A DNA stretch of 64,000 nt from Mycobacterium simiae (GTDB lineage: Bacteria > Actinomycetota > Actinomycetes > Mycobacteriales > Mycobacteriaceae). The notes beneath the pieces were generated by a model. The model saw only the letters and a list, made by a program, of their open reading frames with translations, ran no database searches and had not been told where the DNA came from. The stretch covers positions 1,116,001-1,180,000 of the forward strand of contig NZ_AP022568.1 of NCBI RefSeq assembly GCF_010727605.1, written 5' to 3'. The position numbers were made by a program, and so were the translations under genes. Positions 1 through 64,000 of this stretch are shown here, piece by piece; the stretch's first letter is position 1; every line of letters starts with the position of its first letter.

Positions 1-609
1 GCTGCCGATCTCGGCGACTTGGCGGTCTATCCGCGGATCCTGGACGAGGTGGCCGACGTCGACATCGACGTTCTGGTCTGCAACCACATGTACACGCCCA
101 AGGACACACCGAAGATCCTCGATATGCCGCTGGATGTGCACAACGCGATGATCGACATCAATGCGCGAGCGTACGTCAACCTGATCTACCGCTTCGCCCA
201 TCTGATGAAACCGCGCGGACGAGGGGCCATCGTCATCGTTTCGTCGGGGTCCGGCCTGATTCCCGCGCCGTACACCGGCGCATACGCCGCCAACAAGGCA
301 TTTCAACTCGTCTTCGGTGAGGTGCTGTGGTACGAGACCCGCGGGACCGGCATCGACGTCCTGGTCATGTCCGCGGGTCTGATGGACACACAAGGTGATG
401 CATTCGCACAGTATCCGCGGTGGCAGATCGCCGACCCCCGTGCCGCCGCGGCGGAAACGCTCAAAGCCATAGGCCGCAAACATCTCGTCATGCCCGGATA
501 CCCAAACCGATTGGTCACTCTGTTGAACACCAGGGTCATGCCGCGCCGTCGTGCCGTGACGTTCATGGGCAACTTCATGGAACGCGGACTGGGCAAGGGT
601 TCCAGCTAG
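1..609 (+). CDS. Short-chain dehydrogenase/reductase, 5'-truncated by window edge
   Basis: The frame is open from the first base of the window, so the gene begins upstream; the N-terminal Rossmann glycine motif lies outside. About 202 codons are visible. The catalytic part of an NAD(P)-dependent SDR is present: a strand ending in a Ser-rich segment (IVIVSSGSG) followed by the YAANK active-site motif (Tyr and Lys of YxxxK) at 283–297. The C-terminus is basic and short, as in the mycobacterial SDRs of the 3-oxoacyl reductase type. The substrate cannot be told. It is followed by an unrelated nuclease-like gene on the same strand after 87 bases. Confidence 0.85.
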   Translation, partial: AADLGDLAVYPRILDEVADVDIDVLVCNHMYTPKDTPKILDMPLDVHNAMIDINARAYVNLIYRFAHLMKPRGRGAIVIVSSGSGLIPAPYTGAYAANKAFQLVFGEVLWYETRGTGIDVLVMSAGLMDTQGDAFAQYPRWQIADPRAAAAETLKAIGRKHLVMPGYPNRLVTLLNTRVMPRRRAVTFMGNFMERGLGKGSS

Positions 610-696
610 CCGCAACAGGCGGTGAAACCCGTTGTCTGTCAGTGCTCGTCCCTAAGATCGACTCATGCATCGGGTGTCCTGCATCGCTGACGCGGC

Positions 697-1230
697 ATGA
701 AGACGGCGTTTCTGTTCCTGCCGCTGTACTTCGGACTCCTCGTTGGTTTCATCGGGCATCGCGTCTCGCTCGGCCTGGTAGGAGCATGCTGCGGACTTCT
801 TTTCGCGGGGTTGATCCAACCGGCCTACCGCCGCTCGCGGCGGCTGCGGGCCGACGCGGGCATCACGGAAATTGACGCGATGAACGGCGTGGAATTCGAA
901 GACTACATTGCCGCCCGGATCCAGCGGGCCGGCTGGCAGGTCGACTTCACTCCGACCGTGGGCGATTACGGCGTCGATCTGATCATCCACAAAGACGGCG
1001 AATACGTGGCGGTCCAATGCAAGCGGCACGCGAAAACAGTTGGCGTCGCCGCCGTTCAGCAGGTGGTCGCGGGCGCTCGGCACCACGGGTGCACCCGGAG
1101 CATCGTAGTCAGCAATCAGGAGTTCACTGCTGCGGCAAAGCAATTGGCATATACGCATGGCTGCCAGTTGATCGGGCGCAAGGCGCTGCAAAATTGGGTA
1201 CCCGCGCCCATCAACGTGCTGGGTAACTGA
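697..1230 (+). CDS. Membrane-anchored Mrr-type restriction endonuclease-like protein
   Basis: 177 aa. Residues 1–42 hold two hydrophobic segments, then a basic stretch, then a cytosolic Mrr-like PD-(D/E)xK nuclease domain. The motif GVD (Asp94) is followed by QCK (Gln107, Lys109), the D...QxK active-site pattern of the Mrr_cat family. Mrr proteins cleave modified or foreign DNA, and membrane-tethered versions are common in actinobacteria with unclear roles. There is no partner methylase nearby. The ATG at 697 has only a weak ribosome site, but it precedes the first membrane segment. Nuclease fold well supported; biological role inferred. Confidence 0.75.
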   Translation: MKTAFLFLPLYFGLLVGFIGHRVSLGLVGACCGLLFAGLIQPAYRRSRRLRADAGITEIDAMNGVEFEDYIAARIQRAGWQVDFTPTVGDYGVDLIIHKDGEYVAVQCKRHAKTVGVAAVQQVVAGARHHGCTRSIVVSNQEFTAAAKQLAYTHGCQLIGRKALQNWVPAPINVLGN

Positions 1231-1240
1231 AGGCCTGCGG

Positions 1241-1858
1241 TTACCGGACCCCCAGGGCGCGAAGGTATTCGATCATGGTGTCGACAGCGGCTGCCAGCGG
1301 GGCGGTGTCGCGGCGGATTTGGGCGAGTAACAGGCCACCCTGCACTGCGGCCAACAGCGCCAGTGCCAGATTATCGATGTCGGTGCCGTCTGGTATTTCG
1401 CCCCGTGCAGCGATGGCGTGGAGTCCGTCGCGAATCATGTTCTCCCACTGGGTAAACGACCGCTCGAGTTGGGCACGCACGAGCGGATCGGTTTCGGCGA
1501 GTTCGCCGGCCAGTGATCCGATCGGACAGCCTCCGACGCAACCCAGGCCGCGCACTGTGTCGACCATGATGTCGCGCCACCGGCGCAGGTCTTCGAGGCT
1601 CTCCAGGCGATCCAGTCCTAGCTGCTGCACCGCGAGAACCTGGTCGGTCTGGAAGTCGATGACTGCGGCGACGAGGGCGCCCTTGTCGGCGAAATAGTGA
1701 TACATCTGTGAGGTGCTGATCCCCGCGGCATGCTGAATGTCTTCGATCGTGGTGCGGGCCACCCCTTGGCGGGACATAAGCTCGGCGGCGGCTGCCACGA
1801 TCCGTTCGCGGGTAGCGCGCCCCTTCGGCGTCAGTTTTTCCCGTGCGGCTGTCGGCAT
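1241..1858 (-). CDS. TetR/AcrR family transcriptional regulator
   Basis: 205 aa from the ATG at 1858. An N-terminal TetR helix-turn-helix is clear (residues about 13–60, with TIEDIQHAAG and the MYHYFADKG recognition/linker segment), followed by a helical ligand domain with a Cys-rich VGGCPIG stretch. An upstream in-frame ATG at 1897 is rejected: it would lie inside the operator and upstream of the -35 box, while 1858 has a GAGAGGGG ribosome site. It is divergent from the peroxiredoxin–SDR pair and almost certainly represses both itself and that pair through the inverted repeats at 1896–1944. Confidence 0.9.
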   Translation of the reverse strand: MPTAAREKLTPKGRATRERIVAAAAELMSRQGVARTTIEDIQHAAGISTSQMYHYFADKGALVAAVIDFQTDQVLAVQQLGLDRLESLEDLRRWRDIMVDTVRGLGCVGGCPIGSLAGELAETDPLVRAQLERSFTQWENMIRDGLHAIAARGEIPDGTDIDNLALALLAAVQGGLLLAQIRRDTAPLAAAVDTMIEYLRALGVR

Positions 1859-1895
1859 TCGCAACCCCTCTCGGCCGCCATTCGACTCGGACGGC

Positions 1896-1944
1896 AATGG
1901 AGTGTCAACTCCAGTCTAGGCGATTTTGGAGTTGACACTCCATT
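1896..1944. promoter_or_regulatory. Double TetR operator over divergent promoters
   Basis: Two copies of a 16-bp site, TGGAGTTGACACTCCA, face each other: 1896–1913 and 1927–1944 form a perfect 18-bp inverted repeat with a 13-base spacer, and each arm is itself palindromic (TGGAGT...ACTCCA). Their centres are 31 bp apart, about three helical turns. Each arm contains a TTGACA -35 box. Leftward it is 17 bases from a candidate -10 at 1880–1885 (TCGAAT); rightward it precedes a candidate -10 near 1957–1962. Binding would block both promoters. Sequence symmetry is observed; the regulator is inferred to be the adjacent TetR. Confidence 0.85.
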
Positions 1945-2019
1945 TTTCTGCTCGCAAGGTATCGGATGTCGACCATGCCGGGCTTGCTGCGACGCCGGCG
2001 TATGTGTGAAAGGACTGCA

Positions 2020-2697
2020 ATGACCACCGCTGCCGACGCCAACATCACCACCATCGCCGATCGCGTGGCCAAGCTTCAGGAGGCAATGGCGGGGAAGGTC
2101 CCCGACGAGATAGTTGGCGTGTTCAGCGCCGAGCAGACGGAGCTAGGCGAACGGGGAATTCCCGCGGGCATTGCCGAACCCGGAGACTTACTCGGCGATT
2201 TCACCCTTCTCGACGTGCATGGGGCGTCTACGACGCTGTCGACCGCTCGGGCCGGCCGCGTCGCCGTCGTCGTGCTCTATCGCGGTGCGTGGTGCCCGTA
2301 CTGCAATTTGGCGCTGCACGCCTATCAGGAAGACCTGGTTCCGGCGCTGGCCGACAGGGGCGTCGAGCTCGTCGCGATCAGCCCGCAGAAGCCGGACGGA
2401 TCGCTGTCCATGAAAGAGAAGAACGAGCTCACGTTCACGGTGCTGTCGGATCCGGGCAACACGATCGCCAAGCGGTTGGGCGTGCTGACCGCGCCAACAG
2501 ACAAGGCCCGGGCCGCCCAGCGCGCCATAGGCATCTCGTTGACCGACGTAAATGCCGATGGCAGCCACGACGTGCCCATGCCGACTGTCGTCATCGTGGA
2601 CGCCGCGGGGGTGATCCGCTGGATTGACGTGCACCCCAACTACACGACACGCACCGAAGTCGGCGACATCCTCGCCGCCCTCAACGCCCTCCACTGA
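2020..2697 (+). CDS. Peroxiredoxin-like AhpC/TSA-family protein
   Basis: 225 aa, thioredoxin fold. The redox site is W91-C-P-Y-C95 (RGAWCPYCN), a CxxC arrangement seen in the 'peroxiredoxin-like' branch of the AhpC/TSA family. The rest of the redoxin core (TTLSTARAGRVAVVVLYRG, then VAISPQKPDGS) is intact. It probably reduces peroxides or disulfides in the cytosol; the physiological reductant is unknown. The ATG at 2020 is chosen over an upstream in-frame ATG at 1966 because it has an AAAGGA site and follows the predicted promoter. It lies 43 bases before the SDR gene, apparently in one operon under the TetR at 1241. Confidence 0.85.
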   Translation: MTTAADANITTIADRVAKLQEAMAGKVPDEIVGVFSAEQTELGERGIPAGIAEPGDLLGDFTLLDVHGASTTLSTARAGRVAVVVLYRGAWCPYCNLALHAYQEDLVPALADRGVELVAISPQKPDGSLSMKEKNELTFTVLSDPGNTIAKRLGVLTAPTDKARAAQRAIGISLTDVNADGSHDVPMPTVVIVDAAGVIRWIDVHPNYTTRTEVGDILAALNALH

Positions 2698-2740
2698 CCG
2701 GCCGACAAACGCACAACCTCCGAAACCTAAGGAGCCCTTC

Positions 2741-3487
2741 GTGTCTCACGATTTCATCGGTCAATCGGTGCTCATTACCGGAAGCACAAGCGGCATTGGC
2801 CATGCGGCTGCCCAGCAGTTCGCGTCGCGCGGCGCACACGTGATCGTCAGCGGTCGCGACAAGACACGCGGTGATGCCGTGGTCACCAAGATCCGTGAGA
2901 GCGGTGGCCAGGCAGACTTTGTCGCCGCCGAGCTCGGCCAGATCGGCGGCGTCCGCGCACTAGCCGCCGAAACGACCCGGCTGGTCGGCCACGTCGATGT
3001 CTTGGTGAACAACGCCGGGCTCTTCCCGATGGGCCCGACCACACAAGTGACCGTCGACGACTTCGATGCGGTGTTCGACGTCAACGTCCGCGCCCCCTAT
3101 TTCCTTGTCGCGGAGCTTGCGCCGCGGATGGCCGAGCGCGGCCGCGGCGCGATTGTCAACGTCAGCACGATGGTTGCCAACTTTGGCGCTTCCGGAATGT
3201 CGCTCTACGGGTCGAGCAAGGCTGCCGTGCAATTACTCACCAAGGCGTGGGCGGCCGAGTTCGGCCCGTCCGGAGTGCGCGTCAACGCAGTAAGCCCCGG
3301 CCCTACCGACACTGAGGGCACCGCAGGGATGCAAGACATGCTCAATGAGATGGCCGCGGCGCTGCCCTCGCGGAAGGTCGGCACTCCCGCCGACATCGCG
3401 AACGCGATCGTCTTCTTGGCCTCGCCGGCCGCGAACCAAATCCACGGCGCCGTTCTGCCCGTCGACGGGGGCCGTATCGCGGTCTGA
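2741..3487 (+). CDS. Short-chain dehydrogenase/reductase
   Basis: 248 aa, full-length classical SDR. The cofactor motif TGSTSGIG is at residues 13–20, NNAG at about 90–93, catalytic Ser142, Tyr156 and Lys160 (YGSSK), and the PG.. segment after the active site is present. GRD at 38–40 after the second strand suggests NADP preference. It starts at a GTG preceded by AAGGAGCCCTT; longer readings would run into the peroxiredoxin gene. Its position directly behind the peroxiredoxin gene suggests co-expression in response to the TetR ligand, perhaps as a detoxifying carbonyl reductase. Substrate unknown. Confidence 0.9.
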   Translation: MSHDFIGQSVLITGSTSGIGHAAAQQFASRGAHVIVSGRDKTRGDAVVTKIRESGGQADFVAAELGQIGGVRALAAETTRLVGHVDVLVNNAGLFPMGPTTQVTVDDFDAVFDVNVRAPYFLVAELAPRMAERGRGAIVNVSTMVANFGASGMSLYGSSKAAVQLLTKAWAAEFGPSGVRVNAVSPGPTDTEGTAGMQDMLNEMAAALPSRKVGTPADIANAIVFLASPAANQIHGAVLPVDGGRIAV

Positions 3488-3518
3488 AACCGTCGTACCG
3501 CGTCGCCGCTCGCACGGG

Positions 3519-4193
3519 TTACGAATTCGAATTGTTCCGTGTGATTAGCGCAGTGGTTTCCGCGGATACGGGCGCCTCGAGAAATCCCGTGAGCCCATCG
3601 ACCACGCCGCTGACGAACAGGGCGAAGGGGACGATTGCGTCATCGCGGCGGATCGCCCGCTCGCGTTCGGCGGCGATGTGCACCGCGAGATCTTGGGCGT
3701 GCTGAATTCGCATGACACGCACCGGGTCCGGCAGGTGTGATAGCAGGCGCTGCATCCCGGAGGTGAACTCTTCCTGCGACCGCATCGCATCCGATTGGAA
3801 CAGGACGACGTCGACCTGCCCACTGCGCTGCAGCTGCTCGACAAACGACACATACGAGCTGTCCGGCGACTCCGCGAACTCGAGCAGCGGCAGGACGTGC
3901 GCCTCCAGTTGCGCGCGCAGATCGTTGGGATCCGCTCGGGCCCGTAGTAGCGCGCGTCGTTGCGTCAGGTCGCTTATTCGGTAGGCGAAGATCGCCCGCA
4001 GCAGGCCGTCTTTGGATCCGAAGTGGTAGCGGATGGCCGAGTTGTTCGAGGACCCCGCCTCCATAGAGATCTGGCGCAACGAGACGCCCGCGAGTCCGTG
4101 CTCGGCGAAAAGCCGCTCGGCGGCCAGCACCAGTTGCAACGCGGTGGCCGGCGCGGGTCCTCGCGGTGTGCTCACCACCAGATCATTGCGCAT
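3519..4193 (-). CDS. TetR family transcriptional regulator
   Basis: 224 aa from the ATG at 4193. The N-terminal domain has a TetR helix-turn-helix (VSLRQISMEAGSSNNSAIRYHF pattern around residues 35–60), then a long helical ligand-binding region with IQHAQD and a C-terminal VSGVVDGLTGFL helix. It converges on the SDR gene at 3487 and is divergent from the DUF4345 gene at 4354, which it may control. The in-frame extension to 4406 is rejected because it would cover the next gene's ribosome site and encodes low-complexity sequence. Confidence 0.88.
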   Translation of the reverse strand: MRNDLVVSTPRGPAPATALQLVLAAERLFAEHGLAGVSLRQISMEAGSSNNSAIRYHFGSKDGLLRAIFAYRISDLTQRRALLRARADPNDLRAQLEAHVLPLLEFAESPDSSYVSFVEQLQRSGQVDVVLFQSDAMRSQEEFTSGMQRLLSHLPDPVRVMRIQHAQDLAVHIAAERERAIRRDDAIVPFALFVSGVVDGLTGFLEAPVSAETTALITRNNSNS

Positions 4194-4353
4194 CGGCCGC
4201 CGCCGAGTGGTCGAGGGCTTGGGGCAGGCGAGCCCAGAGCGTTGGGGGGTGGAACCTGGGCCGACGCCTCGACGATCTGTTGGCTGAAGTTGCGAACGAT
4301 ACCGGCGCCAGCGGCCATACTGACTCCTGGCGTGATCAAAACAGGAGGCTGCG

Positions 4354-4731
4354 GTGACGATCTTGGTGCTGGTAGTGACCGCCGTGTTTTTCTTGGGCAT
4401 GGGCATCTATGCATTGGCGGCTCCGGCGGCGTTGATTCGGGTATTCGGCATCACGCTGTCCAAGCCGGAGTCCCGCGCCGAGGTACGTGCCGTCTACGGC
4501 GGCTTCGGCCTCGCGATCGCCGGGGCATTGGCATTCGCGGCCCAGCAATCGGACACCGGGTCGCCTCGAACGGGAATCATGATCGCCGTCGGCCTGGCCC
4601 TGGCGGGTATGGCATTCGGCCGGCTGGTTTCCGCAGTCATCGACGGCCGGACTCCCTTCTATCCCAACTGGTTTTACTTTCTCGTAGAGGTGGTGGGCGC
4701 CACCGCGCTGCTGCTTACCGCACGGGGATGA
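4354..4731 (+). CDS. DUF4345-type four-helix membrane protein
   Basis: 125 aa with four predicted membrane helices: residues about 1–25, 48–65, 75–95 and 105–122. The pattern (GIYALAAPAAL...; AEVRAVYGG.GLA.A; PFYPNW near the last helix) matches the small DUF4345 family, whose function is unknown. The start is a GTG with an AGGAGG site six bases upstream. Its stop overlaps the next gene's start (ATGA), so the two are translationally coupled. Confidence 0.8.
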   Translation: MTILVLVVTAVFFLGMGIYALAAPAALIRVFGITLSKPESRAEVRAVYGGFGLAIAGALAFAAQQSDTGSPRTGIMIAVGLALAGMAFGRLVSAVIDGRTPFYPNWFYFLVEVVGATALLLTARG

Positions 4732-5459
4732 CTACGGTCGAACGGCCACCGCGGGATCCGAATGCCGTCAGCCGTCGTCACATGCTGCGACTGGTCGGCA
4801 ACGTCGGATTGGCCGCCACCATTGCCGCCTGCGCACCGCCGAGCGTGGCGGATCCCGCCGCGCCGAATCCTGTTGCCGCACCGCTACTCTGCCGTGACGC
4901 CTGGGGTGCCCGCCCGGCGCGGCCTGGTGGACGAGTCCATACGATCACCCGGATGACGCTGCACCACGAAGCTGTGGTGCTCGGCGACAACCGCAATAGT
5001 CCCAGCCGGCTGCGCCAGGACCAGCGCTATCACCAGGATCAGCTGGGCTGGATCGACATCGCCTATCACGTTGGGGTGGACCGCAACGGCAACATCTACG
5101 CACTGCGCGGCACCGAGTATGCGGGTGACACCGCGACGGACTACAACACCATGGGCCATTTCCTCGTTTTGTGTGAGGGCGACTTCGATCGCGAGGAGGT
5201 GTCGGAGGCCCAGCTGCATGGTGCCGCGTTGGCATTCGCCTGGGCCGCACAACGCTTCGTCATCGCGCCCGACACCCTTGCGGGCCATCGGGACCTCGCC
5301 AACACGTCGTGCCCGGGGGCGAACCTCTATGCCCATCTGAGCTCCGGTGACTTGAAGCGGCGCATCACCAACCTGCTGGCCGCCGGACCGGTCAACCTGC
5401 GGTCGTTCTGTGGACCCGAAGCGGCCGAGCGAGTCGCAGCAATCGAGGCCGGCCACTAG
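4728..5459 (+). CDS. Exported N-acetylmuramoyl-L-alanine amidase (PGRP/Amidase_2 type)
   Basis: 243 aa. The N-terminus has twin arginines (residues 16–17), a hydrophobic stretch and a lipobox-like TIAAC with Cys35, so it is probably a Tat-exported lipoprotein. The mature part is an Amidase_2/PGRP domain with predicted zinc ligands His79 or His80 (TLHHEA), His187 (AGHRD) and Cys195 (TSCPG), and the conserved Tyr113 (IAYHVGVD). It would cleave the bond between MurNAc and L-Ala in cell-wall peptides. The start overlaps the preceding DUF4345 stop. It is similar in type to the mycobacterial PGRP-amidase Rv3594 from memory; not aligned. Confidence 0.85.
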   Translation: MTTVERPPRDPNAVSRRHMLRLVGNVGLAATIAACAPPSVADPAAPNPVAAPLLCRDAWGARPARPGGRVHTITRMTLHHEAVVLGDNRNSPSRLRQDQRYHQDQLGWIDIAYHVGVDRNGNIYALRGTEYAGDTATDYNTMGHFLVLCEGDFDREEVSEAQLHGAALAFAWAAQRFVIAPDTLAGHRDLANTSCPGANLYAHLSSGDLKRRITNLLAAGPVNLRSFCGPEAAERVAAIEAGH

Positions 5460-5468
5460 CAGCCGTAC

Positions 5469-6293
5469 TCAGTGCACCCGTTCTATGGCGGTGCAGCGCG
5501 TGCCGTCGATGGTCAACAGCACCGCCCCCATCGTCATCGGCCCCGACGCCAACCGGTACGGGGGTAACGCGCCATAGTCCTCACCGCGGATCTCGGCCAC
5601 CCAATGCTCCGGGTCGATGCCGATGACACCGCCTGTCGCGCCGGTCATTCCGACGTCGGTGACCAGCGCGGTGCCCCCGGGCAGCAGATGCAGCGGCAGC
5701 GTCGCCTCGTGGGTGTGGGTACCTAACACCGCGGCGGCAGTGCCGGCAACAGCGTGGGCGAATGCCTGCTTTTCGTTGATGCTCAACCCGTGGAAATCCA
5801 CGATGACCGCGCCGCTCCGGTCAATCGACTGCCACGCCTGCCACGGGGACGTCAGGTGTTGTCGTCCGGTCAACCATCGGCCGAACAACGGCTCCGGCTC
5901 CACCACGGCGGTCCTGCTCATCAGGTTGACCACGGTGAAATCCATTCCCGAGACATTCATTTGGAGCACCCCGGAGCCGGGCAGACCGTCGGGCATGTTG
6001 AACGGGCGCAGCACCCTCGGGTGGGCGAGCACCTTCTCCACGTCCGGCATATCTCCGTCCCAGGAATGATTGCCCCCGGTGATGACGTCGACGCCGGACT
6101 CCAACAGGCGCTCTGCCGCTTCAGCATTGAGCCCAAAGCCGGTTCGGATACGGGGGCCGCTGCGCTGCGCGTTCTCCGCGTTGACCACGGCAAGGTCGAC
6201 CTCGCATTGCGAACGCAGCCCGGGCATGCGTTCGCAGACATAATCGAGTGCAGCCGGACCGACGACATCGCCGAGAAAAAGCACGCGGGCCAT
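5469..6293 (-). CDS. YmdB-like metallophosphoesterase
   Basis: 274 aa from the ATG at 6293, which follows GGGGGAAC. The order of metal-binding motifs fits the YmdB/TIGR00282 family: GDVVG at residues 8–12, VNAEN at 37–41, GNHSWD at 74–79, VDFHG, then GTHTHEA and TDVGMTG. YmdB enzymes hydrolyse cyclic nucleotides such as 2',3'-cAMP with a di-metal centre. It ends nine bases from the amidase stop, converging on it, so the two are not in one operon. Family assignment firm, substrate inferred from the family. Confidence 0.85.
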   Translation of the reverse strand: MARVLFLGDVVGPAALDYVCERMPGLRSQCEVDLAVVNAENAQRSGPRIRTGFGLNAEAAERLLESGVDVITGGNHSWDGDMPDVEKVLAHPRVLRPFNMPDGLPGSGVLQMNVSGMDFTVVNLMSRTAVVEPEPLFGRWLTGRQHLTSPWQAWQSIDRSGAVIVDFHGLSINEKQAFAHAVAGTAAAVLGTHTHEATLPLHLLPGGTALVTDVGMTGATGGVIGIDPEHWVAEIRGEDYGALPPYRLASGPMTMGAVLLTIDGTRCTAIERVH

Positions 6294-6581
6294 GTTCCCC
6301 CATTCGTCAGCGGGCCCGGTGATCCCGGGCACGGCCCCGGTGTACGCACCACGGGTGGCCAGCTGGCAACGGGGCGGTTACACGACGAGGTGTACCCGGC
6401 TACTTGTTCACCGAAAACTGTTGACATGCTAAGTTTTTGAGACCTGCCTCACTTATCCGCATGACGGCCACGCACATTCCCCTGGTGTTAACGCCCACGT
6501 CAACGACGTTCGGTATCGCGGTCGCATAGATCCTGAAACTGAGGAGGTATTTGACGGTTCCTCATCATCAGGGAGAAGTCC

Positions 6582-8024
6582 ATGACACGGACCCTGGATG
6601 CCAGCACGACGTCCGCCCGGACACCAGTGGATCCGATCGAGGAAGCCCTCGACAACGCGCCGCTGAGCCTGTTTCACCTCAAGGCCGCCGCGACCGCGGG
6701 CGCCGGCTTTTTCACTGATGCCTACGACCTCAACGTCATCGGCACCGTCATCCTGCTGGTCAAGCCGGAATTTGGGCTGAACTCCGGACAGGTGGCGCTG
6801 CTGACCAGCTCGGCCCTGCTGGCGGTGGCCGTCGGCGCGTTCGTCTTCGGCCGGCTCGGCGATCTGCTCGGCCGGCGCACCGTGTACGGGCTGGAGGCCG
6901 CGATCATGGTGGTCGGTGCATTGCTGTCGGCGTTCGCTCCGAACTTCACCTGGTTGCTGGTCGCCCGGTTCATCCTCGGCGTCGGCATCGGCGGCGACTA
7001 CCCCGCGTCCAGTGTGATCACGACGGAGTACGCCAATCGCTTCAACCGCGGTCGGGTTGTCGGCTTCGCGTTCCTGTTTTTCGCGTTGGGTCAGGTCGCG
7101 GCATACCTTGCGGCGCTGCTGATTCTGGCGACGGGAACGCCGCATGAGCTGGCCTGGCGGCTCATTCTGGGCCTCGGTGCGCTGCCGGCGCTGTTGGTGT
7201 TGTGGAATCGCCGACACATGCCCGAGTCGCCGCGCTGGACACTGCGAGTCGCCCGGGACCGCGAACGCGCCGAAAGTGACCTGTCGGCGTTCTCGGCGAC
7301 CACACCGCTCGCCGCCGCCACCGGCAAGGCACGGGTCAAGGTCCGGCTCTCCGAGGTGCTGACCAACCGGCACTTCCTGATCACGCTGATCGGCACCGGC
7401 GGCAGTTGGTTCTTCTTCAACATCGCCACCTACGGCAACGCGGTGAGCCAACCGCTGCTGATCAAAAGCATCTCGCCGTCGACGGCGACCATCACCAATG
7501 TGGCGATCAATGCCGTGCTGATGATCTGCTTTGGCCTGAGTGGTGCGCTCGTCGGCTTGGCGGTGGTGGATCGATTGCGCCGCACCACCCTGCAGATCTC
7601 GGGATTGGCGTTGTGCGCGGGGTCGATGTTGCTGATCACCGTGATTCCGGGATTGACCCATACCGTCATCGCGTTCGCGGCGGTGTTTGGACTGTCGTTA
7701 TTCGGCACCACCTTCGGCCCGAACTATGCGCTGATCTTGCTCGGTGCGGAGTGCTATCCCACCACCGTGCGCAGCACCGGGCACGGGTTGTCGTCGTGCC
7801 TGGGCAAGGTGGGCGGTTTCATCGGCGCTCTGCTCACGCCCTTGGTGCTGAGCGGAATGGGGCTGCGTATCACCACGCTGCTAGCCGGTGTGTGCTTCCT
7901 GCTCGCGGGTGCCGCAACGCTGGTGTTGCGCGACCCATCCGGGGTCCCACTGGACGACGCGAGCGCTGGTATGCGCTGGGGGGTGCGAGCAGCGCCCACG
8001 GAAGGTCTGGGTGCAGAGCCCTAA
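6582..8024 (+). CDS. MFS transporter, phosphate:H+ symporter-like
   Basis: 480 aa, twelve membrane helices. The first helix pair ends in FFTDAYDL, the loop 2-3 MFS motif is GRLGDLLGRRT, and helix 4 contains GVGIGGDYPASS, a signature of the Pho84-like phosphate symporter and sugar-porter branch. The second half has GPNYALILLGAECYPTTVRSTGHG, again typical of that branch. A cytoplasmic Arg-rich loop follows helix 6. The start ATG at 6582 has GGGAGAA upstream. The gene stands alone, with about 290 bases of upstream sequence that include a TTGACA at 6421. Transport direction and substrate are inferred from the family only. Confidence 0.85.
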   Translation: MTRTLDASTTSARTPVDPIEEALDNAPLSLFHLKAAATAGAGFFTDAYDLNVIGTVILLVKPEFGLNSGQVALLTSSALLAVAVGAFVFGRLGDLLGRRTVYGLEAAIMVVGALLSAFAPNFTWLLVARFILGVGIGGDYPASSVITTEYANRFNRGRVVGFAFLFFALGQVAAYLAALLILATGTPHELAWRLILGLGALPALLVLWNRRHMPESPRWTLRVARDRERAESDLSAFSATTPLAAATGKARVKVRLSEVLTNRHFLITLIGTGGSWFFFNIATYGNAVSQPLLIKSISPSTATITNVAINAVLMICFGLSGALVGLAVVDRLRRTTLQISGLALCAGSMLLITVIPGLTHTVIAFAAVFGLSLFGTTFGPNYALILLGAECYPTTVRSTGHGLSSCLGKVGGFIGALLTPLVLSGMGLRITTLLAGVCFLLAGAATLVLRDPSGVPLDDASAGMRWGVRAAPTEGLGAEP

Positions 8025-8109
8025 GTGGTGGCATAGCCGGAGTTCACGACGACACGCGTCATTCGCTCGCCGCGTTTTCTGGAATCGACCTCTGTGTCAA
8101 CCGTTCCTG

Positions 8110-8961
8110 CTATTTGGCTTGGTGCCGCGACCGCCATTCCTGCCACAACAGGGACGGGGTCTGGTACCAGACCGACTTCGATGCACCTACGGCGTCCCGG
8201 CTCGTGACCTCCGGCGTCCGCACAATATGCACAACGCGATCTTCATCCATGTATTTGACCCAACGCTCGTCGTAGGACAGCACATAGACCGGTTCTTTCA
8301 CTTTCGCAGCGACAGTCAACCTCTCCTTCGGAAGCCAAACACCCGAACTGAGCCAAAAAAGTAGTGGCGCAGCCACGAACATGACTGCCCACGCCTGCGC
8401 CATTCCAGTGTTTACTTTTTCGGCGGCCGGATGGGAGAAGTGACGCATCAACACCACGCCAACCATGCACGAGACCAGCACGACGAAGCATCCGAGATTG
8501 ATAAGGATGTATCGCAACGGCATCGCAAAAAAGTCGATGAATCCGACGAGAAGGAGAAGCAACACAAGAGATGGCCATCGACCAGGCTTTCGTGCGGACC
8601 CTACCTTGACGATGATGCTGAAAAAGAGCCACCACGTTAGGAGAGAGCTTCCAAGTGGAATGATCGTTGCCAGCACCAACGCCGTAACGTTCAGATTTTG
8701 CATTAGCGATTTGAGGGTCTCAGTGTTTCCGCGTGCGAGTGTCATCAGCCGCAAGCAAGCGAAAACGGCTGGAAGTAGACCTAGAAGCCAGATCGAGAAT
8801 GTCCAGTCTAGGGGCGTTCCGGACTGCCGGCCTGAAACGCTAATCATCTGGCGCCCGAGTTGGGCGGTGGACGCGAAGGGTCGCCAAACCGTTACACGAT
8901 CCGCTTGGTGTTGCCGCTGCGGTGGATCGGTGTGTGTTGTGGGCGTAGAGTCTTCTGTCAT
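8110..8961 (-). CDS. Uncharacterised multi-pass membrane protein
   Basis: 283 aa. I do not recognise the family. A polar N-terminus of about 50 residues is followed by about five hydrophobic segments (WTFSIWLLGLLPAVFACL; LVLATIIPLGSSLLTWWLFF; LVLLLLLVGFIDFFAM; LINLGCFVVLVSCMVGVV; AVMFVAAPLLFWLSS), then a C-terminal domain of about 85 residues (VYVLSYDERWVKYMDEDR). Codon use is less GC-rich than in the neighbours, suggesting a newer acquisition. No operon partner is visible; it converges on the MFS gene. Confidence 0.65.
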   Translation of the reverse strand: MTEDSTPTTHTDPPQRQHQADRVTVWRPFASTAQLGRQMISVSGRQSGTPLDWTFSIWLLGLLPAVFACLRLMTLARGNTETLKSLMQNLNVTALVLATIIPLGSSLLTWWLFFSIIVKVGSARKPGRWPSLVLLLLLVGFIDFFAMPLRYILINLGCFVVLVSCMVGVVLMRHFSHPAAEKVNTGMAQAWAVMFVAAPLLFWLSSGVWLPKERLTVAAKVKEPVYVLSYDERWVKYMDEDRVVHIVRTPEVTSRDAVGASKSVWYQTPSLLWQEWRSRHQAK

Positions 8962-9651
8962 TAGGGCCCGTTGGTGCCTGTCAGAACTGACGACCGGTTT
9001 GGTGTTCGGAGAACCGTCAGACTACCTGCAAAAGATATCGGCAGGGTGAATTTGGGCAATTGCATCGCCAATGTTCACGATCCCCATAAACTTCGACGGT
9101 TTGATTGGGCTAGTCGCTCAAACCGCGTTCGCGGGGAAGCGGCCCAGGATCGAAATTGGCGCCCTCGCCATTCCATTGGTGTTCAGCGGATGGAGCTGCG
9201 CACGATGACCCGGCTGCCGGGCGTCTATTTTTTACTCGCGGGTATCGCGACGAAGATGTTGTCATGGTTGCCGTGTCGCGAGCGCCGCTACGAGCTCGCA
9301 ACGACGCCGTCGGACCGGAGGTAACTGTCGATCACGCTCTGCGGCAAGGCCTCTGCACTTGGGACAATTCCTGAGACGGCCGGGCTACTGCGAGCGGCTC
9401 GCCCGCCGGGTGGTTTTATTCGCCGAGGTCTACGAAGACCGTTGGTGTGCGCCCCTGCGAGTTTCTGTCCATGTCGGTCCTCGAACAGGATGCCGCCCGC
9501 GGTCATCGCGACCTTCGATCGGGGTGGCCGGAACTTTCAAAAATTCGCCGCAGGTCTATTGACGATGAGGCACAACGTATTTGGGATGCACAGGCCAATC
9601 ACGCGGCCGACGACAAGCGCGCTCTTGTGCAGCGCCCTGCACACGTTCTAC
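8962..9651. other. Intergenic stretch without a supported gene
   Basis: About 690 bases. Short open frames exist on both strands, but none combines a ribosome site, plausible codon bias and recognisable protein features. I see no RNA gene or strong inverted repeat. Confidence 0.5.
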
Positions 9652-9993
9652 TCAGGACCACCCTCGACCACCGAGCCACAGCGGCGGTTCCTGGCCGTTG
9701 TACATGCTCTTGGGATGCCATCGTTGTCGACGCGACAGCCGGGCGGCGTGGTGCTCGGCGACGTCCTTGAGGTACTCGACGTCATCGCTGGTCCAGGGGT
9801 GCTGGCCGGTGCCGTCCAACCACCACCGGGGTTGGCCGTCCTGCTCGTAACGGGTTATCCGGTAGCGCGAGGCGACGTGCCTACCGTTGTCATCAACCTG
9901 CCAGTCCAGCAGCCGCGGTTGCAGGGCCTCGCGGGTCGGATGCGTCGACTCCCAGGGATGGGTTATGCGGATCTCGATGAATTCGCCACCCAT
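9652..9993 (-). CDS. Small hypothetical protein, Trp- and charge-rich
   Basis: 113 aa, soluble, no signal peptide. It is rich in Trp, His and Arg, with WWLDGTGQHPWTSDDVEYLKDVAEHH in the middle, split here only to show it is helix-forming after residue 65. It is unrecognised. Coding evidence is the length without stops on a strand with a normal third-position GC bias and a sensible N-terminus; the ribosome site before 9993 is poor. Its neighbours are a gene-poor stretch on one side and an exported protein on the other strand-mate. Confidence 0.5.
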   Translation of the reverse strand: MGGEFIEIRITHPWESTHPTREALQPRLLDWQVDDNGRHVASRYRITRYEQDGQPRWWLDGTGQHPWTSDDVEYLKDVAEHHAARLSRRQRWHPKSMYNGQEPPLWLGGRGWS

Positions 9994-10066
9994 GAATCAA
10001 CATTAATAGGAGTGATCGCTGCGCGTCACACTCAACGTCGACGGATTTACGCTCCGCTTTTCGTGG

Positions 10067-10519
10067 TCAGCCCGCGTTGCCTGGAACCGACGGGCTCGTG
10101 GGAGTCGTCGAGGTGGTTGAGGTCGTGGGAGCCGTCGAGGTGGTTGAGGTCGTCGGACTGGTAGACGTCACGGGACTCGTGGGGGTCGTGGAGCTTGTCG
10201 ACCGCGCCGGACTGGTAGGAGTCGTCGGGGTCGTGGCAGCCGTCGGGCTCGCCGGGCTGGTGGGCGTGGTACTGGCAAGGCCTGGTCCCTCGCCACACCA
10301 GTCGGCCACATCTTTCGGGTACTGCTCGAGCGGCGGAGGACAACGCTGCCCCGGCGGGAAATTGGCGCCGGCGTTGAGGAGATCGCATGGGACGTAGACC
10401 TGCTTGCCCATAGGGGTGTTGGTCAGGCACTTCGTCGGCGGCGCGCCGTGGGCCGTGACGGGAATGACGGCCGCCGCCGCCACCGCGCCGAGCCCCAACG
10501 CAAGGCCGCGATAGGTCAT
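10067..10519 (-). CDS. Exported protein with Thr/Pro/Ser-rich tail
   Basis: 150 aa from the ATG at 10519, which has a GAGGAG site. A signal peptide (residues 1–25, ending VTAHGA) precedes a small Cys-containing segment with two pairs of cysteines (PTKCLTNTP, VPCDLLN, RCPPP, DWCGEG). The last 65 residues are a low-complexity run of TTPTSP-like units, probably an extended, O-mannosylated stalk as is usual in mycobacterial exported proteins. Function unknown. The tail is coded by short near-repeats in DNA (10107–10153), so its length may vary between strains. Confidence 0.75.
   Translation of the reverse strand: MTYRGLALGLGAVAAAAVIPVTAHGAPPTKCLTNTPMGKQVYVPCDLLNAGANFPPGQRCPPPLEQYPKDVADWCGEGPGLASTTPTSPASPTAATTPTTPTSPARSTSSTTPTSPVTSTSPTTSTTSTAPTTSTTSTTPTSPSVPGNAG
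10107..10153. repeat. Two exact 20-bp direct repeats in the Thr/Pro tail
   Basis: GTCGAGGTGGTTGAGGTCGT occurs at 10107–10126 and again at 10134–10153, a 27-base period, with weaker copies further on. It codes the Thr/Ser-rich end of the exported protein at 10067–10519. Period 27 is in frame, so slippage would change tail length without a frameshift. Confidence 0.8.
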
Positions 10520-10960
10520 GAGAGCTCCTCGTTCTGCCGCGAAAGTCATCACTGAGTTCACATAGTGACGGCTGAGCAAACACATTCTGCCTTGCATCCA
10601 ACCGAGCGCTGTCTTGCGTTCGTTCGCGAGGGCATCGACACGTCGAGCACGGCGGGCCGTCCTATCGAACCTGGACTCGAATTGCAACCGAGTGGTGAGG
10701 GGCGGGCAGCCACGCGCAAAGCCGCCGGGCACGCGACGAGCGTGTCGGTCGGTTACGTCGCTCGACGGCTCAACGGCACTGGCGCGGCGGATCGGCATGC
10801 GGCCGAGGCGACCACCACTGTTGCGCCGGCACTTGGCATTTCGCAAGAGAGCGCCAGGCCCGGGCGAACGAGTCCGGGCCCCGCTCAATCGATCTGGTGC
10901 GCGGGATGCATCGCAGCAGCCGTTGCACCCCAGTGGCTTAACCCCTTGACCGCGGACCGA
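10520..10960. other. Intergenic stretch with one GC hairpin
   Basis: About 440 bases without a supported gene. GGCCCGG at 10857–10863 pairs with CCGGGCC at 10874–10880 around a 10-base loop. It lies downstream of the leftward gene at 10961–11308 and could act as its terminator, although no U-tract follows. Confidence 0.4.
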
Positions 10961-11308
10961 TCATCGCTGGCCCGTCGCTCCGGGCTTCATGTCCCCCGGT
11001 TTCATGTCCCCCGGTTTCATGTCCCCGGGCTTCATGTCCCCGGGCTTCATGTCCCCGGGCTTCATGTCCCCGGGCTTCATGTCGGCACAGCAATCCTTCG
11101 CTTCGTGCGCCGTCGCCGCGTGGGCCATCTGCAGGGGCGCGTGCTCGCTCCAGCCCAAGAAGTAACCGGAGAAGAAAATCGCGCCGACGACAAATAACCC
11201 GCCGGCCACGATGCCCACCCAGGCGAGGGCTTGGTTGAGGCGAGACGGGCGGTGGCGCACTGTGCCGGGATCATGTGACGGGTGTGAAGCGTCGGTTGTA
11301 TCTGCCAT
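10961..11308 (-). CDS. Membrane-anchored Met-rich protein with MKPGD repeats, probably copper-binding
   Basis: 115 aa. A His-containing cytosolic head (HPSHD, residues 9–13) is followed by one membrane segment (WVGIVAGGLFVVGAIFFSGYF pattern, about residues 30–50) and an outside part with HAATAHEAKDCCAD and seven tandem MKPG(D) units. Met, His and vicinal Cys residues outside the membrane are the usual ligands of copper-handling proteins. The start has GGAGGTACAGCT before ATG. It is divergent from a CsoR/RicR repressor, with a CsoR-type palindrome between them, which supports copper control. The role (storage, sensing or delivery) is inferred. Confidence 0.75.
   Translation of the reverse strand: MADTTDASHPSHDPGTVRHRPSRLNQALAWVGIVAGGLFVVGAIFFSGYFLGWSEHAPLQMAHAATAHEAKDCCADMKPGDMKPGDMKPGDMKPGDMKPGDMKPGDMKPGATGQR
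10979..11083. repeat. Seven 15-bp tandem repeats coding MKPGD
   Basis: A 15-base unit (CGGGCTTCATGTCCC on this strand) is repeated seven times without interruption, with two copies carrying a CGGTTTC variant. Near-identity at DNA level points to recent expansion; the period keeps the frame. Confidence 0.9.
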
Positions 11309-11346
11309 AGCTGTACCTCCAATACGGGACCAAACGCCGCCATGCT

Positions 11347-11365
11347 ACCCCACCCTGGGTGGGGT
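11347..11365. promoter_or_regulatory. CsoR-type copper operator
   Basis: ACCCCACCC-T-GGGTGGGGT is a perfect palindrome with 9-base arms around one base. Its C-tract/G-tract form resembles the operator described for mycobacterial CsoR. It sits between the divergent starts of the Met-rich membrane protein (11308) and the csoR-like gene (11437), so one repressor could control both. A second small inverted repeat, GTTCAT-CTA-ATGAAC, follows at about 11389–11403. Confidence 0.8.
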
Positions 11366-11436
11366 GGGAGTCGAGTAGACTGGCGACGTTCATCTAATGA
11401 ACAGCGATGCGGTGCTACTGGCGGAAGGGAACCGCG

Positions 11437-11787
11437 ATGTCTGATGAGTTGACGGTTAAAAAGCGATCCGCGCTGAATCGGCTCAAAACGGTGCGTGGCC
11501 ACCTCGACGGGATCATCCGAATGCTGGAGACCGACGCCTACTGCGTGGATGTCATGAAGCAGATCTCGGCGGTGCAGTCTGCATTAGAGCGAACCAACCG
11601 CGTAATGCTGCACAACCACTTGGAGACTTGTTTCTCCGATGCCGTGGTGGGCGGAAAGGGCCAGAAAGCGATAGCCGAATTAGTCGATGCCCTCAAGTTC
11701 AGCTCGGCCTTGACTGGCCCCGACACGCACTTGAACGGAACGACTCGCGACGAGGCGATGCAACCCGGCAATGCAGCTTCGCAGTAG
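11437..11787 (+). CDS. CsoR/RicR-family metal-sensing repressor
   Basis: 116 aa from the ATG after AAGGGAACCGCG. DUF156 helical fold: KKRSALNRLKTVRGHLDGIIRML is the DNA-facing first helix. The Cu(I) ligand set Cys-His-Cys is present: Cys in AYCVDV, then His and Cys in LHNHLETC. Such tetramers leave DNA when Cu(I) binds. The upstream palindrome and the divergent Met-rich protein make copper the likely signal. The C-terminal tail after the third helix (about 25 residues) is longer than minimal CsoR and has no clear motif. Confidence 0.88.
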   Translation: MSDELTVKKRSALNRLKTVRGHLDGIIRMLETDAYCVDVMKQISAVQSALERTNRVMLHNHLETCFSDAVVGGKGQKAIAELVDALKFSSALTGPDTHLNGTTRDEAMQPGNAASQ

Positions 11788-11913
11788 TTGGGTCCCCCTC
11801 CGCGTCGTGCGCGGGAACAGTCCATCGGCCGCCCGAGGGCGCTGAATCAGCCGAAGTCGCTCTGGCACAACGGATGCATGCGAGCGGCGAGGCGGCCGGC
11901 GCCATCGCCTTAG

Positions 11914-12516
11914 TCAGCGATGCGCGTCAAGGAGCGCGGCAACCGCCTGCTGTGCATCCTTGGTGGACAGCGGGTGCGCTGCGAACATCTCCGCGATCAT
12001 CATCGCTACCGGTGTGGTCCACAGCAGCATCCCCAACGCGGCGGCGTGTTCGCCATCGGTCGCGGCGTCTAACCGCGCCATCATGTTGGCCAACGCCGTG
12101 CCGAGACGTTGCATGAGCCGCCCCTCAAGCGCGCCACGCAATTGCTTGCTGGCGATCAGAATCTCCAACCCCGCCATTGCTTTTGGATTGGCGAACGCTT
12201 CCCACGTCGCCCGCACCCATTCTTCGGTGTCCGTAACTTGCGAAGGATCGGCTAACAGATCAAGTGCTGCGCTGAGGCGGTCAACTGCATCTTCGATTAC
12301 CGCGGTCAACAGGCCATCCCGATCGCCGAAGTGATGTTGGATGACACCCCAACTCAGCCCGGCTCGTTCAATGATGTGCCGGGCGCTGGCCGCAGAGAAG
12401 CCTTCCTCGCGAATGCACCGGACCGTCTCGTCGATGAGTAATTCGCGGGTCCGGTCCCCGCGCTCCTGCCGCCCGGTACTTGGACGACGCGGTGCAGTAC
12501 GTGCCCGTTCCGTCAT
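11914..12516 (-). CDS. TetR family transcriptional regulator
   Basis: 200 aa. The helix-turn-helix is at residues about 22–68 (ASARHIIERAGLSWGVIQHHFGDRDGL), after a basic N-terminus. The C-terminal domain is helical and Met-rich. It is divergent from the membrane protein at 12644; the space between holds a short palindrome, CAAGG-C-CCTTG at 12568–12578, which may be its operator. Target and ligand unknown. Confidence 0.88.
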   Translation of the reverse strand: MTERARTAPRRPSTGRQERGDRTRELLIDETVRCIREEGFSAASARHIIERAGLSWGVIQHHFGDRDGLLTAVIEDAVDRLSAALDLLADPSQVTDTEEWVRATWEAFANPKAMAGLEILIASKQLRGALEGRLMQRLGTALANMMARLDAATDGEHAAALGMLLWTTPVAMMIAEMFAAHPLSTKDAQQAVAALLDAHR

Positions 12517-12643
12517 CTCCGCAATCCGCCCCGCTCAGCGCGTTGCCTCATGCACAGCACCTTAGGTCAAGGCCCTTGTCAGGAAAACATTGCATATGCC
12601 ATGCTTTGCGCATGCAGCTACCGGCCCAGCGGATGGTAGGGCC

Positions 12644-13396
12644 ATGACAGCGACGATCAACGCCGACGAATACCAGCAGAGGCGCGGGCTCTCGTCACTG
12701 CAAAAGTCGTTGTTCGGAGTTCTGGCATTCTTCTTCGCAATCCATATCGTGTTCTGGTTTCTCGAATTTCACGGCGGGGTTTCCCATGTCGTCGCTTCCA
12801 CCGGATTGGTCGTTGTCGTCGTTGGGTGTTTTCTGACGGCGCTTGCGCTGCCGTGGCTACCGGTGGCGGGCCGTCGCGACTGGACGAAGTCGGAGCGACT
12901 GAGCGCGATGGTGATCGTGTGGGTCTTCATCGCGCTAATCCCACGCTTCATCTGGGAGCTGCCTTGGCTATTGCTGTTCGACCAAATCAGGGCTGGGGTG
13001 CAGAAAGGTGCGCTGTGGACGTACATGTGGGCGCCCATCCTGCTTGGAGGCGACGCACGCTACTTAAACGGGGACCCGCTCATCGTCGTTCTTGAGTGGA
13101 TTGCCTTCTTCATCGGCCTCTTCGAGGCTTACGCGATGGTGCAGTTCTTCCGGAATGGCAAGCGGTTCACCAGCACTCAACTCTCATTCATCATGGGCGG
13201 GATGATCGTCGAGGTCACGCTGCCCGCGGTCTACTTCGGAGTCGAGATTGCGAACAATCTGCAAAGCATGAGCAGTCCCGTCGAGATGTGGATCAAGTTT
13301 GTGGTGCTGAACCTCTTGTGGTGCACCATGCCCTTCGTGACCTACTTCTGGGGCGTTCGACGTATAGCCCGCCAAGACCTTGCAGTGAAGTTTTAG
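12644..13396 (+). CDS. Polytopic membrane protein, possibly EBP/EXPERA-like
   Basis: 250 aa from the ATG at 12644. Six to seven hydrophobic segments, with a cluster of acidic and aromatic residues at membrane borders (FWFLEFHGG; PRFIWELPWLLLFD; FEAYAMVQFFRNGK; EVTLPAVYFGVE). Short polytopic proteins with buried Trp/Glu of this kind include the emopamil-binding/EXPERA group acting on sterols, and the neighbouring locus looks catabolic for a lipid-like compound, but I cannot confirm that family. It is transcribed away from the TetR at 12516. Confidence 0.6.
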   Translation: MTATINADEYQQRRGLSSLQKSLFGVLAFFFAIHIVFWFLEFHGGVSHVVASTGLVVVVVGCFLTALALPWLPVAGRRDWTKSERLSAMVIVWVFIALIPRFIWELPWLLLFDQIRAGVQKGALWTYMWAPILLGGDARYLNGDPLIVVLEWIAFFIGLFEAYAMVQFFRNGKRFTSTQLSFIMGGMIVEVTLPAVYFGVEIANNLQSMSSPVEMWIKFVVLNLLWCTMPFVTYFWGVRRIARQDLAVKF

Positions 13397-13520
13397 CGTC
13401 CCAGCGCCAGACCACTGAACGCGACTACGAGAAGCCGAAACCTGTGCGGGTCAGCAGTCGTCTCTTTCTCCCCGCCTGCGCGGCAATGTGGTGCACTTGA
13501 CGTCCGGAGGCTGAGCGTGG

Positions 13521-13712
13521 TCATTCGTCGATGCCGATGGCACGCTCAGGGCAGTTCACGACCGCCATCCGCGCCTTATCTTCCCATTCCGGAGGGATGT
13601 GGTCGACGTGGACGAATGCCTTGGCGTCGTCATCAACATCGAAGATTTCGGGGCACGTCATTGCACATCGACTGTGACCTTGGCAAGTGTCACGCTCTAT
13701 GCGTACACGCAT
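13521..13712 (-). CDS. Ferredoxin, [3Fe-4S] type
   Basis: 63 aa from the ATG at 13712 with a GGGGGAGGAAA ribosome site. Cysteines in C-Q-G-H-S-R-C-x3-C-P and a distant VNCPE give a three-Cys cluster pattern with His in place of the usual second Cys, as in small mycobacterial ferredoxins that serve P450 enzymes. It is the last gene of the leftward catabolic operon and is the likely electron donor for the P450 at 20405–21628. No ferredoxin reductase is encoded nearby. Confidence 0.88.
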   Translation of the reverse strand: MRVRIERDTCQGHSRCAMTCPEIFDVDDDAKAFVHVDHIPPEWEDKARMAVVNCPERAIGIDE

Positions 13713-13763
13713 CGTTTCCTCCCCCTGCAGCCGATCTCGATTCGAAGCGTTGAAAGCATTCAC

Positions 13764-16127
13764 TCAACCGATGCCGTTGAGCCGAGTGCCGATTACAGAT
13801 TCGGTGGCGAGCGTCTCGATCGCGGTTTCGTCCAATCCGAGCAATTCCTTCAAGATGGTCTCGTTGTGCTCTCCGACCGTGGGTGCCGGGGTTCGGCACC
13901 ATCGATCGACGCTGCGGAACCGAAATGGAATGGTCGGGACCTGGTGCTGACCGACGATCGAGTGATTTACGCGTTCGAAATAGCCACGCGCGACCAGCTG
14001 CGGGTGTTGAGGGCTGAACCGCGCGTCGTAAAGCGTGGAAGCAGGAACCCCGGAAGCCGACAACATGGCCGCCGCGTCGGCGCTGTCTTGCCCAGAGGCC
14101 CACTGCTCAAGATGTTTGTCGATCAAATCGTGTGCACGCCAGCGCCCTTCGTGCGTGTCGAGCGAGGGATCGTCCGCCCAGCCTGGCTGGCCGAGCACTG
14201 ATTTCAATGCAGACCATTGCTCGTCGGATGCGATGGAGAGGGCGAGCCACTGTTCGTGCCCGCGACATGAGTACAAGCCCTGAGGCGCCGCGTCCCTACT
14301 GCGATTGCCCAGTCGCGACAGGATGGTGCCGTAAGCGGTGTACTCGATGACTTGCTCCGCGGCGGCATTCAGTGCCGCCTCGACCATGGATACCTCGACG
14401 AAAGAGCCCCGGCCGGTCTGCTCTCGCCGACTCAGTCCGACAAGCATTGCAAAAGCGGAATGCATGCCTGCCAACGGATCACACGGGCCGCGAGGTATGC
14501 GCGGTTGATCGTATTCGTGACCGGTTATCCAGGCCATGCCTGTCATCTGCTCCATCGTTTGCGCGAACCCGACGTTGTCCCGCCACGGTCCGTCCAGACC
14601 GAAAGCGGGCATGCGGGTCAGGATCAGCCGCGGGTTCGCAGAACTCAACGCTTCCCAGGTAATGCCGAAATTCTCAAAGACTCGCGGTGAAAAGTTTTCC
14701 ACGACAACATCGGCATGTTCGACAAGCCGGAAGAATAACTCTCGGCCTCTTGGTGACGACAGATCGAGCGTCAGGCCCTTCTTGTTGGCATTGGTGGCCA
14801 AGAACATGGCCGAGCGCTCCCACCAGCTGGGCTGGTCCATGAATGCTCCGGCGGTCATCCGCGCACCGTCTGGATGCTGAACTGACTCCAAGTGAATGAC
14901 CTCGGCGCCTAACGCCGCCAAGATGTGGGTGGATGAAGGCCCGGCCCACCAAGCCGTAGCGTCGATGATGCGTGTGCCTGTCAGCGGCAGATTCACTGCC
15001 GACACGGAATTTCTTGGCGTCCCCGGCTTAGAGAGAGGTGCCATCGCATCGAGCTCACCGAGCCGCGGCGCAACCTTCGGCTCGCTGCCCGGCCGCATGC
15101 CATCGATCCGGTAGGGCGGAAGCGGATGAGTGAATGTTCCGTTGGCGCTCGCGGCCCATACGCCCCGCGCGCGGAAGTGGGGATGGTCCAGGACGGTCCG
15201 CCCATTGTTGACCTGCGCAACGGGAATCCGAAGCGCGGAAGCCACTTCAACGATCTCTTCAGTAGTGCGCTGGGTAGTCCAGTCCCGCACAATCTTGTTC
15301 CACTGCTCCATGCGTTCGTACCGCGTCGGAGCCAGGGCCCAGGTCGCATCCTGCTCGAGGAGGTCGGCACGGCCGATCATCAGCAGGAAGGACTCGAACT
15401 GCTGGTGGGTGTTGGTGTTGAATCCAACCCAGCCGTCGGCCGTCGGCTCGATTGACGGCAGTTCAGTCAGTCTCGGTGGTGCCGATGTCGGTGGACTTCC
15501 CGCGAGGGCGTAGTACAAGTCGATGAATCCGCTGGCGCTGAGATGACACGCTTCCATCAACGAACAGTCGACGATCTCGCCGCCGCCTCCGTCACGCGCT
15601 CTCAGAGACGCTGCCAGCGCTCCGACAGCCGCATAACTACCCAGGACCCATTCGAAGATGCGACCGCCAGCCTGCAAAGGAGGCTGGTCCGGCCGGGCGC
15701 GCAGACCCAGGGTTCCGCTTTCGGCCTGCAGCGTGAACTCTGTTGCGGGTCTGCTTCGATATGGACCGGTCAGGCCGAACGGGGACAACGTCACAATCAC
15801 CAAATCGCTTAATTTATTGAGTAATTCGTCGTGGTCGATCTTGCCGCCGACCCCGCCATCGATCACAATGTCGGCGGTTGCGATCAGATCGGCAACATGC
15901 GGTTCACCGTAAGCCCCCACGACTGAGCGCTTACCGGCGTTCAGAAAGGTGAACAAAGCCCCGTCCTCCCCCGCGCGCCTCCGCGACCCCCGGCGACGAA
16001 ACCGATCACCGGCCGGCGACTCGACCTTGATCACTTCCGCGCCTACATCCGCGAAGAGTTTGCCGCAATAAGGCCCGGCGATCTCGTCGGCGATCTCGAT
16101 GATCCGCACACCTTCGAGAATGTTCAT
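13764..16127 (-). CDS. Fused double class III CoA transferase (CaiB/BaiF)
   Basis: 787 aa, about twice the usual 390–400. Residues 1–360 form one CaiB/BaiF unit (start NILEGVRIIEIADEIAGPYCGK), and a second unit starts near residue 385 (LTGTRIIDATAWWAGPSSTH). At the position of the catalytic Asp, 15 residues before the conserved L of the LAAL helix, the second half has Asp (GPCDPLAGMH), whereas the first half has Glu (GRIFEWVLGSY). The fusion thus looks like an obligate dimer with one classical active site. It starts directly after the stop of the second transferase gene. It would move CoA between acids in the pathway; substrate unknown. Confidence 0.88.
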   Translation of the reverse strand: MNILEGVRIIEIADEIAGPYCGKLFADVGAEVIKVESPAGDRFRRRGSRRRAGEDGALFTFLNAGKRSVVGAYGEPHVADLIATADIVIDGGVGGKIDHDELLNKLSDLVIVTLSPFGLTGPYRSRPATEFTLQAESGTLGLRARPDQPPLQAGGRIFEWVLGSYAAVGALAASLRARDGGGGEIVDCSLMEACHLSASGFIDLYYALAGSPPTSAPPRLTELPSIEPTADGWVGFNTNTHQQFESFLLMIGRADLLEQDATWALAPTRYERMEQWNKIVRDWTTQRTTEEIVEVASALRIPVAQVNNGRTVLDHPHFRARGVWAASANGTFTHPLPPYRIDGMRPGSEPKVAPRLGELDAMAPLSKPGTPRNSVSAVNLPLTGTRIIDATAWWAGPSSTHILAALGAEVIHLESVQHPDGARMTAGAFMDQPSWWERSAMFLATNANKKGLTLDLSSPRGRELFFRLVEHADVVVENFSPRVFENFGITWEALSSANPRLILTRMPAFGLDGPWRDNVGFAQTMEQMTGMAWITGHEYDQPRIPRGPCDPLAGMHSAFAMLVGLSRREQTGRGSFVEVSMVEAALNAAAEQVIEYTAYGTILSRLGNRSRDAAPQGLYSCRGHEQWLALSIASDEQWSALKSVLGQPGWADDPSLDTHEGRWRAHDLIDKHLEQWASGQDSADAAAMLSASGVPASTLYDARFSPQHPQLVARGYFERVNHSIVGQHQVPTIPFRFRSVDRWCRTPAPTVGEHNETILKELLGLDETAIETLATESVIGTRLNGIG

Positions 16128-17303
16128 TCAGATCACTCCGTCGCGGCGCAATTGTAGGAGTTCCGCCTCATCGCAGCCGGCCAGTGTGGTTAGCACTTCA
16201 TAAGTGTGTGTCCCAACGTCTGGCGGAAGGGGCGCGGCGAACGGACGGCGGGGTCTCGTCTTGACAGGCGTTGCGATGAGCCGCAATGGCGGGCGGTCGT
16301 GGCCGCAGGGTTCATACACCATGCCGCGTGCTTTGACGTGCTCGTCGTCAAGTAGGTCGGCGCCCTCGAAGGCTGGCGCACCGGCGATGTCGGTGGCCAT
16401 GAAGAAATCAATCCACTCACTACGAGTGCGGCCCTTGAAGATCGCGGTGAGTTCACGGCGCAGGCGTTCGTCGGCTTGCGGATCATCGCCGAGCCGGGCC
16501 TGTCCGGGCTCATAGAGATCCGCTCGGTTCACGGCTTCGCAGAATCTGCGCCAGAACTTGTCTTCCAACGCGTTGAACACCACGTAGTTGCCGTCGCTGG
16601 TCTCGTAGTACTGATACCGCAGGGAAGCCTGCATGCCGTCTGAATAGCCGAACAGGCCGTTGGCCAGCGCCGTCAGCTTCTGGAAGTTCCACGCGATGGC
16701 GGCGTCGACTTGAGAGACCTCGACGTACTGCGATTGCCCGTCGCGGCGCGCGCTGTGTAGGGCAGCGAGAACTGCCATCGCGGCATAGAGGGGGCCGGCC
16801 AGTACACCCGTGGTGCCGGTCGCTCCGGCGGCCAGGCGCGGTGTTCCGTCGGGTTGAATTACTGGCGGGTTCAAGCCTGCGAAGCAGTCAAACGAGAGCC
16901 CATGCGTGGGGAGCTTGGCGTACGGGCCATAACCGCCCATCCCGTTGAGACTGCAATAGACGATCGTCGGGTTGAGTTCGACGACGTCGTCATAGCCAAG
17001 CCCGAGTCGCTCAGCAGCGCCTGCCCGCAGGCCGTCGATCATTACGTTGGCTTGCGCCGCAAGGCGGCGAAAGATTGCAGCCCCCTTGTCTGATTTCAGG
17101 TTCAGCGTGACGCTCTTCTTTCCGCGGTTCCATTGGAGGTTTTGTACGTTATCGGGCGGAAAGAGTTCGCCGCGGAATCCGCCGCCCCCCGGTTGTTCGA
17201 TCTTGATTACCTCGGCGCCCAGATCGGCGAGGTGTCCGCCGAGCGCGTCGGGGGAGAACAGGGATAGCTCGAGCACTCGAACATCGTGAAGCACGGCAGT
17301 CAC
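16128..17303 (-). CDS. Class III CoA transferase-like protein lacking the usual catalytic Asp
   Basis: 391 aa, standard length for the CaiB/BaiF family. The N-terminus (VRVLELSLFSPDALGGHLADLGAEVIKIEQPGGG style) and the YNRGKKSVTL-like segment WNRGKKSVTLNL are typical. The region that normally carries the catalytic Asp reads GATGTTGVLAGPLYAAM and contains no acidic residue, so it may be a partner or a different chemistry rather than a stand-alone transferase. GTG start at 17303. It is tightly coupled to the fused transferase downstream (TGA directly followed by ATG). Confidence 0.85.
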   Translation of the reverse strand: MTAVLHDVRVLELSLFSPDALGGHLADLGAEVIKIEQPGGGGFRGELFPPDNVQNLQWNRGKKSVTLNLKSDKGAAIFRRLAAQANVMIDGLRAGAAERLGLGYDDVVELNPTIVYCSLNGMGGYGPYAKLPTHGLSFDCFAGLNPPVIQPDGTPRLAAGATGTTGVLAGPLYAAMAVLAALHSARRDGQSQYVEVSQVDAAIAWNFQKLTALANGLFGYSDGMQASLRYQYYETSDGNYVVFNALEDKFWRRFCEAVNRADLYEPGQARLGDDPQADERLRRELTAIFKGRTRSEWIDFFMATDIAGAPAFEGADLLDDEHVKARGMVYEPCGHDRPPLRLIATPVKTRPRRPFAAPLPPDVGTHTYEVLTTLAGCDEAELLQLRRDGVI

Positions 17304-17338
17304 CCCTCAGATTCCCGATGCCCGTGTGAACTGAACCC

Positions 17339-18871
17339 TCACATCCACGAGATCGACTTGATCTCGGTGAATTCCTCAAAGCCCCAGCGGCCCTGCTCGC
17401 GCCCAAGACCGCTGTGCTTGAAACCGCCGAATGGGCCTCCGCCGTTGAACATTCCACGCGCGGGCACCGACCAGCCCGGGCCCTCGCCGTTGCCCGGGTT
17501 GGGAGCGTCGTCTAGCGGCCCACCGCCGCAGCATTGAACGATGATTGTGCCGGTACGGATTTGGCGTGCCACGTTGAAGCCGCGTGCGGCGTTGCGGGTC
17601 ATGACGAGCCCTGCGAGTCCGAAGTCGGAGTCGTTGGCGATGCGCACCGCCTCCTCTTGATTCTGGTAAGTCTGCACTGTGAGAACCGGGCCGAAGACTT
17701 CTTCTCGGCAGATCCGCATGTCGTTGTGACAGTTGACGAAAGCTGTCGGCTCGTAAAAGAATCCTCTGCTCAGATGTGCGGGCCGCCGGCCGCCGGCCAC
17801 CAGCGTGGCCCCTTCGTCGAGTGCCGACTGCACGTAGCTCTCGACTCGCTGCCGCTGCTGTTCACGGATCAGGGGACCCACCACGGTGGCCGGGTCGCGC
17901 GGATCACCGATGGTGAGGCTCGGGGCCATGGCCTTAACGCCGTCGATATAGCTATCGAGTAGGTGCTCCGGCACCAGCAGGCGCGACGCCGCGACGCACG
18001 CTTGTCCCGAATGCATGAGCACTTGTCCGAAACCGATACCGGCTACGTCGGATTCGGTCACGTCGTCAAGGACGATGTGAGCGCTCTTGCCGCCCAGTTC
18101 CAGCTGGGCCCGCTTCATCGTCCGCGCCGATACCTCCCTGATGCGCTTGCCGGTTTCCGTCGAGCCGGTGAAGGCGATCATGTCCACAAGGGGATTCGTC
18201 GAAAACTCCTCCCCGACTTCACCGCCACCCACGACGACGTTGAAGACACCCGCCGGTATGCCGGCTTCCTCGCCGATGCGGGCGAGTTCGAGTGCATTCA
18301 TCGGCGTCCACGGATGTGGTTTCAAGACGACGGTGCAACCGACGGCAAGCGCCGGCAAGCACTTTTGCAGGTTGATCGAGAACGGGAAGTTGAACGGTGT
18401 GATCACGCCGACCACTCCGACGGGTTCTCGCACGACGACGGTGCCGCCGAGCCCGGTCGGTGAGACTTTCGGCCCTCCCGGAGTCTCGACCCAAGTGACG
18501 TCGTGCTCCACGAAATCGCTGTAGTAGTGCGATGCTTCGATCGCTCCGCCCACCTGCAGAAAGTCGGTAAGGAAGGCGACGGAACCGATCTCGGCGACAA
18601 CGAGCTCGCGAAGCTCGTCATGGCGCGACTCCATGATTTCGCTGAAGCGCTTCAGTATCCTCGCGCGCTCACGCACCGACATCCACGGCCAAGGGCCTTC
18701 GTCGAAGGCCCGGCGCGCAGCTTCGATAGCCATAACCGCTTGCTTGGCGCCGCCGTCAAGCACGCGGCCGACCACTTCCTCAGTGGCGGGGTCGATTACA
18801 TCGATCGGTGCCCCGGCGTTGTCACTGGTCCATCGACCATCGATGAAATTCTCGTACTGCCGGATTGCCAC
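17339..18871 (-). CDS. NAD(P)-dependent aldehyde dehydrogenase
   Basis: 510 aa, full-length ALDH. Motifs in order: TPFNFPF, KPHPWTP (cofactor site), FTGSTETG, catalytic Glu in LELGGKS, catalytic Cys in SGQACVA, and EEVFGPV. Near the C-terminus an insert rich in Gly, Asn and Pro (DDAPNPGNGEGPGW) replaces the short loop of other ALDHs and may shape the substrate tunnel. It lies between the amidohydrolase and the CoA transferases in a leftward operon and probably oxidises the aldehyde made by the alcohol dehydrogenase encoded at 21647. Confidence 0.92.
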   Translation of the reverse strand: MAIRQYENFIDGRWTSDNAGAPIDVIDPATEEVVGRVLDGGAKQAVMAIEAARRAFDEGPWPWMSVRERARILKRFSEIMESRHDELRELVVAEIGSVAFLTDFLQVGGAIEASHYYSDFVEHDVTWVETPGGPKVSPTGLGGTVVVREPVGVVGVITPFNFPFSINLQKCLPALAVGCTVVLKPHPWTPMNALELARIGEEAGIPAGVFNVVVGGGEVGEEFSTNPLVDMIAFTGSTETGKRIREVSARTMKRAQLELGGKSAHIVLDDVTESDVAGIGFGQVLMHSGQACVAASRLLVPEHLLDSYIDGVKAMAPSLTIGDPRDPATVVGPLIREQQRQRVESYVQSALDEGATLVAGGRRPAHLSRGFFYEPTAFVNCHNDMRICREEVFGPVLTVQTYQNQEEAVRIANDSDFGLAGLVMTRNAARGFNVARQIRTGTIIVQCCGGGPLDDAPNPGNGEGPGWSVPARGMFNGGGPFGGFKHSGLGREQGRWGFEEFTEIKSISWM

Positions 18872-18889
18872 GCTGTTGCCCTTCGGTCG

Positions 18890-20092
18890 CTAGTTCGCGA
18901 TCGGGTACGGAGCGGGCTCGAAGTTGAAGACGCGGCGGGCATTGCCTTGCAGCACCTTGTACTTGTCCGCGTCCGATCGACCCTCGAGGCTTTTGAGCAC
19001 GGCCTCCAGCGAGCGCGGCCACAGGCTGTCGGTATGCGGGTAATCTGTTTCGATCATCACGTTTTCGACGCCGATGTAATCGAGGTTGGCAGCACCGAAT
19101 TCGTCCTCAATGAAGCAGCCGTAGATGTGATCGCGGAACAACTGCCGAGGCGACTCCGGGAAGATCGCCGGGTCCGTCGCGATTGCGCTCATGCGCATGG
19201 TTGCCGGATCCACTGTCCAGTTATTGGCTCGTAGGTAGCGATATTCGGCGGCGACGTGCTCAGCGCGCTCGAGCAGGTATGGAATCCACCCAATGCCACC
19301 CTCGGCGAGAACGATCTTGAGGTCGGGGAACTTCTGTAGCTTTCCCGAGAACAGCCAGTCTGTTGTCGAGTGGGCGAGGTTGAGGCCGATGTTGACCGAC
19401 TGCACTCCGAATGGCGCGTCCGGTGATGTGTTCGGGCTGACCGACGACGACCCGATGTGCGTGCACAGCGGCATCTTCGTTTCGTTCGCCGCCGCGAAGA
19501 ATCCGTCCCACTCCCCCGAGTGGATCGACGGGAAGCCAAGCGCGTGAACATTTTCCGAAAAAGCGATCGCCTTCGCACCCTTGCCTGCGCACCGAAGCAC
19601 TTCGGCGACTGCCAGTGCGGCGTCCCACAGCGGCACGATGATCATCGGAATGTAGCGACCCGGCGCCGCCCCGCACCACTCGTCGATGATGTAGTCGTTG
19701 TATGCCGTGAGGCACTTCAGACCAAGTTCGCGGTCCTGAACCTGCGAAAATACCTGTCCGCAAAAGCGGGGAAAGAACGGGAAGTTCAACCCGGCGATGA
19801 CGTGATCCTGGTCCATGTCTGGGATTCGGGCCTTGGGGTCGTAGTAAACCTTCGGGAGTTCGTCGTAATTGACGGGCAGCGGGGAGTAGTCGTCGGGCTG
19901 CTGATGGGCGGCCACCAGGATGCCCATGACGGTGGCGCGGTGTTTCTCGTAGACCCAGGTATCGACACCGTCGATGCGTTCCACGTGCGGCACGCGATCT
20001 CGGTCGGCAGCAGATGCGCGGTCAACCCAGACGTTCGGCGGCTCGATGATGTGGTCGTCAACGGAGATGAGCCACTGCAGATCTTGTTCCAC
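18890..20092 (-). CDS. Amidohydrolase_2 family TIM-barrel hydrolase/decarboxylase
   Basis: 400 aa, GTG start after AGGGAG. Starts with SVDDHIIEPP, the variant metal site (Asp-Asp-His in place of His-x-His) common in the ACMSD-like amidohydrolase group of mycobacteria. Other metal-site motifs are CTHIGSSS and ETDYPHTDS. Such enzymes hydrolyse C–N or C–C bonds or decarboxylate. First gene of the leftward operon (amidohydrolase – ALDH – two CoA transferases – ferredoxin), reading away from the operator pair at 20216–20265. Confidence 0.85.
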   Translation of the reverse strand: MEQDLQWLISVDDHIIEPPNVWVDRASAADRDRVPHVERIDGVDTWVYEKHRATVMGILVAAHQQPDDYSPLPVNYDELPKVYYDPKARIPDMDQDHVIAGLNFPFFPRFCGQVFSQVQDRELGLKCLTAYNDYIIDEWCGAAPGRYIPMIIVPLWDAALAVAEVLRCAGKGAKAIAFSENVHALGFPSIHSGEWDGFFAAANETKMPLCTHIGSSSVSPNTSPDAPFGVQSVNIGLNLAHSTTDWLFSGKLQKFPDLKIVLAEGGIGWIPYLLERAEHVAAEYRYLRANNWTVDPATMRMSAIATDPAIFPESPRQLFRDHIYGCFIEDEFGAANLDYIGVENVMIETDYPHTDSLWPRSLEAVLKSLEGRSDADKYKVLQGNARRVFNFEPAPYPIAN

Positions 20093-20215
20093 GGATACTC
20101 CCTAGGGCCGTTGTGCGGTCGGTCGACAGGCCGCGCGTCGGGGTAACGGGCCACCGCGTGCAAATCCGCTGTTAGTACCAACCTCTTCGGACACTAAGAG
20201 CGACCCCCAGCCTTG

Positions 20216-20265
20216 TCAAGTAACACTTGATAACTGCACGGCCGAGCTTATCGAGTGCCACTTGA
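20216..20265. promoter_or_regulatory. Two TetR-type operators between amidohydrolase operon and P450
   Basis: TCAAGT-AAC-ACTTGA (20216–20230) is a perfect 6-base-arm palindrome; TCGAGT-GCC-ACTTGA (20251–20265) differs by one base. Their centres are 35 bp apart. The same site occurs at 22804–22818 upstream of the TetR gene at 22904, so this TetR is the likely repressor of all three promoters. The core resembles the CAAG..CTTG class of mycobacterial lipid-catabolism regulators, but with different spacing. Confidence 0.82.
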
Positions 20266-20404
20266 CTACCCTTTTCATGCCATCTATCGTGCGAAAACAC
20301 GGCTCTCGACGCATCACTGGGCCGACGCCCAACCGCTGCAAGAAGCCCGCGTATCGATGCCACGACATCGACGTTGTGGTCAACAAGAGAAGGACTACGC
20401 CCCA

Positions 20405-21628
20405 GTGCCCAAGTCGCTCGAGAACCATGCCGAGAACTTCGATCTTCGCCACGAGGATTTCAAAGATCCGGACTACTTGTACGAGCTCTATTCACACATG
20501 CGCGACAAGGCAGCCATCGCGCACACCGACTTCCCGTTTCTGAGCACGCGGGAAGACGGTGCCTGGATGGCGATGACGTACGACGAGTGCTACGAAATCC
20601 TCAGGGACTGGGAGACCTTTTCCAGCACGCCTCCGCCCGGCGACGCTATGCAGCTATCGGGTGACGTCGTCATCCTCTTGGACCCGCCGCGCCAGCAAGC
20701 ACTCCGCAAAGTGCTCAATCCATACTTCTCCCCAGGCCGCATGAAGCAGTTGCAGCCCCAGATCCGCGCCGAAACCGACGCATTGATCGATGAGTTCATC
20801 GAGGACGGTCATGGGGATTTGGCAGTGGTCGCCTGGCAGCAGCCTGGCATCGTGTTCTTCAAGTACCTCCTTGGCATGCCGGTCGACGACGTTCCGCTGT
20901 GCATTGAACTCACGGATAGAGCGCTGAACGGAGAAAACGAAGAGATTCGCCTGACGGCTTGGGGCGGCCTCTACCAACACATCACCAACGCCGTCACGAC
21001 CCGGATGCAAGGCGAACCCCGAGACGACATGATTGACGTCCTGCTATCGGCTGAGATCGACGGCGTCAAACTACAATTCGACGACGTTGTCTCGAACGCA
21101 ATGCTTTTGGTGCAGGCGGGCCTAGAGACGACGGCAAGCGCGATGTCGTGCGCATTCCACTACTTGGGCAGTCGCCCCGACGAACGGGACCGGCTGATCC
21201 GCGAACCTGAGCTCATGTCGACTGCCGTCGAGGAACTAATCCGCTTCGCCGGATCGATTCATGGCATTCCGCGAACGGTTACCAAGGAGGTCGAAATCGG
21301 AGGGCAGAGCCTGTGCCCAGGTCAACAGGTCATCGTCAACTACGCATCCGCCAATCGCGACGACCGTGAGTTTCCCGATGCGCACAGATGCATCCTCGAC
21401 CGAGAAACGAACCGTCATCTCGGATTTGGCGCAGGTGTTCACCGTTGCCTCGGATCGAACCTCGCACGGCTGGAGTTTCGCATCGGCGTCGAGCAGACGC
21501 TGGCCCGTATGCCCGACTACACCGTAGCGACCGATGCTGAGTCGATCTTCCATGGGAATTCAGTGACGCGAGGCTTCCGCAAGATTCCAGTGGTGTTTAC
21601 CCCCGGGCCACGAGTAGGGCTGGGCTGA
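20405..21628 (+). CDS. Cytochrome P450
   Basis: 407 aa from a GTG preceded by AGAAGGA; upstream in-frame starts would overlap the operators. The I-helix motif is AGLETT, the K-helix is EELIR, and the haem loop is FGAGVHRCLGSNLAR with the axial Cys. It is of normal length for a soluble mycobacterial P450. It is divergent from the amidohydrolase operon that ends with a [3Fe-4S] ferredoxin, its probable electron source. The first step of the pathway, hydroxylation of an unknown substrate, is inferred from context. Confidence 0.93.
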   Translation: MPKSLENHAENFDLRHEDFKDPDYLYELYSHMRDKAAIAHTDFPFLSTREDGAWMAMTYDECYEILRDWETFSSTPPPGDAMQLSGDVVILLDPPRQQALRKVLNPYFSPGRMKQLQPQIRAETDALIDEFIEDGHGDLAVVAWQQPGIVFFKYLLGMPVDDVPLCIELTDRALNGENEEIRLTAWGGLYQHITNAVTTRMQGEPRDDMIDVLLSAEIDGVKLQFDDVVSNAMLLVQAGLETTASAMSCAFHYLGSRPDERDRLIREPELMSTAVEELIRFAGSIHGIPRTVTKEVEIGGQSLCPGQQVIVNYASANRDDREFPDAHRCILDRETNRHLGFGAGVHRCLGSNLARLEFRIGVEQTLARMPDYTVATDAESIFHGNSVTRGFRKIPVVFTPGPRVGLG

Positions 21629-21646
21629 CGCGTTCAGTTTGCGGAG

Positions 21647-22768
21647 TCAGTGTTCGTGAATAATTACGCCGCGAATGTTTCGACCGGCGAGCATGTCGTC
21701 GTAGGCGTCGTTGATGTCGGCGAGCTTGTATTCGGTGGTCACCGTTTCATCCAATAGAAGCTTGCCCTCACGGTAGAGGCTGAGCAGTCGGGGAATGTCG
21801 GAGCGCGGGTTGGCTTCACCGTAAAGGCTTCCCAGCAATCGCTTTTGAAACAACGTGACCATCGCGACCATTGACATGGGCAGGGTCGTCGTCATGTCGA
21901 GCATCGACCCCAGCGCGGTGACCACGACGGCGCCGTTCTTGCTGACGATGTTCAGTGCGTCGACGATCATCGGAGCTTCCACGAGCCCCACCGTCACGAT
22001 GGCGGCGTCGGCCATCACGCCGCGGGTCAGCTCTGCGACTAAGGCGGTTGCCTCGGGCATCGATGTCACGAAGTGAGAAGCGCCGAACTGAGAAACCATG
22101 TCGCGCTTGGCCTCCGCGATGTCCACGGCGATGATCTTCTCGGCTCCGGCCAATCGCGCGCCTTGGATCGCGCCACTGCCGATACCACCGCATCCGACCA
22201 CCACAACGGTGTCGCCCGGTTTGACTCGGGCGGTGTTCACGGCCGAGCCCCAGCCGGTCGTCACGCCACAGCCGACAAGGCAGGCTCGACTCAGCGGGAG
22301 GTCCTCGTCGATCTTGACCAAGGACGCCTCCGGCACTGTGCCGTATTGCGCAAAGGCGCCGAGCCAGGCCAGCGCGCCGATATCGCGGCCCTTGGCGTGA
22401 CGCCGGAAGCCGCCGTCCAGTTGCTCACCGGTCGCCATCTGGGCCCCGAGATCGCACAGATTCTGGCGGCCGGTTGAACACCAACGGCATCGCCCACACG
22501 CCGGCAAAAACAAGCCCACCACATGATCGCCGGGCTTCAGGTTGCGCACACCTGGTCCGACCTCTTGGACGATGCCGGCGCCCTCATGCCCGCCGACCAG
22601 TGGCAGTGCGAGAGGAAGGTCGCCCTCGCGAACGTGATGATCGGAGTGACACAGCCCCGTCGCTTCGAAGGAGATGAGCACTTCGCCCTCTTTGGGGCCG
22701 TCGAGCTCCACCTCTTCGACACTCCACTCCTGGTGAACATCCCATAAGACCGCGGCATTCATCTTCAT
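21647..22768 (-). CDS. Zinc-dependent (NDMA-type) alcohol dehydrogenase
   Basis: 373 aa from the ATG at 22768 (MKMNAAVLW..., the usual start of this family); an upstream start at 22807 would lie in the operator. Catalytic zinc region GLCHSDHH, structural zinc cysteines CGRCRWCSTGRQNLC, and nucleotide motif GCGGIGSGAIQG. It resembles the mycobacterial NDMA-dependent methanol/alcohol dehydrogenases, which hold NAD tightly. It is read leftward from the operator at 22804–22818 and converges on the P450; it probably oxidises the alcohol made by the P450. Confidence 0.9.
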   Translation of the reverse strand: MKMNAAVLWDVHQEWSVEEVELDGPKEGEVLISFEATGLCHSDHHVREGDLPLALPLVGGHEGAGIVQEVGPGVRNLKPGDHVVGLFLPACGRCRWCSTGRQNLCDLGAQMATGEQLDGGFRRHAKGRDIGALAWLGAFAQYGTVPEASLVKIDEDLPLSRACLVGCGVTTGWGSAVNTARVKPGDTVVVVGCGGIGSGAIQGARLAGAEKIIAVDIAEAKRDMVSQFGASHFVTSMPEATALVAELTRGVMADAAIVTVGLVEAPMIVDALNIVSKNGAVVVTALGSMLDMTTTLPMSMVAMVTLFQKRLLGSLYGEANPRSDIPRLLSLYREGKLLLDETVTTEYKLADINDAYDDMLAGRNIRGVIIHEH

Positions 22769-22803
22769 CGTGGACGCATTTAACGGCGTTGCGCGCACTA
22801 TTG

Positions 22804-22818
22804 TCAAGTGTCACTTGA
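22804..22818. promoter_or_regulatory. TetR-type operator upstream of alcohol dehydrogenase and TetR gene
   Basis: TCAAGT-GTC-ACTTGA, perfect 6-base arms, the third copy of the palindrome also found at 20216–20230 and 20251–20265. It lies in the divergent region between the alcohol dehydrogenase (start 22768) and the TetR gene (start 22904). Just downstream is a short direct repeat (ATGGGGCAATG twice, 22851–22873). Confidence 0.82.
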
Positions 22819-22903
22819 TAGCCCACGCGCCAACCGCCCTGGGAAGACTAATGGGGCAATGATGGGGCAATGATGAAGTGCGCCGGCGCGCTACGGTGTC
22901 CCC

Positions 22904-23587
22904 ATGACCGGTAGTGCGAAGCGAGTCCGAGACAAGGACGGCAAGCAGCGCGCCCTACTGGAGGCGGCCACTGAAGTGTTCGCCGAACAAGGATTTGATG
23001 CGGCGGTGACGAAAGAGATAGCCCGGCGCGCTGGCTGTTCAGAAGCGATGCTTTTTCACTATTTCGGTGACAAGCAGGGCATCTTCGAGCAGGTCGTATC
23101 ACGTCAGATAGCCCAGGGAGTTACCGAAGCCGAGGACAAAGTCATGGAGTCTTTGCCCGACAGGTTCGTCGATTTCGTGAGGCAACTCTTCCTTGCGCGG
23201 CTGTTAGTCAAACCGCGCGGTGACACCGTGCCAGGTTGGGACATAGCCGGGCGCGCGCTGTCCGACCCCGCCTTCTCCCTGCGGATCATGCGTCCGAATC
23301 ACCAGCGACGTGTGCAGGTGATCGCCGACGGCATCGCGCATTATCAAGACCTCGGCCAAGTCACGCCCCACGTAGATCCCGTTACGGTGGCCGAGCTGCT
23401 CGCCAATTTCACCATCTTCACCACGACCGTCGGCCCGCGCTGGTTCGGTACAACCGAGGCTGAGATTCGTGCTCAGATCGACCTTGGGGCTCGAATCTTC
23501 GCCGAGGGAGTCCGCGGCTCCGCAGCAAGCGGGCCCTCCCGTCGCGCTGGCCGCTCGCGGCGCCGCCCTCACATCACGGCGCCCTGA
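22904..23587 (+). CDS. TetR family regulator of the P450/catabolic locus
   Basis: 227 aa. Helix-turn-helix at residues about 15–60 (TKEIARRAGCSEAMLFHYFGDK). The ligand domain is followed by a basic, Arg/Ser-rich tail of about 25 residues that is unusual for TetR proteins. It is divergent from the alcohol dehydrogenase with one operator between them and probably also binds the two operators at 20.2 kb. The control of the whole 10-kb locus by this one protein is inferred from the shared palindrome. Confidence 0.88.
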   Translation: MTGSAKRVRDKDGKQRALLEAATEVFAEQGFDAAVTKEIARRAGCSEAMLFHYFGDKQGIFEQVVSRQIAQGVTEAEDKVMESLPDRFVDFVRQLFLARLLVKPRGDTVPGWDIAGRALSDPAFSLRIMRPNHQRRVQVIADGIAHYQDLGQVTPHVDPVTVAELLANFTIFTTTVGPRWFGTTEAEIRAQIDLGARIFAEGVRGSAASGPSRRAGRSRRRPHITAP

Positions 23588-23773
23588 CATTTGAATGGCA
23601 ATCGCCGGCCTCTCAAGCTGTTTCATCGCCTAAGGGCCCGGCATAAGCCTTGGCCTGGTCTTCTACGGGTCTGCCGCAAATTGGGCCCAGTCGGCGACCG
23701 ACCTCCACTACTCATCCACCTTCGTCCGCGGAGGATGGACTGAGCCTGCACGGCACACATCGCATCTTGTTTG

Positions 23774-23794
23774 GTGGAGCTGCCGGGAATCGAA
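23774..23794. other. attL: displaced ssrA 3' end
   Basis: A 21-bp copy of the tmRNA 3' end (starts GTGGAGCTGC, ends GGGAATCGAA). The bases just outside, TG at 23772–23773 region, complete TGGTGGAG, the complement of CTCCACCA. This end therefore keeps the chromosomal sequence with the encoded CCA, now 20 kb from the rest of ssrA. Beyond 23794 the similarity to tmRNA stops. Confidence 0.88.
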
Positions 23795-24337
23795 ACCGAT
23801 GCCCCACCTGGGCTTTTGCGGACTGAGCTGCAAATTCGCTACTTCTCGTTCCCGTTCGGTCCCGCCGGTTACCTGCGGTTTCGCATTCAAGTCTTGACGG
23901 CGTCAAGACCAGCGGAGCTACCCAGGCCCCTGCCGCCACGGCGGTCAAAGCTGTGGTGTCGTCTCAGGCACGCCCTATGTAGGCCGCGACGACTCCCTCG
24001 ATCGCGCCGCGCCCATATCGCCAACGTTGGCGTCGGGTTTGGCTCTAGAGAAAAATATTCAAGCATGCTTCTAAAGTGCTGCAACGTTGCCTTGTAGGGC
24101 GAAATCGCCCCGGAGGGGAGCTGGCAAGTAATGGCATATCCGTCAGTGACCTCGCCATCACCTCTACTCGGGGTTGATGCAGTGACGCATAACGTTTCCG
24201 AGAACGGGGGCAGCGGACGGGCGACCCCGCGAAGCTGCGCAGCATGCGTGGGCGAAACCCGCGTACAAGTCATGGCGGCGAACACCTGGCAGGGCCGCGC
24301 GCGCTTGGCCCGCGATGAAGGCTACGTAGACGGTGTC
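23795..24337. other. Gene-poor left end of the element with a perfect palindrome
   Basis: No supported gene in about 540 bases. GTCTTGACG-G-CGTCAAGAC at 23891–23909 is a perfect 9-base-arm inverted repeat about 100 bases inside attL; it could be a recombinase or regulator site. Other short open frames here lack start signals. Confidence 0.5.
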
Positions 24338-24628
24338 TCAGCGCAGAGTGTCCGGGCATAACTCGTGCTGTGCCGCATCCGTAACGGCAGGTCCCAGCGG
24401 TGATCCCGCCGTGGCAGCTGCTTGCGTGGGCGTCATGCCGCCCTGGATGAACGTGCACATCCGGTGTCCGCCGAGCAGCAGAACCAGGGGTGAGATGCTT
24501 CCGGTCACCTCGTTATGGCGCTGGGCGAGGTAGTCCAGGTAACTCTGGTCGTCGGCGCGCGCCTCCGGTGGCATGCCGAGCGCGACACCGGCTGCAACTG
24601 ATGCAGCTATTGCTAGCAGCGTTCTCAT
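24338..24628 (-). CDS. DUF732 small secreted protein
   Basis: 96 aa. Signal peptide (residues 1–25, ending ARA), then the DUF732 layout: DQSYLDYLAQR, a Cys in HRMCTFIQGG, and a second Cys near the end (ELCPDTLR), presumably disulfide-bonded. DUF732 proteins are abundant in mycobacteria and their phages; function unknown. One of three in this element. Confidence 0.8.
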   Translation of the reverse strand: MRTLLAIAASVAAGVALGMPPEARADDQSYLDYLAQRHNEVTGSISPLVLLLGGHRMCTFIQGGMTPTQAAATAGSPLGPAVTDAAQHELCPDTLR

Positions 24629-24660
24629 AATTTCCCCTCACCGGCCAGACACGGCATTGG

Positions 24661-24945
24661 CTAACGGTCGCAAGCGATTCCGTCGCCATCGCGGTCGAGC
24701 GCGGGGTTGTAGGCGAGGTCGCCTTGCAGGATGTTGGACCGGCCGTCCGCATGGGCTTCGTCGCAATTGGCGTACGGCGGGCCTCTAGAAGCGGACGTTT
24801 CAGCGAACGTTGTCGGCCGTTCCCCCGGTCCGTCCTGAGGCATATGCCGCGATTCATCATCGCCAAACACCACCAAAAGAACGGCAACAATGACGACGGT
24901 TGCAGCCACGAGAAACCGAGTTGCCGCCTCTCGACGAATCGCCAT
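24661..24945 (-). CDS. Membrane-anchored Excalibur calcium-binding domain protein
   Basis: 94 aa from the ATG at 24945 with an AAGGGG site. One N-terminal membrane segment (FLVAATVVIVAVLLVVF), a linker, and a C-terminal Excalibur domain: YANCDEAHADG, GDLAYNPALDRDGDGIACDR, with the Asp-rich DRDGDG calcium loop and paired cysteines. Excalibur domains sit on bacterial surface proteins and exported nucleases, but no nuclease domain is attached here. It lies behind the DUF732 gene on the same strand. Confidence 0.85.
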   Translation of the reverse strand: MAIRREAATRFLVAATVVIVAVLLVVFGDDESRHMPQDGPGERPTTFAETSASRGPPYANCDEAHADGRSNILQGDLAYNPALDRDGDGIACDR

Positions 24946-25065
24946 ACTCTGCGCCCCTTCCTGTGGACGGGAGCTTACGACGATGCTCTGTGCCAACGGG
25001 GCAAAGTTGGCAATAGAACATCAACTATCTGAACGTTAACTACTCTTCCACCAGAGGTTCAATGG

Positions 25066-25368
25066 TCATTTGCCCGTCGAACCTCCTTTCGCAATCCGCC
25101 GACGTCTCCCCATTGCGTACTCGGCGGCGATCTTCAAGGGCGGAAGACGGCCGTGATCGATCAAATGCAAGGTGGCATTACGCTGCCCTTGCTCAGCCCA
25201 GATTTCAGCGACGTGCGGACAAGGTGAGCAGCTTCCACGGACGAGTTGCTGTTTGTAATCGAAACAGGCGCACGTGACGGGCCACTGTTTGTATCGAGTC
25301 GCATACCCGCACTGTGGGCAGGGCGAGCGAAGGTGGGGATCAACATTGCCCCTCACGCTCACGCCCAT
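25066..25368 (-). CDS. Small protein with Cys-rich zinc-ribbon-like motif
   Basis: 100 aa from the ATG at 25368 with a GGAGGTGG site five bases upstream. Cysteines in CPQCGY, TCACFD and SCSPCPH suggest a zinc site of the ribbon type; the C-terminus is basic (MGRRRRIAKGG). No family recognised. Its start overlaps the end of the gene at 25359–25766, so the two are coupled. Possibly a DNA- or RNA-binding accessory protein of the element. Confidence 0.5.
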   Translation of the reverse strand: MGVSVRGNVDPHLRSPCPQCGYATRYKQWPVTCACFDYKQQLVRGSCSPCPHVAEIWAEQGQRNATLHLIDHGRLPPLKIAAEYAMGRRRRIAKGGSTGK

Positions 25369-25766
25369 TTTTCCACCTCCAACCCTCCATGGCATCCTCC
25401 GTCGTGGTCGCGGCTATTCTTCGTGGTGTGATCCTGCAGATTAGGGCCGGGCTGACTTAGTAATACTCGGCCTGCTTCAGCGTCGCCCAGCGAGGAAGAT
25501 TCGCCGGTGCCGCATCTCGTTCTCGCATGTGCCTTCACAACGATCCTCTTCAATTCAATCAGGCGACGAAGGACACGTTCGTCCACGTACGCCGATGCGT
25601 CGCATATCCAAATGGTCAGCATCTTGTTGACCTCGTTTTGGTCAACGCCATAGTGCTGAGCTGCCTGAGTGATCGTTACCCAAGCCGGAGTTCCACGGAT
25701 TGACTGTGGGCTCGGCACTGCCAACAGGGCACCACAGACTCGGACCACCCCATCGTCAACCACCAC
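25359..25766 (-). CDS. Hypothetical protein with helix-turn-helix-like segment
   Basis: 135 aa. Residues about 28–75 (VTITQAAQHYGVDQNEVNKM, then VDERVLRRLIELKR) look like a MerR/excisionase-type helix-turn-helix; the tail is polar and His/Gly-rich and ends inside the start of the next gene. The first 25 residues may not be translated. Could regulate the left-end genes; evidence is weak. Confidence 0.4.
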   Translation of the reverse strand: MVVDDGVVRVCGALLAVPSPQSIRGTPAWVTITQAAQHYGVDQNEVNKMLTIWICDASAYVDERVLRRLIELKRIVVKAHARTRCGTGESSSLGDAEAGRVLLSQPGPNLQDHTTKNSRDHDGGCHGGLEVEKWA

Positions 25767-25972
25767 CGCTTTGGGGGACGGCCGACGCGACTACGGCTCC
25801 CGGGGCTTCGCTACGGTTAACAGCAACCTCGACTTGCGAGTGATGCGCGCATGTTGTCTTAATCAAGTTCGATGACGGTGCACTTGGAGGTCGGCAATTT
25901 ACGCCCGGCCAGTGATCCCTATAAGGCCGGAATGCTCTCTTCACATGAGTGGTTGTGCAATCATCGGCTGTC

Positions 25973-28351
25973 ATGGACCTTGCCGAGTTCGTGAGGCGGA
26001 CAGACGTCGAGCAATCGGTTTTGCTGCTAGGGGCCGGTGCCAGTGTTCCGTGCGGCGGACAAACAGGTGTCGAACTAGCCAGGGACTTGTGTGACACGCT
26101 TTCCTCAGGACAAATCGAATCAGATGAGTTGGCTGAAGCGGCCAGTCTGCTGGAGGAACGCTACGGACGCCAAGCTCTCGTTGAGGCCCTGTCAGTCAAG
26201 TTGGAACCACTCCGCCCCGATGGACCGACTATAAGTCTGGTATCGCTGCCTTGGCAACGGATATATACAACAAACTTTGACCAGGTGATTGAGCGCGCAT
26301 GTCAAGAAGCAGAAAGATCCTTTGAAGTTATTCGCTCGAATCGTGACTTTACAAAGCTCGACAGCGGACGCCTAGAGGTCCTCAAAATCCATGGTTGTAT
26401 TACCCGCGACCGCGCCTTGGGCCATCGCGACAGCATGGTCCTCACTGAGAGTGATTATCAGGAATTCGATAATCAGCGCGAAGCACTGTTCGCCAAATTG
26501 CTGTTTGAGCTCCACACAAAAGACGTTTTGATTATTGGCCAATCTTTAAAGGACCGACATCTTCGAGACCTCATAGACGAAGTTGCAAAGCGCGCTAAAC
26601 GCCAGAACACATCTAATCGGATTCGAACATTGATTTATAGTTCTGACCCTGCCAGACTACGCCTAATCTCTGAGCGTGGATTAGAGGCTGCATCCGGCAG
26701 CATTGCGGCATTTATAGACGCAGTAATGCGTTCAGGAAAATCTTCCGAAGCTTCCAAGCCGAGAAGTGCTAGGGGTACCCTTCCAAACCTATTGCTACCG
26801 CGAACAGAAAAAATCGCAAACTCGATTAATAAGCCAGCTGATGCGCCGCGCATGTTCAATGGGTCCTCCGCATCCTGGGCAGATATAGAGAGCGGTTATA
26901 CGTTCGCCCGTACCATCGAAAATTTGCATGCGGATGCACTTGAGAAAGGCGATTACACTTACCTGACAATCCTTGGTGCGGGAGGCGTAGGAAAGACTAC
27001 CGCCGCGAGGCGCATACTTTATCGGTTGCACAAAGCCGGATTTGATGTTTACGAGCATGTTACCGAATTTCCCTTTACTCACGAACCATGGCTCGAAGTT
27101 GCGAGCTCCGCAAAAGCAGGGAATCGACCAGTTTTTCTTCTGGTTGACGAGGCCTCCAAGCATCTATCTGGGCTCAACCGACTAGTCGCCGAATTGGATC
27201 GCGAGTCAAACAGCTACCTGCGAATCGTCTGTACAGCGCACTTGAGCGCGTGGACCCAACGTGCCGTGTCTGGATTGCTACGAAAAAGTGGACGCGAAGA
27301 GACTCTGAAGATTCTGCAGAAGCAGGATGTCAGAAACCTGGTCGACTTGATCCGGACTCAAAGCGACATTGGGAAGCTGGTTGACCCGCAGTTTGCTGGT
27401 ATGAGTAGATCGAATCAAATTAATGCCGTGCACACACAATGTGAGGCGGATATGTTTGTGGCACTGAAGTACTGCTTTCCCGGCGACGGAATCGATGAAA
27501 TTATTTTAAAGGAATACCGCGATCTGTCCGAGGATGTTCAAGAGGTATATAAGGTAGCTGCCCTATTGGGCGCCACGTACGCGATGCCGTCCCGTCAGCT
27601 AATTCTGGACGTAGTCGGATACAGCTGGGAAGAGATACCTGTAATACTCAAACAGTCTCGCGGTGTGCTTACGGAACGATTGGTCAATGCAAAGGAAGGC
27701 ATATACACGTGGAGCACGCGCCACCCTATAATTTCGCAAGTATTGGTCCGCTTCAAGTATACCGATCAAGACGAGCTCTATTATGCCTATCGGCGGATCG
27801 TGGCAACGCTTAATTCTGCAATGCTTCTGGATCGCAACATCATTCCCAGTATATGCAATAATGACTACGGGATCGGTCGCATCAAGGATGCTTATAAAAG
27901 GATAGAGCTGTATGAACTTCTATGCGAGAAGACTTCGCTCGGGGCTCCTTGGCATAAATTAATTTCCAATTGGATGGACCTCGACTTAGACAAAGCATCC
28001 CTCGCGATACGTCGGGCAGAGAATACGATTGGAATCGATTCGCCGATCCAACGCTATAAGGTCAGATTGAATTTAGTCAGATCTGCACAATACCGCAGAT
28101 TAGGCACTGATGACTATATCGCATTGATACTTGAAGCTGAAGACGTTGCGCGAGAGGGCCTTGAGAAGTGGCCGGACAACAAATACTCATACCTCTCTCT
28201 TGTGGATGTCGGCAAAGCTCTCCATGAAGCAACCCGGTCGACAAGAATTCTGGAGGACTGTGTCCCACTTCTAGATCGGGCATACACAGATCTCCTCGAC
28301 AACGATATTCTCAGGTACAAACGTCTGGCGGAGCGCGCAATAGCCGACTAG
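25973..28351 (+). CDS. SIR2–STAND NTPase, candidate NAD-depleting anti-phage protein
   Basis: 792 aa from the ATG at 25973. Residues 15–250 are a SIR2-like NADase domain: GAGAS (20–24), TTNFD (99–103), catalytic His140 (LKIHGC), GQSLKD (189–194). A P-loop NTPase follows: Walker A GAGGVGKTT (334–342), Walker B FLLVDEA (387–393). The remaining 350 residues are helical, without a recognised repeat, and would be the sensor part. This SIR2–STAND order is that of Avs-type and related abortive-infection proteins, which sense a phage component and destroy NAD. The gene is clearly AT-richer than the host. It stands alone on the plus strand, apparently constitutive. Start uncertain (GTG 25949 is possible). 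Confidence 0.85.
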   Translation: MDLAEFVRRTDVEQSVLLLGAGASVPCGGQTGVELARDLCDTLSSGQIESDELAEAASLLEERYGRQALVEALSVKLEPLRPDGPTISLVSLPWQRIYTTNFDQVIERACQEAERSFEVIRSNRDFTKLDSGRLEVLKIHGCITRDRALGHRDSMVLTESDYQEFDNQREALFAKLLFELHTKDVLIIGQSLKDRHLRDLIDEVAKRAKRQNTSNRIRTLIYSSDPARLRLISERGLEAASGSIAAFIDAVMRSGKSSEASKPRSARGTLPNLLLPRTEKIANSINKPADAPRMFNGSSASWADIESGYTFARTIENLHADALEKGDYTYLTILGAGGVGKTTAARRILYRLHKAGFDVYEHVTEFPFTHEPWLEVASSAKAGNRPVFLLVDEASKHLSGLNRLVAELDRESNSYLRIVCTAHLSAWTQRAVSGLLRKSGREETLKILQKQDVRNLVDLIRTQSDIGKLVDPQFAGMSRSNQINAVHTQCEADMFVALKYCFPGDGIDEIILKEYRDLSEDVQEVYKVAALLGATYAMPSRQLILDVVGYSWEEIPVILKQSRGVLTERLVNAKEGIYTWSTRHPIISQVLVRFKYTDQDELYYAYRRIVATLNSAMLLDRNIIPSICNNDYGIGRIKDAYKRIELYELLCEKTSLGAPWHKLISNWMDLDLDKASLAIRRAENTIGIDSPIQRYKVRLNLVRSAQYRRLGTDDYIALILEAEDVAREGLEKWPDNKYSYLSLVDVGKALHEATRSTRILEDCVPLLDRAYTDLLDNDILRYKRLAERAIAD

Positions 28352-28377
28352 CTAGCTTTTCGAGCTACCTTGAGCAT

Positions 28378-28980
28378 TTAAGTTACGACGTCAAATTTCG
28401 CGAAATATCGGTACATCGTCGCCCGGCTTACCCCGAGGTACCTGGCAATCGCTTTACCTGTATGACCGTCGGATTGCATCCGCTTGGCTGTAGCGATGTG
28501 CTCGACGTCACCCACCTTCCGAGGCCGGCCAAATTTTGTGCCGCTAGCGCGAGAAGCTTTTCGCTTCAATGCCGTTCGTTCCTTGATCAGCTCCCGCTCA
28601 TACTCCGCTAGCGACCCCAGCACCCCTATCATCAGGCGCCCGGCCGGAGTGGACGAGTCGATGCCGTCGCTGATGGAGATCAACTTGACGCCACGGTCAC
28701 TCAATTCTTTGACCGTCGCCAAGACGTGCAGCATGTTGCGGCCCAGCCGGTCCAGCTTCCATACCACGACAACGTCGCCCTCGCGGACGTACTGCATCAG
28801 CGCGGCCAGCCCGGGACGGTCATCCCTTGCGCCGGACATTGTGTCGGAGAACGTCTTCGTGGCCCCTGCCGCTTCAAGGGCCTCGTTCTGCTGGTCGAGG
28901 GTTTGGGCGACGGTGGAGACTCGGGTATAGCCGACCCGTTGGCCGAGTGAGCGTCGGTCAACGCCAACTTCGTGACTCAT
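28378..28980 (-). CDS. Serine recombinase of the resolvase/invertase family
   Basis: 200 aa from the ATG at 28980. The N-terminal catalytic domain has YTRVST with the nucleophile Ser22 and the arginines of KLDRLGRN; GVLGSLAEYERELIKERT is the long E-helix. A C-terminal helix-turn-helix (GKAIARYLGVSRATMYRYF) binds DNA. Size and layout match Tn3-type resolvases and DNA invertases. No transposase or inverted-repeat pair was seen beside it. It may resolve multimers of the excised element, or be left from another transposon. It converges on the SIR2–STAND gene. Confidence 0.9.
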   Translation of the reverse strand: MSHEVGVDRRSLGQRVGYTRVSTVAQTLDQQNEALEAAGATKTFSDTMSGARDDRPGLAALMQYVREGDVVVVWKLDRLGRNMLHVLATVKELSDRGVKLISISDGIDSSTPAGRLMIGVLGSLAEYERELIKERTALKRKASRASGTKFGRPRKVGDVEHIATAKRMQSDGHTGKAIARYLGVSRATMYRYFAKFDVVT

Positions 28981-29128
28981 ATGTATTGGAATCGCAGTTT
29001 TGCGCAGGTTATTTCCGAGACGAAGTTTTGAGACAGTCCGACCTCGCAGAACGTGACCGGGTCCGACCTGCCGGTCGCTGTCTTGTATCTGATCTTTTTT
29101 GAGACAGCGCTCCAAGCTCTGCGCTGGG

Positions 29129-29971
29129 CTAAGGGTAGGTCGTGCTGCTGAGCTGTTTCACACTTCCGCTTGGGTCGCGACTGAAGACCATGACCCGCAA
29201 GCTTGGGATTGCACCGGATTGTGCAAGATTAATCATGCCGAGCGCGTTCGTGCAGCATACTGACTTTGCTGTGCCTGAATAGCACAGGTCGATGAACCCG
29301 GGTGGCATGAAGCGACCGCCGAGCGGTTCCATACTGTTAGCCCAGCGTTGCCTCCCGTCCCACCACCGGGACAAGGCCTGTTCGTGCGCGGTTGCCCGGC
29401 CGATTTCGACATCGAAGACTTGAATCGAGGTATATCTCGCTGCAGCTAGTTCGCGGAATAGTTGTGGCCCCTGGCCTGACCAGGTCAAAGTTCCCTCGAT
29501 GACGACGTTCTCTCCCCGGCTCACACAGATCTGCCGCATCTGATCAATTAGGGCGGTGGACTCCCGATGAACAAGGGGCGCTAGCTCACGGGGGGCTATG
29601 CAATGCCCGTCGGCGAGTCGTCGATGGACCAAGTCGTCATAGATGCCATCACTTAAGGCCTGTGCGATGAGGTAGTCCTTAACGATGTCGGCGTCGAGAA
29701 TTCGGTAATTCGTGAGCCGGGGCACCTGGGCACGGAGAAGGGTGGTTTTCCCGGCACCCGGTGGACCCGCAGTCACGATCGCCAAGCGGCTCACCTGGGG
29801 GCGAGGACCAGAATCGAGATATTTCTGGATGATGCTTTTCCGAAAGCGCCGACGGCCGATATCTGAGGCGTACATCTTGTTGGTGCAATGGTCAGCGTCG
29901 GTGTTCAGCGCGTGACCCCTGCCCGAGAGGAAGTTGAGTTCGGCGGCGACGTCGGCGCGGGATCCTGTCAT
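29129..29971 (-). CDS. Zeta-toxin family kinase
   Basis: 280 aa. Walker A GPPGAGKTT at residues 69–77, DADIVKDYL at about 93–101 and EGTLTW further on match the zeta toxin/PezT fold, which phosphorylates UDP-sugars and blocks cell-wall synthesis or acts on related substrates. It follows the antitoxin gene by five bases, the usual order of this toxin–antitoxin type. The C-terminal 100 residues (RWWDGRQRWANSMEPLGGRF) are longer than the core. Probably stabilises the element in its host. Confidence 0.85.
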   Translation of the reverse strand: MTGSRADVAAELNFLSGRGHALNTDADHCTNKMYASDIGRRRFRKSIIQKYLDSGPRPQVSRLAIVTAGPPGAGKTTLLRAQVPRLTNYRILDADIVKDYLIAQALSDGIYDDLVHRRLADGHCIAPRELAPLVHRESTALIDQMRQICVSRGENVVIEGTLTWSGQGPQLFRELAAARYTSIQVFDVEIGRATAHEQALSRWWDGRQRWANSMEPLGGRFMPPGFIDLCYSGTAKSVCCTNALGMINLAQSGAIPSLRVMVFSRDPSGSVKQLSSTTYP

Positions 29972-29976
29972 TCCCG

Positions 29977-30492
29977 TCAGTAGCTTTGAACTGCTTGCTC
30001 TGCCTCAGCTGCCTGCTCGGTACGGGCCGCCTCCTCGAGCTGGTCCCGCTGCCGCTCCATCAATTGGCTGAACTCCCCTTCGGACAGAAGGTCTCGGTAG
30101 TAGGCCGTCTCGATCTGATCCCAGTCCCCACGGATGTACGCGTCGGTGGCGATGCCCTCAATGCTGGGAACGTGCCCGAAGGAATACGTCCGGTTTAGAA
30201 GCATCTCCATCATCGTCTCGTCGTCGATCAACCCGGCAGCGCGACGATCTATCACCTCTGCAGGTGTTTCTTCTAGGCGCGACGGGTCCTCGTCAATCCG
30301 GCGAATAATCCGCTGGACGGTCGCTTGCGAGATGCTTCCCACGACTTCACTAATCAGTCGCTGCGGTACACCGACATCGTGAGCGGCGTGGTAGATCTCC
30401 CTGTGGAGATCTTTCTCCGCGACGCGTAGATGCGCCGCCCCTGCGGTCAGGCGCTGTAGGGAGTCATCGCTTCGATCAAGTTGTCCAGGCAT
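29977..30492 (-). CDS. Antitoxin partner of zeta toxin, with helix-turn-helix
   Basis: 171 aa from the ATG at 30492 with an AGGAGG site. Residues about 20–60 form a helix-turn-helix-like segment (VGVPQRLISEVVGSISQATVQRIIRRI) that probably binds the palindrome just upstream, and the acidic, Glu/Gln-rich C-terminus (LMERQRDQLEEAARTEQ) is a likely toxin-neutralising region. It is larger than the 90-residue epsilon antitoxin of plasmid pSM19035. Position directly before the toxin gene supports the pairing; sequence family not recognised by name. Confidence 0.75.
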   Translation of the reverse strand: MPGQLDRSDDSLQRLTAGAAHLRVAEKDLHREIYHAAHDVGVPQRLISEVVGSISQATVQRIIRRIDEDPSRLEETPAEVIDRRAAGLIDDETMMEMLLNRTYSFGHVPSIEGIATDAYIRGDWDQIETAYYRDLLSEGEFSQLMERQRDQLEEAARTEQAAEAEQAVQSY

Positions 30493-30503
30493 CTCCAACC
30501 TCC

Positions 30504-30520
30504 TGATTCATTATGAATCA
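30504..30520. promoter_or_regulatory. Palindromic operator of the toxin–antitoxin operon
   Basis: TGATTCAT-T-ATGAATCA, perfect 8-base arms around one base, 12 bases upstream of the antitoxin start and next to its ribosome site. On the minus strand it overlaps a CATAAT/TATGAT -10-like box, so binding would shut off the operon. Autoregulation by the antitoxin is inferred. Confidence 0.8.
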
Positions 30521-30770
30521 TACTCTACTGTACGCGTATGCGGGAAGTGCGTCTACGCGGTCCCAGAAGGCGCGATAACCACGTCGTGTCGAGCGATTGC
30601 CCCCGAGTTCACCGGTGAGCATGACTAATGACCGTGGATCGTTCACCAGCGCACTTGCGCTACGTTGGTTAAAATCTGAACGCGATTCACGTGTCGACAA
30701 TGTCGCGGAGTCCTACACCCGCGAGCCCGCTGACTGCGATGCCGACTAGCATCTGGCTAGCGACGTTCGC
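30521..30770. other. Intergenic stretch between kinase and toxin–antitoxin operon
   Basis: About 250 bases. A 60-codon leftward frame (TTG at 30700 to stop at 30518, with RSLVMLTGELGGNRSTRRGY style sequence) could be a gene remnant; it has no ribosome site. The region probably contains the promoter for the antitoxin–toxin operon. Confidence 0.3.
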
Positions 30771-32870
30771 TCATGGCTTGACGTTTTCCAGCATCGCCTT
30801 CGCTATCGCAGCGGCGTCGGGTATCGCCCACCCAGGGTCTCTTGGCCAGCCGTTAGTCGGGTCGTAGCTGCTGGCTGCGTTTGGGACTTGGCAGGTGCGC
30901 GTTTCGACGATGACGTTCTCGTGCGCACCTAATGCCTGCTGACAGGCATCCGGTCCGTTCAGGCCACTATTAGTCGCCATGGAAACCGTGATGAAGTCTC
31001 CTTGTCGCTGCACCGCGCCCAGTACATAACTGGCGCCGTTTTCGTAGCCGAGGGTCGCAGCAACCTCTCCCTTGGCGCACGTGCTCCATTGAGCCTGCGA
31101 AGAGGTCAGAAAGTCTTGCGCTTGACCGGCGGACGGGTACACGGCGACGGTCTGCTCAACAAGATGTGGCCCTTTGTCCGGCCCACCACGGTAGAGGTTG
31201 CCATACATCTGAGTCTTGATTTCCGTGGGCTGGGAGGCAGCGTATACGTCGTGCTCACCAGTGAAGACCACCCCAACACACGACCGGGGTTTGACCTGAC
31301 TCGAATGATCTGACATCCCATACGACGAGGAAGTGATACCGAGCGCAATACCCCCGCCAGCAGTGGCCGGATTGTCACTGACGTTTGCTCCCAGCAGCTT
31401 GCTTAACTCGTCTCCCGTTAGCAACACGTGATCAATCGCCTCCGGCGAGAACGTCGGCCGTGCTGGCGGTGACGTTGGTGGCTCACTTGCCGACCCGACG
31501 CGATCAGATTCATCGAGGAGCAGGACGCCATTCACCGACGACACCTTGAACCAACGGCTTTCAGTATTGGACGTTCCGTCGCGTCGGAGATAAGTGAGTT
31601 CGGCAACGACGCTGCCGGTGTCGCGCGGACTAACCGAGAGAACCGTCACCGAATCGATCGTTGCCCAGAAATTTCTGAATTCGCTTTGCCTTGTCTGGTT
31701 TTGGTAGCGAACATCGAGCTTGGCCCATGCATCGTCGGGATGTGCTGGGAGGTCGGCGTAATAGCCTATGACGAAGTCACGCATGCTCTCGAAAGTGATC
31801 GGTGGCGCAGCTGGTGCACCACTACCGGTGCTGCTATTCCCGTGTGGGGCATCTGCTGGTCGCCGAAGTAAGAGCGCGGCCGCACCGATCGAGACGACCA
31901 ATAGAACAACAACTATGGCCATTAGGTATCCAGCCCGTCGCTTAGTTGCTTCGGCCCGAGGGACGACTGCAGGCTCGGCCCTGGGCGTCGCCGACGCAGT
32001 GGGAGCTGAACTTGTTGTTCTATTGGCCGGGTCGATTCTCTCGGCCAGAGCGCGTGCGAAATCCGAGCAGCGTTCGAACCGGTCGTCGGGGCGTTTGGCC
32101 AGGCCGATGGCGAGCACGGGGTCAAGTTTCGCCAGAGCCGGTCGTCGGTCAGCCAAAGCGGGTGGAGGAACGTTGAGATGGCGACTGATGACAACTGCCG
32201 GATTAGAGTTCTCGAACAGCCGCGATCCAGTGAATAGATGGTAAGCCGTGGCCGCCAATGCATACTGATCCGCGCGCCCATCAACGTCTTCGCCGAGGAG
32301 CTGTTCGGGCGCGCTGTAAGCCACCGTGCCCACGGTCATGTTCGTCTTGGTAAGGCCGCTGATGTCGTCGACCTTGCGGGCTATGCCAAAATCCGTCAGC
32401 AGAACTCGCTGCTCGCCCTCGTCGCTGACGTGGGTCATCATGATGTTGCCTGGCTTTACATCTCGATGCAGGAGATGTCGTTTGTGGGCATAGTCCAGCG
32501 CGCTGGCGACCGCAGTGACAATCCGGACCACTTCTTCGACCGGCATGCCAGCCGGGTAACGATCGGCTAGAAGCCGCGACGCATCGAGACCGTCGACCAA
32601 ATCCATCGAGATCCAAAGCTGGCCGTCTTCCTCGCCGCGATCATGCACACCGACGATGTGGGGATGCCACAGGGTCGAAGCAAGATCAGCTTCCCGGTTA
32701 AACCGGGCCCGGAACTCTTCGTCGGCCGACCACTCGCGAGGCAGCAATTTCAGTGCGTCACGCCGGGGCAGTCGCGGATGCTGCGTTAGATACACCTCAC
32801 CCATGCCGCCAGAGCCCAATAGGCGAATGACGGTGTACCCGGCGAAAATCTCACCGTTTGCCAAGGGCAT
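30771..32870 (-). CDS. PknH-like receptor Ser/Thr protein kinase
   Basis: 699 aa. Cytosolic kinase domain at 1–275 with glycine loop [12 protein letters not shown] (17–28), Lys41, HRD (135–137) and DFG (160–162), and an activation loop with Thr-rich [13 protein letters not shown] Pro/Ala linker leads to one membrane helix at about 315–335. Outside are a small SnoaL-like region and a PknH-type sensor domain with four cysteines (SCVGVVF, STCAKGE, DACQQAL, RTCQVP), probably two disulfides. All catalytic residues are present. Complete receptor kinases are normally chromosomal in mycobacteria, so its place on a mobile element is notable. No EmbR-like target is adjacent. Confidence 0.92.
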
Positions 32871-33094
32871 GGACGAATATTAGGGGTTGCAGCAAAGCAG
32901 TGGTCCTGTTCTGACGGCACTCTTTTTTCTTTTCCAGACGAGGGATTAGACCCCGGCTCAGCGCAACCCCACGTGCGGGGACCAATTGCTGTCAGGCGCA
33001 CCTGGTTAATCGACGCCGGTTAAGCTCCACCGCGCAAGCGAATGACCGATCGCTTCCCGAGGAGGGACGTCAGCCGCCGCACGAGGGTCTCGAC

Positions 33095-33240
33095 GACGGC
33101 AGCCTTGGTCGCGAATAGAACAGCAGCAGTGGCCACCCGTGTCCGCCGCCTGAATGGTCCGGCCGCGCGGCGTTGACCGCGTGCGTCGGCTGGCTGTTTG
33201 ATTGATACGCAGTGGGAGTCGAACTTTTTGTTCTATTGAG
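33095..33240 (-). pseudogene. Decayed second copy of the kinase linker/membrane region
   Basis: Two blocks match the kinase gene on the same strand at the same spacing. AATAGAACAGCAGCAGTGGCCA at 33114 resembles AATAGAACAACAACTATGGCCA at 31900, and ACGCAGTGGGAGTCGAACTT.. at 33207 matches 31994 with about 29 of 32 bases; spacing is 93 versus 94 bases. No open frame is kept. It looks like what is left of a second kinase gene. Confidence 0.55.
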
Positions 33241-33253
33241 TGAGTCGGCTGGC

Positions 33254-33544
33254 TCATCTGTCTATAGAGCGGCCACTCCACAGCCCAAGATCACGGAGGC
33301 GTCGCTCACATCCCGCCTCGTAGTCGAGCGGGTTGTAGGGGCTCGGGTTCCATCCATTCGCCGCCTCCGCCATCTCCTTGCACGCCGTTACGGGCGATAC
33401 GCCGCTTCGTACCATGTTCATCGCGCGATCCGCACCTTGGTGATAGCCAGCCTGGTACGACCGTGCGTCCGGTTGCGGTCTGGTCGAACACCCTGCGACA
33501 GTCGTCACCGCGATCAAGACCGAAATTCTCGCGGTCTTGCTCAT
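33254..33544 (-). CDS. Small lipoprotein
   Basis: 96 aa from the ATG at 33544. N-terminal basic residues, hydrophobic core, and lipobox VAGC with Cys19. The mature part has DARSYQAGYHQGADRAMNM and two cysteines (TACKEM, EAGCER), probably disulfide-bonded. A start at 33562 is also possible. Family unrecognised; small lipoproteins of this type are common in mycobacterial phages and prophages. Confidence 0.7.
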   Translation of the reverse strand: MSKTARISVLIAVTTVAGCSTRPQPDARSYQAGYHQGADRAMNMVRSGVSPVTACKEMAEAANGWNPSPYNPLDYEAGCERRLRDLGLWSGRSIDR

Positions 33545-33722
33545 CACCCAGCGCCTCAGCATGTTGTGGTCATGAATGTGGCGACCACGCGGGAAAGATG
33601 TTGGACGAATATGACCGGGGTGTAGTTGATCGACGCGGGAGTCTTCCACAGCTGCAAGGCTTGCCGTGTCAGTCGAAGAGGTTCGTGCTGCACGTTGGCG
33701 GCGATGCCACGGGTAGTCGTCA

Positions 33723-33818
33723 TCAGCATTGGCGCGGGTTATCGGGGCAAAAACTCAGCAACGCCCCGACCAAAAGGATGGCACCTAAGGCACGGCATGA
33801 CCACCTGCTTCGTTTCAT
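33723..33818 (-). pseudogene. Truncated signal-peptide-only frame
   Basis: A 31-codon frame starts at 33818 after a strong GAAAGGAG site and encodes a typical signal peptide (MKRSRWSCRALGAILLVGAL), then stops. In another frame the sequence continues as a plausible cleavage site (TRANA) and mature start. This suggests a small exported protein inactivated by a frameshift, or a sequencing error. Confidence 0.35.
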
Positions 33819-33861
33819 CGCCACTCCTTTCGGTCCAACGACCTACCGACTCTTACAAGCC

Positions 33862-34233
33862 CTACCTTCTGACGACTTGTGGGCAGTAAGCCGCAGCGGC
33901 GATGCCCGCGAACAAAGCTGCTTTCTGGACAGTGACCGCCGGATTCGCACGTTGCAGAATCGGGACCTCGTCCATAACAGGGTCAGCACCCCTATCTGCG
34001 GCCATGTCTGCGCAGGCGATATGGGCGAGGCGAATCAAATCCTCTTGGCTGTTCGCATGGATGTTGTCGCGGGCCATCATGTATAGGAAGTAACAGTCCG
34101 CGTTTACGGTCGGTGGGACGAACCGGTTGGGGCAGGTGATCTCAGCGTGAGCGGGAAGCGTGATCGACGGCACCATGGCTGCCGCCAATGGCAATGCCCA
34201 GGCGATCCCGGTGATGATGGTGGGGACCTTCAT
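33862..34233 (-). CDS. DUF732 small secreted protein
   Basis: 123 aa with a signal peptide (1–30, ending PAHA), a mature helical domain with Cys in ADCYF, HIACADM and a C-terminal AAYCPQVVRR, the DUF732 signature ending. Second DUF732 gene of the element. It is 39 bases after the next DUF732 gene in the leftward direction, so probably one operon. Confidence 0.82.
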   Translation of the reverse strand: MKVPTIITGIAWALPLAAAMVPSITLPAHAEITCPNRFVPPTVNADCYFLYMMARDNIHANSQEDLIRLAHIACADMAADRGADPVMDEVPILQRANPAVTVQKAALFAGIAAAAYCPQVVRR

Positions 34234-34271
34234 TTTGCCTACCTTGTCGAAAAAGTCCGCCTTATTTTCCG

Positions 34272-34595
34272 CTAGTGAGGCTTTTTAAATTGCAGATTGC
34301 CGTATTTCGGGCAGTAGTGGGCCACCGATAAGGACTCGAAGATCGCCGCGCGGTCCGACCTCATGCCCAACTGGGAAACAAGAGCGTCGGCGATGGCATC
34401 CGGACTAGTTCCGCTATCAAGACCTCCGCAAACCTGATGTGCGATCCGCAGCAGATCAACGGGAGCACCGACGACCCCATTGTTATTAGCCGCCTGGACA
34501 AACTCGTCATCGTTGCTGTCGGCGTGAGCGAGACCTATCGAAAGCAATGCAAGCGGCATCGCCACCAGAGACGCGGTAAGGGACCTTAGTTGCAT
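34272..34595 (-). CDS. DUF732 small secreted protein
   Basis: 107 aa with a signal peptide (1–25, ending AHA) and the DUF732 pattern: DDEFVQAANNNGV, HQVCGGLDSG, then HYCPKYG near the end. Overlaps the end of the Cys-rich peptide gene before it by ten bases. Together with the two neighbours it forms a leftward operon of small exported proteins. Confidence 0.85.
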   Translation of the reverse strand: MQLRSLTASLVAMPLALLSIGLAHADSNDDEFVQAANNNGVVGAPVDLLRIAHQVCGGLDSGTSPDAIADALVSQLGMRSDRAAIFESLSVAHYCPKYGNLQFKKPH

Positions 34596-34723
34596 GTCGT
34601 CACGCAGTGATAGCCGGTGTTACCACTGTCGTAGCACTGTGTCTGACAATCAGCTTTGGCAACGCCGGTGCCGAACATCAGCATCGAGGCCATGCCCGCA
34701 ATCAGTCCCGTGATTGCCTTCAT
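34586..34723 (-). CDS. Very small secreted Cys-rich peptide
   Basis: 45 aa from the ATG at 34723 after GAAGGGAAACGGG. A signal peptide (MKAITGLIAGMASMLMFGTG, cleaved near VAKA) leaves a mature peptide of about 20 residues with four cysteines (DCQTQCYD, HCVTTC). That is the size of a secreted, disulfide-knotted peptide. The stop overlaps the next DUF732 start. Function unknown. Confidence 0.6.
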   Translation of the reverse strand: MKAITGLIAGMASMLMFGTGVAKADCQTQCYDSGNTGYHCVTTCN

Positions 34724-34794
34724 CCCGTTTCCCTTCGAATGCCGTCGGCAATTCCGAGGCGCCCCATGCGCGGCAAACACGCGCCTTCTTAGAG

Positions 34795-34839
34795 TACTAC
34801 TAGTAGGGCAGACAGTTCTCGCTTTTGGCTGACTACTAG
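34795..34839. promoter_or_regulatory. Repeated CTACTAG sites before the XRE gene
   Basis: CTACTAGTAG (34797–34806) is a 10-base palindrome and GACTACTAG recurs at 34831–34839, both in the divergent region between the Cys-rich peptide gene and the XRE regulator gene. They could be operator sites of that regulator. Confidence 0.45.
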
Positions 34840-34844
34840 GACGC

Positions 34845-35105
34845 GTGCCGACGCGACCGAGCCAGAACGATCCGGACCGTGTCGCCCTCTGGGAACTGCG
34901 CCGCCGTGAAGTTGGAGAACGAATCCGGGCTCTTCGCATTGAGCGAGGTCTCACGCAAGAAGCCCTGGCGTTGCGATCAGGCGTGACGCGAAACGTGCTG
35001 ATCGACGTTGAACTCGGCCGACGGGGCTTGCTTTACGAGCGGCTATTTGACATCGCCGAGGCGCTGCATGTTCCTGCGGCCCTGCTTTTCGGGGCAAAGC
35101 CGTAG
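34845..35105 (+). CDS. XRE-family helix-turn-helix regulator
   Basis: 86 aa, GTG start. A single XRE/Cro-type domain: IRALRIERGLTQEALALRSG, then VTRNVLIDVELGRRGLLYERL. The second helix of the motif is typical, and a hydrophobic C-terminus (ALHVPAALLFG) supports dimerisation. It probably controls the divergent small-protein operon or the type VII cassette, using the CTACTAG repeats upstream. Confidence 0.85.
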   Translation: MPTRPSQNDPDRVALWELRRREVGERIRALRIERGLTQEALALRSGVTRNVLIDVELGRRGLLYERLFDIAEALHVPAALLFGAKP

Positions 35106-35292
35106 TCCGCCAAGCCAATGCCAATTCGTCCCGGCGCGGCAACCAGCATCTATTTCACACGCCCGCCGCCCGGATCCATCATCGGCAAACCCTGGCCCGG
35201 CAAAACGTCCTGCCCCGGCTAGGGCGAGCATGGCTTCCGCTGCGGCGATTGTGCGAGCCCCGCCCTGATTGTCCTCGTGTAACCAGGCCGGT

Positions 35293-35475
35293 CTACGGCT
35301 GGTTGGGCGGGCGGAAATCGAGCTTCGATTGCACTGCCTGCATGGAGTCGGGGTAGCGCGGGTCAACGTATGTGAGGTCATGACCCCGGCGTTGCAAATA
35401 CCGGCCCGCCGTGTAGATGCCAAGGCATATGAGCGTGAAGGCCGCAACGATGCCTGCAATAGCGAGGATCTGCAT
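35293..35475 (-). CDS. Small single-pass membrane protein
   Basis: 60 aa with a GGAGGCAG site before ATG. One membrane helix near the N-terminus (residues 1–22), then a basic and polar tail (GRYLQRRGHDLTYVDPRYPD). Unrecognised. It reads against the genes on each side. The 190 bases between the XRE gene and this one hold nothing recognised. Confidence 0.5.
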   Translation of the reverse strand: MQILAIAGIVAAFTLICLGIYTAGRYLQRRGHDLTYVDPRYPDSMQAVQSKLDFRPPNQP

Positions 35476-35645
35476 GGACTGCCTCCATGGAACGCACTAG
35501 ATCTGAGTGCTCCGTGATCCCCAGTCTCTCGGAGAGCGCCGGAATGTCAACTGCCATTCCGGCCGGGATCGCCACTGACTTGCGCAGCGGTGTCGGCTTT
35601 AGTCCCATAGAACGAGGTAGGTTGGGCCGGTCGAGGGGGGCAGTG

Positions 35646-35984
35646 GTGGTCGGCAGGAAGCTGGACGTCGATCTCGACGCGTTAGCGTGTTCGGCAGCGC
35701 ATGTCGGTGGGCAGGCTGAGGATTTAGCGAGCGCCCACTTGTCGTCGGACGATCAGATTACGGCTGCACAATCGGGTTGGGTGGGCAGCTCCGCAGCAGC
35801 GCTGGCCATCAAGACCGACGTGTGGTTGGAGACCTCCCGCAGGCTTCTGGGCCGGGTCGGTAGTCATGCGACAGCGCTGAGCAATGACAGGATCACCTTT
35901 TCAGCGATGGAGAACGAGAACGCTGAGGGCATGGGCGCGGTAGTGCCGGGTGCCGACGGGATGCCTCCTTCAGCCAGGGCGTGA
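35646..35984 (+). CDS. WXG100-like type VII secretion substrate
   Basis: 112 aa; GTG at 35646 (35643 also possible) after GAGGGGG. All-helical, with the W-x-G turn in SGWVGSSAAAL between two helices, as in WXG100/ESX proteins; a C-terminal YxxxD/E export motif is not obvious (FSAMENENAE is the nearest). It is directly followed by a larger protein with its own N-terminal WXG motif, so the two are likely to be secreted together as a heterodimer by an ESX system of the host. No ESX machinery genes are in this window. Confidence 0.72.
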   Translation: MVGRKLDVDLDALACSAAHVGGQAEDLASAHLSSDDQITAAQSGWVGSSAAALAIKTDVWLETSRRLLGRVGSHATALSNDRITFSAMENENAEGMGAVVPGADGMPPSARA

Positions 35985-35990
35985 CCAACG

Positions 35991-37064
35991 ATGTTGACCG
36001 TGGCCGATATTGATCGATGGAGCGCCGATGCGGTGCGAACGGTTTTCCATGCTGCAACCGCACGAGGGCAGGCCACACTCGACGCCTCACGACAACTGAG
36101 TTCATTGGCCGTTTTTGACAGCTGGGAGGGAGCGACGGCCGAAGCTCGCAAACACACCAACGCGTCCATCCGCCAAGACCTCGACGCACACGGCAACGAG
36201 TCCCTCGCGGTGGCCCAGGCCGCAGCCAAGGCCGCCGACGACATCGAGCACGTTCAGTCCAAGCTACGCACGTTGCGCCATGATGCCGCCGAGCTGCACA
36301 TGCAGATCGACCCGCTGAGCAACAAAATTGTCCCGACTTCGGCCGCGCTCCCGACCGAAGCCTTGATCGCCGAAAACCAGCTGCAGCCCCAATTGAATGC
36401 GATCCTCGCCGAAGCCAATGCGGTCGACCAAGAGCTGGCGACCGCTATCAATATGGCCGACGGAGACATCCCAGTACCACCGGGGGCGGGTGTGCGAATT
36501 CCAGGCGGGCAGTTGGATGCCCCGCCCCCGGGCGAGAACACCACGACCGGACAATGGCAGCTCGACACGTCGCGCGCCTACGACGAACCCTTCTCGTCCC
36601 CCCAAGGTCCCTACATCCCATGGCGGCCTACCACCATCCCGGAAAAGCTTGCGACCGGACCGACCACAGGACTGCTCTCGACCGATAAAACCGGTCTGAG
36701 CAACACCGCCAATGGATTCGATTTACAGCAGGGATACAAAATCCGACTTACCGGCGGCCAGGCCACCGGGATCACCAAGATGGTCCAGGGTGCCGACGGG
36801 AAGTGGTACCAAGCCCGGTGGGTCGAAAACACCTACGAAATGCAGACCACGAAGGTGCTTCAAGGAACTGGCAGCTTGGGCGGTATCACGGGCTACCCAC
36901 TCGTCATGCCGTGGAAGCCGGTATCGCTGGGCGAAATCATGAATACTTCCGCGATGTACCCCGGTAAGACCTTCTACCTTCCAGACGGGTGCGGTGGCTC
37001 CATACCGATCGTCAACGGCAAATTGCCGACACCCACTGTTCCGGTCATGACCGCTCCGCATTGA
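35991..37064 (+). CDS. WXG-headed type VII effector with variable C-terminal region
   Basis: 357 aa. N-terminal helical region of about 160 residues with DSWEGATAEARKH (W-E-G turn) like the mycobacterial Rv0026-type proteins, from memory. A Pro-rich linker (PVPPGAGVRIPGG...PPPGENTTT) follows, then a C-terminal domain of about 170 residues (YKIRLTGGQATGIT, KWYQARWVEN, YLPDGCGGS) that I do not recognise. Placed between a WXG partner and an exported protein, it fits a polymorphic-toxin-like effector. Toxic activity is a guess; no catalytic motif was found. Confidence 0.7.
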   Translation: MLTVADIDRWSADAVRTVFHAATARGQATLDASRQLSSLAVFDSWEGATAEARKHTNASIRQDLDAHGNESLAVAQAAAKAADDIEHVQSKLRTLRHDAAELHMQIDPLSNKIVPTSAALPTEALIAENQLQPQLNAILAEANAVDQELATAINMADGDIPVPPGAGVRIPGGQLDAPPPGENTTTGQWQLDTSRAYDEPFSSPQGPYIPWRPTTIPEKLATGPTTGLLSTDKTGLSNTANGFDLQQGYKIRLTGGQATGITKMVQGADGKWYQARWVENTYEMQTTKVLQGTGSLGGITGYPLVMPWKPVSLGEIMNTSAMYPGKTFYLPDGCGGSIPIVNGKLPTPTVPVMTAPH

Positions 37065-37073
37065 GCGAACCCG

Positions 37074-37553
37074 ATGACTAAATCTCTTCGTGTTGCGCTG
37101 CGATCGGCCGCAGCGGCTACTTTCGCCGTCACGATTGCCGTCTCGGCCTGGCTGTTGATTGGTCCGGATGGAGGCAGAGCTTCCGACTGCGCGACAGCCC
37201 GCGCCATGTGGACCTATTACGAATCGCAGCTCGCATCAGCGCGAGCGGCTACCCAGGATCCCGACGCCGACAACGGCAAAACCGAAGCCGCCTACCAACA
37301 CATGCTCAACCAATTGCAGGCGTACGCGGACCGCACCAGCACACCAGACATACGGTCGGAGGCGGAAGCGATCGTGGCCATCAACCGAGACATGTTCGAG
37401 CACTGGAAGAGGTGGGTTGCCGACAGTCAGCAGGAACCGTCAACCCCGACCGGCCCAACGCCCTCCGACAAGCAATTCGTCGACGATTTTGCGAAAGATG
37501 CAGAAAAGCTCAAGGGCATCCATACCGTGCTCGAACAAAGATGCGGAAGCTGA
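37074..37553 (+). CDS. Exported or membrane-anchored partner of the type VII effector
   Basis: 159 aa. Basic N-terminus with a hydrophobic segment (about 13–32), then a mature helical domain with two cysteines, one right after the segment (RASDCATARAM) and one at the end (LEQRCGS), likely paired. It follows the effector by nine bases and must be co-expressed; by position it could be an immunity or chaperone protein. Unrecognised family. Confidence 0.65.
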   Translation: MTKSLRVALRSAAAATFAVTIAVSAWLLIGPDGGRASDCATARAMWTYYESQLASARAATQDPDADNGKTEAAYQHMLNQLQAYADRTSTPDIRSEAEAIVAINRDMFEHWKRWVADSQQEPSTPTGPTPSDKQFVDDFAKDAEKLKGIHTVLEQRCGS

Positions 37554-37609
37554 TCTGGAACCCCTAGCGGAGACCTTCGCGCACAATGTCATCACCTATA
37601 GGTGGTGCG

Positions 37610-38281
37610 TCACCACAAGATGACGACGGCGTTGTTGCCACCCACGCATCGGACAGAGTCGACGGTCAGGCCGTTGTTGAGGTGCGAAGTGATGCCACCA
37701 TGGCATTCCATTACATACGAGTCTCCGGTTACCGGACTGTAGGCCACCACGGTGGTGCCGCCCTGGCTGAGGTAGCTCTTGTGGACATTCAACGCGAACT
37801 CGCACGAAGTCACGTTGGTGGCAACCCCCGTGCGACCGTCAGGGCAAACAAGAAACGTGAAGTTAGGCGGAGGTGCCGTCACCGTGACCGGCGGCGGTAA
37901 AGCCTGAGCAGTTTGTGTCACAGTCACCGGAGGTGGTGCCGTAACCGTGATCGTCGGCGGCACACCAGATGTGGGAGGTACCCCCACCGTGATGGGCCTT
38001 AGAACCTCACTCCCCCCTGAGGGCCTGCTCAACTGGTTCACCCAGGCCCCGATCACGACGGCCAACACAATGAGTGGAACGAAGATAGCTGCGGCAATCA
38101 GCCATGTCCGTCTCCACCGAAGATCCTTGGGCTCTTCTGCTGAATAGTCAGACCAGGCAGTAGGTGTCGACTGGGTGTCGCGGTGCTGGTCAAAGTCGGA
38201 CGCGGAGTTGACGATCTCGGTCTCATCGCCACCAGCCCCATCATGCTCCCACGCGACGGTCCCATCCTTCTCATCGGCCAT
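37610..38281 (-). CDS. Membrane-anchored protein with Cys-containing outer domain
   Basis: 223 aa. A cytosolic, acidic head of about 60 residues; one membrane helix (WLIAAAIFVPLIVLAVVIGAW); a Pro/Thr-rich stalk (TVTAPPPVTVT twice); and an outer domain of about 80 residues with four cysteines (LVCPDGRTG, TSCEFAL, VMECHGG, VRCVGG). This layout is common among mycobacterial surface proteins of unknown function. It converges on the type VII cassette. Confidence 0.75.
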   Translation of the reverse strand: MADEKDGTVAWEHDGAGGDETEIVNSASDFDQHRDTQSTPTAWSDYSAEEPKDLRWRRTWLIAAAIFVPLIVLAVVIGAWVNQLSRPSGGSEVLRPITVGVPPTSGVPPTITVTAPPPVTVTQTAQALPPPVTVTAPPPNFTFLVCPDGRTGVATNVTSCEFALNVHKSYLSQGGTTVVAYSPVTGDSYVMECHGGITSHLNNGLTVDSVRCVGGNNAVVILW

Positions 38282-39091
38282 CGCTTTATGGTGGCCGAAT
38301 CCGACGCCTCATACAGCCGAATTCGCTGCAACGCATCCACAATTCGTCGGCAACTCCAGGGGCTTCGCGCGTCTAGAGCGACGTGCCGATACCGGAGCCT
38401 GAGCGGTATGAGCGACTGGGCGGCTTTCTGCCCCACCTGGCCCGCCACTGATCAAGACCAACTTCAAGCACCGGTGACTCCGCTCGACCTGCCGGTCTCG
38501 TCGACCTGCTCCGTACCGTCGATCACGGCCAAGCGATTCGCTCGTACGCCTCCGAACGTGGCCGATCGGCAAGCGCGTTACCGGCACGGTGCCCTTCGGA
38601 GAAGGCCTGGGCTTGTTGCGGATGCCGCTACACGCCAAGACGGGAGCATCGAAATGTCCGAACCGCAATACCGGGGAGTACTGGCGTGTGTCGTTCTCCG
38701 AATACGCCGAGCCCATTTCGACGGCGCACTGTATGCCAAGTGGAAGACGGCCGAGATGTGCATCGGGCTACCTCGCGAAAAGCAGCAGGCTCGACACGAG
38801 TGGATCCGTACCGGCCCACGGTGCGGACGCACACAATCCCACGTACCCGTCGTGATCACCTACACGCGTCGCCGGTGCGGTCGTTAACCGTCAAGGTGTG
38901 CCCCACATGCAGGTGGGTGTCGAGGATCTCAAGTCGGAACACCCAGGGATTAGCGGAGATCACTGACTAGGACACCGGTACCCGCAGCGCCCCCAGGCGG
39001 TGGACTTGGTCGCCTTCGCGTTCAAATCTATTCAAGTTGAAGTCCAATTCGGCTCAAGCTGAAGGCGATTGGGCTGGGGGGATATTTGTAT
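38282..39091. other. Region without confident genes; one possible small CDS
   Basis: About 810 bases. The best candidate is a rightward 77-codon frame at 38654–38887 (MSEPQYRGVLACVVLRIRRA start, GGGAGCATCGAA upstream) with four cysteines and basic character; an overlapping frame at 38589–38855 is about as plausible, so I cannot choose. Nothing else recognised. Confidence 0.35.
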
Positions 39092-39463
39092 TTAATCGCT
39101 TCTCGACGCGAGCGATCGATATTCCTCAACCGGTAGCCCGTAGAGTTGTGCCAACTTCTTTTCGATCCGGGATTCCCAGTACGCCGCTCTTCCGGCCGCG
39201 CTGTGATGTCTCTCGGCATGGGTTCTGAGGCCGTGGTAGGTGATCTTTTCCCTCTTGTCGAGGCGAGCGTTGAGGGGTTCGAGGTCACGCAGGATGTCGG
39301 TGTAGGTGACGACATGGATTTTCCCTGGGCCTAGGAAGATTGGGGCACCGCGCCAGTCGAGTAGTTGGTTGACCAGAACACGGATAGCCTCGTCGCGACA
39401 GACCCGACAGCGTGGCTCCCGAACTTCGAAGACGCTCCGCGCAGTTTGCTCAGTCCTCAACAA
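39092..39463 (-). CDS. Small protein with CxxC motif, third gene of the replication operon
   Basis: 123 aa from a TTG at 39463 with GGAGGCGG upstream; it overlaps the end of the ADP-ribosyltransferase-like gene by 14 bases. CRVCRDEA near residue 20 and HAERHHSA near residue 85 could bind a metal, as in small HNH-like or zinc proteins, but no full HNH motif is visible. C-terminal helix LAQLYGLPVEEYRSL. Function unknown. Confidence 0.55.
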   Translation of the reverse strand: MLRTEQTARSVFEVREPRCRVCRDEAIRVLVNQLLDWRGAPIFLGPGKIHVVTYTDILRDLEPLNARLDKREKITYHGLRTHAERHHSAAGRAAYWESRIEKKLAQLYGLPVEEYRSLASRSD

Positions 39464-40028
39464 GCCGCACCGCCTCCGGCAGCACACAACTGATGTCGAT
39501 GACGTATTCGCTTTCCAAGCGTCCGATTTCGTGAATGTATGCCAACACTCTGTCCGGCTTTGCGTCCAGTGCGTAGACATGCCCGACACCACGTCCGCGT
39601 AATTGGCCGTGGGCGAACCGCCGAGCCACTGTCAGATCTGAGGTCCACGACATGCCCTCCCGCCCGCTCGGCGTGCAGCCCCGGTAGACGGTCACGGGTC
39701 CGGTTGGCGGTGCCGCCGGCCGGCCATCCTCGGTGTATCCAGCCGTTCGGAAAAGCTCGTCCCACACGTCTTGTTCAAGCGCGCTCTCAGGGTGTTCGGA
39801 TATCGACCAAGCGACGGCGACGACGCTGGGGTGCGCAGCAAGGTCGAGCGATCCGCTGTAGTAAAGGCCGGAAAGCAACGCAGGCGCATTGTTGCGCCCC
39901 AGGCGGGCGCAGGCTAAATCAAATGTCTCCGCGTCCATTTGGCCGTCGAACTGGTAATCTCCATTCTCATCTTCGTATAGGCCTCCAAGATAAAGACTCT
40001 CGCAAGGTGTAGTTGCAGCTTTGGACAT
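39450..40028 (-). CDS. Candidate ADP-ribosyltransferase (R – SxTS – ExE class)
   Basis: 192 aa. The C-terminal half has the three parts of an R-S-E type mono-ADP-ribosyltransferase in the right order: VYRG with Arg116, SWTS (127–130) followed by DLTVARRFA, and E172-S-E174 (RLESEYVID). The N-terminal 100 residues are acidic and unrecognised. It starts with the last base of the primase stop (TAATG), so it is translated with the replication gene. Phage-encoded enzymes of this class modify host proteins or nucleic acids. Fold call by motif only; no structure search done. Confidence 0.6.
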   Translation of the reverse strand: MSKAATTPCESLYLGGLYEDENGDYQFDGQMDAETFDLACARLGRNNAPALLSGLYYSGSLDLAAHPSVVAVAWSISEHPESALEQDVWDELFRTAGYTEDGRPAAPPTGPVTVYRGCTPSGREGMSWTSDLTVARRFAHGQLRGRGVGHVYALDAKPDRVLAYIHEIGRLESEYVIDISCVLPEAVRLVED

Positions 40029-42442
40029 TAGTGGTTCCTTTCACTGGATTTGGACTGGTGTCCGTGGTCAACTTCGATCTGGGGATGTCCCAGATTTGTC
40101 AGTAAGTGGCCCAGCTCAGCATCGGACTCACCCGGACTCTTATCGAGGGCTAGGGGCCTACTGACATTTCTGGGGACGATGAGGGCGGCGGGATCAATAT
40201 CATCGTTGAGGGAGTAGCGCCAGATTGTCTTGTTGTTCATCCCTTCCTCCTCCCCACACACCACCGCGCCGAGCATCTGCAGCGCTTGCAATTGCCGGTC
40301 GACGGTGCTGCGCGGCTTTCCAACTCCTTTCCGGACTTCAGTGGTGGTGCTGTCCGGATGCGCGGCAAGGAAGTCGATGATCGCCAGTCGTAGCGGCGGC
40401 ATCGAGTCTCGCGCGCAACGGATCGCCAGCCGCATTGCGGCGCTTCGGCTCATACCGATTGCGGCTCCGCCCCGCATCACCTGGGCGAGCTGTTTGGCGA
40501 ACCTCGTCGGCATCTCTGGTGCGTGGGCATCGACCACGTTGCCCCTGCCATCGAACTCGACGCCCGTGCGTGCCAGGGTAACTAGGTTTGCCGCAGCCAG
40601 TAGTTTGTCGGTTTCCTCGGGGCTCACTTCGATACCCGTGGGGCTGGACCCAGCCAGGACATCGGCGACTGCCGTTGACAATTCGGCACGCATTTTGTCT
40701 TCGTTGCCGGTATTGGCGATAGCCTGGCGGCCCGCGCAGACACGGTCTTTGGTGGAATCCATCCGGAGCAATACGAAGCGATCACCCATGGCAGCGATGA
40801 CGGCATGAGCGGTATCCCAAGCAGTTGTCACCGCACCCACCAACGCAATTCGTCCTTCCCACTCCAGCGTCCGACCACCATCGGTCCCGACCGTCCGGAC
40901 CCAATGACCGTCGTAGATCTCCCGCAACGCAGCAAGGACTTCAGCGCGCATTTCACGGCCCATCGACAAGATCGACGTCACATCCTTGATGACCAACAGA
41001 CCCGTTTCACCGATCTGACGGAGCAGTCCCCCGCTGGCGTCGACGCTGCGCTCCTTCTTGGAAGTCGCTGACAACAGCGCACCTTGCGACGCGATCGTCG
41101 ACACGACATGGGCGCCCGGGCCGTGCAAAGCTTGCACTGTCTCGGTCTTTGCATTACCCGACCCGGAGACCAGCAGCAGCCAGAGTGGGTCGCCGTCGAG
41201 GCCCTCGACTGCTGCGGCAGCCATGCCCGCATTGATTGCATCTAAGTCATAACCGTCGCCCAGCCAATCCCGAAAGACTCTATGCGCCGTATCAAGTGCC
41301 GACGCCCGCTCAGCGTCGGTCCGCTCCACACGGACCCGCCTGGCCCCCGGGGTTGGTATATTGGGCATCTTCTCCGCGACCCGCTGGTGTACCTCATCAA
41401 GGTCAGCGACCCGCGCTTCTCGGACTGCCCAGGCGACGATCTCGTTCCATTCGTCGAGTGCTTGCCCATCGCTGCGCTGGCGTTCTTGACCATTCGGCTG
41501 TCTGGTCACTGCATCAAAGAACAGCGGCCTCAAGGTGTCGATCGCCGATGCCGCTGAAAAGTAGCCCGCCCGAGCTTCTTTCAATGCGCCGGTGACCACA
41601 GAGACCGTCGAGCTATGCCGACTCCGCTTTTCTCTGAAGCCCACCTTCATCGCCTTTACCCAGCCCTGCAAGATTTCTGGCCGTTGAGCACGGTGATATT
41701 CGGCGATGAACGCCGAGACTTCTGTGGTCGAGGAAGCAGCCTCCGAATGCGCGGTGGCGGTGCGGGAGTTGAGCGTCCTCCGATTCGCATCGACCAGGCG
41801 ACCTAGCGCTTCACCGGTCCGGTCTTGTGGGCCATCTGCGGCCAGGGCTTGCAGATCCGGAGGTTCCACCCATCGGTATTGGCGGACGGCGCCGTCCAGC
41901 TTGGAGAGCTTCTTGGTCGGAGGAATGAACAGGAACCCGCGTCCAGTGCCCTCAGGCGTGCCAGCCTTGAGATCGATTCCAGGGCAGACGTTATCGAGGG
42001 AGCGGACACCGATAGTCGACACCAGTTCGTGGGTTCCGCCCGACGGGGTTTGGGCCACGCCGTAAACCCGAGGCATGGTGCCGCTGGCTGCAAGATCGGC
42101 GCGGGACTTATCGCCTCCGTTTCGAGGATCGGTGTCCACTCCGTCGACCTTGCGCCCGCAGACCATGCCGAGAGCGTCACCGGGCTGGTACTTCTCAAGC
42201 ACACGAAGATCCGGTTCTGTTGACTGCCACTTTTTCGGCAACCAATAGCCGCACCCGTGGTGGCCGCCGCTGGAATCCCAACCGCCGTCGAAATGCTTGG
42301 CCGGCTTCGCGATGAAAACGGGTACACCTGCCTCAATCAGGACCCGCGCCACCCACAATGGGTCGGTGCGCTCGTCCGCGCCCCGATCTGGCAAGCCCGC
42401 AGATTCTGAGCCCGATCCCTCAACGGCCGCGCTCGATATCAT
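40028..42442 (-). CDS. Primase–polymerase/helicase replication protein
   Basis: 804 aa. N-terminal bifunctional primase/polymerase (Prim-Pol) domain with GVDTDPRNGG (Asp103, Asp105) and SGGTHEL (His138). A helicase-like P-loop follows: GSGNAKTE at 427–434, then LLVIKDVTSIL as Walker B and GDRFVLLRMD. A winged-helix-like end (TTEVRKGVGKPRSTVDRQLQALQ) completes it. Such fused proteins replicate plasmids, satellites and phiRv-like elements. The start overlaps the previous small gene by four bases. It would drive replication after excision. Confidence 0.85.
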   Translation of the reverse strand: MISSAAVEGSGSESAGLPDRGADERTDPLWVARVLIEAGVPVFIAKPAKHFDGGWDSSGGHHGCGYWLPKKWQSTEPDLRVLEKYQPGDALGMVCGRKVDGVDTDPRNGGDKSRADLAASGTMPRVYGVAQTPSGGTHELVSTIGVRSLDNVCPGIDLKAGTPEGTGRGFLFIPPTKKLSKLDGAVRQYRWVEPPDLQALAADGPQDRTGEALGRLVDANRRTLNSRTATAHSEAASSTTEVSAFIAEYHRAQRPEILQGWVKAMKVGFREKRSRHSSTVSVVTGALKEARAGYFSAASAIDTLRPLFFDAVTRQPNGQERQRSDGQALDEWNEIVAWAVREARVADLDEVHQRVAEKMPNIPTPGARRVRVERTDAERASALDTAHRVFRDWLGDGYDLDAINAGMAAAAVEGLDGDPLWLLLVSGSGNAKTETVQALHGPGAHVVSTIASQGALLSATSKKERSVDASGGLLRQIGETGLLVIKDVTSILSMGREMRAEVLAALREIYDGHWVRTVGTDGGRTLEWEGRIALVGAVTTAWDTAHAVIAAMGDRFVLLRMDSTKDRVCAGRQAIANTGNEDKMRAELSTAVADVLAGSSPTGIEVSPEETDKLLAAANLVTLARTGVEFDGRGNVVDAHAPEMPTRFAKQLAQVMRGGAAIGMSRSAAMRLAIRCARDSMPPLRLAIIDFLAAHPDSTTTEVRKGVGKPRSTVDRQLQALQMLGAVVCGEEEGMNNKTIWRYSLNDDIDPAALIVPRNVSRPLALDKSPGESDAELGHLLTNLGHPQIEVDHGHQSKSSERNH

Positions 42443-42663
42443 CGTCGGTCACCACCGTCGAGGAGTTTGCAGTCGAGAATCCGCAGGTCGGCCGCAAACC
42501 AGGCGACGTAGCCGAGATGGATATGCCACGCCTTGAAGGTCAAGTCCCACCACCGCGCTCCCGCCGGCAACGCCATCATCGCCGCGATCAAGTACTCGTC
42601 GCATTCGCAGCTGAGCAAGACATCGTCGTAGTCCTGACCGAGATGTTCGAGCATGGTCGTCAC
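42439..42663 (-). CDS. Small acidic protein coupled to excisionase and primase
   Basis: 74 aa. A GTG at 42663 overlaps the excisionase stop (GTGA), and its stop overlaps the primase start (ATGA), so it lies within a tightly coupled operon. Acidic and Trp-rich (ARWWDLTFKAWHIHLGYVAWF). Unrecognised; probably an accessory replication or control protein. Confidence 0.55.
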   Translation of the reverse strand: MTTMLEHLGQDYDDVLLSCECDEYLIAAMMALPAGARWWDLTFKAWHIHLGYVAWFAADLRILDCKLLDGGDRR

Positions 42664-42908
42664 TGGACCCCCATCCGCCGCGCGGTAGTGGGCGTCATCG
42701 ACGATGCTGGCGTAGAAAGGGTGGCGTCCGTCGCCAATCCGGCCGGTACCGCGCAAAGCCGGATTATTTCGGCAAGATCTGCGTCAGTGAAGCGCCAATA
42801 GCGCCCCATTTTTCGAGCCGGGAATTTCCCAGAACGCAGCTGAGTAGCGAGCCACCGTTCGGTGGTGCCGATTTCTTTCGCGGCCTCTGCCAAGCCCATT
42901 AGCGCCAT
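42660..42908 (-). CDS. Excisionase-like helix-turn-helix protein
   Basis: 82 aa from the ATG at 42908 with AGGAGG. MerR-like winged helix: LMGLAEAAKEIGTTERWLAT, GKFPARKMGRYWRF, then TDADLAEIIRLC, as in phage excisionases of the HTH_17 type. It is the first gene of the operon that continues with a small protein, primase, ADP-ribosyltransferase-like and CxxC genes, and it lies 260 bases from the integrase gene, all on the same strand. Probably directs excision and controls the operon. Confidence 0.8.
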   Translation of the reverse strand: MALMGLAEAAKEIGTTERWLATQLRSGKFPARKMGRYWRFTDADLAEIIRLCAVPAGLATDATLSTPASSMTPTTARRMGVQ

Positions 42909-42990
42909 TCGCGCCTCCTGATTACTAAGAACTACCTTGGAGATCGCTGCAGACCCTATGTGCCTGCCGAGCTGCGTGCAAACACACAAA

Positions 42991-43053
42991 CAGATCTAAT
43001 CTGAAAAAAGGCTGAGAGGATTTGACACGGGTTTGGCACGGGCTTGACGCCGC
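42991..43053. repeat. Inverted repeat and 11-bp iterons upstream of the excisionase gene
   Basis: CAGAT-CTA-ATCTG (42991–43003) is followed by three direct 11-base units: TTGACACGGGT, TTGGCACGGGC, TTGACGCCGC (43022–43053). Units in phase with the helix between integrase and excisionase genes fit binding sites for an excisionase or a replication initiator, or an origin. Confidence 0.55.
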
Positions 43054-43171
43054 ATGGAAATGGCATTGACAATGGCGACACAAAATCCCAGCTTGGTCGA
43101 ATTAGCACTCGGAATTTGCTCTATGATGCATATCACACAGAAAAGAGGGAATGGGCCGGGAATGGAGCGTT

Positions 43172-44284
43172 TCAAGCCAGCAGAGTTGCCATTGCCGCCG
43201 CCGCGACCTGGCCAGCCGAACGGTCCAGGTGCGCATATATGCGGGCCGTGGTGGCGGCATCCTCGTGACCAAGGTGAGCCGATACGGTAATCAGCGGCAC
43301 CCCCTCACGCAGCAGCCAGCTGGCACAAACATGGCGGAGATCGTGGATGCGCGGCCTGGCGGTCAACAACAACTTGTCTGGGTTGTCCTGGTCGTTGGTC
43401 ATGGCCTTGGTTACGCTCGGAGCCCATACGTTGCTGCGCCAGCTGTACAACCGGATGGGTCCGCCCTCGGTGTTGACGAATAACCACTCGTGGCCATAGT
43501 CAAGCTGGTCGAGCACCGCAGCGGGGACGTTGATAGTGCGCGTCGACCGTCGGGTTTTGGGCTGCCCGATCTCATATTTGGCCGCGCCGTTACTCGGCGT
43601 CCTCTTCCAAGCCCTGGTAATCCTGACGGTGCTGTTGGCGCGGTCGACGTCACCAGGTTTCAATGCCGTGGCTTCCGAAAATCGGCATCCACTGGCCACC
43701 AGAAAGTCAAGGAACGGGTGCCAGCACTCGGTGAAAGATGCCCTCAGCAAACGATACTCGTCTTTGGTCAGCAGGGTCATGTCGCGCCGGAGGGTGCGCG
43801 GGACCCGAATTCCCGCTGCCGGGTTAGCGGGGATCTCGCCCGCCTTGACGGCCAGGTTCAGGACGCCCGACAAGAAGCCCAGTTTGTTGCTGATCGTCTT
43901 GCCGCTGGCACCGCCAGCCGACATCCTGTTGACCCATTTGGAGACGTCGGGGCGGCTGAGTGTCGACAGCGGAATATGACCGAGCACCGGCTCGATGTCA
44001 CGCGCAAGGTAGCGCCGGTACTCAGCGATGGTCTTCTTCTCCACACCAGTCAGGGTGTCTAGGTGCTCGGTGACGTAGCTCGCGAGGGTATGCCCGCACC
44101 CGGGAAAGGAGACCTTCCAAATCTTGCGGGCCTCGGCCGGGCCTAACCGGTTACAGACGTCTTGAAACTTCAGCGCTTCGGCGTGGTCGTTGAAGCTAGA
44201 GGAAGTCTGCTTTCCGTCAAGGGTGTAAAGCACCGAGAAGTAGGCGGTGCCGTCCTTGCGGGTTCGGACGCGAATGGACGCCAT
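43172..44284 (-). CDS. Tyrosine integrase
   Basis: 370 aa from the ATG at 44284 (MASIRVRTRKDG). Arm-binding and core-binding N-terminal parts, then the catalytic domain with Arg201 (SGCRFSEA), His314 and Arg317 (HDLRHVC), His340 (LGHED) and nucleophile Tyr350 (ARIYAHL). All five key residues are present. The gene lies 90 bases inside attR and reads away from it, as usual. It would integrate into the ssrA 3' end. Confidence 0.95.
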   Translation of the reverse strand: MASIRVRTRKDGTAYFSVLYTLDGKQTSSSFNDHAEALKFQDVCNRLGPAEARKIWKVSFPGCGHTLASYVTEHLDTLTGVEKKTIAEYRRYLARDIEPVLGHIPLSTLSRPDVSKWVNRMSAGGASGKTISNKLGFLSGVLNLAVKAGEIPANPAAGIRVPRTLRRDMTLLTKDEYRLLRASFTECWHPFLDFLVASGCRFSEATALKPGDVDRANSTVRITRAWKRTPSNGAAKYEIGQPKTRRSTRTINVPAAVLDQLDYGHEWLFVNTEGGPIRLYSWRSNVWAPSVTKAMTNDQDNPDKLLLTARPRIHDLRHVCASWLLREGVPLITVSAHLGHEDAATTARIYAHLDRSAGQVAAAAMATLLA

Positions 44285-44373
44285 AGACGAGGAGCCTATA
44301 CCCGGATCTTGACGTACATCTTGACGCAGCATCGCTAACAGACGCTTCTAGGCCTCTGACCAGCATTTTCTCA

Positions 44374-44394
44374 GTGGAGCTGCCGGGAATCGAA
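44374..44394. other. attR: element/ssrA junction
   Basis: The same 21-bp core as at 23774–23794, here joined to the body of ssrA (CCCGGGTCC continues). On the element side the next bases are CTCA, so the base before the core is A, not G as at the left end. The core covers the T-arm and 3' acceptor strand of the tRNA-like domain. Confidence 0.9.
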
Positions 44395-44739
44395 CCCGGG
44401 TCCTACGGCATTCCCTCAAGGCTTCTCCGTGCGCAGTTCGCTGTGCCTCTACTCGGATCTCCTGGTCTCGCGAACTAGCCAGGATGACGATCCCAGTCGC
44501 TGTTTGATGTCCCCACGGGTCCCGCGACCGAACCCGTGGGTGGGTCCCTCTAGCTGATGCCAGGGTCCGGGCCGAGGGCGCTCCCGGTCTGACAGACTAG
44601 CTTCGCTTAGGCAGCGAGAGCGTAGTCGCGCTGATGTGAATCGGCGCTTATATAGTTGCAACGACGCTTACGGTGGTCTCTTGCCTGCACCGGCACGCTT
44701 CCCTTGATTCGATGCGCGAAGTCGAAACCGTTCAGCCCC
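44374..44739 (-). ncRNA. ssrA: tmRNA (transfer-messenger RNA)
   Basis: Read leftward, it starts GGGGCTGAA at 44739 and ends CAGCTCCAC at 44374; the two ends pair as the acceptor stem, and the T-arm (GGGTTCGAATCCC) is intact. The tag reading frame is at 44610–44645, ADSHQRDYALAA plus a TAA stop. tmRNA with SmpB rescues stalled ribosomes and tags the nascent chain. Integration has changed the 3' end: after GCTCCAC the DNA reads TGA, so CCA is not encoded and must be added by the CCA-adding enzyme. The displaced original end at 23774 does encode CCA. Confidence 0.95.
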
Positions 44740-44787
44740 TTGTCTTGTGTTTTCGCACATCCCGACCGATTTTCGGCCGGACACTCC

Positions 44788-44815
44788 ATTCTACGGGTGC
44801 ACTAACGAGCAGCAA
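44788..44815 (-). promoter_or_regulatory. Probable ssrA promoter
   Basis: On the minus strand, TTGCTG (44815–44810) and TAGAAT (44793–44788) are separated by 16 bases. Transcription would start near 44781, leaving a leader of about 40 bases before the mature 5' end at 44739, removed by RNase P. Inferred from spacing and consensus. Confidence 0.55.
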
Positions 44816-44878
44816 CTAATTTATGTTCCGCGCCGCCACGCGCGCCGCAATCAAGTTGCTCCAGGTCCGGGCGCGAAG

Positions 44879-44916
44879 CCGGGCACCCCCGGTCTCGCGA
44901 CAGCGGGGGTGCCCGG
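44879..44916 (-). terminator. Strong GC hairpin downstream of the ferritin-like gene
   Basis: CCGGGCACCCCC (44879–44890) pairs perfectly with GGGGGTGCCCGG (44905–44916) around a 14-base loop. It lies 42 bases beyond the stop of the leftward gene at 44958 and before the ssrA promoter. No U-tract follows, as is usual for mycobacterial hairpin terminators. Confidence 0.65.
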
Positions 44917-44957
44917 GGCGCCTGGCGACGTTTGCCGATAGACGCCTGTTTAGCTCG

Positions 44958-45920
44958 CTACTTGATGCCGACGACGTCTTGCGCGATGGCAGCGACGCGC
45001 GTCTGCGCGGCAGAGACGAGGCGCTGCCGATTCTTGTGGGCCTCCTCGTAGGCGATGATCACCCGGACATCCTTCGGCGAGGTCAGGTCCTTGATCGCGG
45101 CGACGGCGTCGTTGATGTTGAGGTCGTCGTAGCCCTTGATCGGCAACTCGTGTGGTTCCAGCACACCAACCGATTCGCGCCCGGAGTGCAGCGCGTCGGC
45201 GGCACGATCCGCACCTTCGGAGCGGGTGACCCGCTCGGCGGCACGCAGGGCGGCGTTCTGCGACGCCGACAACGCCTTGGTCGCGATCTCCCCGGCATTG
45301 TTTCCGCGCTTGACCAGGTCGTTGATGGCAGGACCGGTTGATCGCAGAGCGTCGACGGCACGGTCCAGCCCACGAGCCGACCACGCAGCGGGCAGGTTGA
45401 CCAGCTTCACCGCGGCGCCGGCGGCGGCCTGCAGCGGGGTGCGGCGCAGCGCGGCCGGGCCACCGAGGGCATCTTCGGCCAGCACGGTGGTCAGCCAATC
45501 CACCGTCGCCGCGTGCGCGGCGATCAGCCGGTCGGCCAGGCCCACAATGTCCTGCTTTTCCGCGGCGACGGCCAGCGCCTTGGTGTAGCGGGCGCGGTCG
45601 AGCAGCTGGTCTTCGAGCGCCAGGTCCCCCAGCAACGCCTCGTCGAACGGCTCGGCCTGCTCGGTCAGCGCCTTCACCGCGGCCGCGGCGCGGCCCAGGA
45701 ACGGACCGATCACGTCGGGGAAACCGCCGAGGTCGCGGATTGCGGCCTCGATGGCCTCGGCGCGTTCGCGGCCATTTGCCGCGTTCTGGGTGAGCTCGCG
45801 GCGAACGGCCTCGGTGCGCGCCTGCGCGACGCGGGTCTCCGCGATCTGAATTTCGGTGTTGGTCAGATCCAGCAGTGTGCGAAGTTGGGCGAGCAATCTG
45901 CTCGTGTCGGGTGCGGTCAT
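44958..45920 (-). CDS. Ferritin-like-domain protein next to ssrA
   Basis: 320 aa from the ATG at 45920 with a GGAGG site. Almost wholly helical and Ala-rich; the first 140 residues form a bundle with a ferritin-like fold in related mycobacterial proteins (TSRLLAQLRTLLDLTNTEIQ, QLLDRARYTKALAVAA), although a clear ExxH di-iron site is not visible. The C-terminal part has KDVRVIIAYEEAHKNRQ. Function unknown. It is read towards ssrA, with a hairpin between. Confidence 0.75.
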   Translation of the reverse strand: MTAPDTSRLLAQLRTLLDLTNTEIQIAETRVAQARTEAVRRELTQNAANGRERAEAIEAAIRDLGGFPDVIGPFLGRAAAAVKALTEQAEPFDEALLGDLALEDQLLDRARYTKALAVAAEKQDIVGLADRLIAAHAATVDWLTTVLAEDALGGPAALRRTPLQAAAGAAVKLVNLPAAWSARGLDRAVDALRSTGPAINDLVKRGNNAGEIATKALSASQNAALRAAERVTRSEGADRAADALHSGRESVGVLEPHELPIKGYDDLNINDAVAAIKDLTSPKDVRVIIAYEEAHKNRQRLVSAAQTRVAAIAQDVVGIK

Positions 45921-46061
45921 ACTTACAAGGCCTCCTACGTTGGCTTTTGCTTGTCGGCGCGAAGCGCGCCCTTGCATTTGGCTACCCGTCGCGGCGCCAG
46001 AGCCAACATGCACAGGTGTGACATATGTCGCATTCACCCGTCGGCTGCGCCAAAAATGTTG

Positions 46062-46907
46062 TCAGATAACGAAATTCAGCTTCTCAAGAATTTGAGCAGC
46101 AAGATCTTTATCTCCGCCGAGGTCGATGTCCTGCGGTCGGATCGGGCACATCGGCCGGCCCCCGGCAAGCCGGGTGAACTGCAGCGCGTTCACGCGGATC
46201 GTCGCCGTCGGCTCGCGACCGCCGAAGTCCTCGACTACCTGGGCGCGCCCGTCGACGCTGACGCGGACAGAGCGCGCCAACCGGCCGGTCAGGTCGAACT
46301 CGACGCGTGCCCCGTCGGGGGCTTGCGCAAGTTTGCCCACGACGAAGCCCAGCGTGGCGGCGATCTCGTCGAGCGACAGCCGCGCGGCGACCCCGCTCAG
46401 CTCGTCGTCGGACGACGGCTGCTCGATCGCCACCCGGATGTCCTGTTCGTGCATCCAGCAATCGAAGACCCGGATCCTCATGAACCGTCCATAACTGTCC
46501 GGGCCGGCCGGCGTCCTCGTCTCGGCGTTCCACTCCTCTTCGGACATCGCGCCCAACACCTGGCGCCGATCCTCGATCACCGCGCGGTAGCGCTGCAGGA
46601 CACTGCCGATGGGCTGCCCGGCGAAATGGCGCACCCAGCACTCATTCATCGCGCCCACGCCGTTGCGGACATGGTCGAGCCCCTTGACGTCGATGTCCGG
46701 CTCGGGTGGCGCGATGCCCTGCAGGAACGACTCGGTGCCGATGACGTGTGACACCACCGCCCGCACATCCCAGCCCGGCAGTGGGGTCGCCGCCTGCCAT
46801 TGGCTCTCGGCCAACCCGGCCAGCAACGCGTCGATGGAATCCCACACCGTGAAGAGCCCGTCCAGCACCTCAGCTTTGTCCAGTGTGGTGACTGCGCGCG
46901 TGGCCAT
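46062..46907 (-). CDS. Maleylpyruvate isomerase-family mycothiol-dependent enzyme
   Basis: 281 aa. N-terminal DinB-like four-helix bundle (DSIDALLAGLAESQWQAATPLPGWDVRAVVSHVIGTE), with metal-site histidines HVIG and WMHEQD, and a C-terminal SCP2-like beta domain (VRVSVDGRAQVVEDFGG). The family uses mycothiol for isomerisation or transfer reactions. It corresponds by place and type to the Rv3099c protein beside smpB in M. tuberculosis, from memory. Confidence 0.85.
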   Translation of the reverse strand: MATRAVTTLDKAEVLDGLFTVWDSIDALLAGLAESQWQAATPLPGWDVRAVVSHVIGTESFLQGIAPPEPDIDVKGLDHVRNGVGAMNECWVRHFAGQPIGSVLQRYRAVIEDRRQVLGAMSEEEWNAETRTPAGPDSYGRFMRIRVFDCWMHEQDIRVAIEQPSSDDELSGVAARLSLDEIAATLGFVVGKLAQAPDGARVEFDLTGRLARSVRVSVDGRAQVVEDFGGREPTATIRVNALQFTRLAGGRPMCPIRPQDIDLGGDKDLAAQILEKLNFVI

Positions 46908-46976
46908 GGTCGGATGCTAGGCCGATTACCGGCCCGGCGTTACCCCCATGCCGAGCCCCGTCCCGTCCCGGAGCCG

Positions 46977-47726
46977 TCAGCTTGCGGCGATCATGGCCAC
47001 CGACCCCATGGCCATCACCATGCCGATCCCCTGCCAGCGCGTCACTCGTTCGCGCAGCACGATCATCGCCAGCACGACCGTGGCGGCGGGATAGAGCGAA
47101 ATCATGATGCTGGCCAGCGAGAGCAGCCAGGACTGCAGCGCGATCAATTGGGTGACCAAAGCACAGATGTCCAGCAGGGCGATCGCCAACGCCAGCTTCA
47201 GCGACTGCCCCCGGGGCAGCCGCAAGTTCCGTCTCGACGCGGCCAGGATGGTGATCACCACGGTCGCAGACAGTCGCGCGAACATCAGCGGCCAGAGCTT
47301 GGAGTCGTGCGGCGATTGGTGCAGGAACACCAGATCCAGACCGAACGCGCACCCGGCCAGGGTCGTGAGCCCGGCCACCTTGGCGGTGAACCGGAACCGG
47401 CTGGCGCCGTCGCCGGTCGCCTCCCGGCTGACCAGCATTACCGCGACGATGGCCAGGCCGACGCCAGCCGAGGCCGCCGGGCCGGGGCGCTCCCCCAGCG
47501 CGACGCCCACGGCGACCGGCACCGCGGCATTGAGCACGCCGGCGAGCGGGGCGACCACGGAGATCGGGCCGGACCCCAAGGCCGCATAGAACGCCCACAT
47601 GCCGAACGCCTGACCGACGCCGTACAGACATCCCCAGAAGATGGCACCGGAATGGATCGGGCCACCGACGGTGAAGGCGAGCAGCCCGAGCAGCAGCGCC
47701 TCGACCGGGTAGGCCGCCAGCATCAC
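46977..47726 (-). CDS. EamA/DMT-family transporter, N-terminus probably further upstream
   Basis: From the first usual start (GTG 47726) it is 249 aa with nine to ten membrane helices in two EamA halves (VGQAFGMWAFYAALGSGPISVVAPL; then LQSWLLSLASIMISLYPAATVVLAM). However, the open frame continues upstream through YAQLSAVSYGVSDFVGGVAARR, the typical first helix of the family, up to a CTG at 47822 that overlaps the smpB stop as CTGA. The real protein is therefore probably 281 aa with a CTG start coupled to smpB. Substrate unknown (small metabolites, by family). Confidence 0.85.
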   Translation of the reverse strand: MMLAAYPVEALLLGLLAFTVGGPIHSGAIFWGCLYGVGQAFGMWAFYAALGSGPISVVAPLAGVLNAAVPVAVGVALGERPGPAASAGVGLAIVAVMLVSREATGDGASRFRFTAKVAGLTTLAGCAFGLDLVFLHQSPHDSKLWPLMFARLSATVVITILAASRRNLRLPRGQSLKLALAIALLDICALVTQLIALQSWLLSLASIMISLYPAATVVLAMIVLRERVTRWQGIGMVMAMGSVAMIAAS

Positions 47727-47818
47727 GCGCAGTGCGGCGACCCGCCGCGCTGCTACGCCGCCTACAAAATCGCTGACCCCGTACGAGACGGCGGACAGCT
47801 GCGCGTAAGCGGCTCCGA

Positions 47819-48328
47819 TCAGTTCATACCCTTTGCTCGGCGGCCCAGTTCACGTAGTACTTCGCGCTGGGCATCACGGCGGGCGAGGTCTTGGCGTTTG
47901 TCGTGTGCCTGCTTGCCTCGCGCTAGCGCGAGCTCAACCTTGACCTTGCCCTCGGAGAAGTACAGCGAAAGCGGCACCAGGGTGAGGTTACCATCACGAA
48001 TCTTTCCGATCAGGGTGTCGATCTGGCGCCTGTGTAACAACAACTTTCGATTGCGGCGCGGGTCATGGTTGGTCCAGCTACCGTGCTCGTACTCCGGAAT
48101 GTGCAAGTTACGCAACCACACTTCACCGTCGTCGACGGTTGCGAAAGCATCGGCCAGCGAGGCCTGCCCCTGCCGCAAGCTCTTCACCTCGGTGCCGACT
48201 AAAGCCACCCCGGCCTCGAATGACTCCACAATTGAATAGTTGTGCCTAGCTTTGCGATTGGTGGCGATGATCTTTTTGCTGTCACGCTGGCCACGACCCG
48301 TCGCGCCGGCATTGGACTTATTGGCCAC
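47819..48328 (-). CDS. smpB: SsrA-binding protein SmpB
   Basis: 169 aa. Typical Smp[44 protein letters not shown], and the basic C-terminal tail [24 protein letters not shown] that enters the mRNA channel. It binds the tRNA-like part of tmRNA for trans-translation; ssrA is only 3 kb away. The start is two bases from the ftsX stop. Confidence 0.97.
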
Positions 48329-48330
48329 AG

Positions 48331-49224
48331 CTAACGCCGTACGTAGAGGCGCAGCGTCGCATATGCGGTCAACCCTGCCATCGACACGCCGAGCAGGAAC
48401 AAAATCGGTGAGATGTAAAGAATGTCGGCGTAGTCAACGCGTGCGATCAAATTGGCTTGGTAGAACTGATTTAGCGCGTTGTCCAGGAACAGCGCCCGCA
48501 CCACGAGCAGGCCGGCGACCGCAATCGCCACACCAACACCCGCGGCCAGCATCGCTTCCACCAAAAATGGCAACTGGGTGTACCAGCGACTGGCTCCCAC
48601 CAGCCGCATAATCCCGATCTCGGTACGCCGTGTGTAGGCGGCAACTTGGACCATGTTGGCAATCAACAGAATTGCGCCGACGGCCTGCACCAACGCCACG
48701 GCGAACGCTACGCTGCTCAGGCCGTCCAGCACCGCGAACAGCCGGTCGATCAGGTCCTTCTGGTTGAGCACCGAAAGTACTCCGGGTTGGCCCTGCATCG
48801 CGGAGTCGAAGTCCTTGTGTTGTTCGGGATTGTTCAACTTGACGATGAACGAGGCTGGGAAAGAATCCTTTCCGGCAACGTCCTTGTACTGCGGGAACTT
48901 TCGGATCGCGTCGTCGTAGGCGTCTTGGCGATTGAGGAAACGAACCGATTTGACGTCCTGTCGCTTTTCGATCGCTTCCCGCAGCGCCTTGCACGGATTG
49001 GTGCCGCAGGATGGATCATTCGCGGAGACGTCCTCGGTGAGGAACACCTGCGTCTCGACCCGGTCGAGGTAGATGGCGCGCGAGTGCTCGGCCAACCGGA
49101 CGACCAGCAGACCGCCGCCGAACAGGCCGACCGAGATCGCGGTCGTCAGGATCATGGCCACCGTCATGGTGACGTTGCGGCGAAGCCCGGTCAGAACCTC
49201 ATTGAGCAGGAAGCCGAAGCGCAC
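48331..49224 (-). CDS. ftsX: Cell-division ABC transporter permease FtsX
   Basis: 297 aa with four membrane helices: a first near residue 20–45, then an extracellular loop of about 120 residues (containing a Cys pair in [12 protein letters not shown]), and three more ([21 protein letters not shown] etc.). FtsX with FtsE transmits ATP hydrolysis to the wall hydrolase RipC in mycobacteria. GTG start overlapping the ftsE stop (TAGTG). Confidence 0.96.
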
Positions 49225-49913
49225 TAGCGATCCATCCCGTAGACGCCGCGCTGTTCGTCACGAACCAGCCGGCCCAGCGACAGCTCGACGACGCGCTGGC
49301 GCATCGAGTCGACGATGTGGTGGTCATGGGTCGCCATCAGCACGGTCGTCCCGGTCCGATTGATCCGCTCAAGCAGATCCATGATGTCGTTGCTGGTGTC
49401 CGGGTCAAGGTTTCCGGTCGGCTCGTCGGCCAGCAGGACCAGCGGCCGGTTGACGAACGCGCGGGCAATCGCCACCCGCTGCTGCTCACCACCGGACAGC
49501 TCGTTGGGCAGCCGGTTGGCTTTGCCCGACAGGCCGACCGTCTCGAGCACCTCGGGCACCACCCGGTTGATCTGATCGGAGCGTTTACCGATGACCTCGA
49601 GGGCGAAGGCGACGTTCTCATACACCGTCTTTTGCTGCAGCAGACGAAAGTCTTGGAAGACACAGCCGATCACCTGACGCAGCTTCGGCACGTGCCGCCC
49701 AGGCAGCTTGTTGACGTGGAACTTCGACACCCGCACGTCGCCGCTGGTCGGTGTCTCCGCCGCCAGCAACAACCGCATGAACGTCGACTTGCCCGATCCC
49801 GACGGGCCGATCAGGAAGACGAATTCACCCTTGTCGATTTTGACGTTCACGTCCTCCAGCGCCGGACGCGCCGACGCTTTGTACTTCTTGCTGACATGGT
49901 CAAGGGTGATCAT
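49224..49913 (-). CDS. ftsE: Cell-division ABC ATPase FtsE
   Basis: 229 aa from the ATG at 49913, the normal FtsE length. Walker [11 protein letters not shown]-loop FQDFRLL, signature LSGGEQQR, Walker [12 protein letters not shown] and switch His in ATHDH are all present. It forms the FtsEX complex with the next gene. Longer in-frame readings upstream run into the antisense of a Pro-rich gene and are rejected. Confidence 0.97.
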
Positions 49914-49957
49914 CACGGCACGCCAGTGTAGCGGTGAATTTCGCTGCGACGCGAAGA

Positions 49958-50434
49958 TCAGCTCGCCGGTGGCGGCGTGCTCGGCGCCGGGCCCGGACCC
50001 GGTACCGGTTGCTGTGGCGGCGGCGGCGTGGTACTTGAGCTGGGCGGACAGAACGGCGGCGGCAGCAAGCACGGCAGCTGGAACGGCGGCGGTGCCGTCG
50101 TTGTTGGTGGCGGCGGCACGGTGGTGGTGGGACTGGGCGGGACCGTCGTCGTCGGCGTCGGCACGAACGTCGGCGTCGCCGGGCGGGGCGCGTCGACCCG
50201 GGTGCGGGGCACCCAGGTGTAGTTGGGGTCGGGCAAAAAGCCGGGTGGCACCACCTGCGGAGGCGGCGGCGGTTTGGCCGGCTCCGGGCGGTAGGCGTCG
50301 TAGACCCACCACATGGCCAGGAACGCCACAATCAACACCAGCGTCGACGTGCGCACCCGTCCGCCGAAGAGGTGACTCCAGCGCCGCTGCTTATCCTCGT
50401 TGCGCTTCTCGAAGAGGCTCACGGTGAACTTCAC
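49958..50434 (-). CDS. Proline-rich single-pass membrane protein
   Basis: 158 aa. A basic cytosolic start, one membrane helix ([20 protein letters not shown]), then about 105 residues of Pro/Thr-rich sequence in the wall space ([19 protein letters not shown] units). It corresponds by place to Rv3103c. It probably spans the periplasm; function unknown. Its start overlaps the MscS stop (ATGA). Confidence 0.85.
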
Positions 50435-51417
50435 CCGCGCTGCACCGCCGTGCTGTCCGCCTCGCCTTGCGCTTGGGCTTGAGCTGCGGCGACCTCAACA
50501 CCCGGGCCGTCAACCAGGCCGATCTTCGCGTCGGCGGCGGTGACGATCCCGACGCGGGCCAGTGCCCGGATCACCAACACACGCAGCTGCCGGCCGACCT
50601 CGAACTGCTTGCCCGGCAACGTACGGGCCACCACCCGCAGGGTGACGGTATCGACCCCAATGCTTTCCACGCCCATCACGGTCGGCGGATCAAGCAACAA
50701 CTCGCCCAGCACCGGGTTGTCCATCGCACGGTCGCATTCCTGGTGCAGGACGTCGTTGACCTGATTCAGGTCGGCGTTGGTCGACACCGGAATGTCCACG
50801 ACCGCGCGTGCCCAATCCTTGGACAGGTTGACCACCTTGACGATCTGCCCGTTGGGAATCGTCAACACCTCGCCATCCGCCGAGCGCAATCGGGTCACCC
50901 GCAACGTCACGTTCTCGACCGTGCCGCTGGCCTCCGTCGACGAAACGACGGTGAGGGTGACCAGGTCACCGAACCCGTACTGCTTCTCCACCAGAATGAA
51001 GAAACCGGACAGCAAGTCCCTCACCAACTGCTGGGCGCCGAAACCCAGCGCCGCGCCCACTACCGTGGCGGGCGCGACCAGCCCGCCCACCGAAAACCTC
51101 AGGATGTCGGCGATCTGGAGCATCACCCAGATGCCGATGATGACGACCGACACCCAAGAGATGACCGATGCGACCGCCTGACGGTGCTTGGTGGCCTCCG
51201 AGCGCACCAGCGCGTCGCTCTCGGCGAAGCCCACGTCGAGCTGCCGGGTCACCTGCTGGGCCACCCAGTTGACGAAGCGGGCGGCCAGCACCGCGCCGAT
51301 TAGCACCATTCCGATCCGCAAACCGCGGGTGATGATCCATTGCCCTATGTCACCGCGCCAGAAGTCGTGCCAGCCCAGCGCCGTGGTTGAGGCGATAAAG
51401 GTGGTGTTAGTTGTCAT
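50431..51417 (-). CDS. MscS-type mechanosensitive channel
   Basis: 328 aa from the ATG at 51417, which overlaps the prfB end by 11 bases. Three membrane helices, with the pore helix region [23 protein letters not shown] typical of MscS, then the beta domain ([34 protein letters not shown]) and a C-terminal alpha/beta part. The Ala/Gln-rich tail is short. It releases solutes on osmotic shock. It corresponds by place to Rv3104c. Confidence 0.9.
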
Positions 51418-52525
51418 CTTTTCGATTGCGCCACCGGATGCCTGCTTCGAGGAATCCGTCGATGTCTCCGTCAAGAACGGCCGCCGGATTGCCGACCTCG
51501 TACTCGGTCCGCAGATCCTTGACCATCTGATACGGGTGCAATACATAGGAGCGCATCTGGTTACCCCAGGAGCTGCCGCCCTCCCCTTTCAGCGCGTCCA
51601 GCTCCGCACGCTCTTCTAAACGCTTGCGCTCCAACAGCTTTGCCTGCAACACCCGCATCGCCGAAACCTTGTTCTGCAATTGCGACTTCTCGTTCTGGCA
51701 AGTCACGACGATACCCGTTGGGATGTGGGTCAAACGTACCGCGGAGTCGGTGGTGTTCACCGACTGGCCGCCCGGACCGCTGGACCGATAGACGTCGACC
51801 CGCACGTCACCTTCGGGAATGTCGATGTGATCGGTGGTGTCCACCACCGGCAACACCTCGACTTCGGCGAACGAGGTCTGACGCCGACTTTGGTTGTCGA
51901 ACGGGCTGATCCGGACCAGCCGATGCGTGCCCTGCTCCACCGACAAGGTGCCGTAGGCGAACGGGGCGTGCACGGCAAACGTGGCACTCTTGATACCGGC
52001 TTCCTCGGCATACGACGTGTCGAAGACCTCGACATTGTAATTGTGTTGCTCGGCCCAGCGGATATACATCCGCATCAGCATCTCGGCCCAGTCCGCGGCG
52101 TCCACCCCACCCGCGCCGGATCGGATGGTCACCAGGGCCTCGCGCTCGTCGTACTCTCCGGACAGCAAGGTGCGCACCTCGGCGGCTTCGATGTCGGCGC
52201 GCAGCGCCTTGAGCTCAGCGTCGGCCTCCGCCAGCGCGTCGGCCCCCTCTTCGTCCGAACCCTCCTCTGCCGCCAGCTCGTAGAGCACCGGCAGGTCGTC
52301 GACCCTTTGTCGCAGCTGCTCGATGCGTCGCAGCTCTCCCTGGGCATGGGACAATTCGCTGGTCACCCGCTGCGCGTTGGCCTGGTCGTCCCACAGTTTC
52401 GGATCGGACGCCTCCTGCTCGAGCTTCTCGATGCGGCTGCGCAGACCGTCGACATCGAGCACCCTCTCCACCGTGGTAAGGGCAGAGTCGAGGGCGGCGA
52501 GATCGGCTTGACGGTCGGGTTCCAC
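51407..52525 (-). CDS. prfB: Peptide chain release factor 2
   Basis: 372 aa from the GTG at 52525 ([13 protein letters not shown], the mycobacterial start). The stop-codon reading motif SPF is in VRISPFDNQ, and the GGQ catalytic motif in [10 protein letters not shown]. The frame is continuous, so there is no programmed +1 frameshift of the E. coli kind. It terminates at UGA and UAA. First gene of a leftward operon with mscS, the Pro-rich gene, ftsE, ftsX and smpB. Confidence 0.97.
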
Positions 52526-52710
52526 AGCCGACCACGTTACCGGCGCCCCGGTTTGCGGCGATTGTTCAGGTGGCGACCTGCGGCACTTCAACCATCTGCC
52601 GGGGTTCAGCGTCTAGCATCGAGTCCACCATCCATGTGCGCCCGCAACTGCGACGCCCAGCCCGATTTCAGCCCTTGCGTCGCAGCCGGGCATGAACAGA
52701 AGGGTTGGTT

Positions 52711-54072
52711 ATGCGTCCATTTCATGTCGCGATCGTCGGGTCTGGCCCGTCGGGATTCTTCGCCGCAGCGTCTTTGCTGAAAGCGGCCGACTCGTCCGAC
52801 GAGTTCGACGTTGCCGTCGACATGCTCGAAATGTTGCCGACGCCGTGGGGGCTGGTGCGTTCCGGCGTCGCGCCCGACCACCCCAAGATCAAGTCGATCA
52901 GCAAGCAGTTCGAGAAGATCGCCGGTGATCCTCGCTTTCGTTTCTTCGGCAACGTGGTCGTCGGCGAGCATGTCGAGGCCGCGGAACTGGCCGAGCACTA
53001 CGACGCGGTGATCTACGCGGTCGGGGCGCAGTCCGACCGGCCCCTCAACATCCCCGGTGAGGACCTGCCCGGCAGCGTCGCCGCCGTCGACTTCGTGGGC
53101 TGGTACAACGCGCACCCCAACTTCGCGGAAATTTCCCCCGATCTGTCGGGCGCCCGGGCCGTGGTGATCGGCAACGGCAACGTCGCGCTGGACGTCGCGC
53201 GCATCCTGGTCACCGATCCCGACGCGCTCGCCGTCACCGACATCGCCGACCACGCTCTGAAATCGTTGCGCCCGCGTGGTGTAGAAGAAGTCGTCATCGT
53301 TGGCCGGCGCGGGCCGCTGCAGACCGCGTTCACCACGCTGGAGTTGCGTGAGCTGGCCGACCTGGAAGGCGTGGATGTCATCGTCGATCCGGCCGCGTTG
53401 GAAGGCATTAGCGACGAAGACGCCGAGGCCGCCGGAAAGACCACCAAGCAGAACATCAAGGTGCTGCGTGACTACGCGGCCCGCCCACCACGCCCCGGGC
53501 ATCGTCGGATGGTATTCCGATTCTTGACCTCCCCCATCGAGATCAAAGGCAAGGACCGCGTCGAGGCAATCGTGCTGGGCCGCAACGAATTGGTCACCGA
53601 CTCGAGCGGACGCGTCTTGGCCAAGGACACCGGGGAGCGCGAGGAACTACCCGTTCAGCTCGTGGTGCGCTCGGTCGGGTATCGCGGCGTGCCTACGCCG
53701 GGGCTGCCGTTCGACGACAACAGCGCGACCATCCCGAACACCGACGGCCGGGTGGCGGGCAGCCGCAACGAATACGTCGTCGGCTGGATCAAGCGGGGAC
53801 CGACCGGCGTGATCGGCACCAACAAAAAGGATTCTCAGGACACCGTCGACTCCCTCATCGCCGATTTGACCGGCACAACCGAGCTGTCCGAATTCCCCGA
53901 CGACCACGCCGATAAGCTCGCCGAATGGCTGGCTTCACGGCAGCCGCAGCTGATTACCTCGGCCCATTGGGACGTCATCGACGCACACGAGCGCGCCGCC
54001 GGCGAGCCGCACGGGCGTCCGCGCGTCAAATTGCCAAACCTTGCGGACTTGTTGCGCATCGGCCGCGGCTGA
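52711..54072 (+). CDS. fprA: NADPH:ferredoxin reductase FprA
   Basis: 453 aa from the ATG at 52711. Adrenodoxin-reductase type: FAD motif VGSGPSGF at 9–16, PTPWGLVRSGVAPDHP, and NADP motif GNGNVALDVAR. It passes electrons from NADPH to ferredoxins and so to P450s. It could serve the ferredoxin and P450 at the left end of the window. Divergent from prfB. Position after prfB is as in M. tuberculosis. Confidence 0.96.
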   Translation: MRPFHVAIVGSGPSGFFAAASLLKAADSSDEFDVAVDMLEMLPTPWGLVRSGVAPDHPKIKSISKQFEKIAGDPRFRFFGNVVVGEHVEAAELAEHYDAVIYAVGAQSDRPLNIPGEDLPGSVAAVDFVGWYNAHPNFAEISPDLSGARAVVIGNGNVALDVARILVTDPDALAVTDIADHALKSLRPRGVEEVVIVGRRGPLQTAFTTLELRELADLEGVDVIVDPAALEGISDEDAEAAGKTTKQNIKVLRDYAARPPRPGHRRMVFRFLTSPIEIKGKDRVEAIVLGRNELVTDSSGRVLAKDTGEREELPVQLVVRSVGYRGVPTPGLPFDDNSATIPNTDGRVAGSRNEYVVGWIKRGPTGVIGTNKKDSQDTVDSLIADLTGTTELSEFPDDHADKLAEWLASRQPQLITSAHWDVIDAHERAAGEPHGRPRVKLPNLADLLRIGRG

Positions 54073-54100
54073 CCCTAATTCCGTTGCGGCCCAGCCTCAT

Positions 54101-54304
54101 TTAGCGCCTGACGACGACGAGGCCGGCACCGGCCAGGAGCATCAGGATCGCCGCGGCCACCGCCCATCCCGCGCCGGCCAGCCACCAGATCACGCCCAAC
54201 ACTGCGAGGGCGGGCGAAACCGCGAACAGCACCAGCACCGGGTGCTGCCTGATCACTTCGAGTGCGCTCTTCGCCCGGATCGGGTCGATGTCTTTGCCTG
54301 CCAT
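54101..54304 (-). CDS. Small two-helix membrane protein
   Basis: 67 aa. Short polar start (MAGKDIDPIRAKSALEVIRQ) and two membrane helices (LVLFAVSPALAVLGVIWWL; AVAAAILMLLAGAGLVVV). Function unknown. Faces fprA in convergent orientation. Confidence 0.65.
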   Translation of the reverse strand: MAGKDIDPIRAKSALEVIRQHPVLVLFAVSPALAVLGVIWWLAGAGWAVAAAILMLLAGAGLVVVRR

Positions 54305-54354
54305 GGCTAAAGAATGCCAGTCGGGATCGATAATGCAAGCAAACGTTTCGTCGG

Positions 54355-54693
54355 CTACCCCGCCGCCGGTTCGGGCGGTTCAGGCGGGGCGAACCTCCAG
54401 TTGTCCGGGTTCTTCGGCGAATACACGACCGCATGCAATTGGCCCATCGTCGGCCAGTCGTCGACGTCGACCGCCATCCGCCAGTACACGGGGTGCTCGT
54501 TGACGGTGGGTCCGTTGATGACGCCGGTGATTGTGACGTATTGCTCGCCGGTGGCATCAGGTCGCGGGCTCACCCCGGTCACCAGCAGGGTGCCGCTGAG
54601 CTGCTCACCGCGGGGGCCGCGCGGGATGAAGCGTTGAGCAAGCAGCATGCCCAGGACTGCAACGAGGAGGATCAGCAAACCGAATTCCCACAC
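54355..54693 (-). CDS. Single-pass membrane protein with outer beta domain
   Basis: 112 aa, GTG start. One N-terminal helix (FGLLILLVAVLGMLLAQ), then a soluble domain (GTLLVTGVSPRPD, YVTITGVINGP, YWRMAVDVDDWP) and a Pro-rich end. Unrecognised; probably in one transcript with the two-helix protein downstream. Confidence 0.65.
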   Translation of the reverse strand: MWEFGLLILLVAVLGMLLAQRFIPRGPRGEQLSGTLLVTGVSPRPDATGEQYVTITGVINGPTVNEHPVYWRMAVDVDDWPTMGQLHAVVYSPKNPDNWRFAPPEPPEPAAG

Positions 54694-54810
54694 GCCGCCA
54701 TGGTAGGCCGCCGGTGGTCCGGCCGAGTTGACCTAGGACCCTACTGCCAGAGCGCGTTTCGCCGTAGCGTCGAGGTCGGCGGAAAACGGTGCGCGAGAAG
54801 GGTGCGGTCG

Positions 54811-55239
54811 ATGACTGACGAACCTGCAGTCGTTTTGTCCGAGGACGAGAGCTGGCGCCGGTTGGGCGGTGTCGGCCTGGGCCGGCTCGTGACAAGCTTC
54901 GCTGGTGAGCCCGAGATTTTCCCGGTGAACTATGCGGTGCAGGACCGAACCGTGCTGTTCCGCACCGCCGAGGGCACCAAATTGTTTTCCGCTGTGGCAA
55001 GCAATGTGGTGTTGTTCGAGGCCGACGACCACGACGTCGCCGAGGGCTGGAGTGTGATCGTGCGGGGCCGCGCACGACTGCTGCGCACCGCGGCGGAAAT
55101 CGACGAAGCCGAACGCGCCGAACTGATGCCCTGGACCGCGACCGCCAAGAAGCATTACGTGCGGGTGACCCCCTCCGACATCACCGGACGCCACTTCACC
55201 TTTGGCCCGGAGCCGGACCCGCACGCAACCTTCGCCTGA
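54811..55239 (+). CDS. Pyridoxamine 5'-phosphate oxidase-family flavin-binding protein
   Basis: 142 aa from the ATG at 54811. Split-barrel fold of the Pyridox_ox_2 type: LGGVGLGRLVTSFAGEPEIFPVNY, VLFRTAEGTKLF, VVLFEADDHD, GWSVIVRGRARL. Such mycobacterial proteins bind FMN or F420 and reduce or protect small molecules. Alone on its strand before hisN. Longer upstream readings have no ribosome site. Confidence 0.85.
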   Translation: MTDEPAVVLSEDESWRRLGGVGLGRLVTSFAGEPEIFPVNYAVQDRTVLFRTAEGTKLFSAVASNVVLFEADDHDVAEGWSVIVRGRARLLRTAAEIDEAERAELMPWTATAKKHYVRVTPSDITGRHFTFGPEPDPHATFA

Positions 55240-55417
55240 CTTTGATCGGGTCCGCCCGACGTTTCGCTCGGCCAGCAAGATCGGGAATCCGGGTCACCGC
55301 GAAGTTTGCGCTTGCAGTCGACATCATCACCCCGCCCTGCGCAACGCGGAGGCATTGCGAAACGTGCTCGACAACGTGAACCACAGCGGCTGAGCGCGCC
55401 GTGATAGGACTGCTGGC

Positions 55418-56200
55418 ATGGCCCAGGACGACCTCGCGCTAGCGATCGCGCTTGCCGACCGTGCGGACACCGTGACCCGCGACCGATTCGGTGCGCTGGA
55501 TTTGCGCATCGACACCAAGCCGGATCTGACGCCGGTCACCGACGCCGATCGGGCGGTGGAGACCGAGCTGCGCCAGGTGCTCGGGCGGGAGCGCGCCGAT
55601 GACAGCGTCGTCGGCGAGGAATTCGGCGGAACCGCGACATTCACCGGGCGGCAATGGATTATCGACCCCATCGATGGCACCAAGAACTTCGTGCGCGGGG
55701 TACCGGTTTGGGCCAGCTTGATCGCCCTGCTCGAAGACGGGGTTCCCACCGTCGGGGTGGTGAGTGCGCCGGGGCTGCAGCGCCGCTGGTGGGCGGCGCG
55801 CGACCAGGGCGCCTTCGTCTCCGTTGACGGTGCGCCGCCTCGATCGTTGTCGGTTTCCTCAGTGGCAGAACTGAATTCGGCGAGCTTGTCTTTCTCCAGT
55901 CTGTCCGGGTGGGCCGAACGCGGTCTGCGGGAACGCTTCATCGGACTGACCGACGCGGTCTGGCGGGTACGCGCCTACGGCGATTTTTTCTCCTACTGTC
56001 TGCTCGCCGAGGGCGCCGTCGACATCGCGGCCGAGCCGGAGGTATCGGCGTGGGACCTCGCGGCACTCGACGTCCTGGTGCGCGAGGCCGGCGGCAAGTT
56101 CACCGGCCTGGACGGCGTCGCGGGCCCGCACCAAGGCAGCGCCGTGGCGACAAACGGCCTGCTCCACGACCGTGTCCTAGACAGCCTGGGTGTGAATTAG
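55418..56200 (+). CDS. hisN: Histidinol-phosphate phosphatase, inositol-monophosphatase family
   Basis: 260 aa. Metal-site motifs of the family: [15 protein letters not shown] (residues about 82–90) and, near the C-terminus, [15 protein letters not shown]. Corresponds by place to Rv3137 just before fadE24 in M. tuberculosis, shown there to be the histidinol-phosphatase of histidine synthesis. All catalytic residues are present. Confidence 0.92.
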
Positions 56201-56215
56201 CTAACAACTACACAT

Positions 56216-56237
56216 TATCTTACTCCGGAGTAAGATA
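56216..56237. promoter_or_regulatory. Perfect 22-bp palindrome before fadE24
   Basis: TATCTTACTCC followed by its exact reverse complement. It lies 41 bases upstream of the fadE24 start and 16 after the hisN stop, in otherwise AT-rich sequence. Its size and symmetry fit a TetR-type operator for the fadE24–fadE23 operon; no regulator gene is adjacent. Confidence 0.8.
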
Positions 56238-56277
56238 GCCTTCTGTCGGCAATGCCCCAACTACCGAGGCTGCTCAA

Positions 56278-57675
56278 ATGACGGAAATTCTCTCCGGTCC
56301 CCGTACCTCCCGCCCGCGCGGCAAACGGCGCGGCCGCAAAACCGGCGTCGGGATGCAACCGCACAAACGCACCGGCATCGACATCGCCTTGGCCTTGCTC
56401 ACCCCGCTCGTCGGCCAAGAATTCCTGGACAGATACCACCTGCGCGATCCGCTCAATGAGAGCCTGCGCTACGGCACCAAGACCCTCTTCTCGACCGCCG
56501 GTGCCGCATCCCGGCAGTTCAAGGCGGTGAAGAGCATCCGCAGCAAGCCCACCCGGCTCAAGTCGAGCGGCAAGGACTACTACGACCTGAGGCCCGACGA
56601 CGAACAGAAGATGATCGTCGAAACCCTCGACGAATTCGCCGAGGAGGTGCTTCGCCCCGCGGCGCCCGAGGCGGACGAGGCGGCGAGCTACCCTCGCGAC
56701 CTGATCGCCAAGGCCGCGGAACTGGGCATCACCGCGATCAACATCCCCGAGGACTTCGAAGGCATCGCCGCGCACCGGTCGAGCGTGACCAATGTCCTGG
56801 TCGCCGAGGCACTGGCCTACGGCGACATGGGATTAGCACTGCCGATCCTGGCGCCGGGCGGCGTCGCGTCGGCATTGACCCACTGGGGCAGCGCCGATCA
56901 ACAGGCCACCTATCTGCCCGAGTTCGCCGGGGACAACGTGCCGCAGGCCTGCGTGGCCATCGCTGAGCCGCAACCGTTATTCGACCCCACCCAATTGAAG
57001 ACCACCGCGGTGCGCACGCCGAGCGGCTACCGCCTAGACGGTGTGAAGTCGTTGGTCCCGGCCGCTGCCGAGGCCGAGCTGTTCATCGTCGGCGCACAAC
57101 TCAACGGCAAGCCGGCGTTGTTCATCGTCGAATCGTCCGCCAAAGGCCTTACCGTCAAACCGGATCCGAGCATGGGCATCCGCGCCGCCGCCCTCGGCCA
57201 GCTGGAGCTGTCCGGCGTCTCGGTGCCACTGCATGCCCGGCTCGGCGAGGACGAGGCCACCGATGAGGACTACTCCGAAGCCATTGCGCTGTCCCGGCTG
57301 GGCTGGGCCGCCCTGGCCGTCGGCACCTCGCACGCGGTCCTCGACTACGCCGTCCCGTACGTCAAGGAACGCGAGGCGTTCGGCGAACCCATTGCCCGGC
57401 GGCAAGCGGTGGCGTTCATGTGCGCCAACATCGCCATCGAGCTGGACGGGCTGCGGTTGATCACCTGGCGCGGCGCTGCCCGGGCCGAGCAAGGGCTGCC
57501 GTTCGTCCGCGAAGCGGCGCTGGCCAAGCGCCTGGGTGCCGACAAGGCCATGCAGATCGGACTGGACGGCGTGCAACTGCTCGGCGGTCACGGCTACACG
57601 AAAGAACATCCCGTCGAACGCTGGTACCGCGACCTGCGGGCCATCGGTGTCGCCGAGGGTGTTGTCGTCATTTAG
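56278..57675 (+). CDS. fadE24: Acyl-CoA dehydrogenase FadE24
   Basis: 465 aa. A basic N-terminal extension of about 40 residues (SRPRGKRRGRKTGVG) is followed by an acyl-CoA dehydrogenase fold (IPEDFEGIAAHRS, CVAIAEPQPLFDPT, LLGGHGYTKEHPVERWYRDLRA). It lacks the usual FEGTxQ end and ends GVAEGVVVI, in keeping with a partner subunit in a heteromeric enzyme, as described for several mycobacterial FadE pairs. 24 bases before fadE23 and surely co-transcribed. Confidence 0.92.
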   Translation: MTEILSGPRTSRPRGKRRGRKTGVGMQPHKRTGIDIALALLTPLVGQEFLDRYHLRDPLNESLRYGTKTLFSTAGAASRQFKAVKSIRSKPTRLKSSGKDYYDLRPDDEQKMIVETLDEFAEEVLRPAAPEADEAASYPRDLIAKAAELGITAINIPEDFEGIAAHRSSVTNVLVAEALAYGDMGLALPILAPGGVASALTHWGSADQQATYLPEFAGDNVPQACVAIAEPQPLFDPTQLKTTAVRTPSGYRLDGVKSLVPAAAEAELFIVGAQLNGKPALFIVESSAKGLTVKPDPSMGIRAAALGQLELSGVSVPLHARLGEDEATDEDYSEAIALSRLGWAALAVGTSHAVLDYAVPYVKEREAFGEPIARRQAVAFMCANIAIELDGLRLITWRGAARAEQGLPFVREAALAKRLGADKAMQIGLDGVQLLGGHGYTKEHPVERWYRDLRAIGVAEGVVVI

Positions 57676-57699
57676 CTACTCACTAGCGAAAGACCTGTC

Positions 57700-58908
57700 A
57701 TGGCAATCAATTTGGAACTTCCCCGCAAGATGCAAGCAGTTATCGACAAGGCGCATCAGGGCGCCGCGGAAATGATGCGCCCGATCGCACGCAAGTACGA
57801 CGAGCACGAGCACGCCTATCCGGTCGAACTGGACACCCTGGCCAGCTTGTTCGAAGGGGCCGCCGCGTCCAACGCGGTGGGGCTGGCCGGGGCCGAGGCG
57901 TTCCGCAGCAGCGAAAGCAAAGAAGAAAACCGCAACGGCTCCAACATGGCGGCCGTGCTGCAGACCATGGAGGCCAGCTGGGGTGACGCGGCGATGATGC
58001 TGTCGATGCCCTATCAGGGCCTGGGCAACGCGGCAATCAGCGGCGTGGCCACCGACGAGCAACTCAAGCGGCTCGGCCGGGTGTGGGCGGCGATGGCCAT
58101 TACCGAACCGAGCTTCGGATCCGACTCGGCCGCCGTCTCCACCACCGCCAAGCTCGACGGCGACGAGTACGTGATCAACGGCGAAAAGATCTTTGTCACA
58201 GCGGGTTCGCGGGCCACCCACATCGTGGTGTGGGCGACGCTGGACAAATCGCTGGGCCGCCCCGCGATCAAGTCATTCATCGTGCCTCGCGAATATCCGG
58301 GTGTCAGCGTCGAGCGGCTGGAGAAAAAGCTCGGCATCAAGGGCTCTGACACGGCGGTGATCCGCTTCGACAATGTGCGGATACCAAAGGACAACTTGTT
58401 AGGCAATCCCGAGATCGAACCGGGCAAAGGCTTTTCCGGTGTCATGGAGACCTTCGACAACACCCGCCCGGTGGTGGCGGGCATGGCCATCGGGATCGCC
58501 CGGGCCGCACTGGAAGAGCTGCGCAAGCTGCTCACCGAGGCGGGGGTGGAGATTTCCTATGACAAACCCGCGCACGCGCAAAGCGCCCCTGCGGCGGAGT
58601 TTTTGCGGATGGAGGCCGACTGGGAGGCCAGCTACCAGCTGACCCTGCGCGCGGCCTGGCAAGCCGACAACAAGATCCCCAATTCCAAAGAAGCATCGAT
58701 GGCCAAGGCCAAGGCCGGCCGAGTGGGCACCGACATCACGCTCAAGGCCGTCGAGTTGGCCGGCACCACAGGCTATTCCGAGCAAACGCTGTTCGAGAAG
58801 TGGGCCCGTGATTCGAAGATCATGGACATCTTCGAGGGCACCCAGCAGATCCAGCAGCTCGTGGTCGCCCGGCGGCTGCTGGGCCTATCGTCCGCCGAAC
58901 TCAAATAG
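57700..58908 (+). CDS. fadE23: Acyl-CoA dehydrogenase FadE23
   Basis: 402 aa. Motifs: ITEPSFGSDSAAV (substrate/FAD region), GEKIFVTAGSRA, and the C-terminal DIFEGTQQIQQLVVARRLLG with the Glu-Gly-Thr-Gln FAD-binding end that the partner FadE24 lacks. The two proteins probably form one alpha2beta2 enzyme for a bulky acyl-CoA. Converges on the aldo/keto reductase gene. Confidence 0.92.
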   Translation: MAINLELPRKMQAVIDKAHQGAAEMMRPIARKYDEHEHAYPVELDTLASLFEGAAASNAVGLAGAEAFRSSESKEENRNGSNMAAVLQTMEASWGDAAMMLSMPYQGLGNAAISGVATDEQLKRLGRVWAAMAITEPSFGSDSAAVSTTAKLDGDEYVINGEKIFVTAGSRATHIVVWATLDKSLGRPAIKSFIVPREYPGVSVERLEKKLGIKGSDTAVIRFDNVRIPKDNLLGNPEIEPGKGFSGVMETFDNTRPVVAGMAIGIARAALEELRKLLTEAGVEISYDKPAHAQSAPAAEFLRMEADWEASYQLTLRAAWQADNKIPNSKEASMAKAKAGRVGTDITLKAVELAGTTGYSEQTLFEKWARDSKIMDIFEGTQQIQQLVVARRLLGLSSAELK

Positions 58909-58952
58909 CGCCCCGATGCGCCGAAGGTATAACCCTCGCTAGACCGGCAGCG

Positions 58953-59810
58953 CTAGCCGGCGAGCGCGTTCAGCTGCTGCCGGGAGTCGTCGTCCAGCTC
59001 GATCGACGCGACGTCGAGGTTCTCTTCGAGATGGCGCAACGACGAGGTGCCCGGGATCAGCAGCACGTTGGCCGCCACGCCCAGCATCCAGGCCAATACG
59101 ACCTGCGCGGGCGTGTGCCCGACTCGCTGCGCGACGCGCCGCACCACCTGGTGACCGAGAACTGGGTTCGGCTGCACGAACGCCGCCCCCAGCGGGAAGA
59201 ACGGAACGAAGGCGATCTCGCGGCGTGTGCACTCCTGCAGGACCGCGGCCGACTCTCGCTCGAGGACATTGAAAGCGTTTTGCACACATACGATTTCGGT
59301 GTGCTCTAACGCATGCAGCAGGTGTTCGCGGTTGATGCCACTCAACCCGATCCCGCCGATCAACCCCTCGTCTCGGGCCTCGATCATGATCGACAGCTGT
59401 GCGTCGAACAACTCGTCGGGGCCCTCACTCTCCAAAAGGCGCAGATTGACGGCGGCGAGTTGGTCGACCCCGAGCGTCCGCAGATTCGCCTCGATATCGC
59501 GGCGTAACTCGGCGGGCTCGCGGACGGGCAGCCAGGCACCCGACTCATCGCGCCGCCCACCGACCTTGCTCACTAACGCCAAGTGCTGCGGGTACGGATA
59601 CAGCGCCTCGCGGATGAGTTCGTTGGCGACATCGGGACCGTAGAACTGGGCGGTGTCGATGTGGTCGACGTCGCGTTCGACGGCTCGGCGCAGCACCGCA
59701 ATCGCTTCATCATGGTCGCGCGGCGGCCCCATCACACCGGGACCAGGCAATTGCATGGCCCCGAAGCCAATCCGGGCGACCGAAAAGCGACCGAGTGGAA
59801 AGCGTTCCAT
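58953..59810 (-). CDS. Aldo/keto reductase
   Basis: 285 aa, TIM-barrel AKR. Catalytic set: DHIDTAQFYG (Asp and Tyr), LVSKVGG (Lys), and a shortened His region (VNLRLLESEG has no His, so the His may be replaced by Asn or Leu). NADPH-site end LLIPGTSSLRHLEENL. Sits between fadE23 and a divergent YhdH-like gene; not part of the M. tuberculosis order as I remember it. Confidence 0.88.
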   Translation of the reverse strand: MERFPLGRFSVARIGFGAMQLPGPGVMGPPRDHDEAIAVLRRAVERDVDHIDTAQFYGPDVANELIREALYPYPQHLALVSKVGGRRDESGAWLPVREPAELRRDIEANLRTLGVDQLAAVNLRLLESEGPDELFDAQLSIMIEARDEGLIGGIGLSGINREHLLHALEHTEIVCVQNAFNVLERESAAVLQECTRREIAFVPFFPLGAAFVQPNPVLGHQVVRRVAQRVGHTPAQVVLAWMLGVAANVLLIPGTSSLRHLEENLDVASIELDDDSRQQLNALAG

Positions 59811-59832
59811 GCGAGGAGGTTAGCTTCGTCAT

Positions 59833-60831
59833 ATGGACACATTTCACGCACTGGTGGCCCGTCAAAATGGCGATCAGATCACCGCGTCGGTCGAAACACT
59901 CGGCCCCACCGATCTGCCCCCCGGTGATGTGACGATCCGGGTTCTGTTTTCCAGTGCGAACTTCAAGGACGCACTGGCACTGACGCCGGGCGGCGGCGTG
60001 GTGCGCGACTATCCGGTCGTGCCGGGAATCGACCTGACCGGCGAAGTCGTCGAATCGCAGTCACCGGATTTCGGCGTCGGCGACTTGGTGCTGGCCCACG
60101 GCTACCAGATCGGCACCGGCCACCATGGCGGCTACGCCGAGTACGCGCGGTTACCCGCAGACCAGGTGGTCGCGCTGGGCTCGCTTAGTCCACGTGACGG
60201 GGCAGCGATCGGAACCGCTGGCTTCACCGCCGCGATGAGTGTGCAAGCACTGATCGAGTGGGGCATCACGCCCGACGCCGGGCCGATCGTCGTCACCGGC
60301 GCGTCCGGCGGCGTCGGCACGATCAGCGTGGACTTGCTGGCGGCGGCCGGCTATCGCGTGGTCGCATCCAGCGGCAAAAAGGGGGCCGTCGACTTGCTGA
60401 AAGAGCTTGGCGCAGCGGAGGTTATCGGGCGGCTGCCCGCCGACCCCGATGCCAAGCCCCGGCCGCTGGCCAAGGCGCGCTGGGCCGGTGCGGTCGACTG
60501 TGTCGGCGGGGCGACGCTGGCCGACGTGCTCAGCACCATCGACTACGGCGGCGCGGTGGCGGCCAGTGGACTTACCGGCGGGCCCGCCCTGCACACCACG
60601 GTGATGCCGTTCATCCTGCGCGGGGTCGCCCTGCTCGGGATGGACTCGGTGCTGATGCCGATCGCGCGGCGACGCAAGCTGTGGGCGCTGCTCGGGGAGT
60701 CCCTGAAGCCGCGGCATCTGGACGCAGTGACCAAAGACGTCGACGTCAAGGATGTCGTCGATGTGCTGGAGCAGCTTCGCGCCGGCACCTTCTCGGGTCG
60801 CGCGGTGGTCCGCGTCGCCGGTGGATTCTGA
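59833..60831 (+). CDS. YhdH/YhfP-type quinone oxidoreductase (MDR superfamily)
   Basis: 332 aa. Lacks zinc cysteines. VPGIDLTGEVVES, GHHGGYAEYARLPADQ, and nucleotide motif VVTGASGGVGTISVDLLA are typical of the YhdH group, which includes acryloyl-CoA reductases. NADPH-dependent reduction of an enoyl group is likely. 22 bases before fadB4 and divergent from the aldo/keto reductase. Confidence 0.9.
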   Translation: MDTFHALVARQNGDQITASVETLGPTDLPPGDVTIRVLFSSANFKDALALTPGGGVVRDYPVVPGIDLTGEVVESQSPDFGVGDLVLAHGYQIGTGHHGGYAEYARLPADQVVALGSLSPRDGAAIGTAGFTAAMSVQALIEWGITPDAGPIVVTGASGGVGTISVDLLAAAGYRVVASSGKKGAVDLLKELGAAEVIGRLPADPDAKPRPLAKARWAGAVDCVGGATLADVLSTIDYGGAVAASGLTGGPALHTTVMPFILRGVALLGMDSVLMPIARRRKLWALLGESLKPRHLDAVTKDVDVKDVVDVLEQLRAGTFSGRAVVRVAGGF

Positions 60832-60853
60832 GCTGGCAGTAGGCTCATCGACC

Positions 60854-61822
60854 ATGCGCGCAGCACGGGTAACACGGCTAGACGGTCCGGACGCGATCGA
60901 GATCGCCGAGATCGACGAACCCGCCGGCGACGGAATCGTTGTCGACGTGCACGCCGCTGGGGCGGCCTTCCCGGACGCGTTGCTCACCCGGGGCCTGTAC
61001 CAGTACCGGCCCGATCCGCCGTTCGTCCTCGGCGCGGAAATCGCCGGGGTCGTTCGGTCGGCCCCGCAGGGCTGCCATGTGGGTCCCGGCGATCGGGTCG
61101 TCGGCCTGACGATGCTGACCGGCGGTATGGCCGAGGTGGCCGTGCTGTCCCCCGAGCGGGCGTTCAAGCTGCCCGACAACGTCAGCTTCGAGGCGGGCGC
61201 CGGCCTGCTGTTCAACGATCTGACGGTCTACTTTGCGTTGACCGTGCGAGGACGCCTGCAACAGGGCGAGACCGTGCTGGTGCATGGCGCGGCCGGCGGC
61301 ATCGGGACCTCGACGCTGCGCCTGGCGCCGGCACTCGGCGCGGCGCGCACCATCGCCGTCGTCAGCTCCGAGGCGAAGGCGCAGGTCGCCCTGGCGGCGG
61401 GTGCGACGGACGTGGTGCAAACCGACGGCTTCAAGGACGCGGTGAAGGAATTGACCGGCGGGCGGGGCGTCGACATGGTCGTCGACCCGGTCGGCGGTGA
61501 TCGATTCACTGATTCGCTGCGGTCCCTCGCTGCCGGCGGGCGCCTGCTGGTCGTCGGCTTCACCGGCGGTGAGATTCCGACCGTTAAGGTAAATCGGTTG
61601 CTGCTAAACAACATCGACGTCGTCGGTGTGGGCTGGGGCGCCTGGACGGGGACGCACCCCGGCGCGCTGGAAGAGCAGTGGACCGGTCTCGAGCGTCTGC
61701 TCAGCTCCGGGCGGTTGGCTGCTCCGCAACCGGAGGTCTACCCGTTGGCGGAAGCCGCCGCCGCGGTGGCGTCCATGGAAAACCGCACCGCCAAGGGCAA
61801 AGTCGTCCTGCGCATCCGCTGA
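60854..61822 (+). CDS. fadB4: NADPH:quinone oxidoreductase-like FadB4
   Basis: 322 aa, start ATG at 60854. Zinc-free MDR enzyme: GLYQYRPDPPFVLGAEIAG, VHGAAGGIGTSTLRLA for NADPH, and GRGVDMVVDPVGGD. Length and place after fadE24–fadE23 match fadB4 (Rv3141). The reaction is probably quinone or enone reduction rather than beta-oxidation despite the name. Confidence 0.9.
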   Translation: MRAARVTRLDGPDAIEIAEIDEPAGDGIVVDVHAAGAAFPDALLTRGLYQYRPDPPFVLGAEIAGVVRSAPQGCHVGPGDRVVGLTMLTGGMAEVAVLSPERAFKLPDNVSFEAGAGLLFNDLTVYFALTVRGRLQQGETVLVHGAAGGIGTSTLRLAPALGAARTIAVVSSEAKAQVALAAGATDVVQTDGFKDAVKELTGGRGVDMVVDPVGGDRFTDSLRSLAAGGRLLVVGFTGGEIPTVKVNRLLLNNIDVVGVGWGAWTGTHPGALEEQWTGLERLLSSGRLAAPQPEVYPLAEAAAAVASMENRTAKGKVVLRIR

Positions 61823-61921
61823 TCACGCCGCGACGCTTTAGACGTCTGCAAGAACCAGCGCACTGGCTTAAGCCTCGACCAAAACCGTACGGACCGCCCA
61901 CCCTTGTGTCACCACAAAAGG

Positions 61922-61939
61922 GAAAGTAACGTCACTTTC
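61922..61939. promoter_or_regulatory. 18-bp imperfect palindrome before the homogentisate dioxygenase gene
   Basis: GAAAGTAACGTCACTTTC: nine-base arms with one mismatched pair (the seventh base of each arm). It lies 44 bases upstream of the start and overlaps a likely promoter. Fits a TetR- or IclR-like operator; no regulator gene is visible before the window ends. Confidence 0.65.
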
Positions 61940-61982
61940 AGTTTTCGCTTCGGCGCGCCCGCTCCAGCACTCGGGAGTCACC

Positions 61983-63077
61983 ATGGAATCCTTCGTCCAC
62001 CTGCGCAAAGGTAAGACCCCGCGCCGTTTGCACGCCGACCTCGACGGGCTGAAGGACGACGAGCTGGGGCGCGGCGGCTTCACCGGACGGACGGCCAACA
62101 TCTATCGGCGCCACGACCCGACCGCCTACCGTGCGGTGGGCCCGCTGCGGCCGGTCGACGTGCTGTCCAGCGAGCTCAAACCCAGCGACAGCACCGACGC
62201 CGACGGCGGGCCGCTGCAGATGTTCAGCAACGACGACTGCCGCATTCTGCTGAGCCGCCGCGCCGAGCCGATGCCGTACTTCGCCCGTCATGTCGACGGC
62301 GACCTGCTGTGCTTCGTACACCGAGGCGGCGGCATCCTGGAGACAGAGTTCGGCCCGCTGCCTTACCGCACCGGCGACTGGGTGTACCTGCCGAAGGCGT
62401 GCACCTGGCGGCAGCTGCCCCATACCGAAACCACACTGCTGATGGTCGAGGCCACCGACGAATTCCGGGTGCCCCCGCCGGGCGCCCTGGGCCGCCATTT
62501 CCCCTTCGACCCGTCGCAGGCGACCATCCCCGACCCAGCGCCGATCGACGACGATGGGCGCGACGAGTACGAGGTTCGGCTTGTCCATGTCGGTGGGCCC
62601 ACAACGCTGTATTACCAACACAATCCGCTCGACGTCGAAGGGTGGCGCGGCGACAACTTCGCCTTCACCTTCAATATCGACGATTACAACGTCGTCACCT
62701 CCGACAGCGTGCACCTGCCGCCTACCGTGCACCTGTTCATGCAGGCCACCGGCGTCTACGTGATGAACTTTCTGCCTAAGCCGGCCGAGGGCGTCCCGGG
62801 CACCGAACGCACACCGTGGTATCACCGCAACGTCGACTACGACGAGATCGCCTTCTTCCACGGCGGCTCGCTCTACGGCATCCCGATGCCTCCAGGACTG
62901 GTAACCCATGCGCCGCAAGGCGTTCACCATGGAGCTCCGGAGAGGGCGCGGGAGCGGGCACGCCGCAAATTCGACGAACATTCGCGCGTCGACTGGCAGG
63001 TCATCGCGATCGACACCCGCCGGCGGCTGGCCCCGTCACCGGAAGTACTGGCCCACGATTTAGGACAACACGCGTGA
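61983..63077 (+). CDS. Homogentisate 1,2-dioxygenase-like protein
   Basis: 364 aa, shorter than the 430–450 of classical HGD. The iron-site regions are recognisable: WYHRNVDYDEIAFFHGG, where His and the acidic residues six to seven further on match HxxxxxE, and the closing THAPQGVHHGAPE. The double-barrel fold is implied by LCFVHRGGGILETEFGPL and GDWVYLPKACTWRQL. It would open the ring of homogentisate in tyrosine breakdown, or act on a similar diphenol. The stop overlaps the next gene's start (GTGA). Confidence 0.82.
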   Translation: MESFVHLRKGKTPRRLHADLDGLKDDELGRGGFTGRTANIYRRHDPTAYRAVGPLRPVDVLSSELKPSDSTDADGGPLQMFSNDDCRILLSRRAEPMPYFARHVDGDLLCFVHRGGGILETEFGPLPYRTGDWVYLPKACTWRQLPHTETTLLMVEATDEFRVPPPGALGRHFPFDPSQATIPDPAPIDDDGRDEYEVRLVHVGGPTTLYYQHNPLDVEGWRGDNFAFTFNIDDYNVVTSDSVHLPPTVHLFMQATGVYVMNFLPKPAEGVPGTERTPWYHRNVDYDEIAFFHGGSLYGIPMPPGLVTHAPQGVHHGAPERARERARRKFDEHSRVDWQVIAIDTRRRLAPSPEVLAHDLGQHA

Positions 63078-64000
63078 CGCAGGCAGTCAAACACGACTAC
63101 GACCGGATCCCGTATCTGGTTGCCTTCCAAAACAATTCCACGGCCCGCGACGTGTACGGCGGGCTGGCCGAAATCACGGTTCTGGAAAGCTATCTGCTCA
63201 AGCCCCAAGACAAGCCGTCGGACACCGTGCTGGTGTTCATGCACCCGATCGGCGGCGGCGCCTACCTGCCGATGATCAACGCGCTCGCGCGCGCCGGGCA
63301 CCACGTCATCTATTGCAACAGCCGATTCCGCGGTACGGACGCCGCACTGCTGATGGAGAAGGTGGTCGAGGATCTCGGCGAGTGCATCAAGGACGCCAAG
63401 AACCGGCTGGGCTACCGCAAGGTCGTGCTGGCCGGGTGGAGTGGCGGCGGTTCGCTGTCGCTGTTCTACCAGCAGCAGGCGCAGCACGCGACGATCACAT
63501 CGAGCCCGACCGGCGACGGCCCGGACCTCACCAAGCTGGAGCTGCCCGCCGCCGACGGCATCATGCTGCTGGCCGCCCACATCAGCCGGCACGGCACGCT
63601 GACCGAATGGCTTGACGCGTCCATCCTCGACGAGTCCGATCCCACCAAGCGCGATCCCGAGCTGGATCTGTACAACCCCGGCAACCCGAACCAGCCGCCG
63701 TACACCCTGGAATTTTTGGACCGGTACCGTCAAGCGCAGATCGATCGCAACCGCCGGATCACCGCATGGGTCAAAGAGAAACTGGCTGAATTGAGCGCGC
63801 AGGGCCGTCCCGATGACGAGTTCGGATTCGTCGTGCACGGCACGATGGCCGACCCGCGGTGGCTGGATCCCACCGTCGACCCCAACGAACGCACCCCCGG
63901 AACGTGCTACCTCGGCGACCCCCGGGTGGTGAACATGGGCCCCGTCGGCCTGGCCCGGTTCTCGACACTGCGCGGCTGGCTGTCGCAGTGGAGCTACGAC
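63074..64000 (+). CDS. Alpha/beta hydrolase, 3'-truncated by window edge
   Basis: 309 codons visible, GTG start overlapping the dioxygenase stop. Nucleophile elbow GWSGGGS (GxSxG) in VVLAGWSGGGSLSL, preceded by an oxyanion region VFMHPIGGGAYLPM. Probably an esterase or C–C hydrolase acting with the dioxygenase. The catalytic Asp and His cannot be assigned because the C-terminus is outside the window. Confidence 0.88.
   Translation, partial: MTQAVKHDYDRIPYLVAFQNNSTARDVYGGLAEITVLESYLLKPQDKPSDTVLVFMHPIGGGAYLPMINALARAGHHVIYCNSRFRGTDAALLMEKVVEDLGECIKDAKNRLGYRKVVLAGWSGGGSLSLFYQQQAQHATITSSPTGDGPDLTKLELPAADGIMLLAAHISRHGTLTEWLDASILDESDPTKRDPELDLYNPGNPNQPPYTLEFLDRYRQAQIDRNRRITAWVKEKLAELSAQGRPDDEFGFVVHGTMADPRWLDPTVDPNERTPGTCYLGDPRVVNMGPVGLARFSTLRGWLSQWSYD

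Follow-up and report, generated by a model that had tools for sequence, protein, structure and literature searches.

The SIR2-STAND gene at positions 25973..28351 (+) of the window, as we call the whole 64,000-nucleotide stretch of Mycobacterium simiae DNA that was analyzed, probably encodes an Avs5-like, one-gene defense protein, which would deplete NAD after a trigger binds its C terminus and its NTPase drives assembly. The gene has one intact reading frame, which gives 800 amino acids (aa) from a GTG at 25949 to the stop at 28351, or 792 codons from the ATG at 25973; a further in-frame GTG lies at 25955. The ATG aligns with the ATG start of a mycobacterial relative (locus L011), which supports the 792-aa start. 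Residue numbers below follow the 798-aa form (start at 25955), and subtracting 6 converts them to the 792-aa numbering. A promoter and terminator scan performed no better than on shuffled sequence.

Both catalytic modules that the earlier note had claimed, a SIR2 NADase and a complete P-loop NTPase, were recovered from the translated DNA, and both pass their Pfam cutoffs. The first contains the NAD-binding GAGAS motif (26030..26044, +; residues 26 to 30, read from the DNA), the TTNFD motif (26267..26281, +; residues 105 to 109), and an HG motif (26390..26395, +; residues 146 and 147) with the putative catalytic histidine, His146, which is His140 of the 792-aa form. The predicted NADase effector domain PF13289 (SIR2_2) spans 26258..26683 (+) with 85.9 bits (cutoff, 24.5). 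An N-terminal SIR2 domain with GAGxS, TTNxD, and either HG or NG characterizes Avs5, and the window protein has such a domain, with HG. PF25199 (nSTAND_NTPase5; 26855..27265, +; 66.2 bits; cutoff, 34) follows, with Walker A (GAGGVGKTT; 26975..27001, +; residues 341 to 349) and Walker B (FLLVDEA; 27134..27154, +; residues 394 to 400). With its nSTAND P-loop above the Pfam cutoff and both Walker motifs intact, the protein has the NTPase domain that marks the STAND class. Among 92 compact family members, pooled from phmmer and profile searches and including the window protein, Asn107, Asp109, His146, Gly147, and the Walker A Lys347 are invariant (92/92), Asp398 of Walker B is present in 91, and Gly26 and Gly28 are present in 88, the remaining 4 being gapped at these columns.

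The gene lies on a 20.6-kb island (23774-44398) inside ssrA, which gives boundaries to the mycobacterial element that the earlier note had proposed. The island is flanked by a repeat of the tmRNA 3′ end: the left copy (23774..23798, +) matches the right one, the ssrA 3′ end itself (44374..44398, +), at 24 of 25 bases, compared with a maximum of 20 of 25 in 200 shuffled windows. The integration site, ssrA (44374..44739, −), was called by ARAGORN and by Rfam (RF00023; 135 bits at 44372-44739), and a tyrosine integrase (43172..44332, −; PF00589; 66.9 bits) adjoins its end. The left end is further supported by another genome (G007), in which a second copy of the ssrA end leads, at the same site, into sequence that shares 74.6% identity with window positions 23774-23909. 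Genome G001 is 97.5% identical on the ssrA side; past ssrA, the rest of its contig does not match the window. None of seven genomes contained the left flank (22904-23800), apart from the repeat.

The convergent neighbor of the SIR2-STAND gene is a serine recombinase (28378..29115, −; PF00239; 148.8 bits), beyond which lies a zeta-toxin-like kinase (29129..29971, −; PF06414; 48.3 bits). That kinase is preceded by a 173-aa open reading frame (ORF) without a Pfam family, possibly an antitoxin (the two span 29129-30498, −). The island also carries a PknH-like Ser/Thr kinase with an extracellular PknH_C domain (30771-32870, −), small DUF732 and Excalibur proteins, and a large ORF (40028..42442, −) that resembles a replication protein by eye only and has a C-terminal helix-turn-helix in Pfam (PF09339; 27 bits). 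At 35487-37064 (+), a weak WXG100-like ORF (22.5 bits, below the cutoff) is followed by a 357-aa ORF without a Pfam family; the two may possibly form a type VII secreted pair. No capsid or terminase gene was recognized among the island ORFs inspected.

A search with phmmer (E ≤ 0.001) gave 46 proteins, including the window protein. In 41 of the others (P0002 to P0042), 89 to 100% of the query was covered at 27 to 55% identity. A profile built from 42 members matched 106 proteins at E ≤ 1e-10; 73 of these are 700 to 900 aa long, 28 are at least 950 aa, and 5 are shorter than 700 aa. PF13289 and PF25199 are listed in all 106 profile matches, and Avs5 is absent from the source names shown for them. 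Named hosts include Mycolicibacterium, Cellulomonas, Microbacterium, Xanthomonas, Bradyrhizobium, and a Nitrobacter metagenome-assembled genome. A midpoint-rooted tree separates the 48 compact rows from the 8 long ones with support of 100/100. By sequence, the window protein belongs to an unnamed family of about 800 aa, sister to longer satellite and plasmid proteins. We propose the name compact SIR2-nSTAND_NTPase5 protein for its members; the window protein has the Pfam pair, the length of about 800 aa, and the full-length similarity that mark them.

The distribution of the family is patchy. The window protein clusters with P0002 to P0013, apart from the other four mycobacterial members, which sit in two further places in the tree, and the starred branches require the mycobacterial label to change at least twice. 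With two candidates scored per genome, full-length members were found in at least 3 of 396 genomes of the genus, and a scan of the phylum with profile A1, scored in the same way, gave a partial match in at least 1 of 396 genomes. A full-length member also occurs in Mycobacterium heraklionensis. This patchiness, with repeated gain, is the pattern expected of a mobile defense gene.

The earlier note had taken the AT richness of the gene as a pointer to transfer from outside mycobacteria. The GC content of the gene (0.502) is indeed below that of the island (0.59, or 0.601 without the gene) and of the left (0.624) and right (0.657) flanks. However, all five relatives measured (L001, L011, L012, L028, and L029) likewise have less GC than the DNA around them; low GC is therefore a mark of this type of gene and gives no pointer to a donor. 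The tree, with its two or more changes of label, is compatible with such a transfer.

To place the protein among known systems, we compared it with Avs5, the nearest design (EfAvs5, PDB 9jap, 869 aa; AVAST5 filament, 9nc9/9nah, 769 aa). Both have the same one-chain order of SIR2, STAND NTPase, and C-terminal helical repeats, and Avs5 is the best full-length fold match, and the link in sequence runs through the SIR2 and NTPase parts. The suggestion of an Avs-type SIR2-STAND protein holds for the Avs5 type of design, in sequence, fold, and context, but not for Avs5 itself. The NCBIfam Avs5 model gives 16 bits against an equivalog cutoff of 1,000 bits, and the PADLOC Avs5 model gives 18 bits, over the SIR2 part only. 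nSTAND3 (PF20720), the domain with which Avs5 is described in PMC12931631, scores 20.2 bits, under its cutoff of 27.2, and PF25199 passes instead; several relatives list both. At E ≤ 1, the Avs5 model matches 21 of the 42 family members (best E, 1.6e-6); in a separate run it was silent in 3 relatives and equally in 14 controls and so discriminated nothing. The same paper gives NG and HG in Avs5 as about one to one, in contrast to HG in 92 of 92 compact members. By analogy, the window protein is one that would work like Avs5 yet misses the Avs5 sequence definition.

Profile searches against the Avs and SIR2 defense families, which had been proposed as a check, returned partial matches to the SIR2 part and no full-length family. 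ThsA (74 bits) and Dsr2 (42 bits) match in the SIR2 part without a full-length model match, and only the SIR2 part matches PDC-S25. When 42 members were scanned and the 25 commonest families listed per library, the best E values were 6e-26 (ThsA, SIR2 part) and 3.8e-11 (Dsr2). Two PHROGs families of unknown function matched, again over the SIR2 part, and a search of phage records gave no match.

The C-terminal 198 residues (27755..28348, +) are a putative sensor, with ten helices arranged in TPR-like hairpins in the predicted model. The earlier view that this region has no familiar repeat stands for its own sequence, in which no credible family was found and which matched nothing in the PDB below an E of 0.06, but it does not stand for the structure prediction, which yields TPR-like hairpins, a common fold. 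TPR_19 and TPR_14 match weakly in the C termini of four of seven proteins scanned. The best solved-structure matches of the full-length model are EfAvs5, human SAMD9, and the AVAST5 filament. The hairpins of the modeled C terminus can be aligned to the hairpins of many TPR proteins, EfAvs5 and SAMD9 included, and the domain aligns with that of Avs5 over 189 of 198 residues; as modeled, the window protein has a C-terminal repeat domain, as Avs5 does. With the C terminus alone, Foldseek found no match at E ≤ 0.001; its best 50 matches are mostly TPR proteins, and EfAvs5 is absent among the matches listed. As 14-3-3 proteins come close to TPRs in score on the C terminus, we claim no type of ligand. 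In a viral structure library, clamp loaders and AAA ATPases make up most of the named proteins among the best 50 matches, which also include one nSTAND3 phage protein. NTPase-only profiles (A2 and A4) found only generic P-loops among solved structures (best 60 of 222 and 189 matches, respectively).

Mean column identity is 0.42 in the SIR2 domain, 0.39 in the NTPase, 0.46 in residues 456 to 600, 0.40 in 601 to 700, and 0.33 in 701 to 798; the most variable part is the linker (263 to 296; 0.21). The presumed sensor is therefore only mildly variable. A new trigger for this region is possible, although its modeled fold is a common one and its variability only modestly exceeds that of the remainder.

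Several relatives were found in prophages, on plasmids, or close to genes of defense families. PD-Lambda-1 is a tested defense protein, and PDC families are candidate defense proteins. At L011, which has an integrase-like ORF (by eye), PD-Lambda-1 (356 bits) is 0.7 kb away, and at L012, with recombinase-like ORFs (by eye), PDC-S06 (258 bits) is 7.6 kb away. At L046, a reverse transcriptase (PADLOC RT; 54 bits) lies 1.3 kb away, with a tRNA-Val on the opposite side; a membrane-protein-like ORF (by eye) overlaps the reverse transcriptase (2212-5623; best PADLOC rows, RT, Cas1_IIIb, Drt9, and UG4), and the two are possibly an unnamed DRT-type pair. Judged by eye from their ORFs, L029 is the end of a Mu-like prophage and L028 is a prophage contig with terminase and integrase. 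The M. heraklionensis copy sits amid metabolic-looking ORFs, with no defense neighbor seen. Two plasmid relatives (L009, 8022-10187; L050, 3531-6551) are annotated as separate pieces, and L050 adjoins an insertion sequence. Across six other loci compared by eye, no neighbor gene recurred apart from a PDC-S57-type stretch in L011 (74 bits, part of PD-Lambda-1) and L012 (21 bits), on differing sides and strands; none was seen in the window. The lack of a constant neighbor fits a one-gene system, which is likely.

We propose that the protein would be off in the resting cell until its C-terminal TPR-like domain is bound by something that a phage or another invader makes. With nucleotide bound to the STAND NTPase, protomers would then be able to assemble, and the assembled protein would hydrolyze NAD. 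The domain order, conserved catalytic residues, fold match, mobile location, and defense-type neighbors of some relatives were found here, while NAD hydrolysis, the need for Walker residues and the C terminus, and filament activation come from published Avs5 work. For Avs5, PMC12931631 describes a roughly threefold drop in NAD+ within 10 minutes of infection and a requirement for the HG/NG motif, Walker A, Walker B, and SIR2 residues that include Asn110 and Asp112, and one of its headings names the C terminus as essential; PDB titles and PMC12700824 describe activation through filaments. By analogy with that work, we infer the NADase activity, triggering, assembly, and trigger of the window protein.

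The same enzyme might instead serve the island in contests with competing plasmids, integrative elements, or superinfecting satellites and not in defense against lytic phages, a reading that overlaps ours. The island location, the relatives on viral contigs and plasmids, and the longer sister proteins on contigs that look P4-like by eye agree with it, but the closest characterized designs, Avs5 (PMC12931631) and DSR2, respond to phage proteins, and we consider it unlikely. Much less probable is a signaling or housekeeping role, with SIR2 producing a signal or removing acyl groups from a substrate and the STAND part responding to a cue from the host; deacylases use the SIR2 fold too, and the name "SIR2 family NAD-dependent protein deacylase" is attached to some relatives. 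Slightly less credible still is an addiction or stabilization module that kills or stops cells losing the island, alongside the zeta-toxin-like gene: the recombinase adjoins the SIR2-STAND gene with the toxin-like gene just beyond, but no partner antitoxin was seen by eye beside relatives at the other loci inspected.

Within the preferred reading of an Avs5-like defense protein, we tentatively suggest that compact SIR2-nSTAND_NTPase5 proteins may be a separate immune-receptor branch between Avs5 and SAMD9-like proteins, whose conserved, not hypervariable, sensor would read one widely shared phage feature. If so, a SAMD9-type switch (SIR2-STAND-TPR) could be tested in the mycobacterial member, a small protein with intact NTPase and NADase motifs. 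The compact form could serve as a small model for the switching-on of SIR2-STAND-TPR receptors, and it may matter for mycobacteriophage host range. PADLOC and NCBIfam gave no whole-protein name for the window protein, and the best family matches are only partial; the compact family, with named members in Proteobacteria and Actinobacteria, is therefore probably overlooked by such tools. Our literature search recognized no experimental study as one of this family, and PMC9122126 mentions SIR2-STAND proteins of the P4 hotspot.

That source describes P4-hotspot STAND proteins that end in repeats and may begin with a SIR2 effector, and we infer that these are the same family as the long SIR2-STAND-TPR proteins of two contigs that look P4-like by eye (L031, 7947-11057; L032, 7875-11066). 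The SIR2-STAND-TPR proteins of P4-like contigs and plasmids (about 1,030 to 1,060 aa) share the pair PF13289 and PF25199 in five of five tested. They differ from the compact form in being longer, in matching TPR families, and, for some of them, in ending with a cold-shock domain, and they form a separate, fully supported clade. In the L031 protein, which has this cold-shock domain, the domain order resembles that of SAMD9 with its OB fold. DSR2, ThsA, and KomC are SIR2 NADases of other defense systems, and the ThsA and Dsr models match the SIR2 part only. SAMD9 carries in addition an AlbA domain ahead of its SIR2-NTPase-TPR core, an OB fold behind it, and, in vertebrates, a SAM domain, and a glycine replaces its Walker A lysine (PMC5445408), whereas that lysine is kept in 92 of 92 compact members and no AlbA, OB, or SAM domain was found in the window protein (Pfam, E ≤ 1). 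The likeness to SAMD9 is a fold match: the compact form has the human SAMD9 order SIR2-STAND-TPR, with Walker A and HG intact, and it looks like a bacterial cousin of known phage defense and human antiviral proteins.
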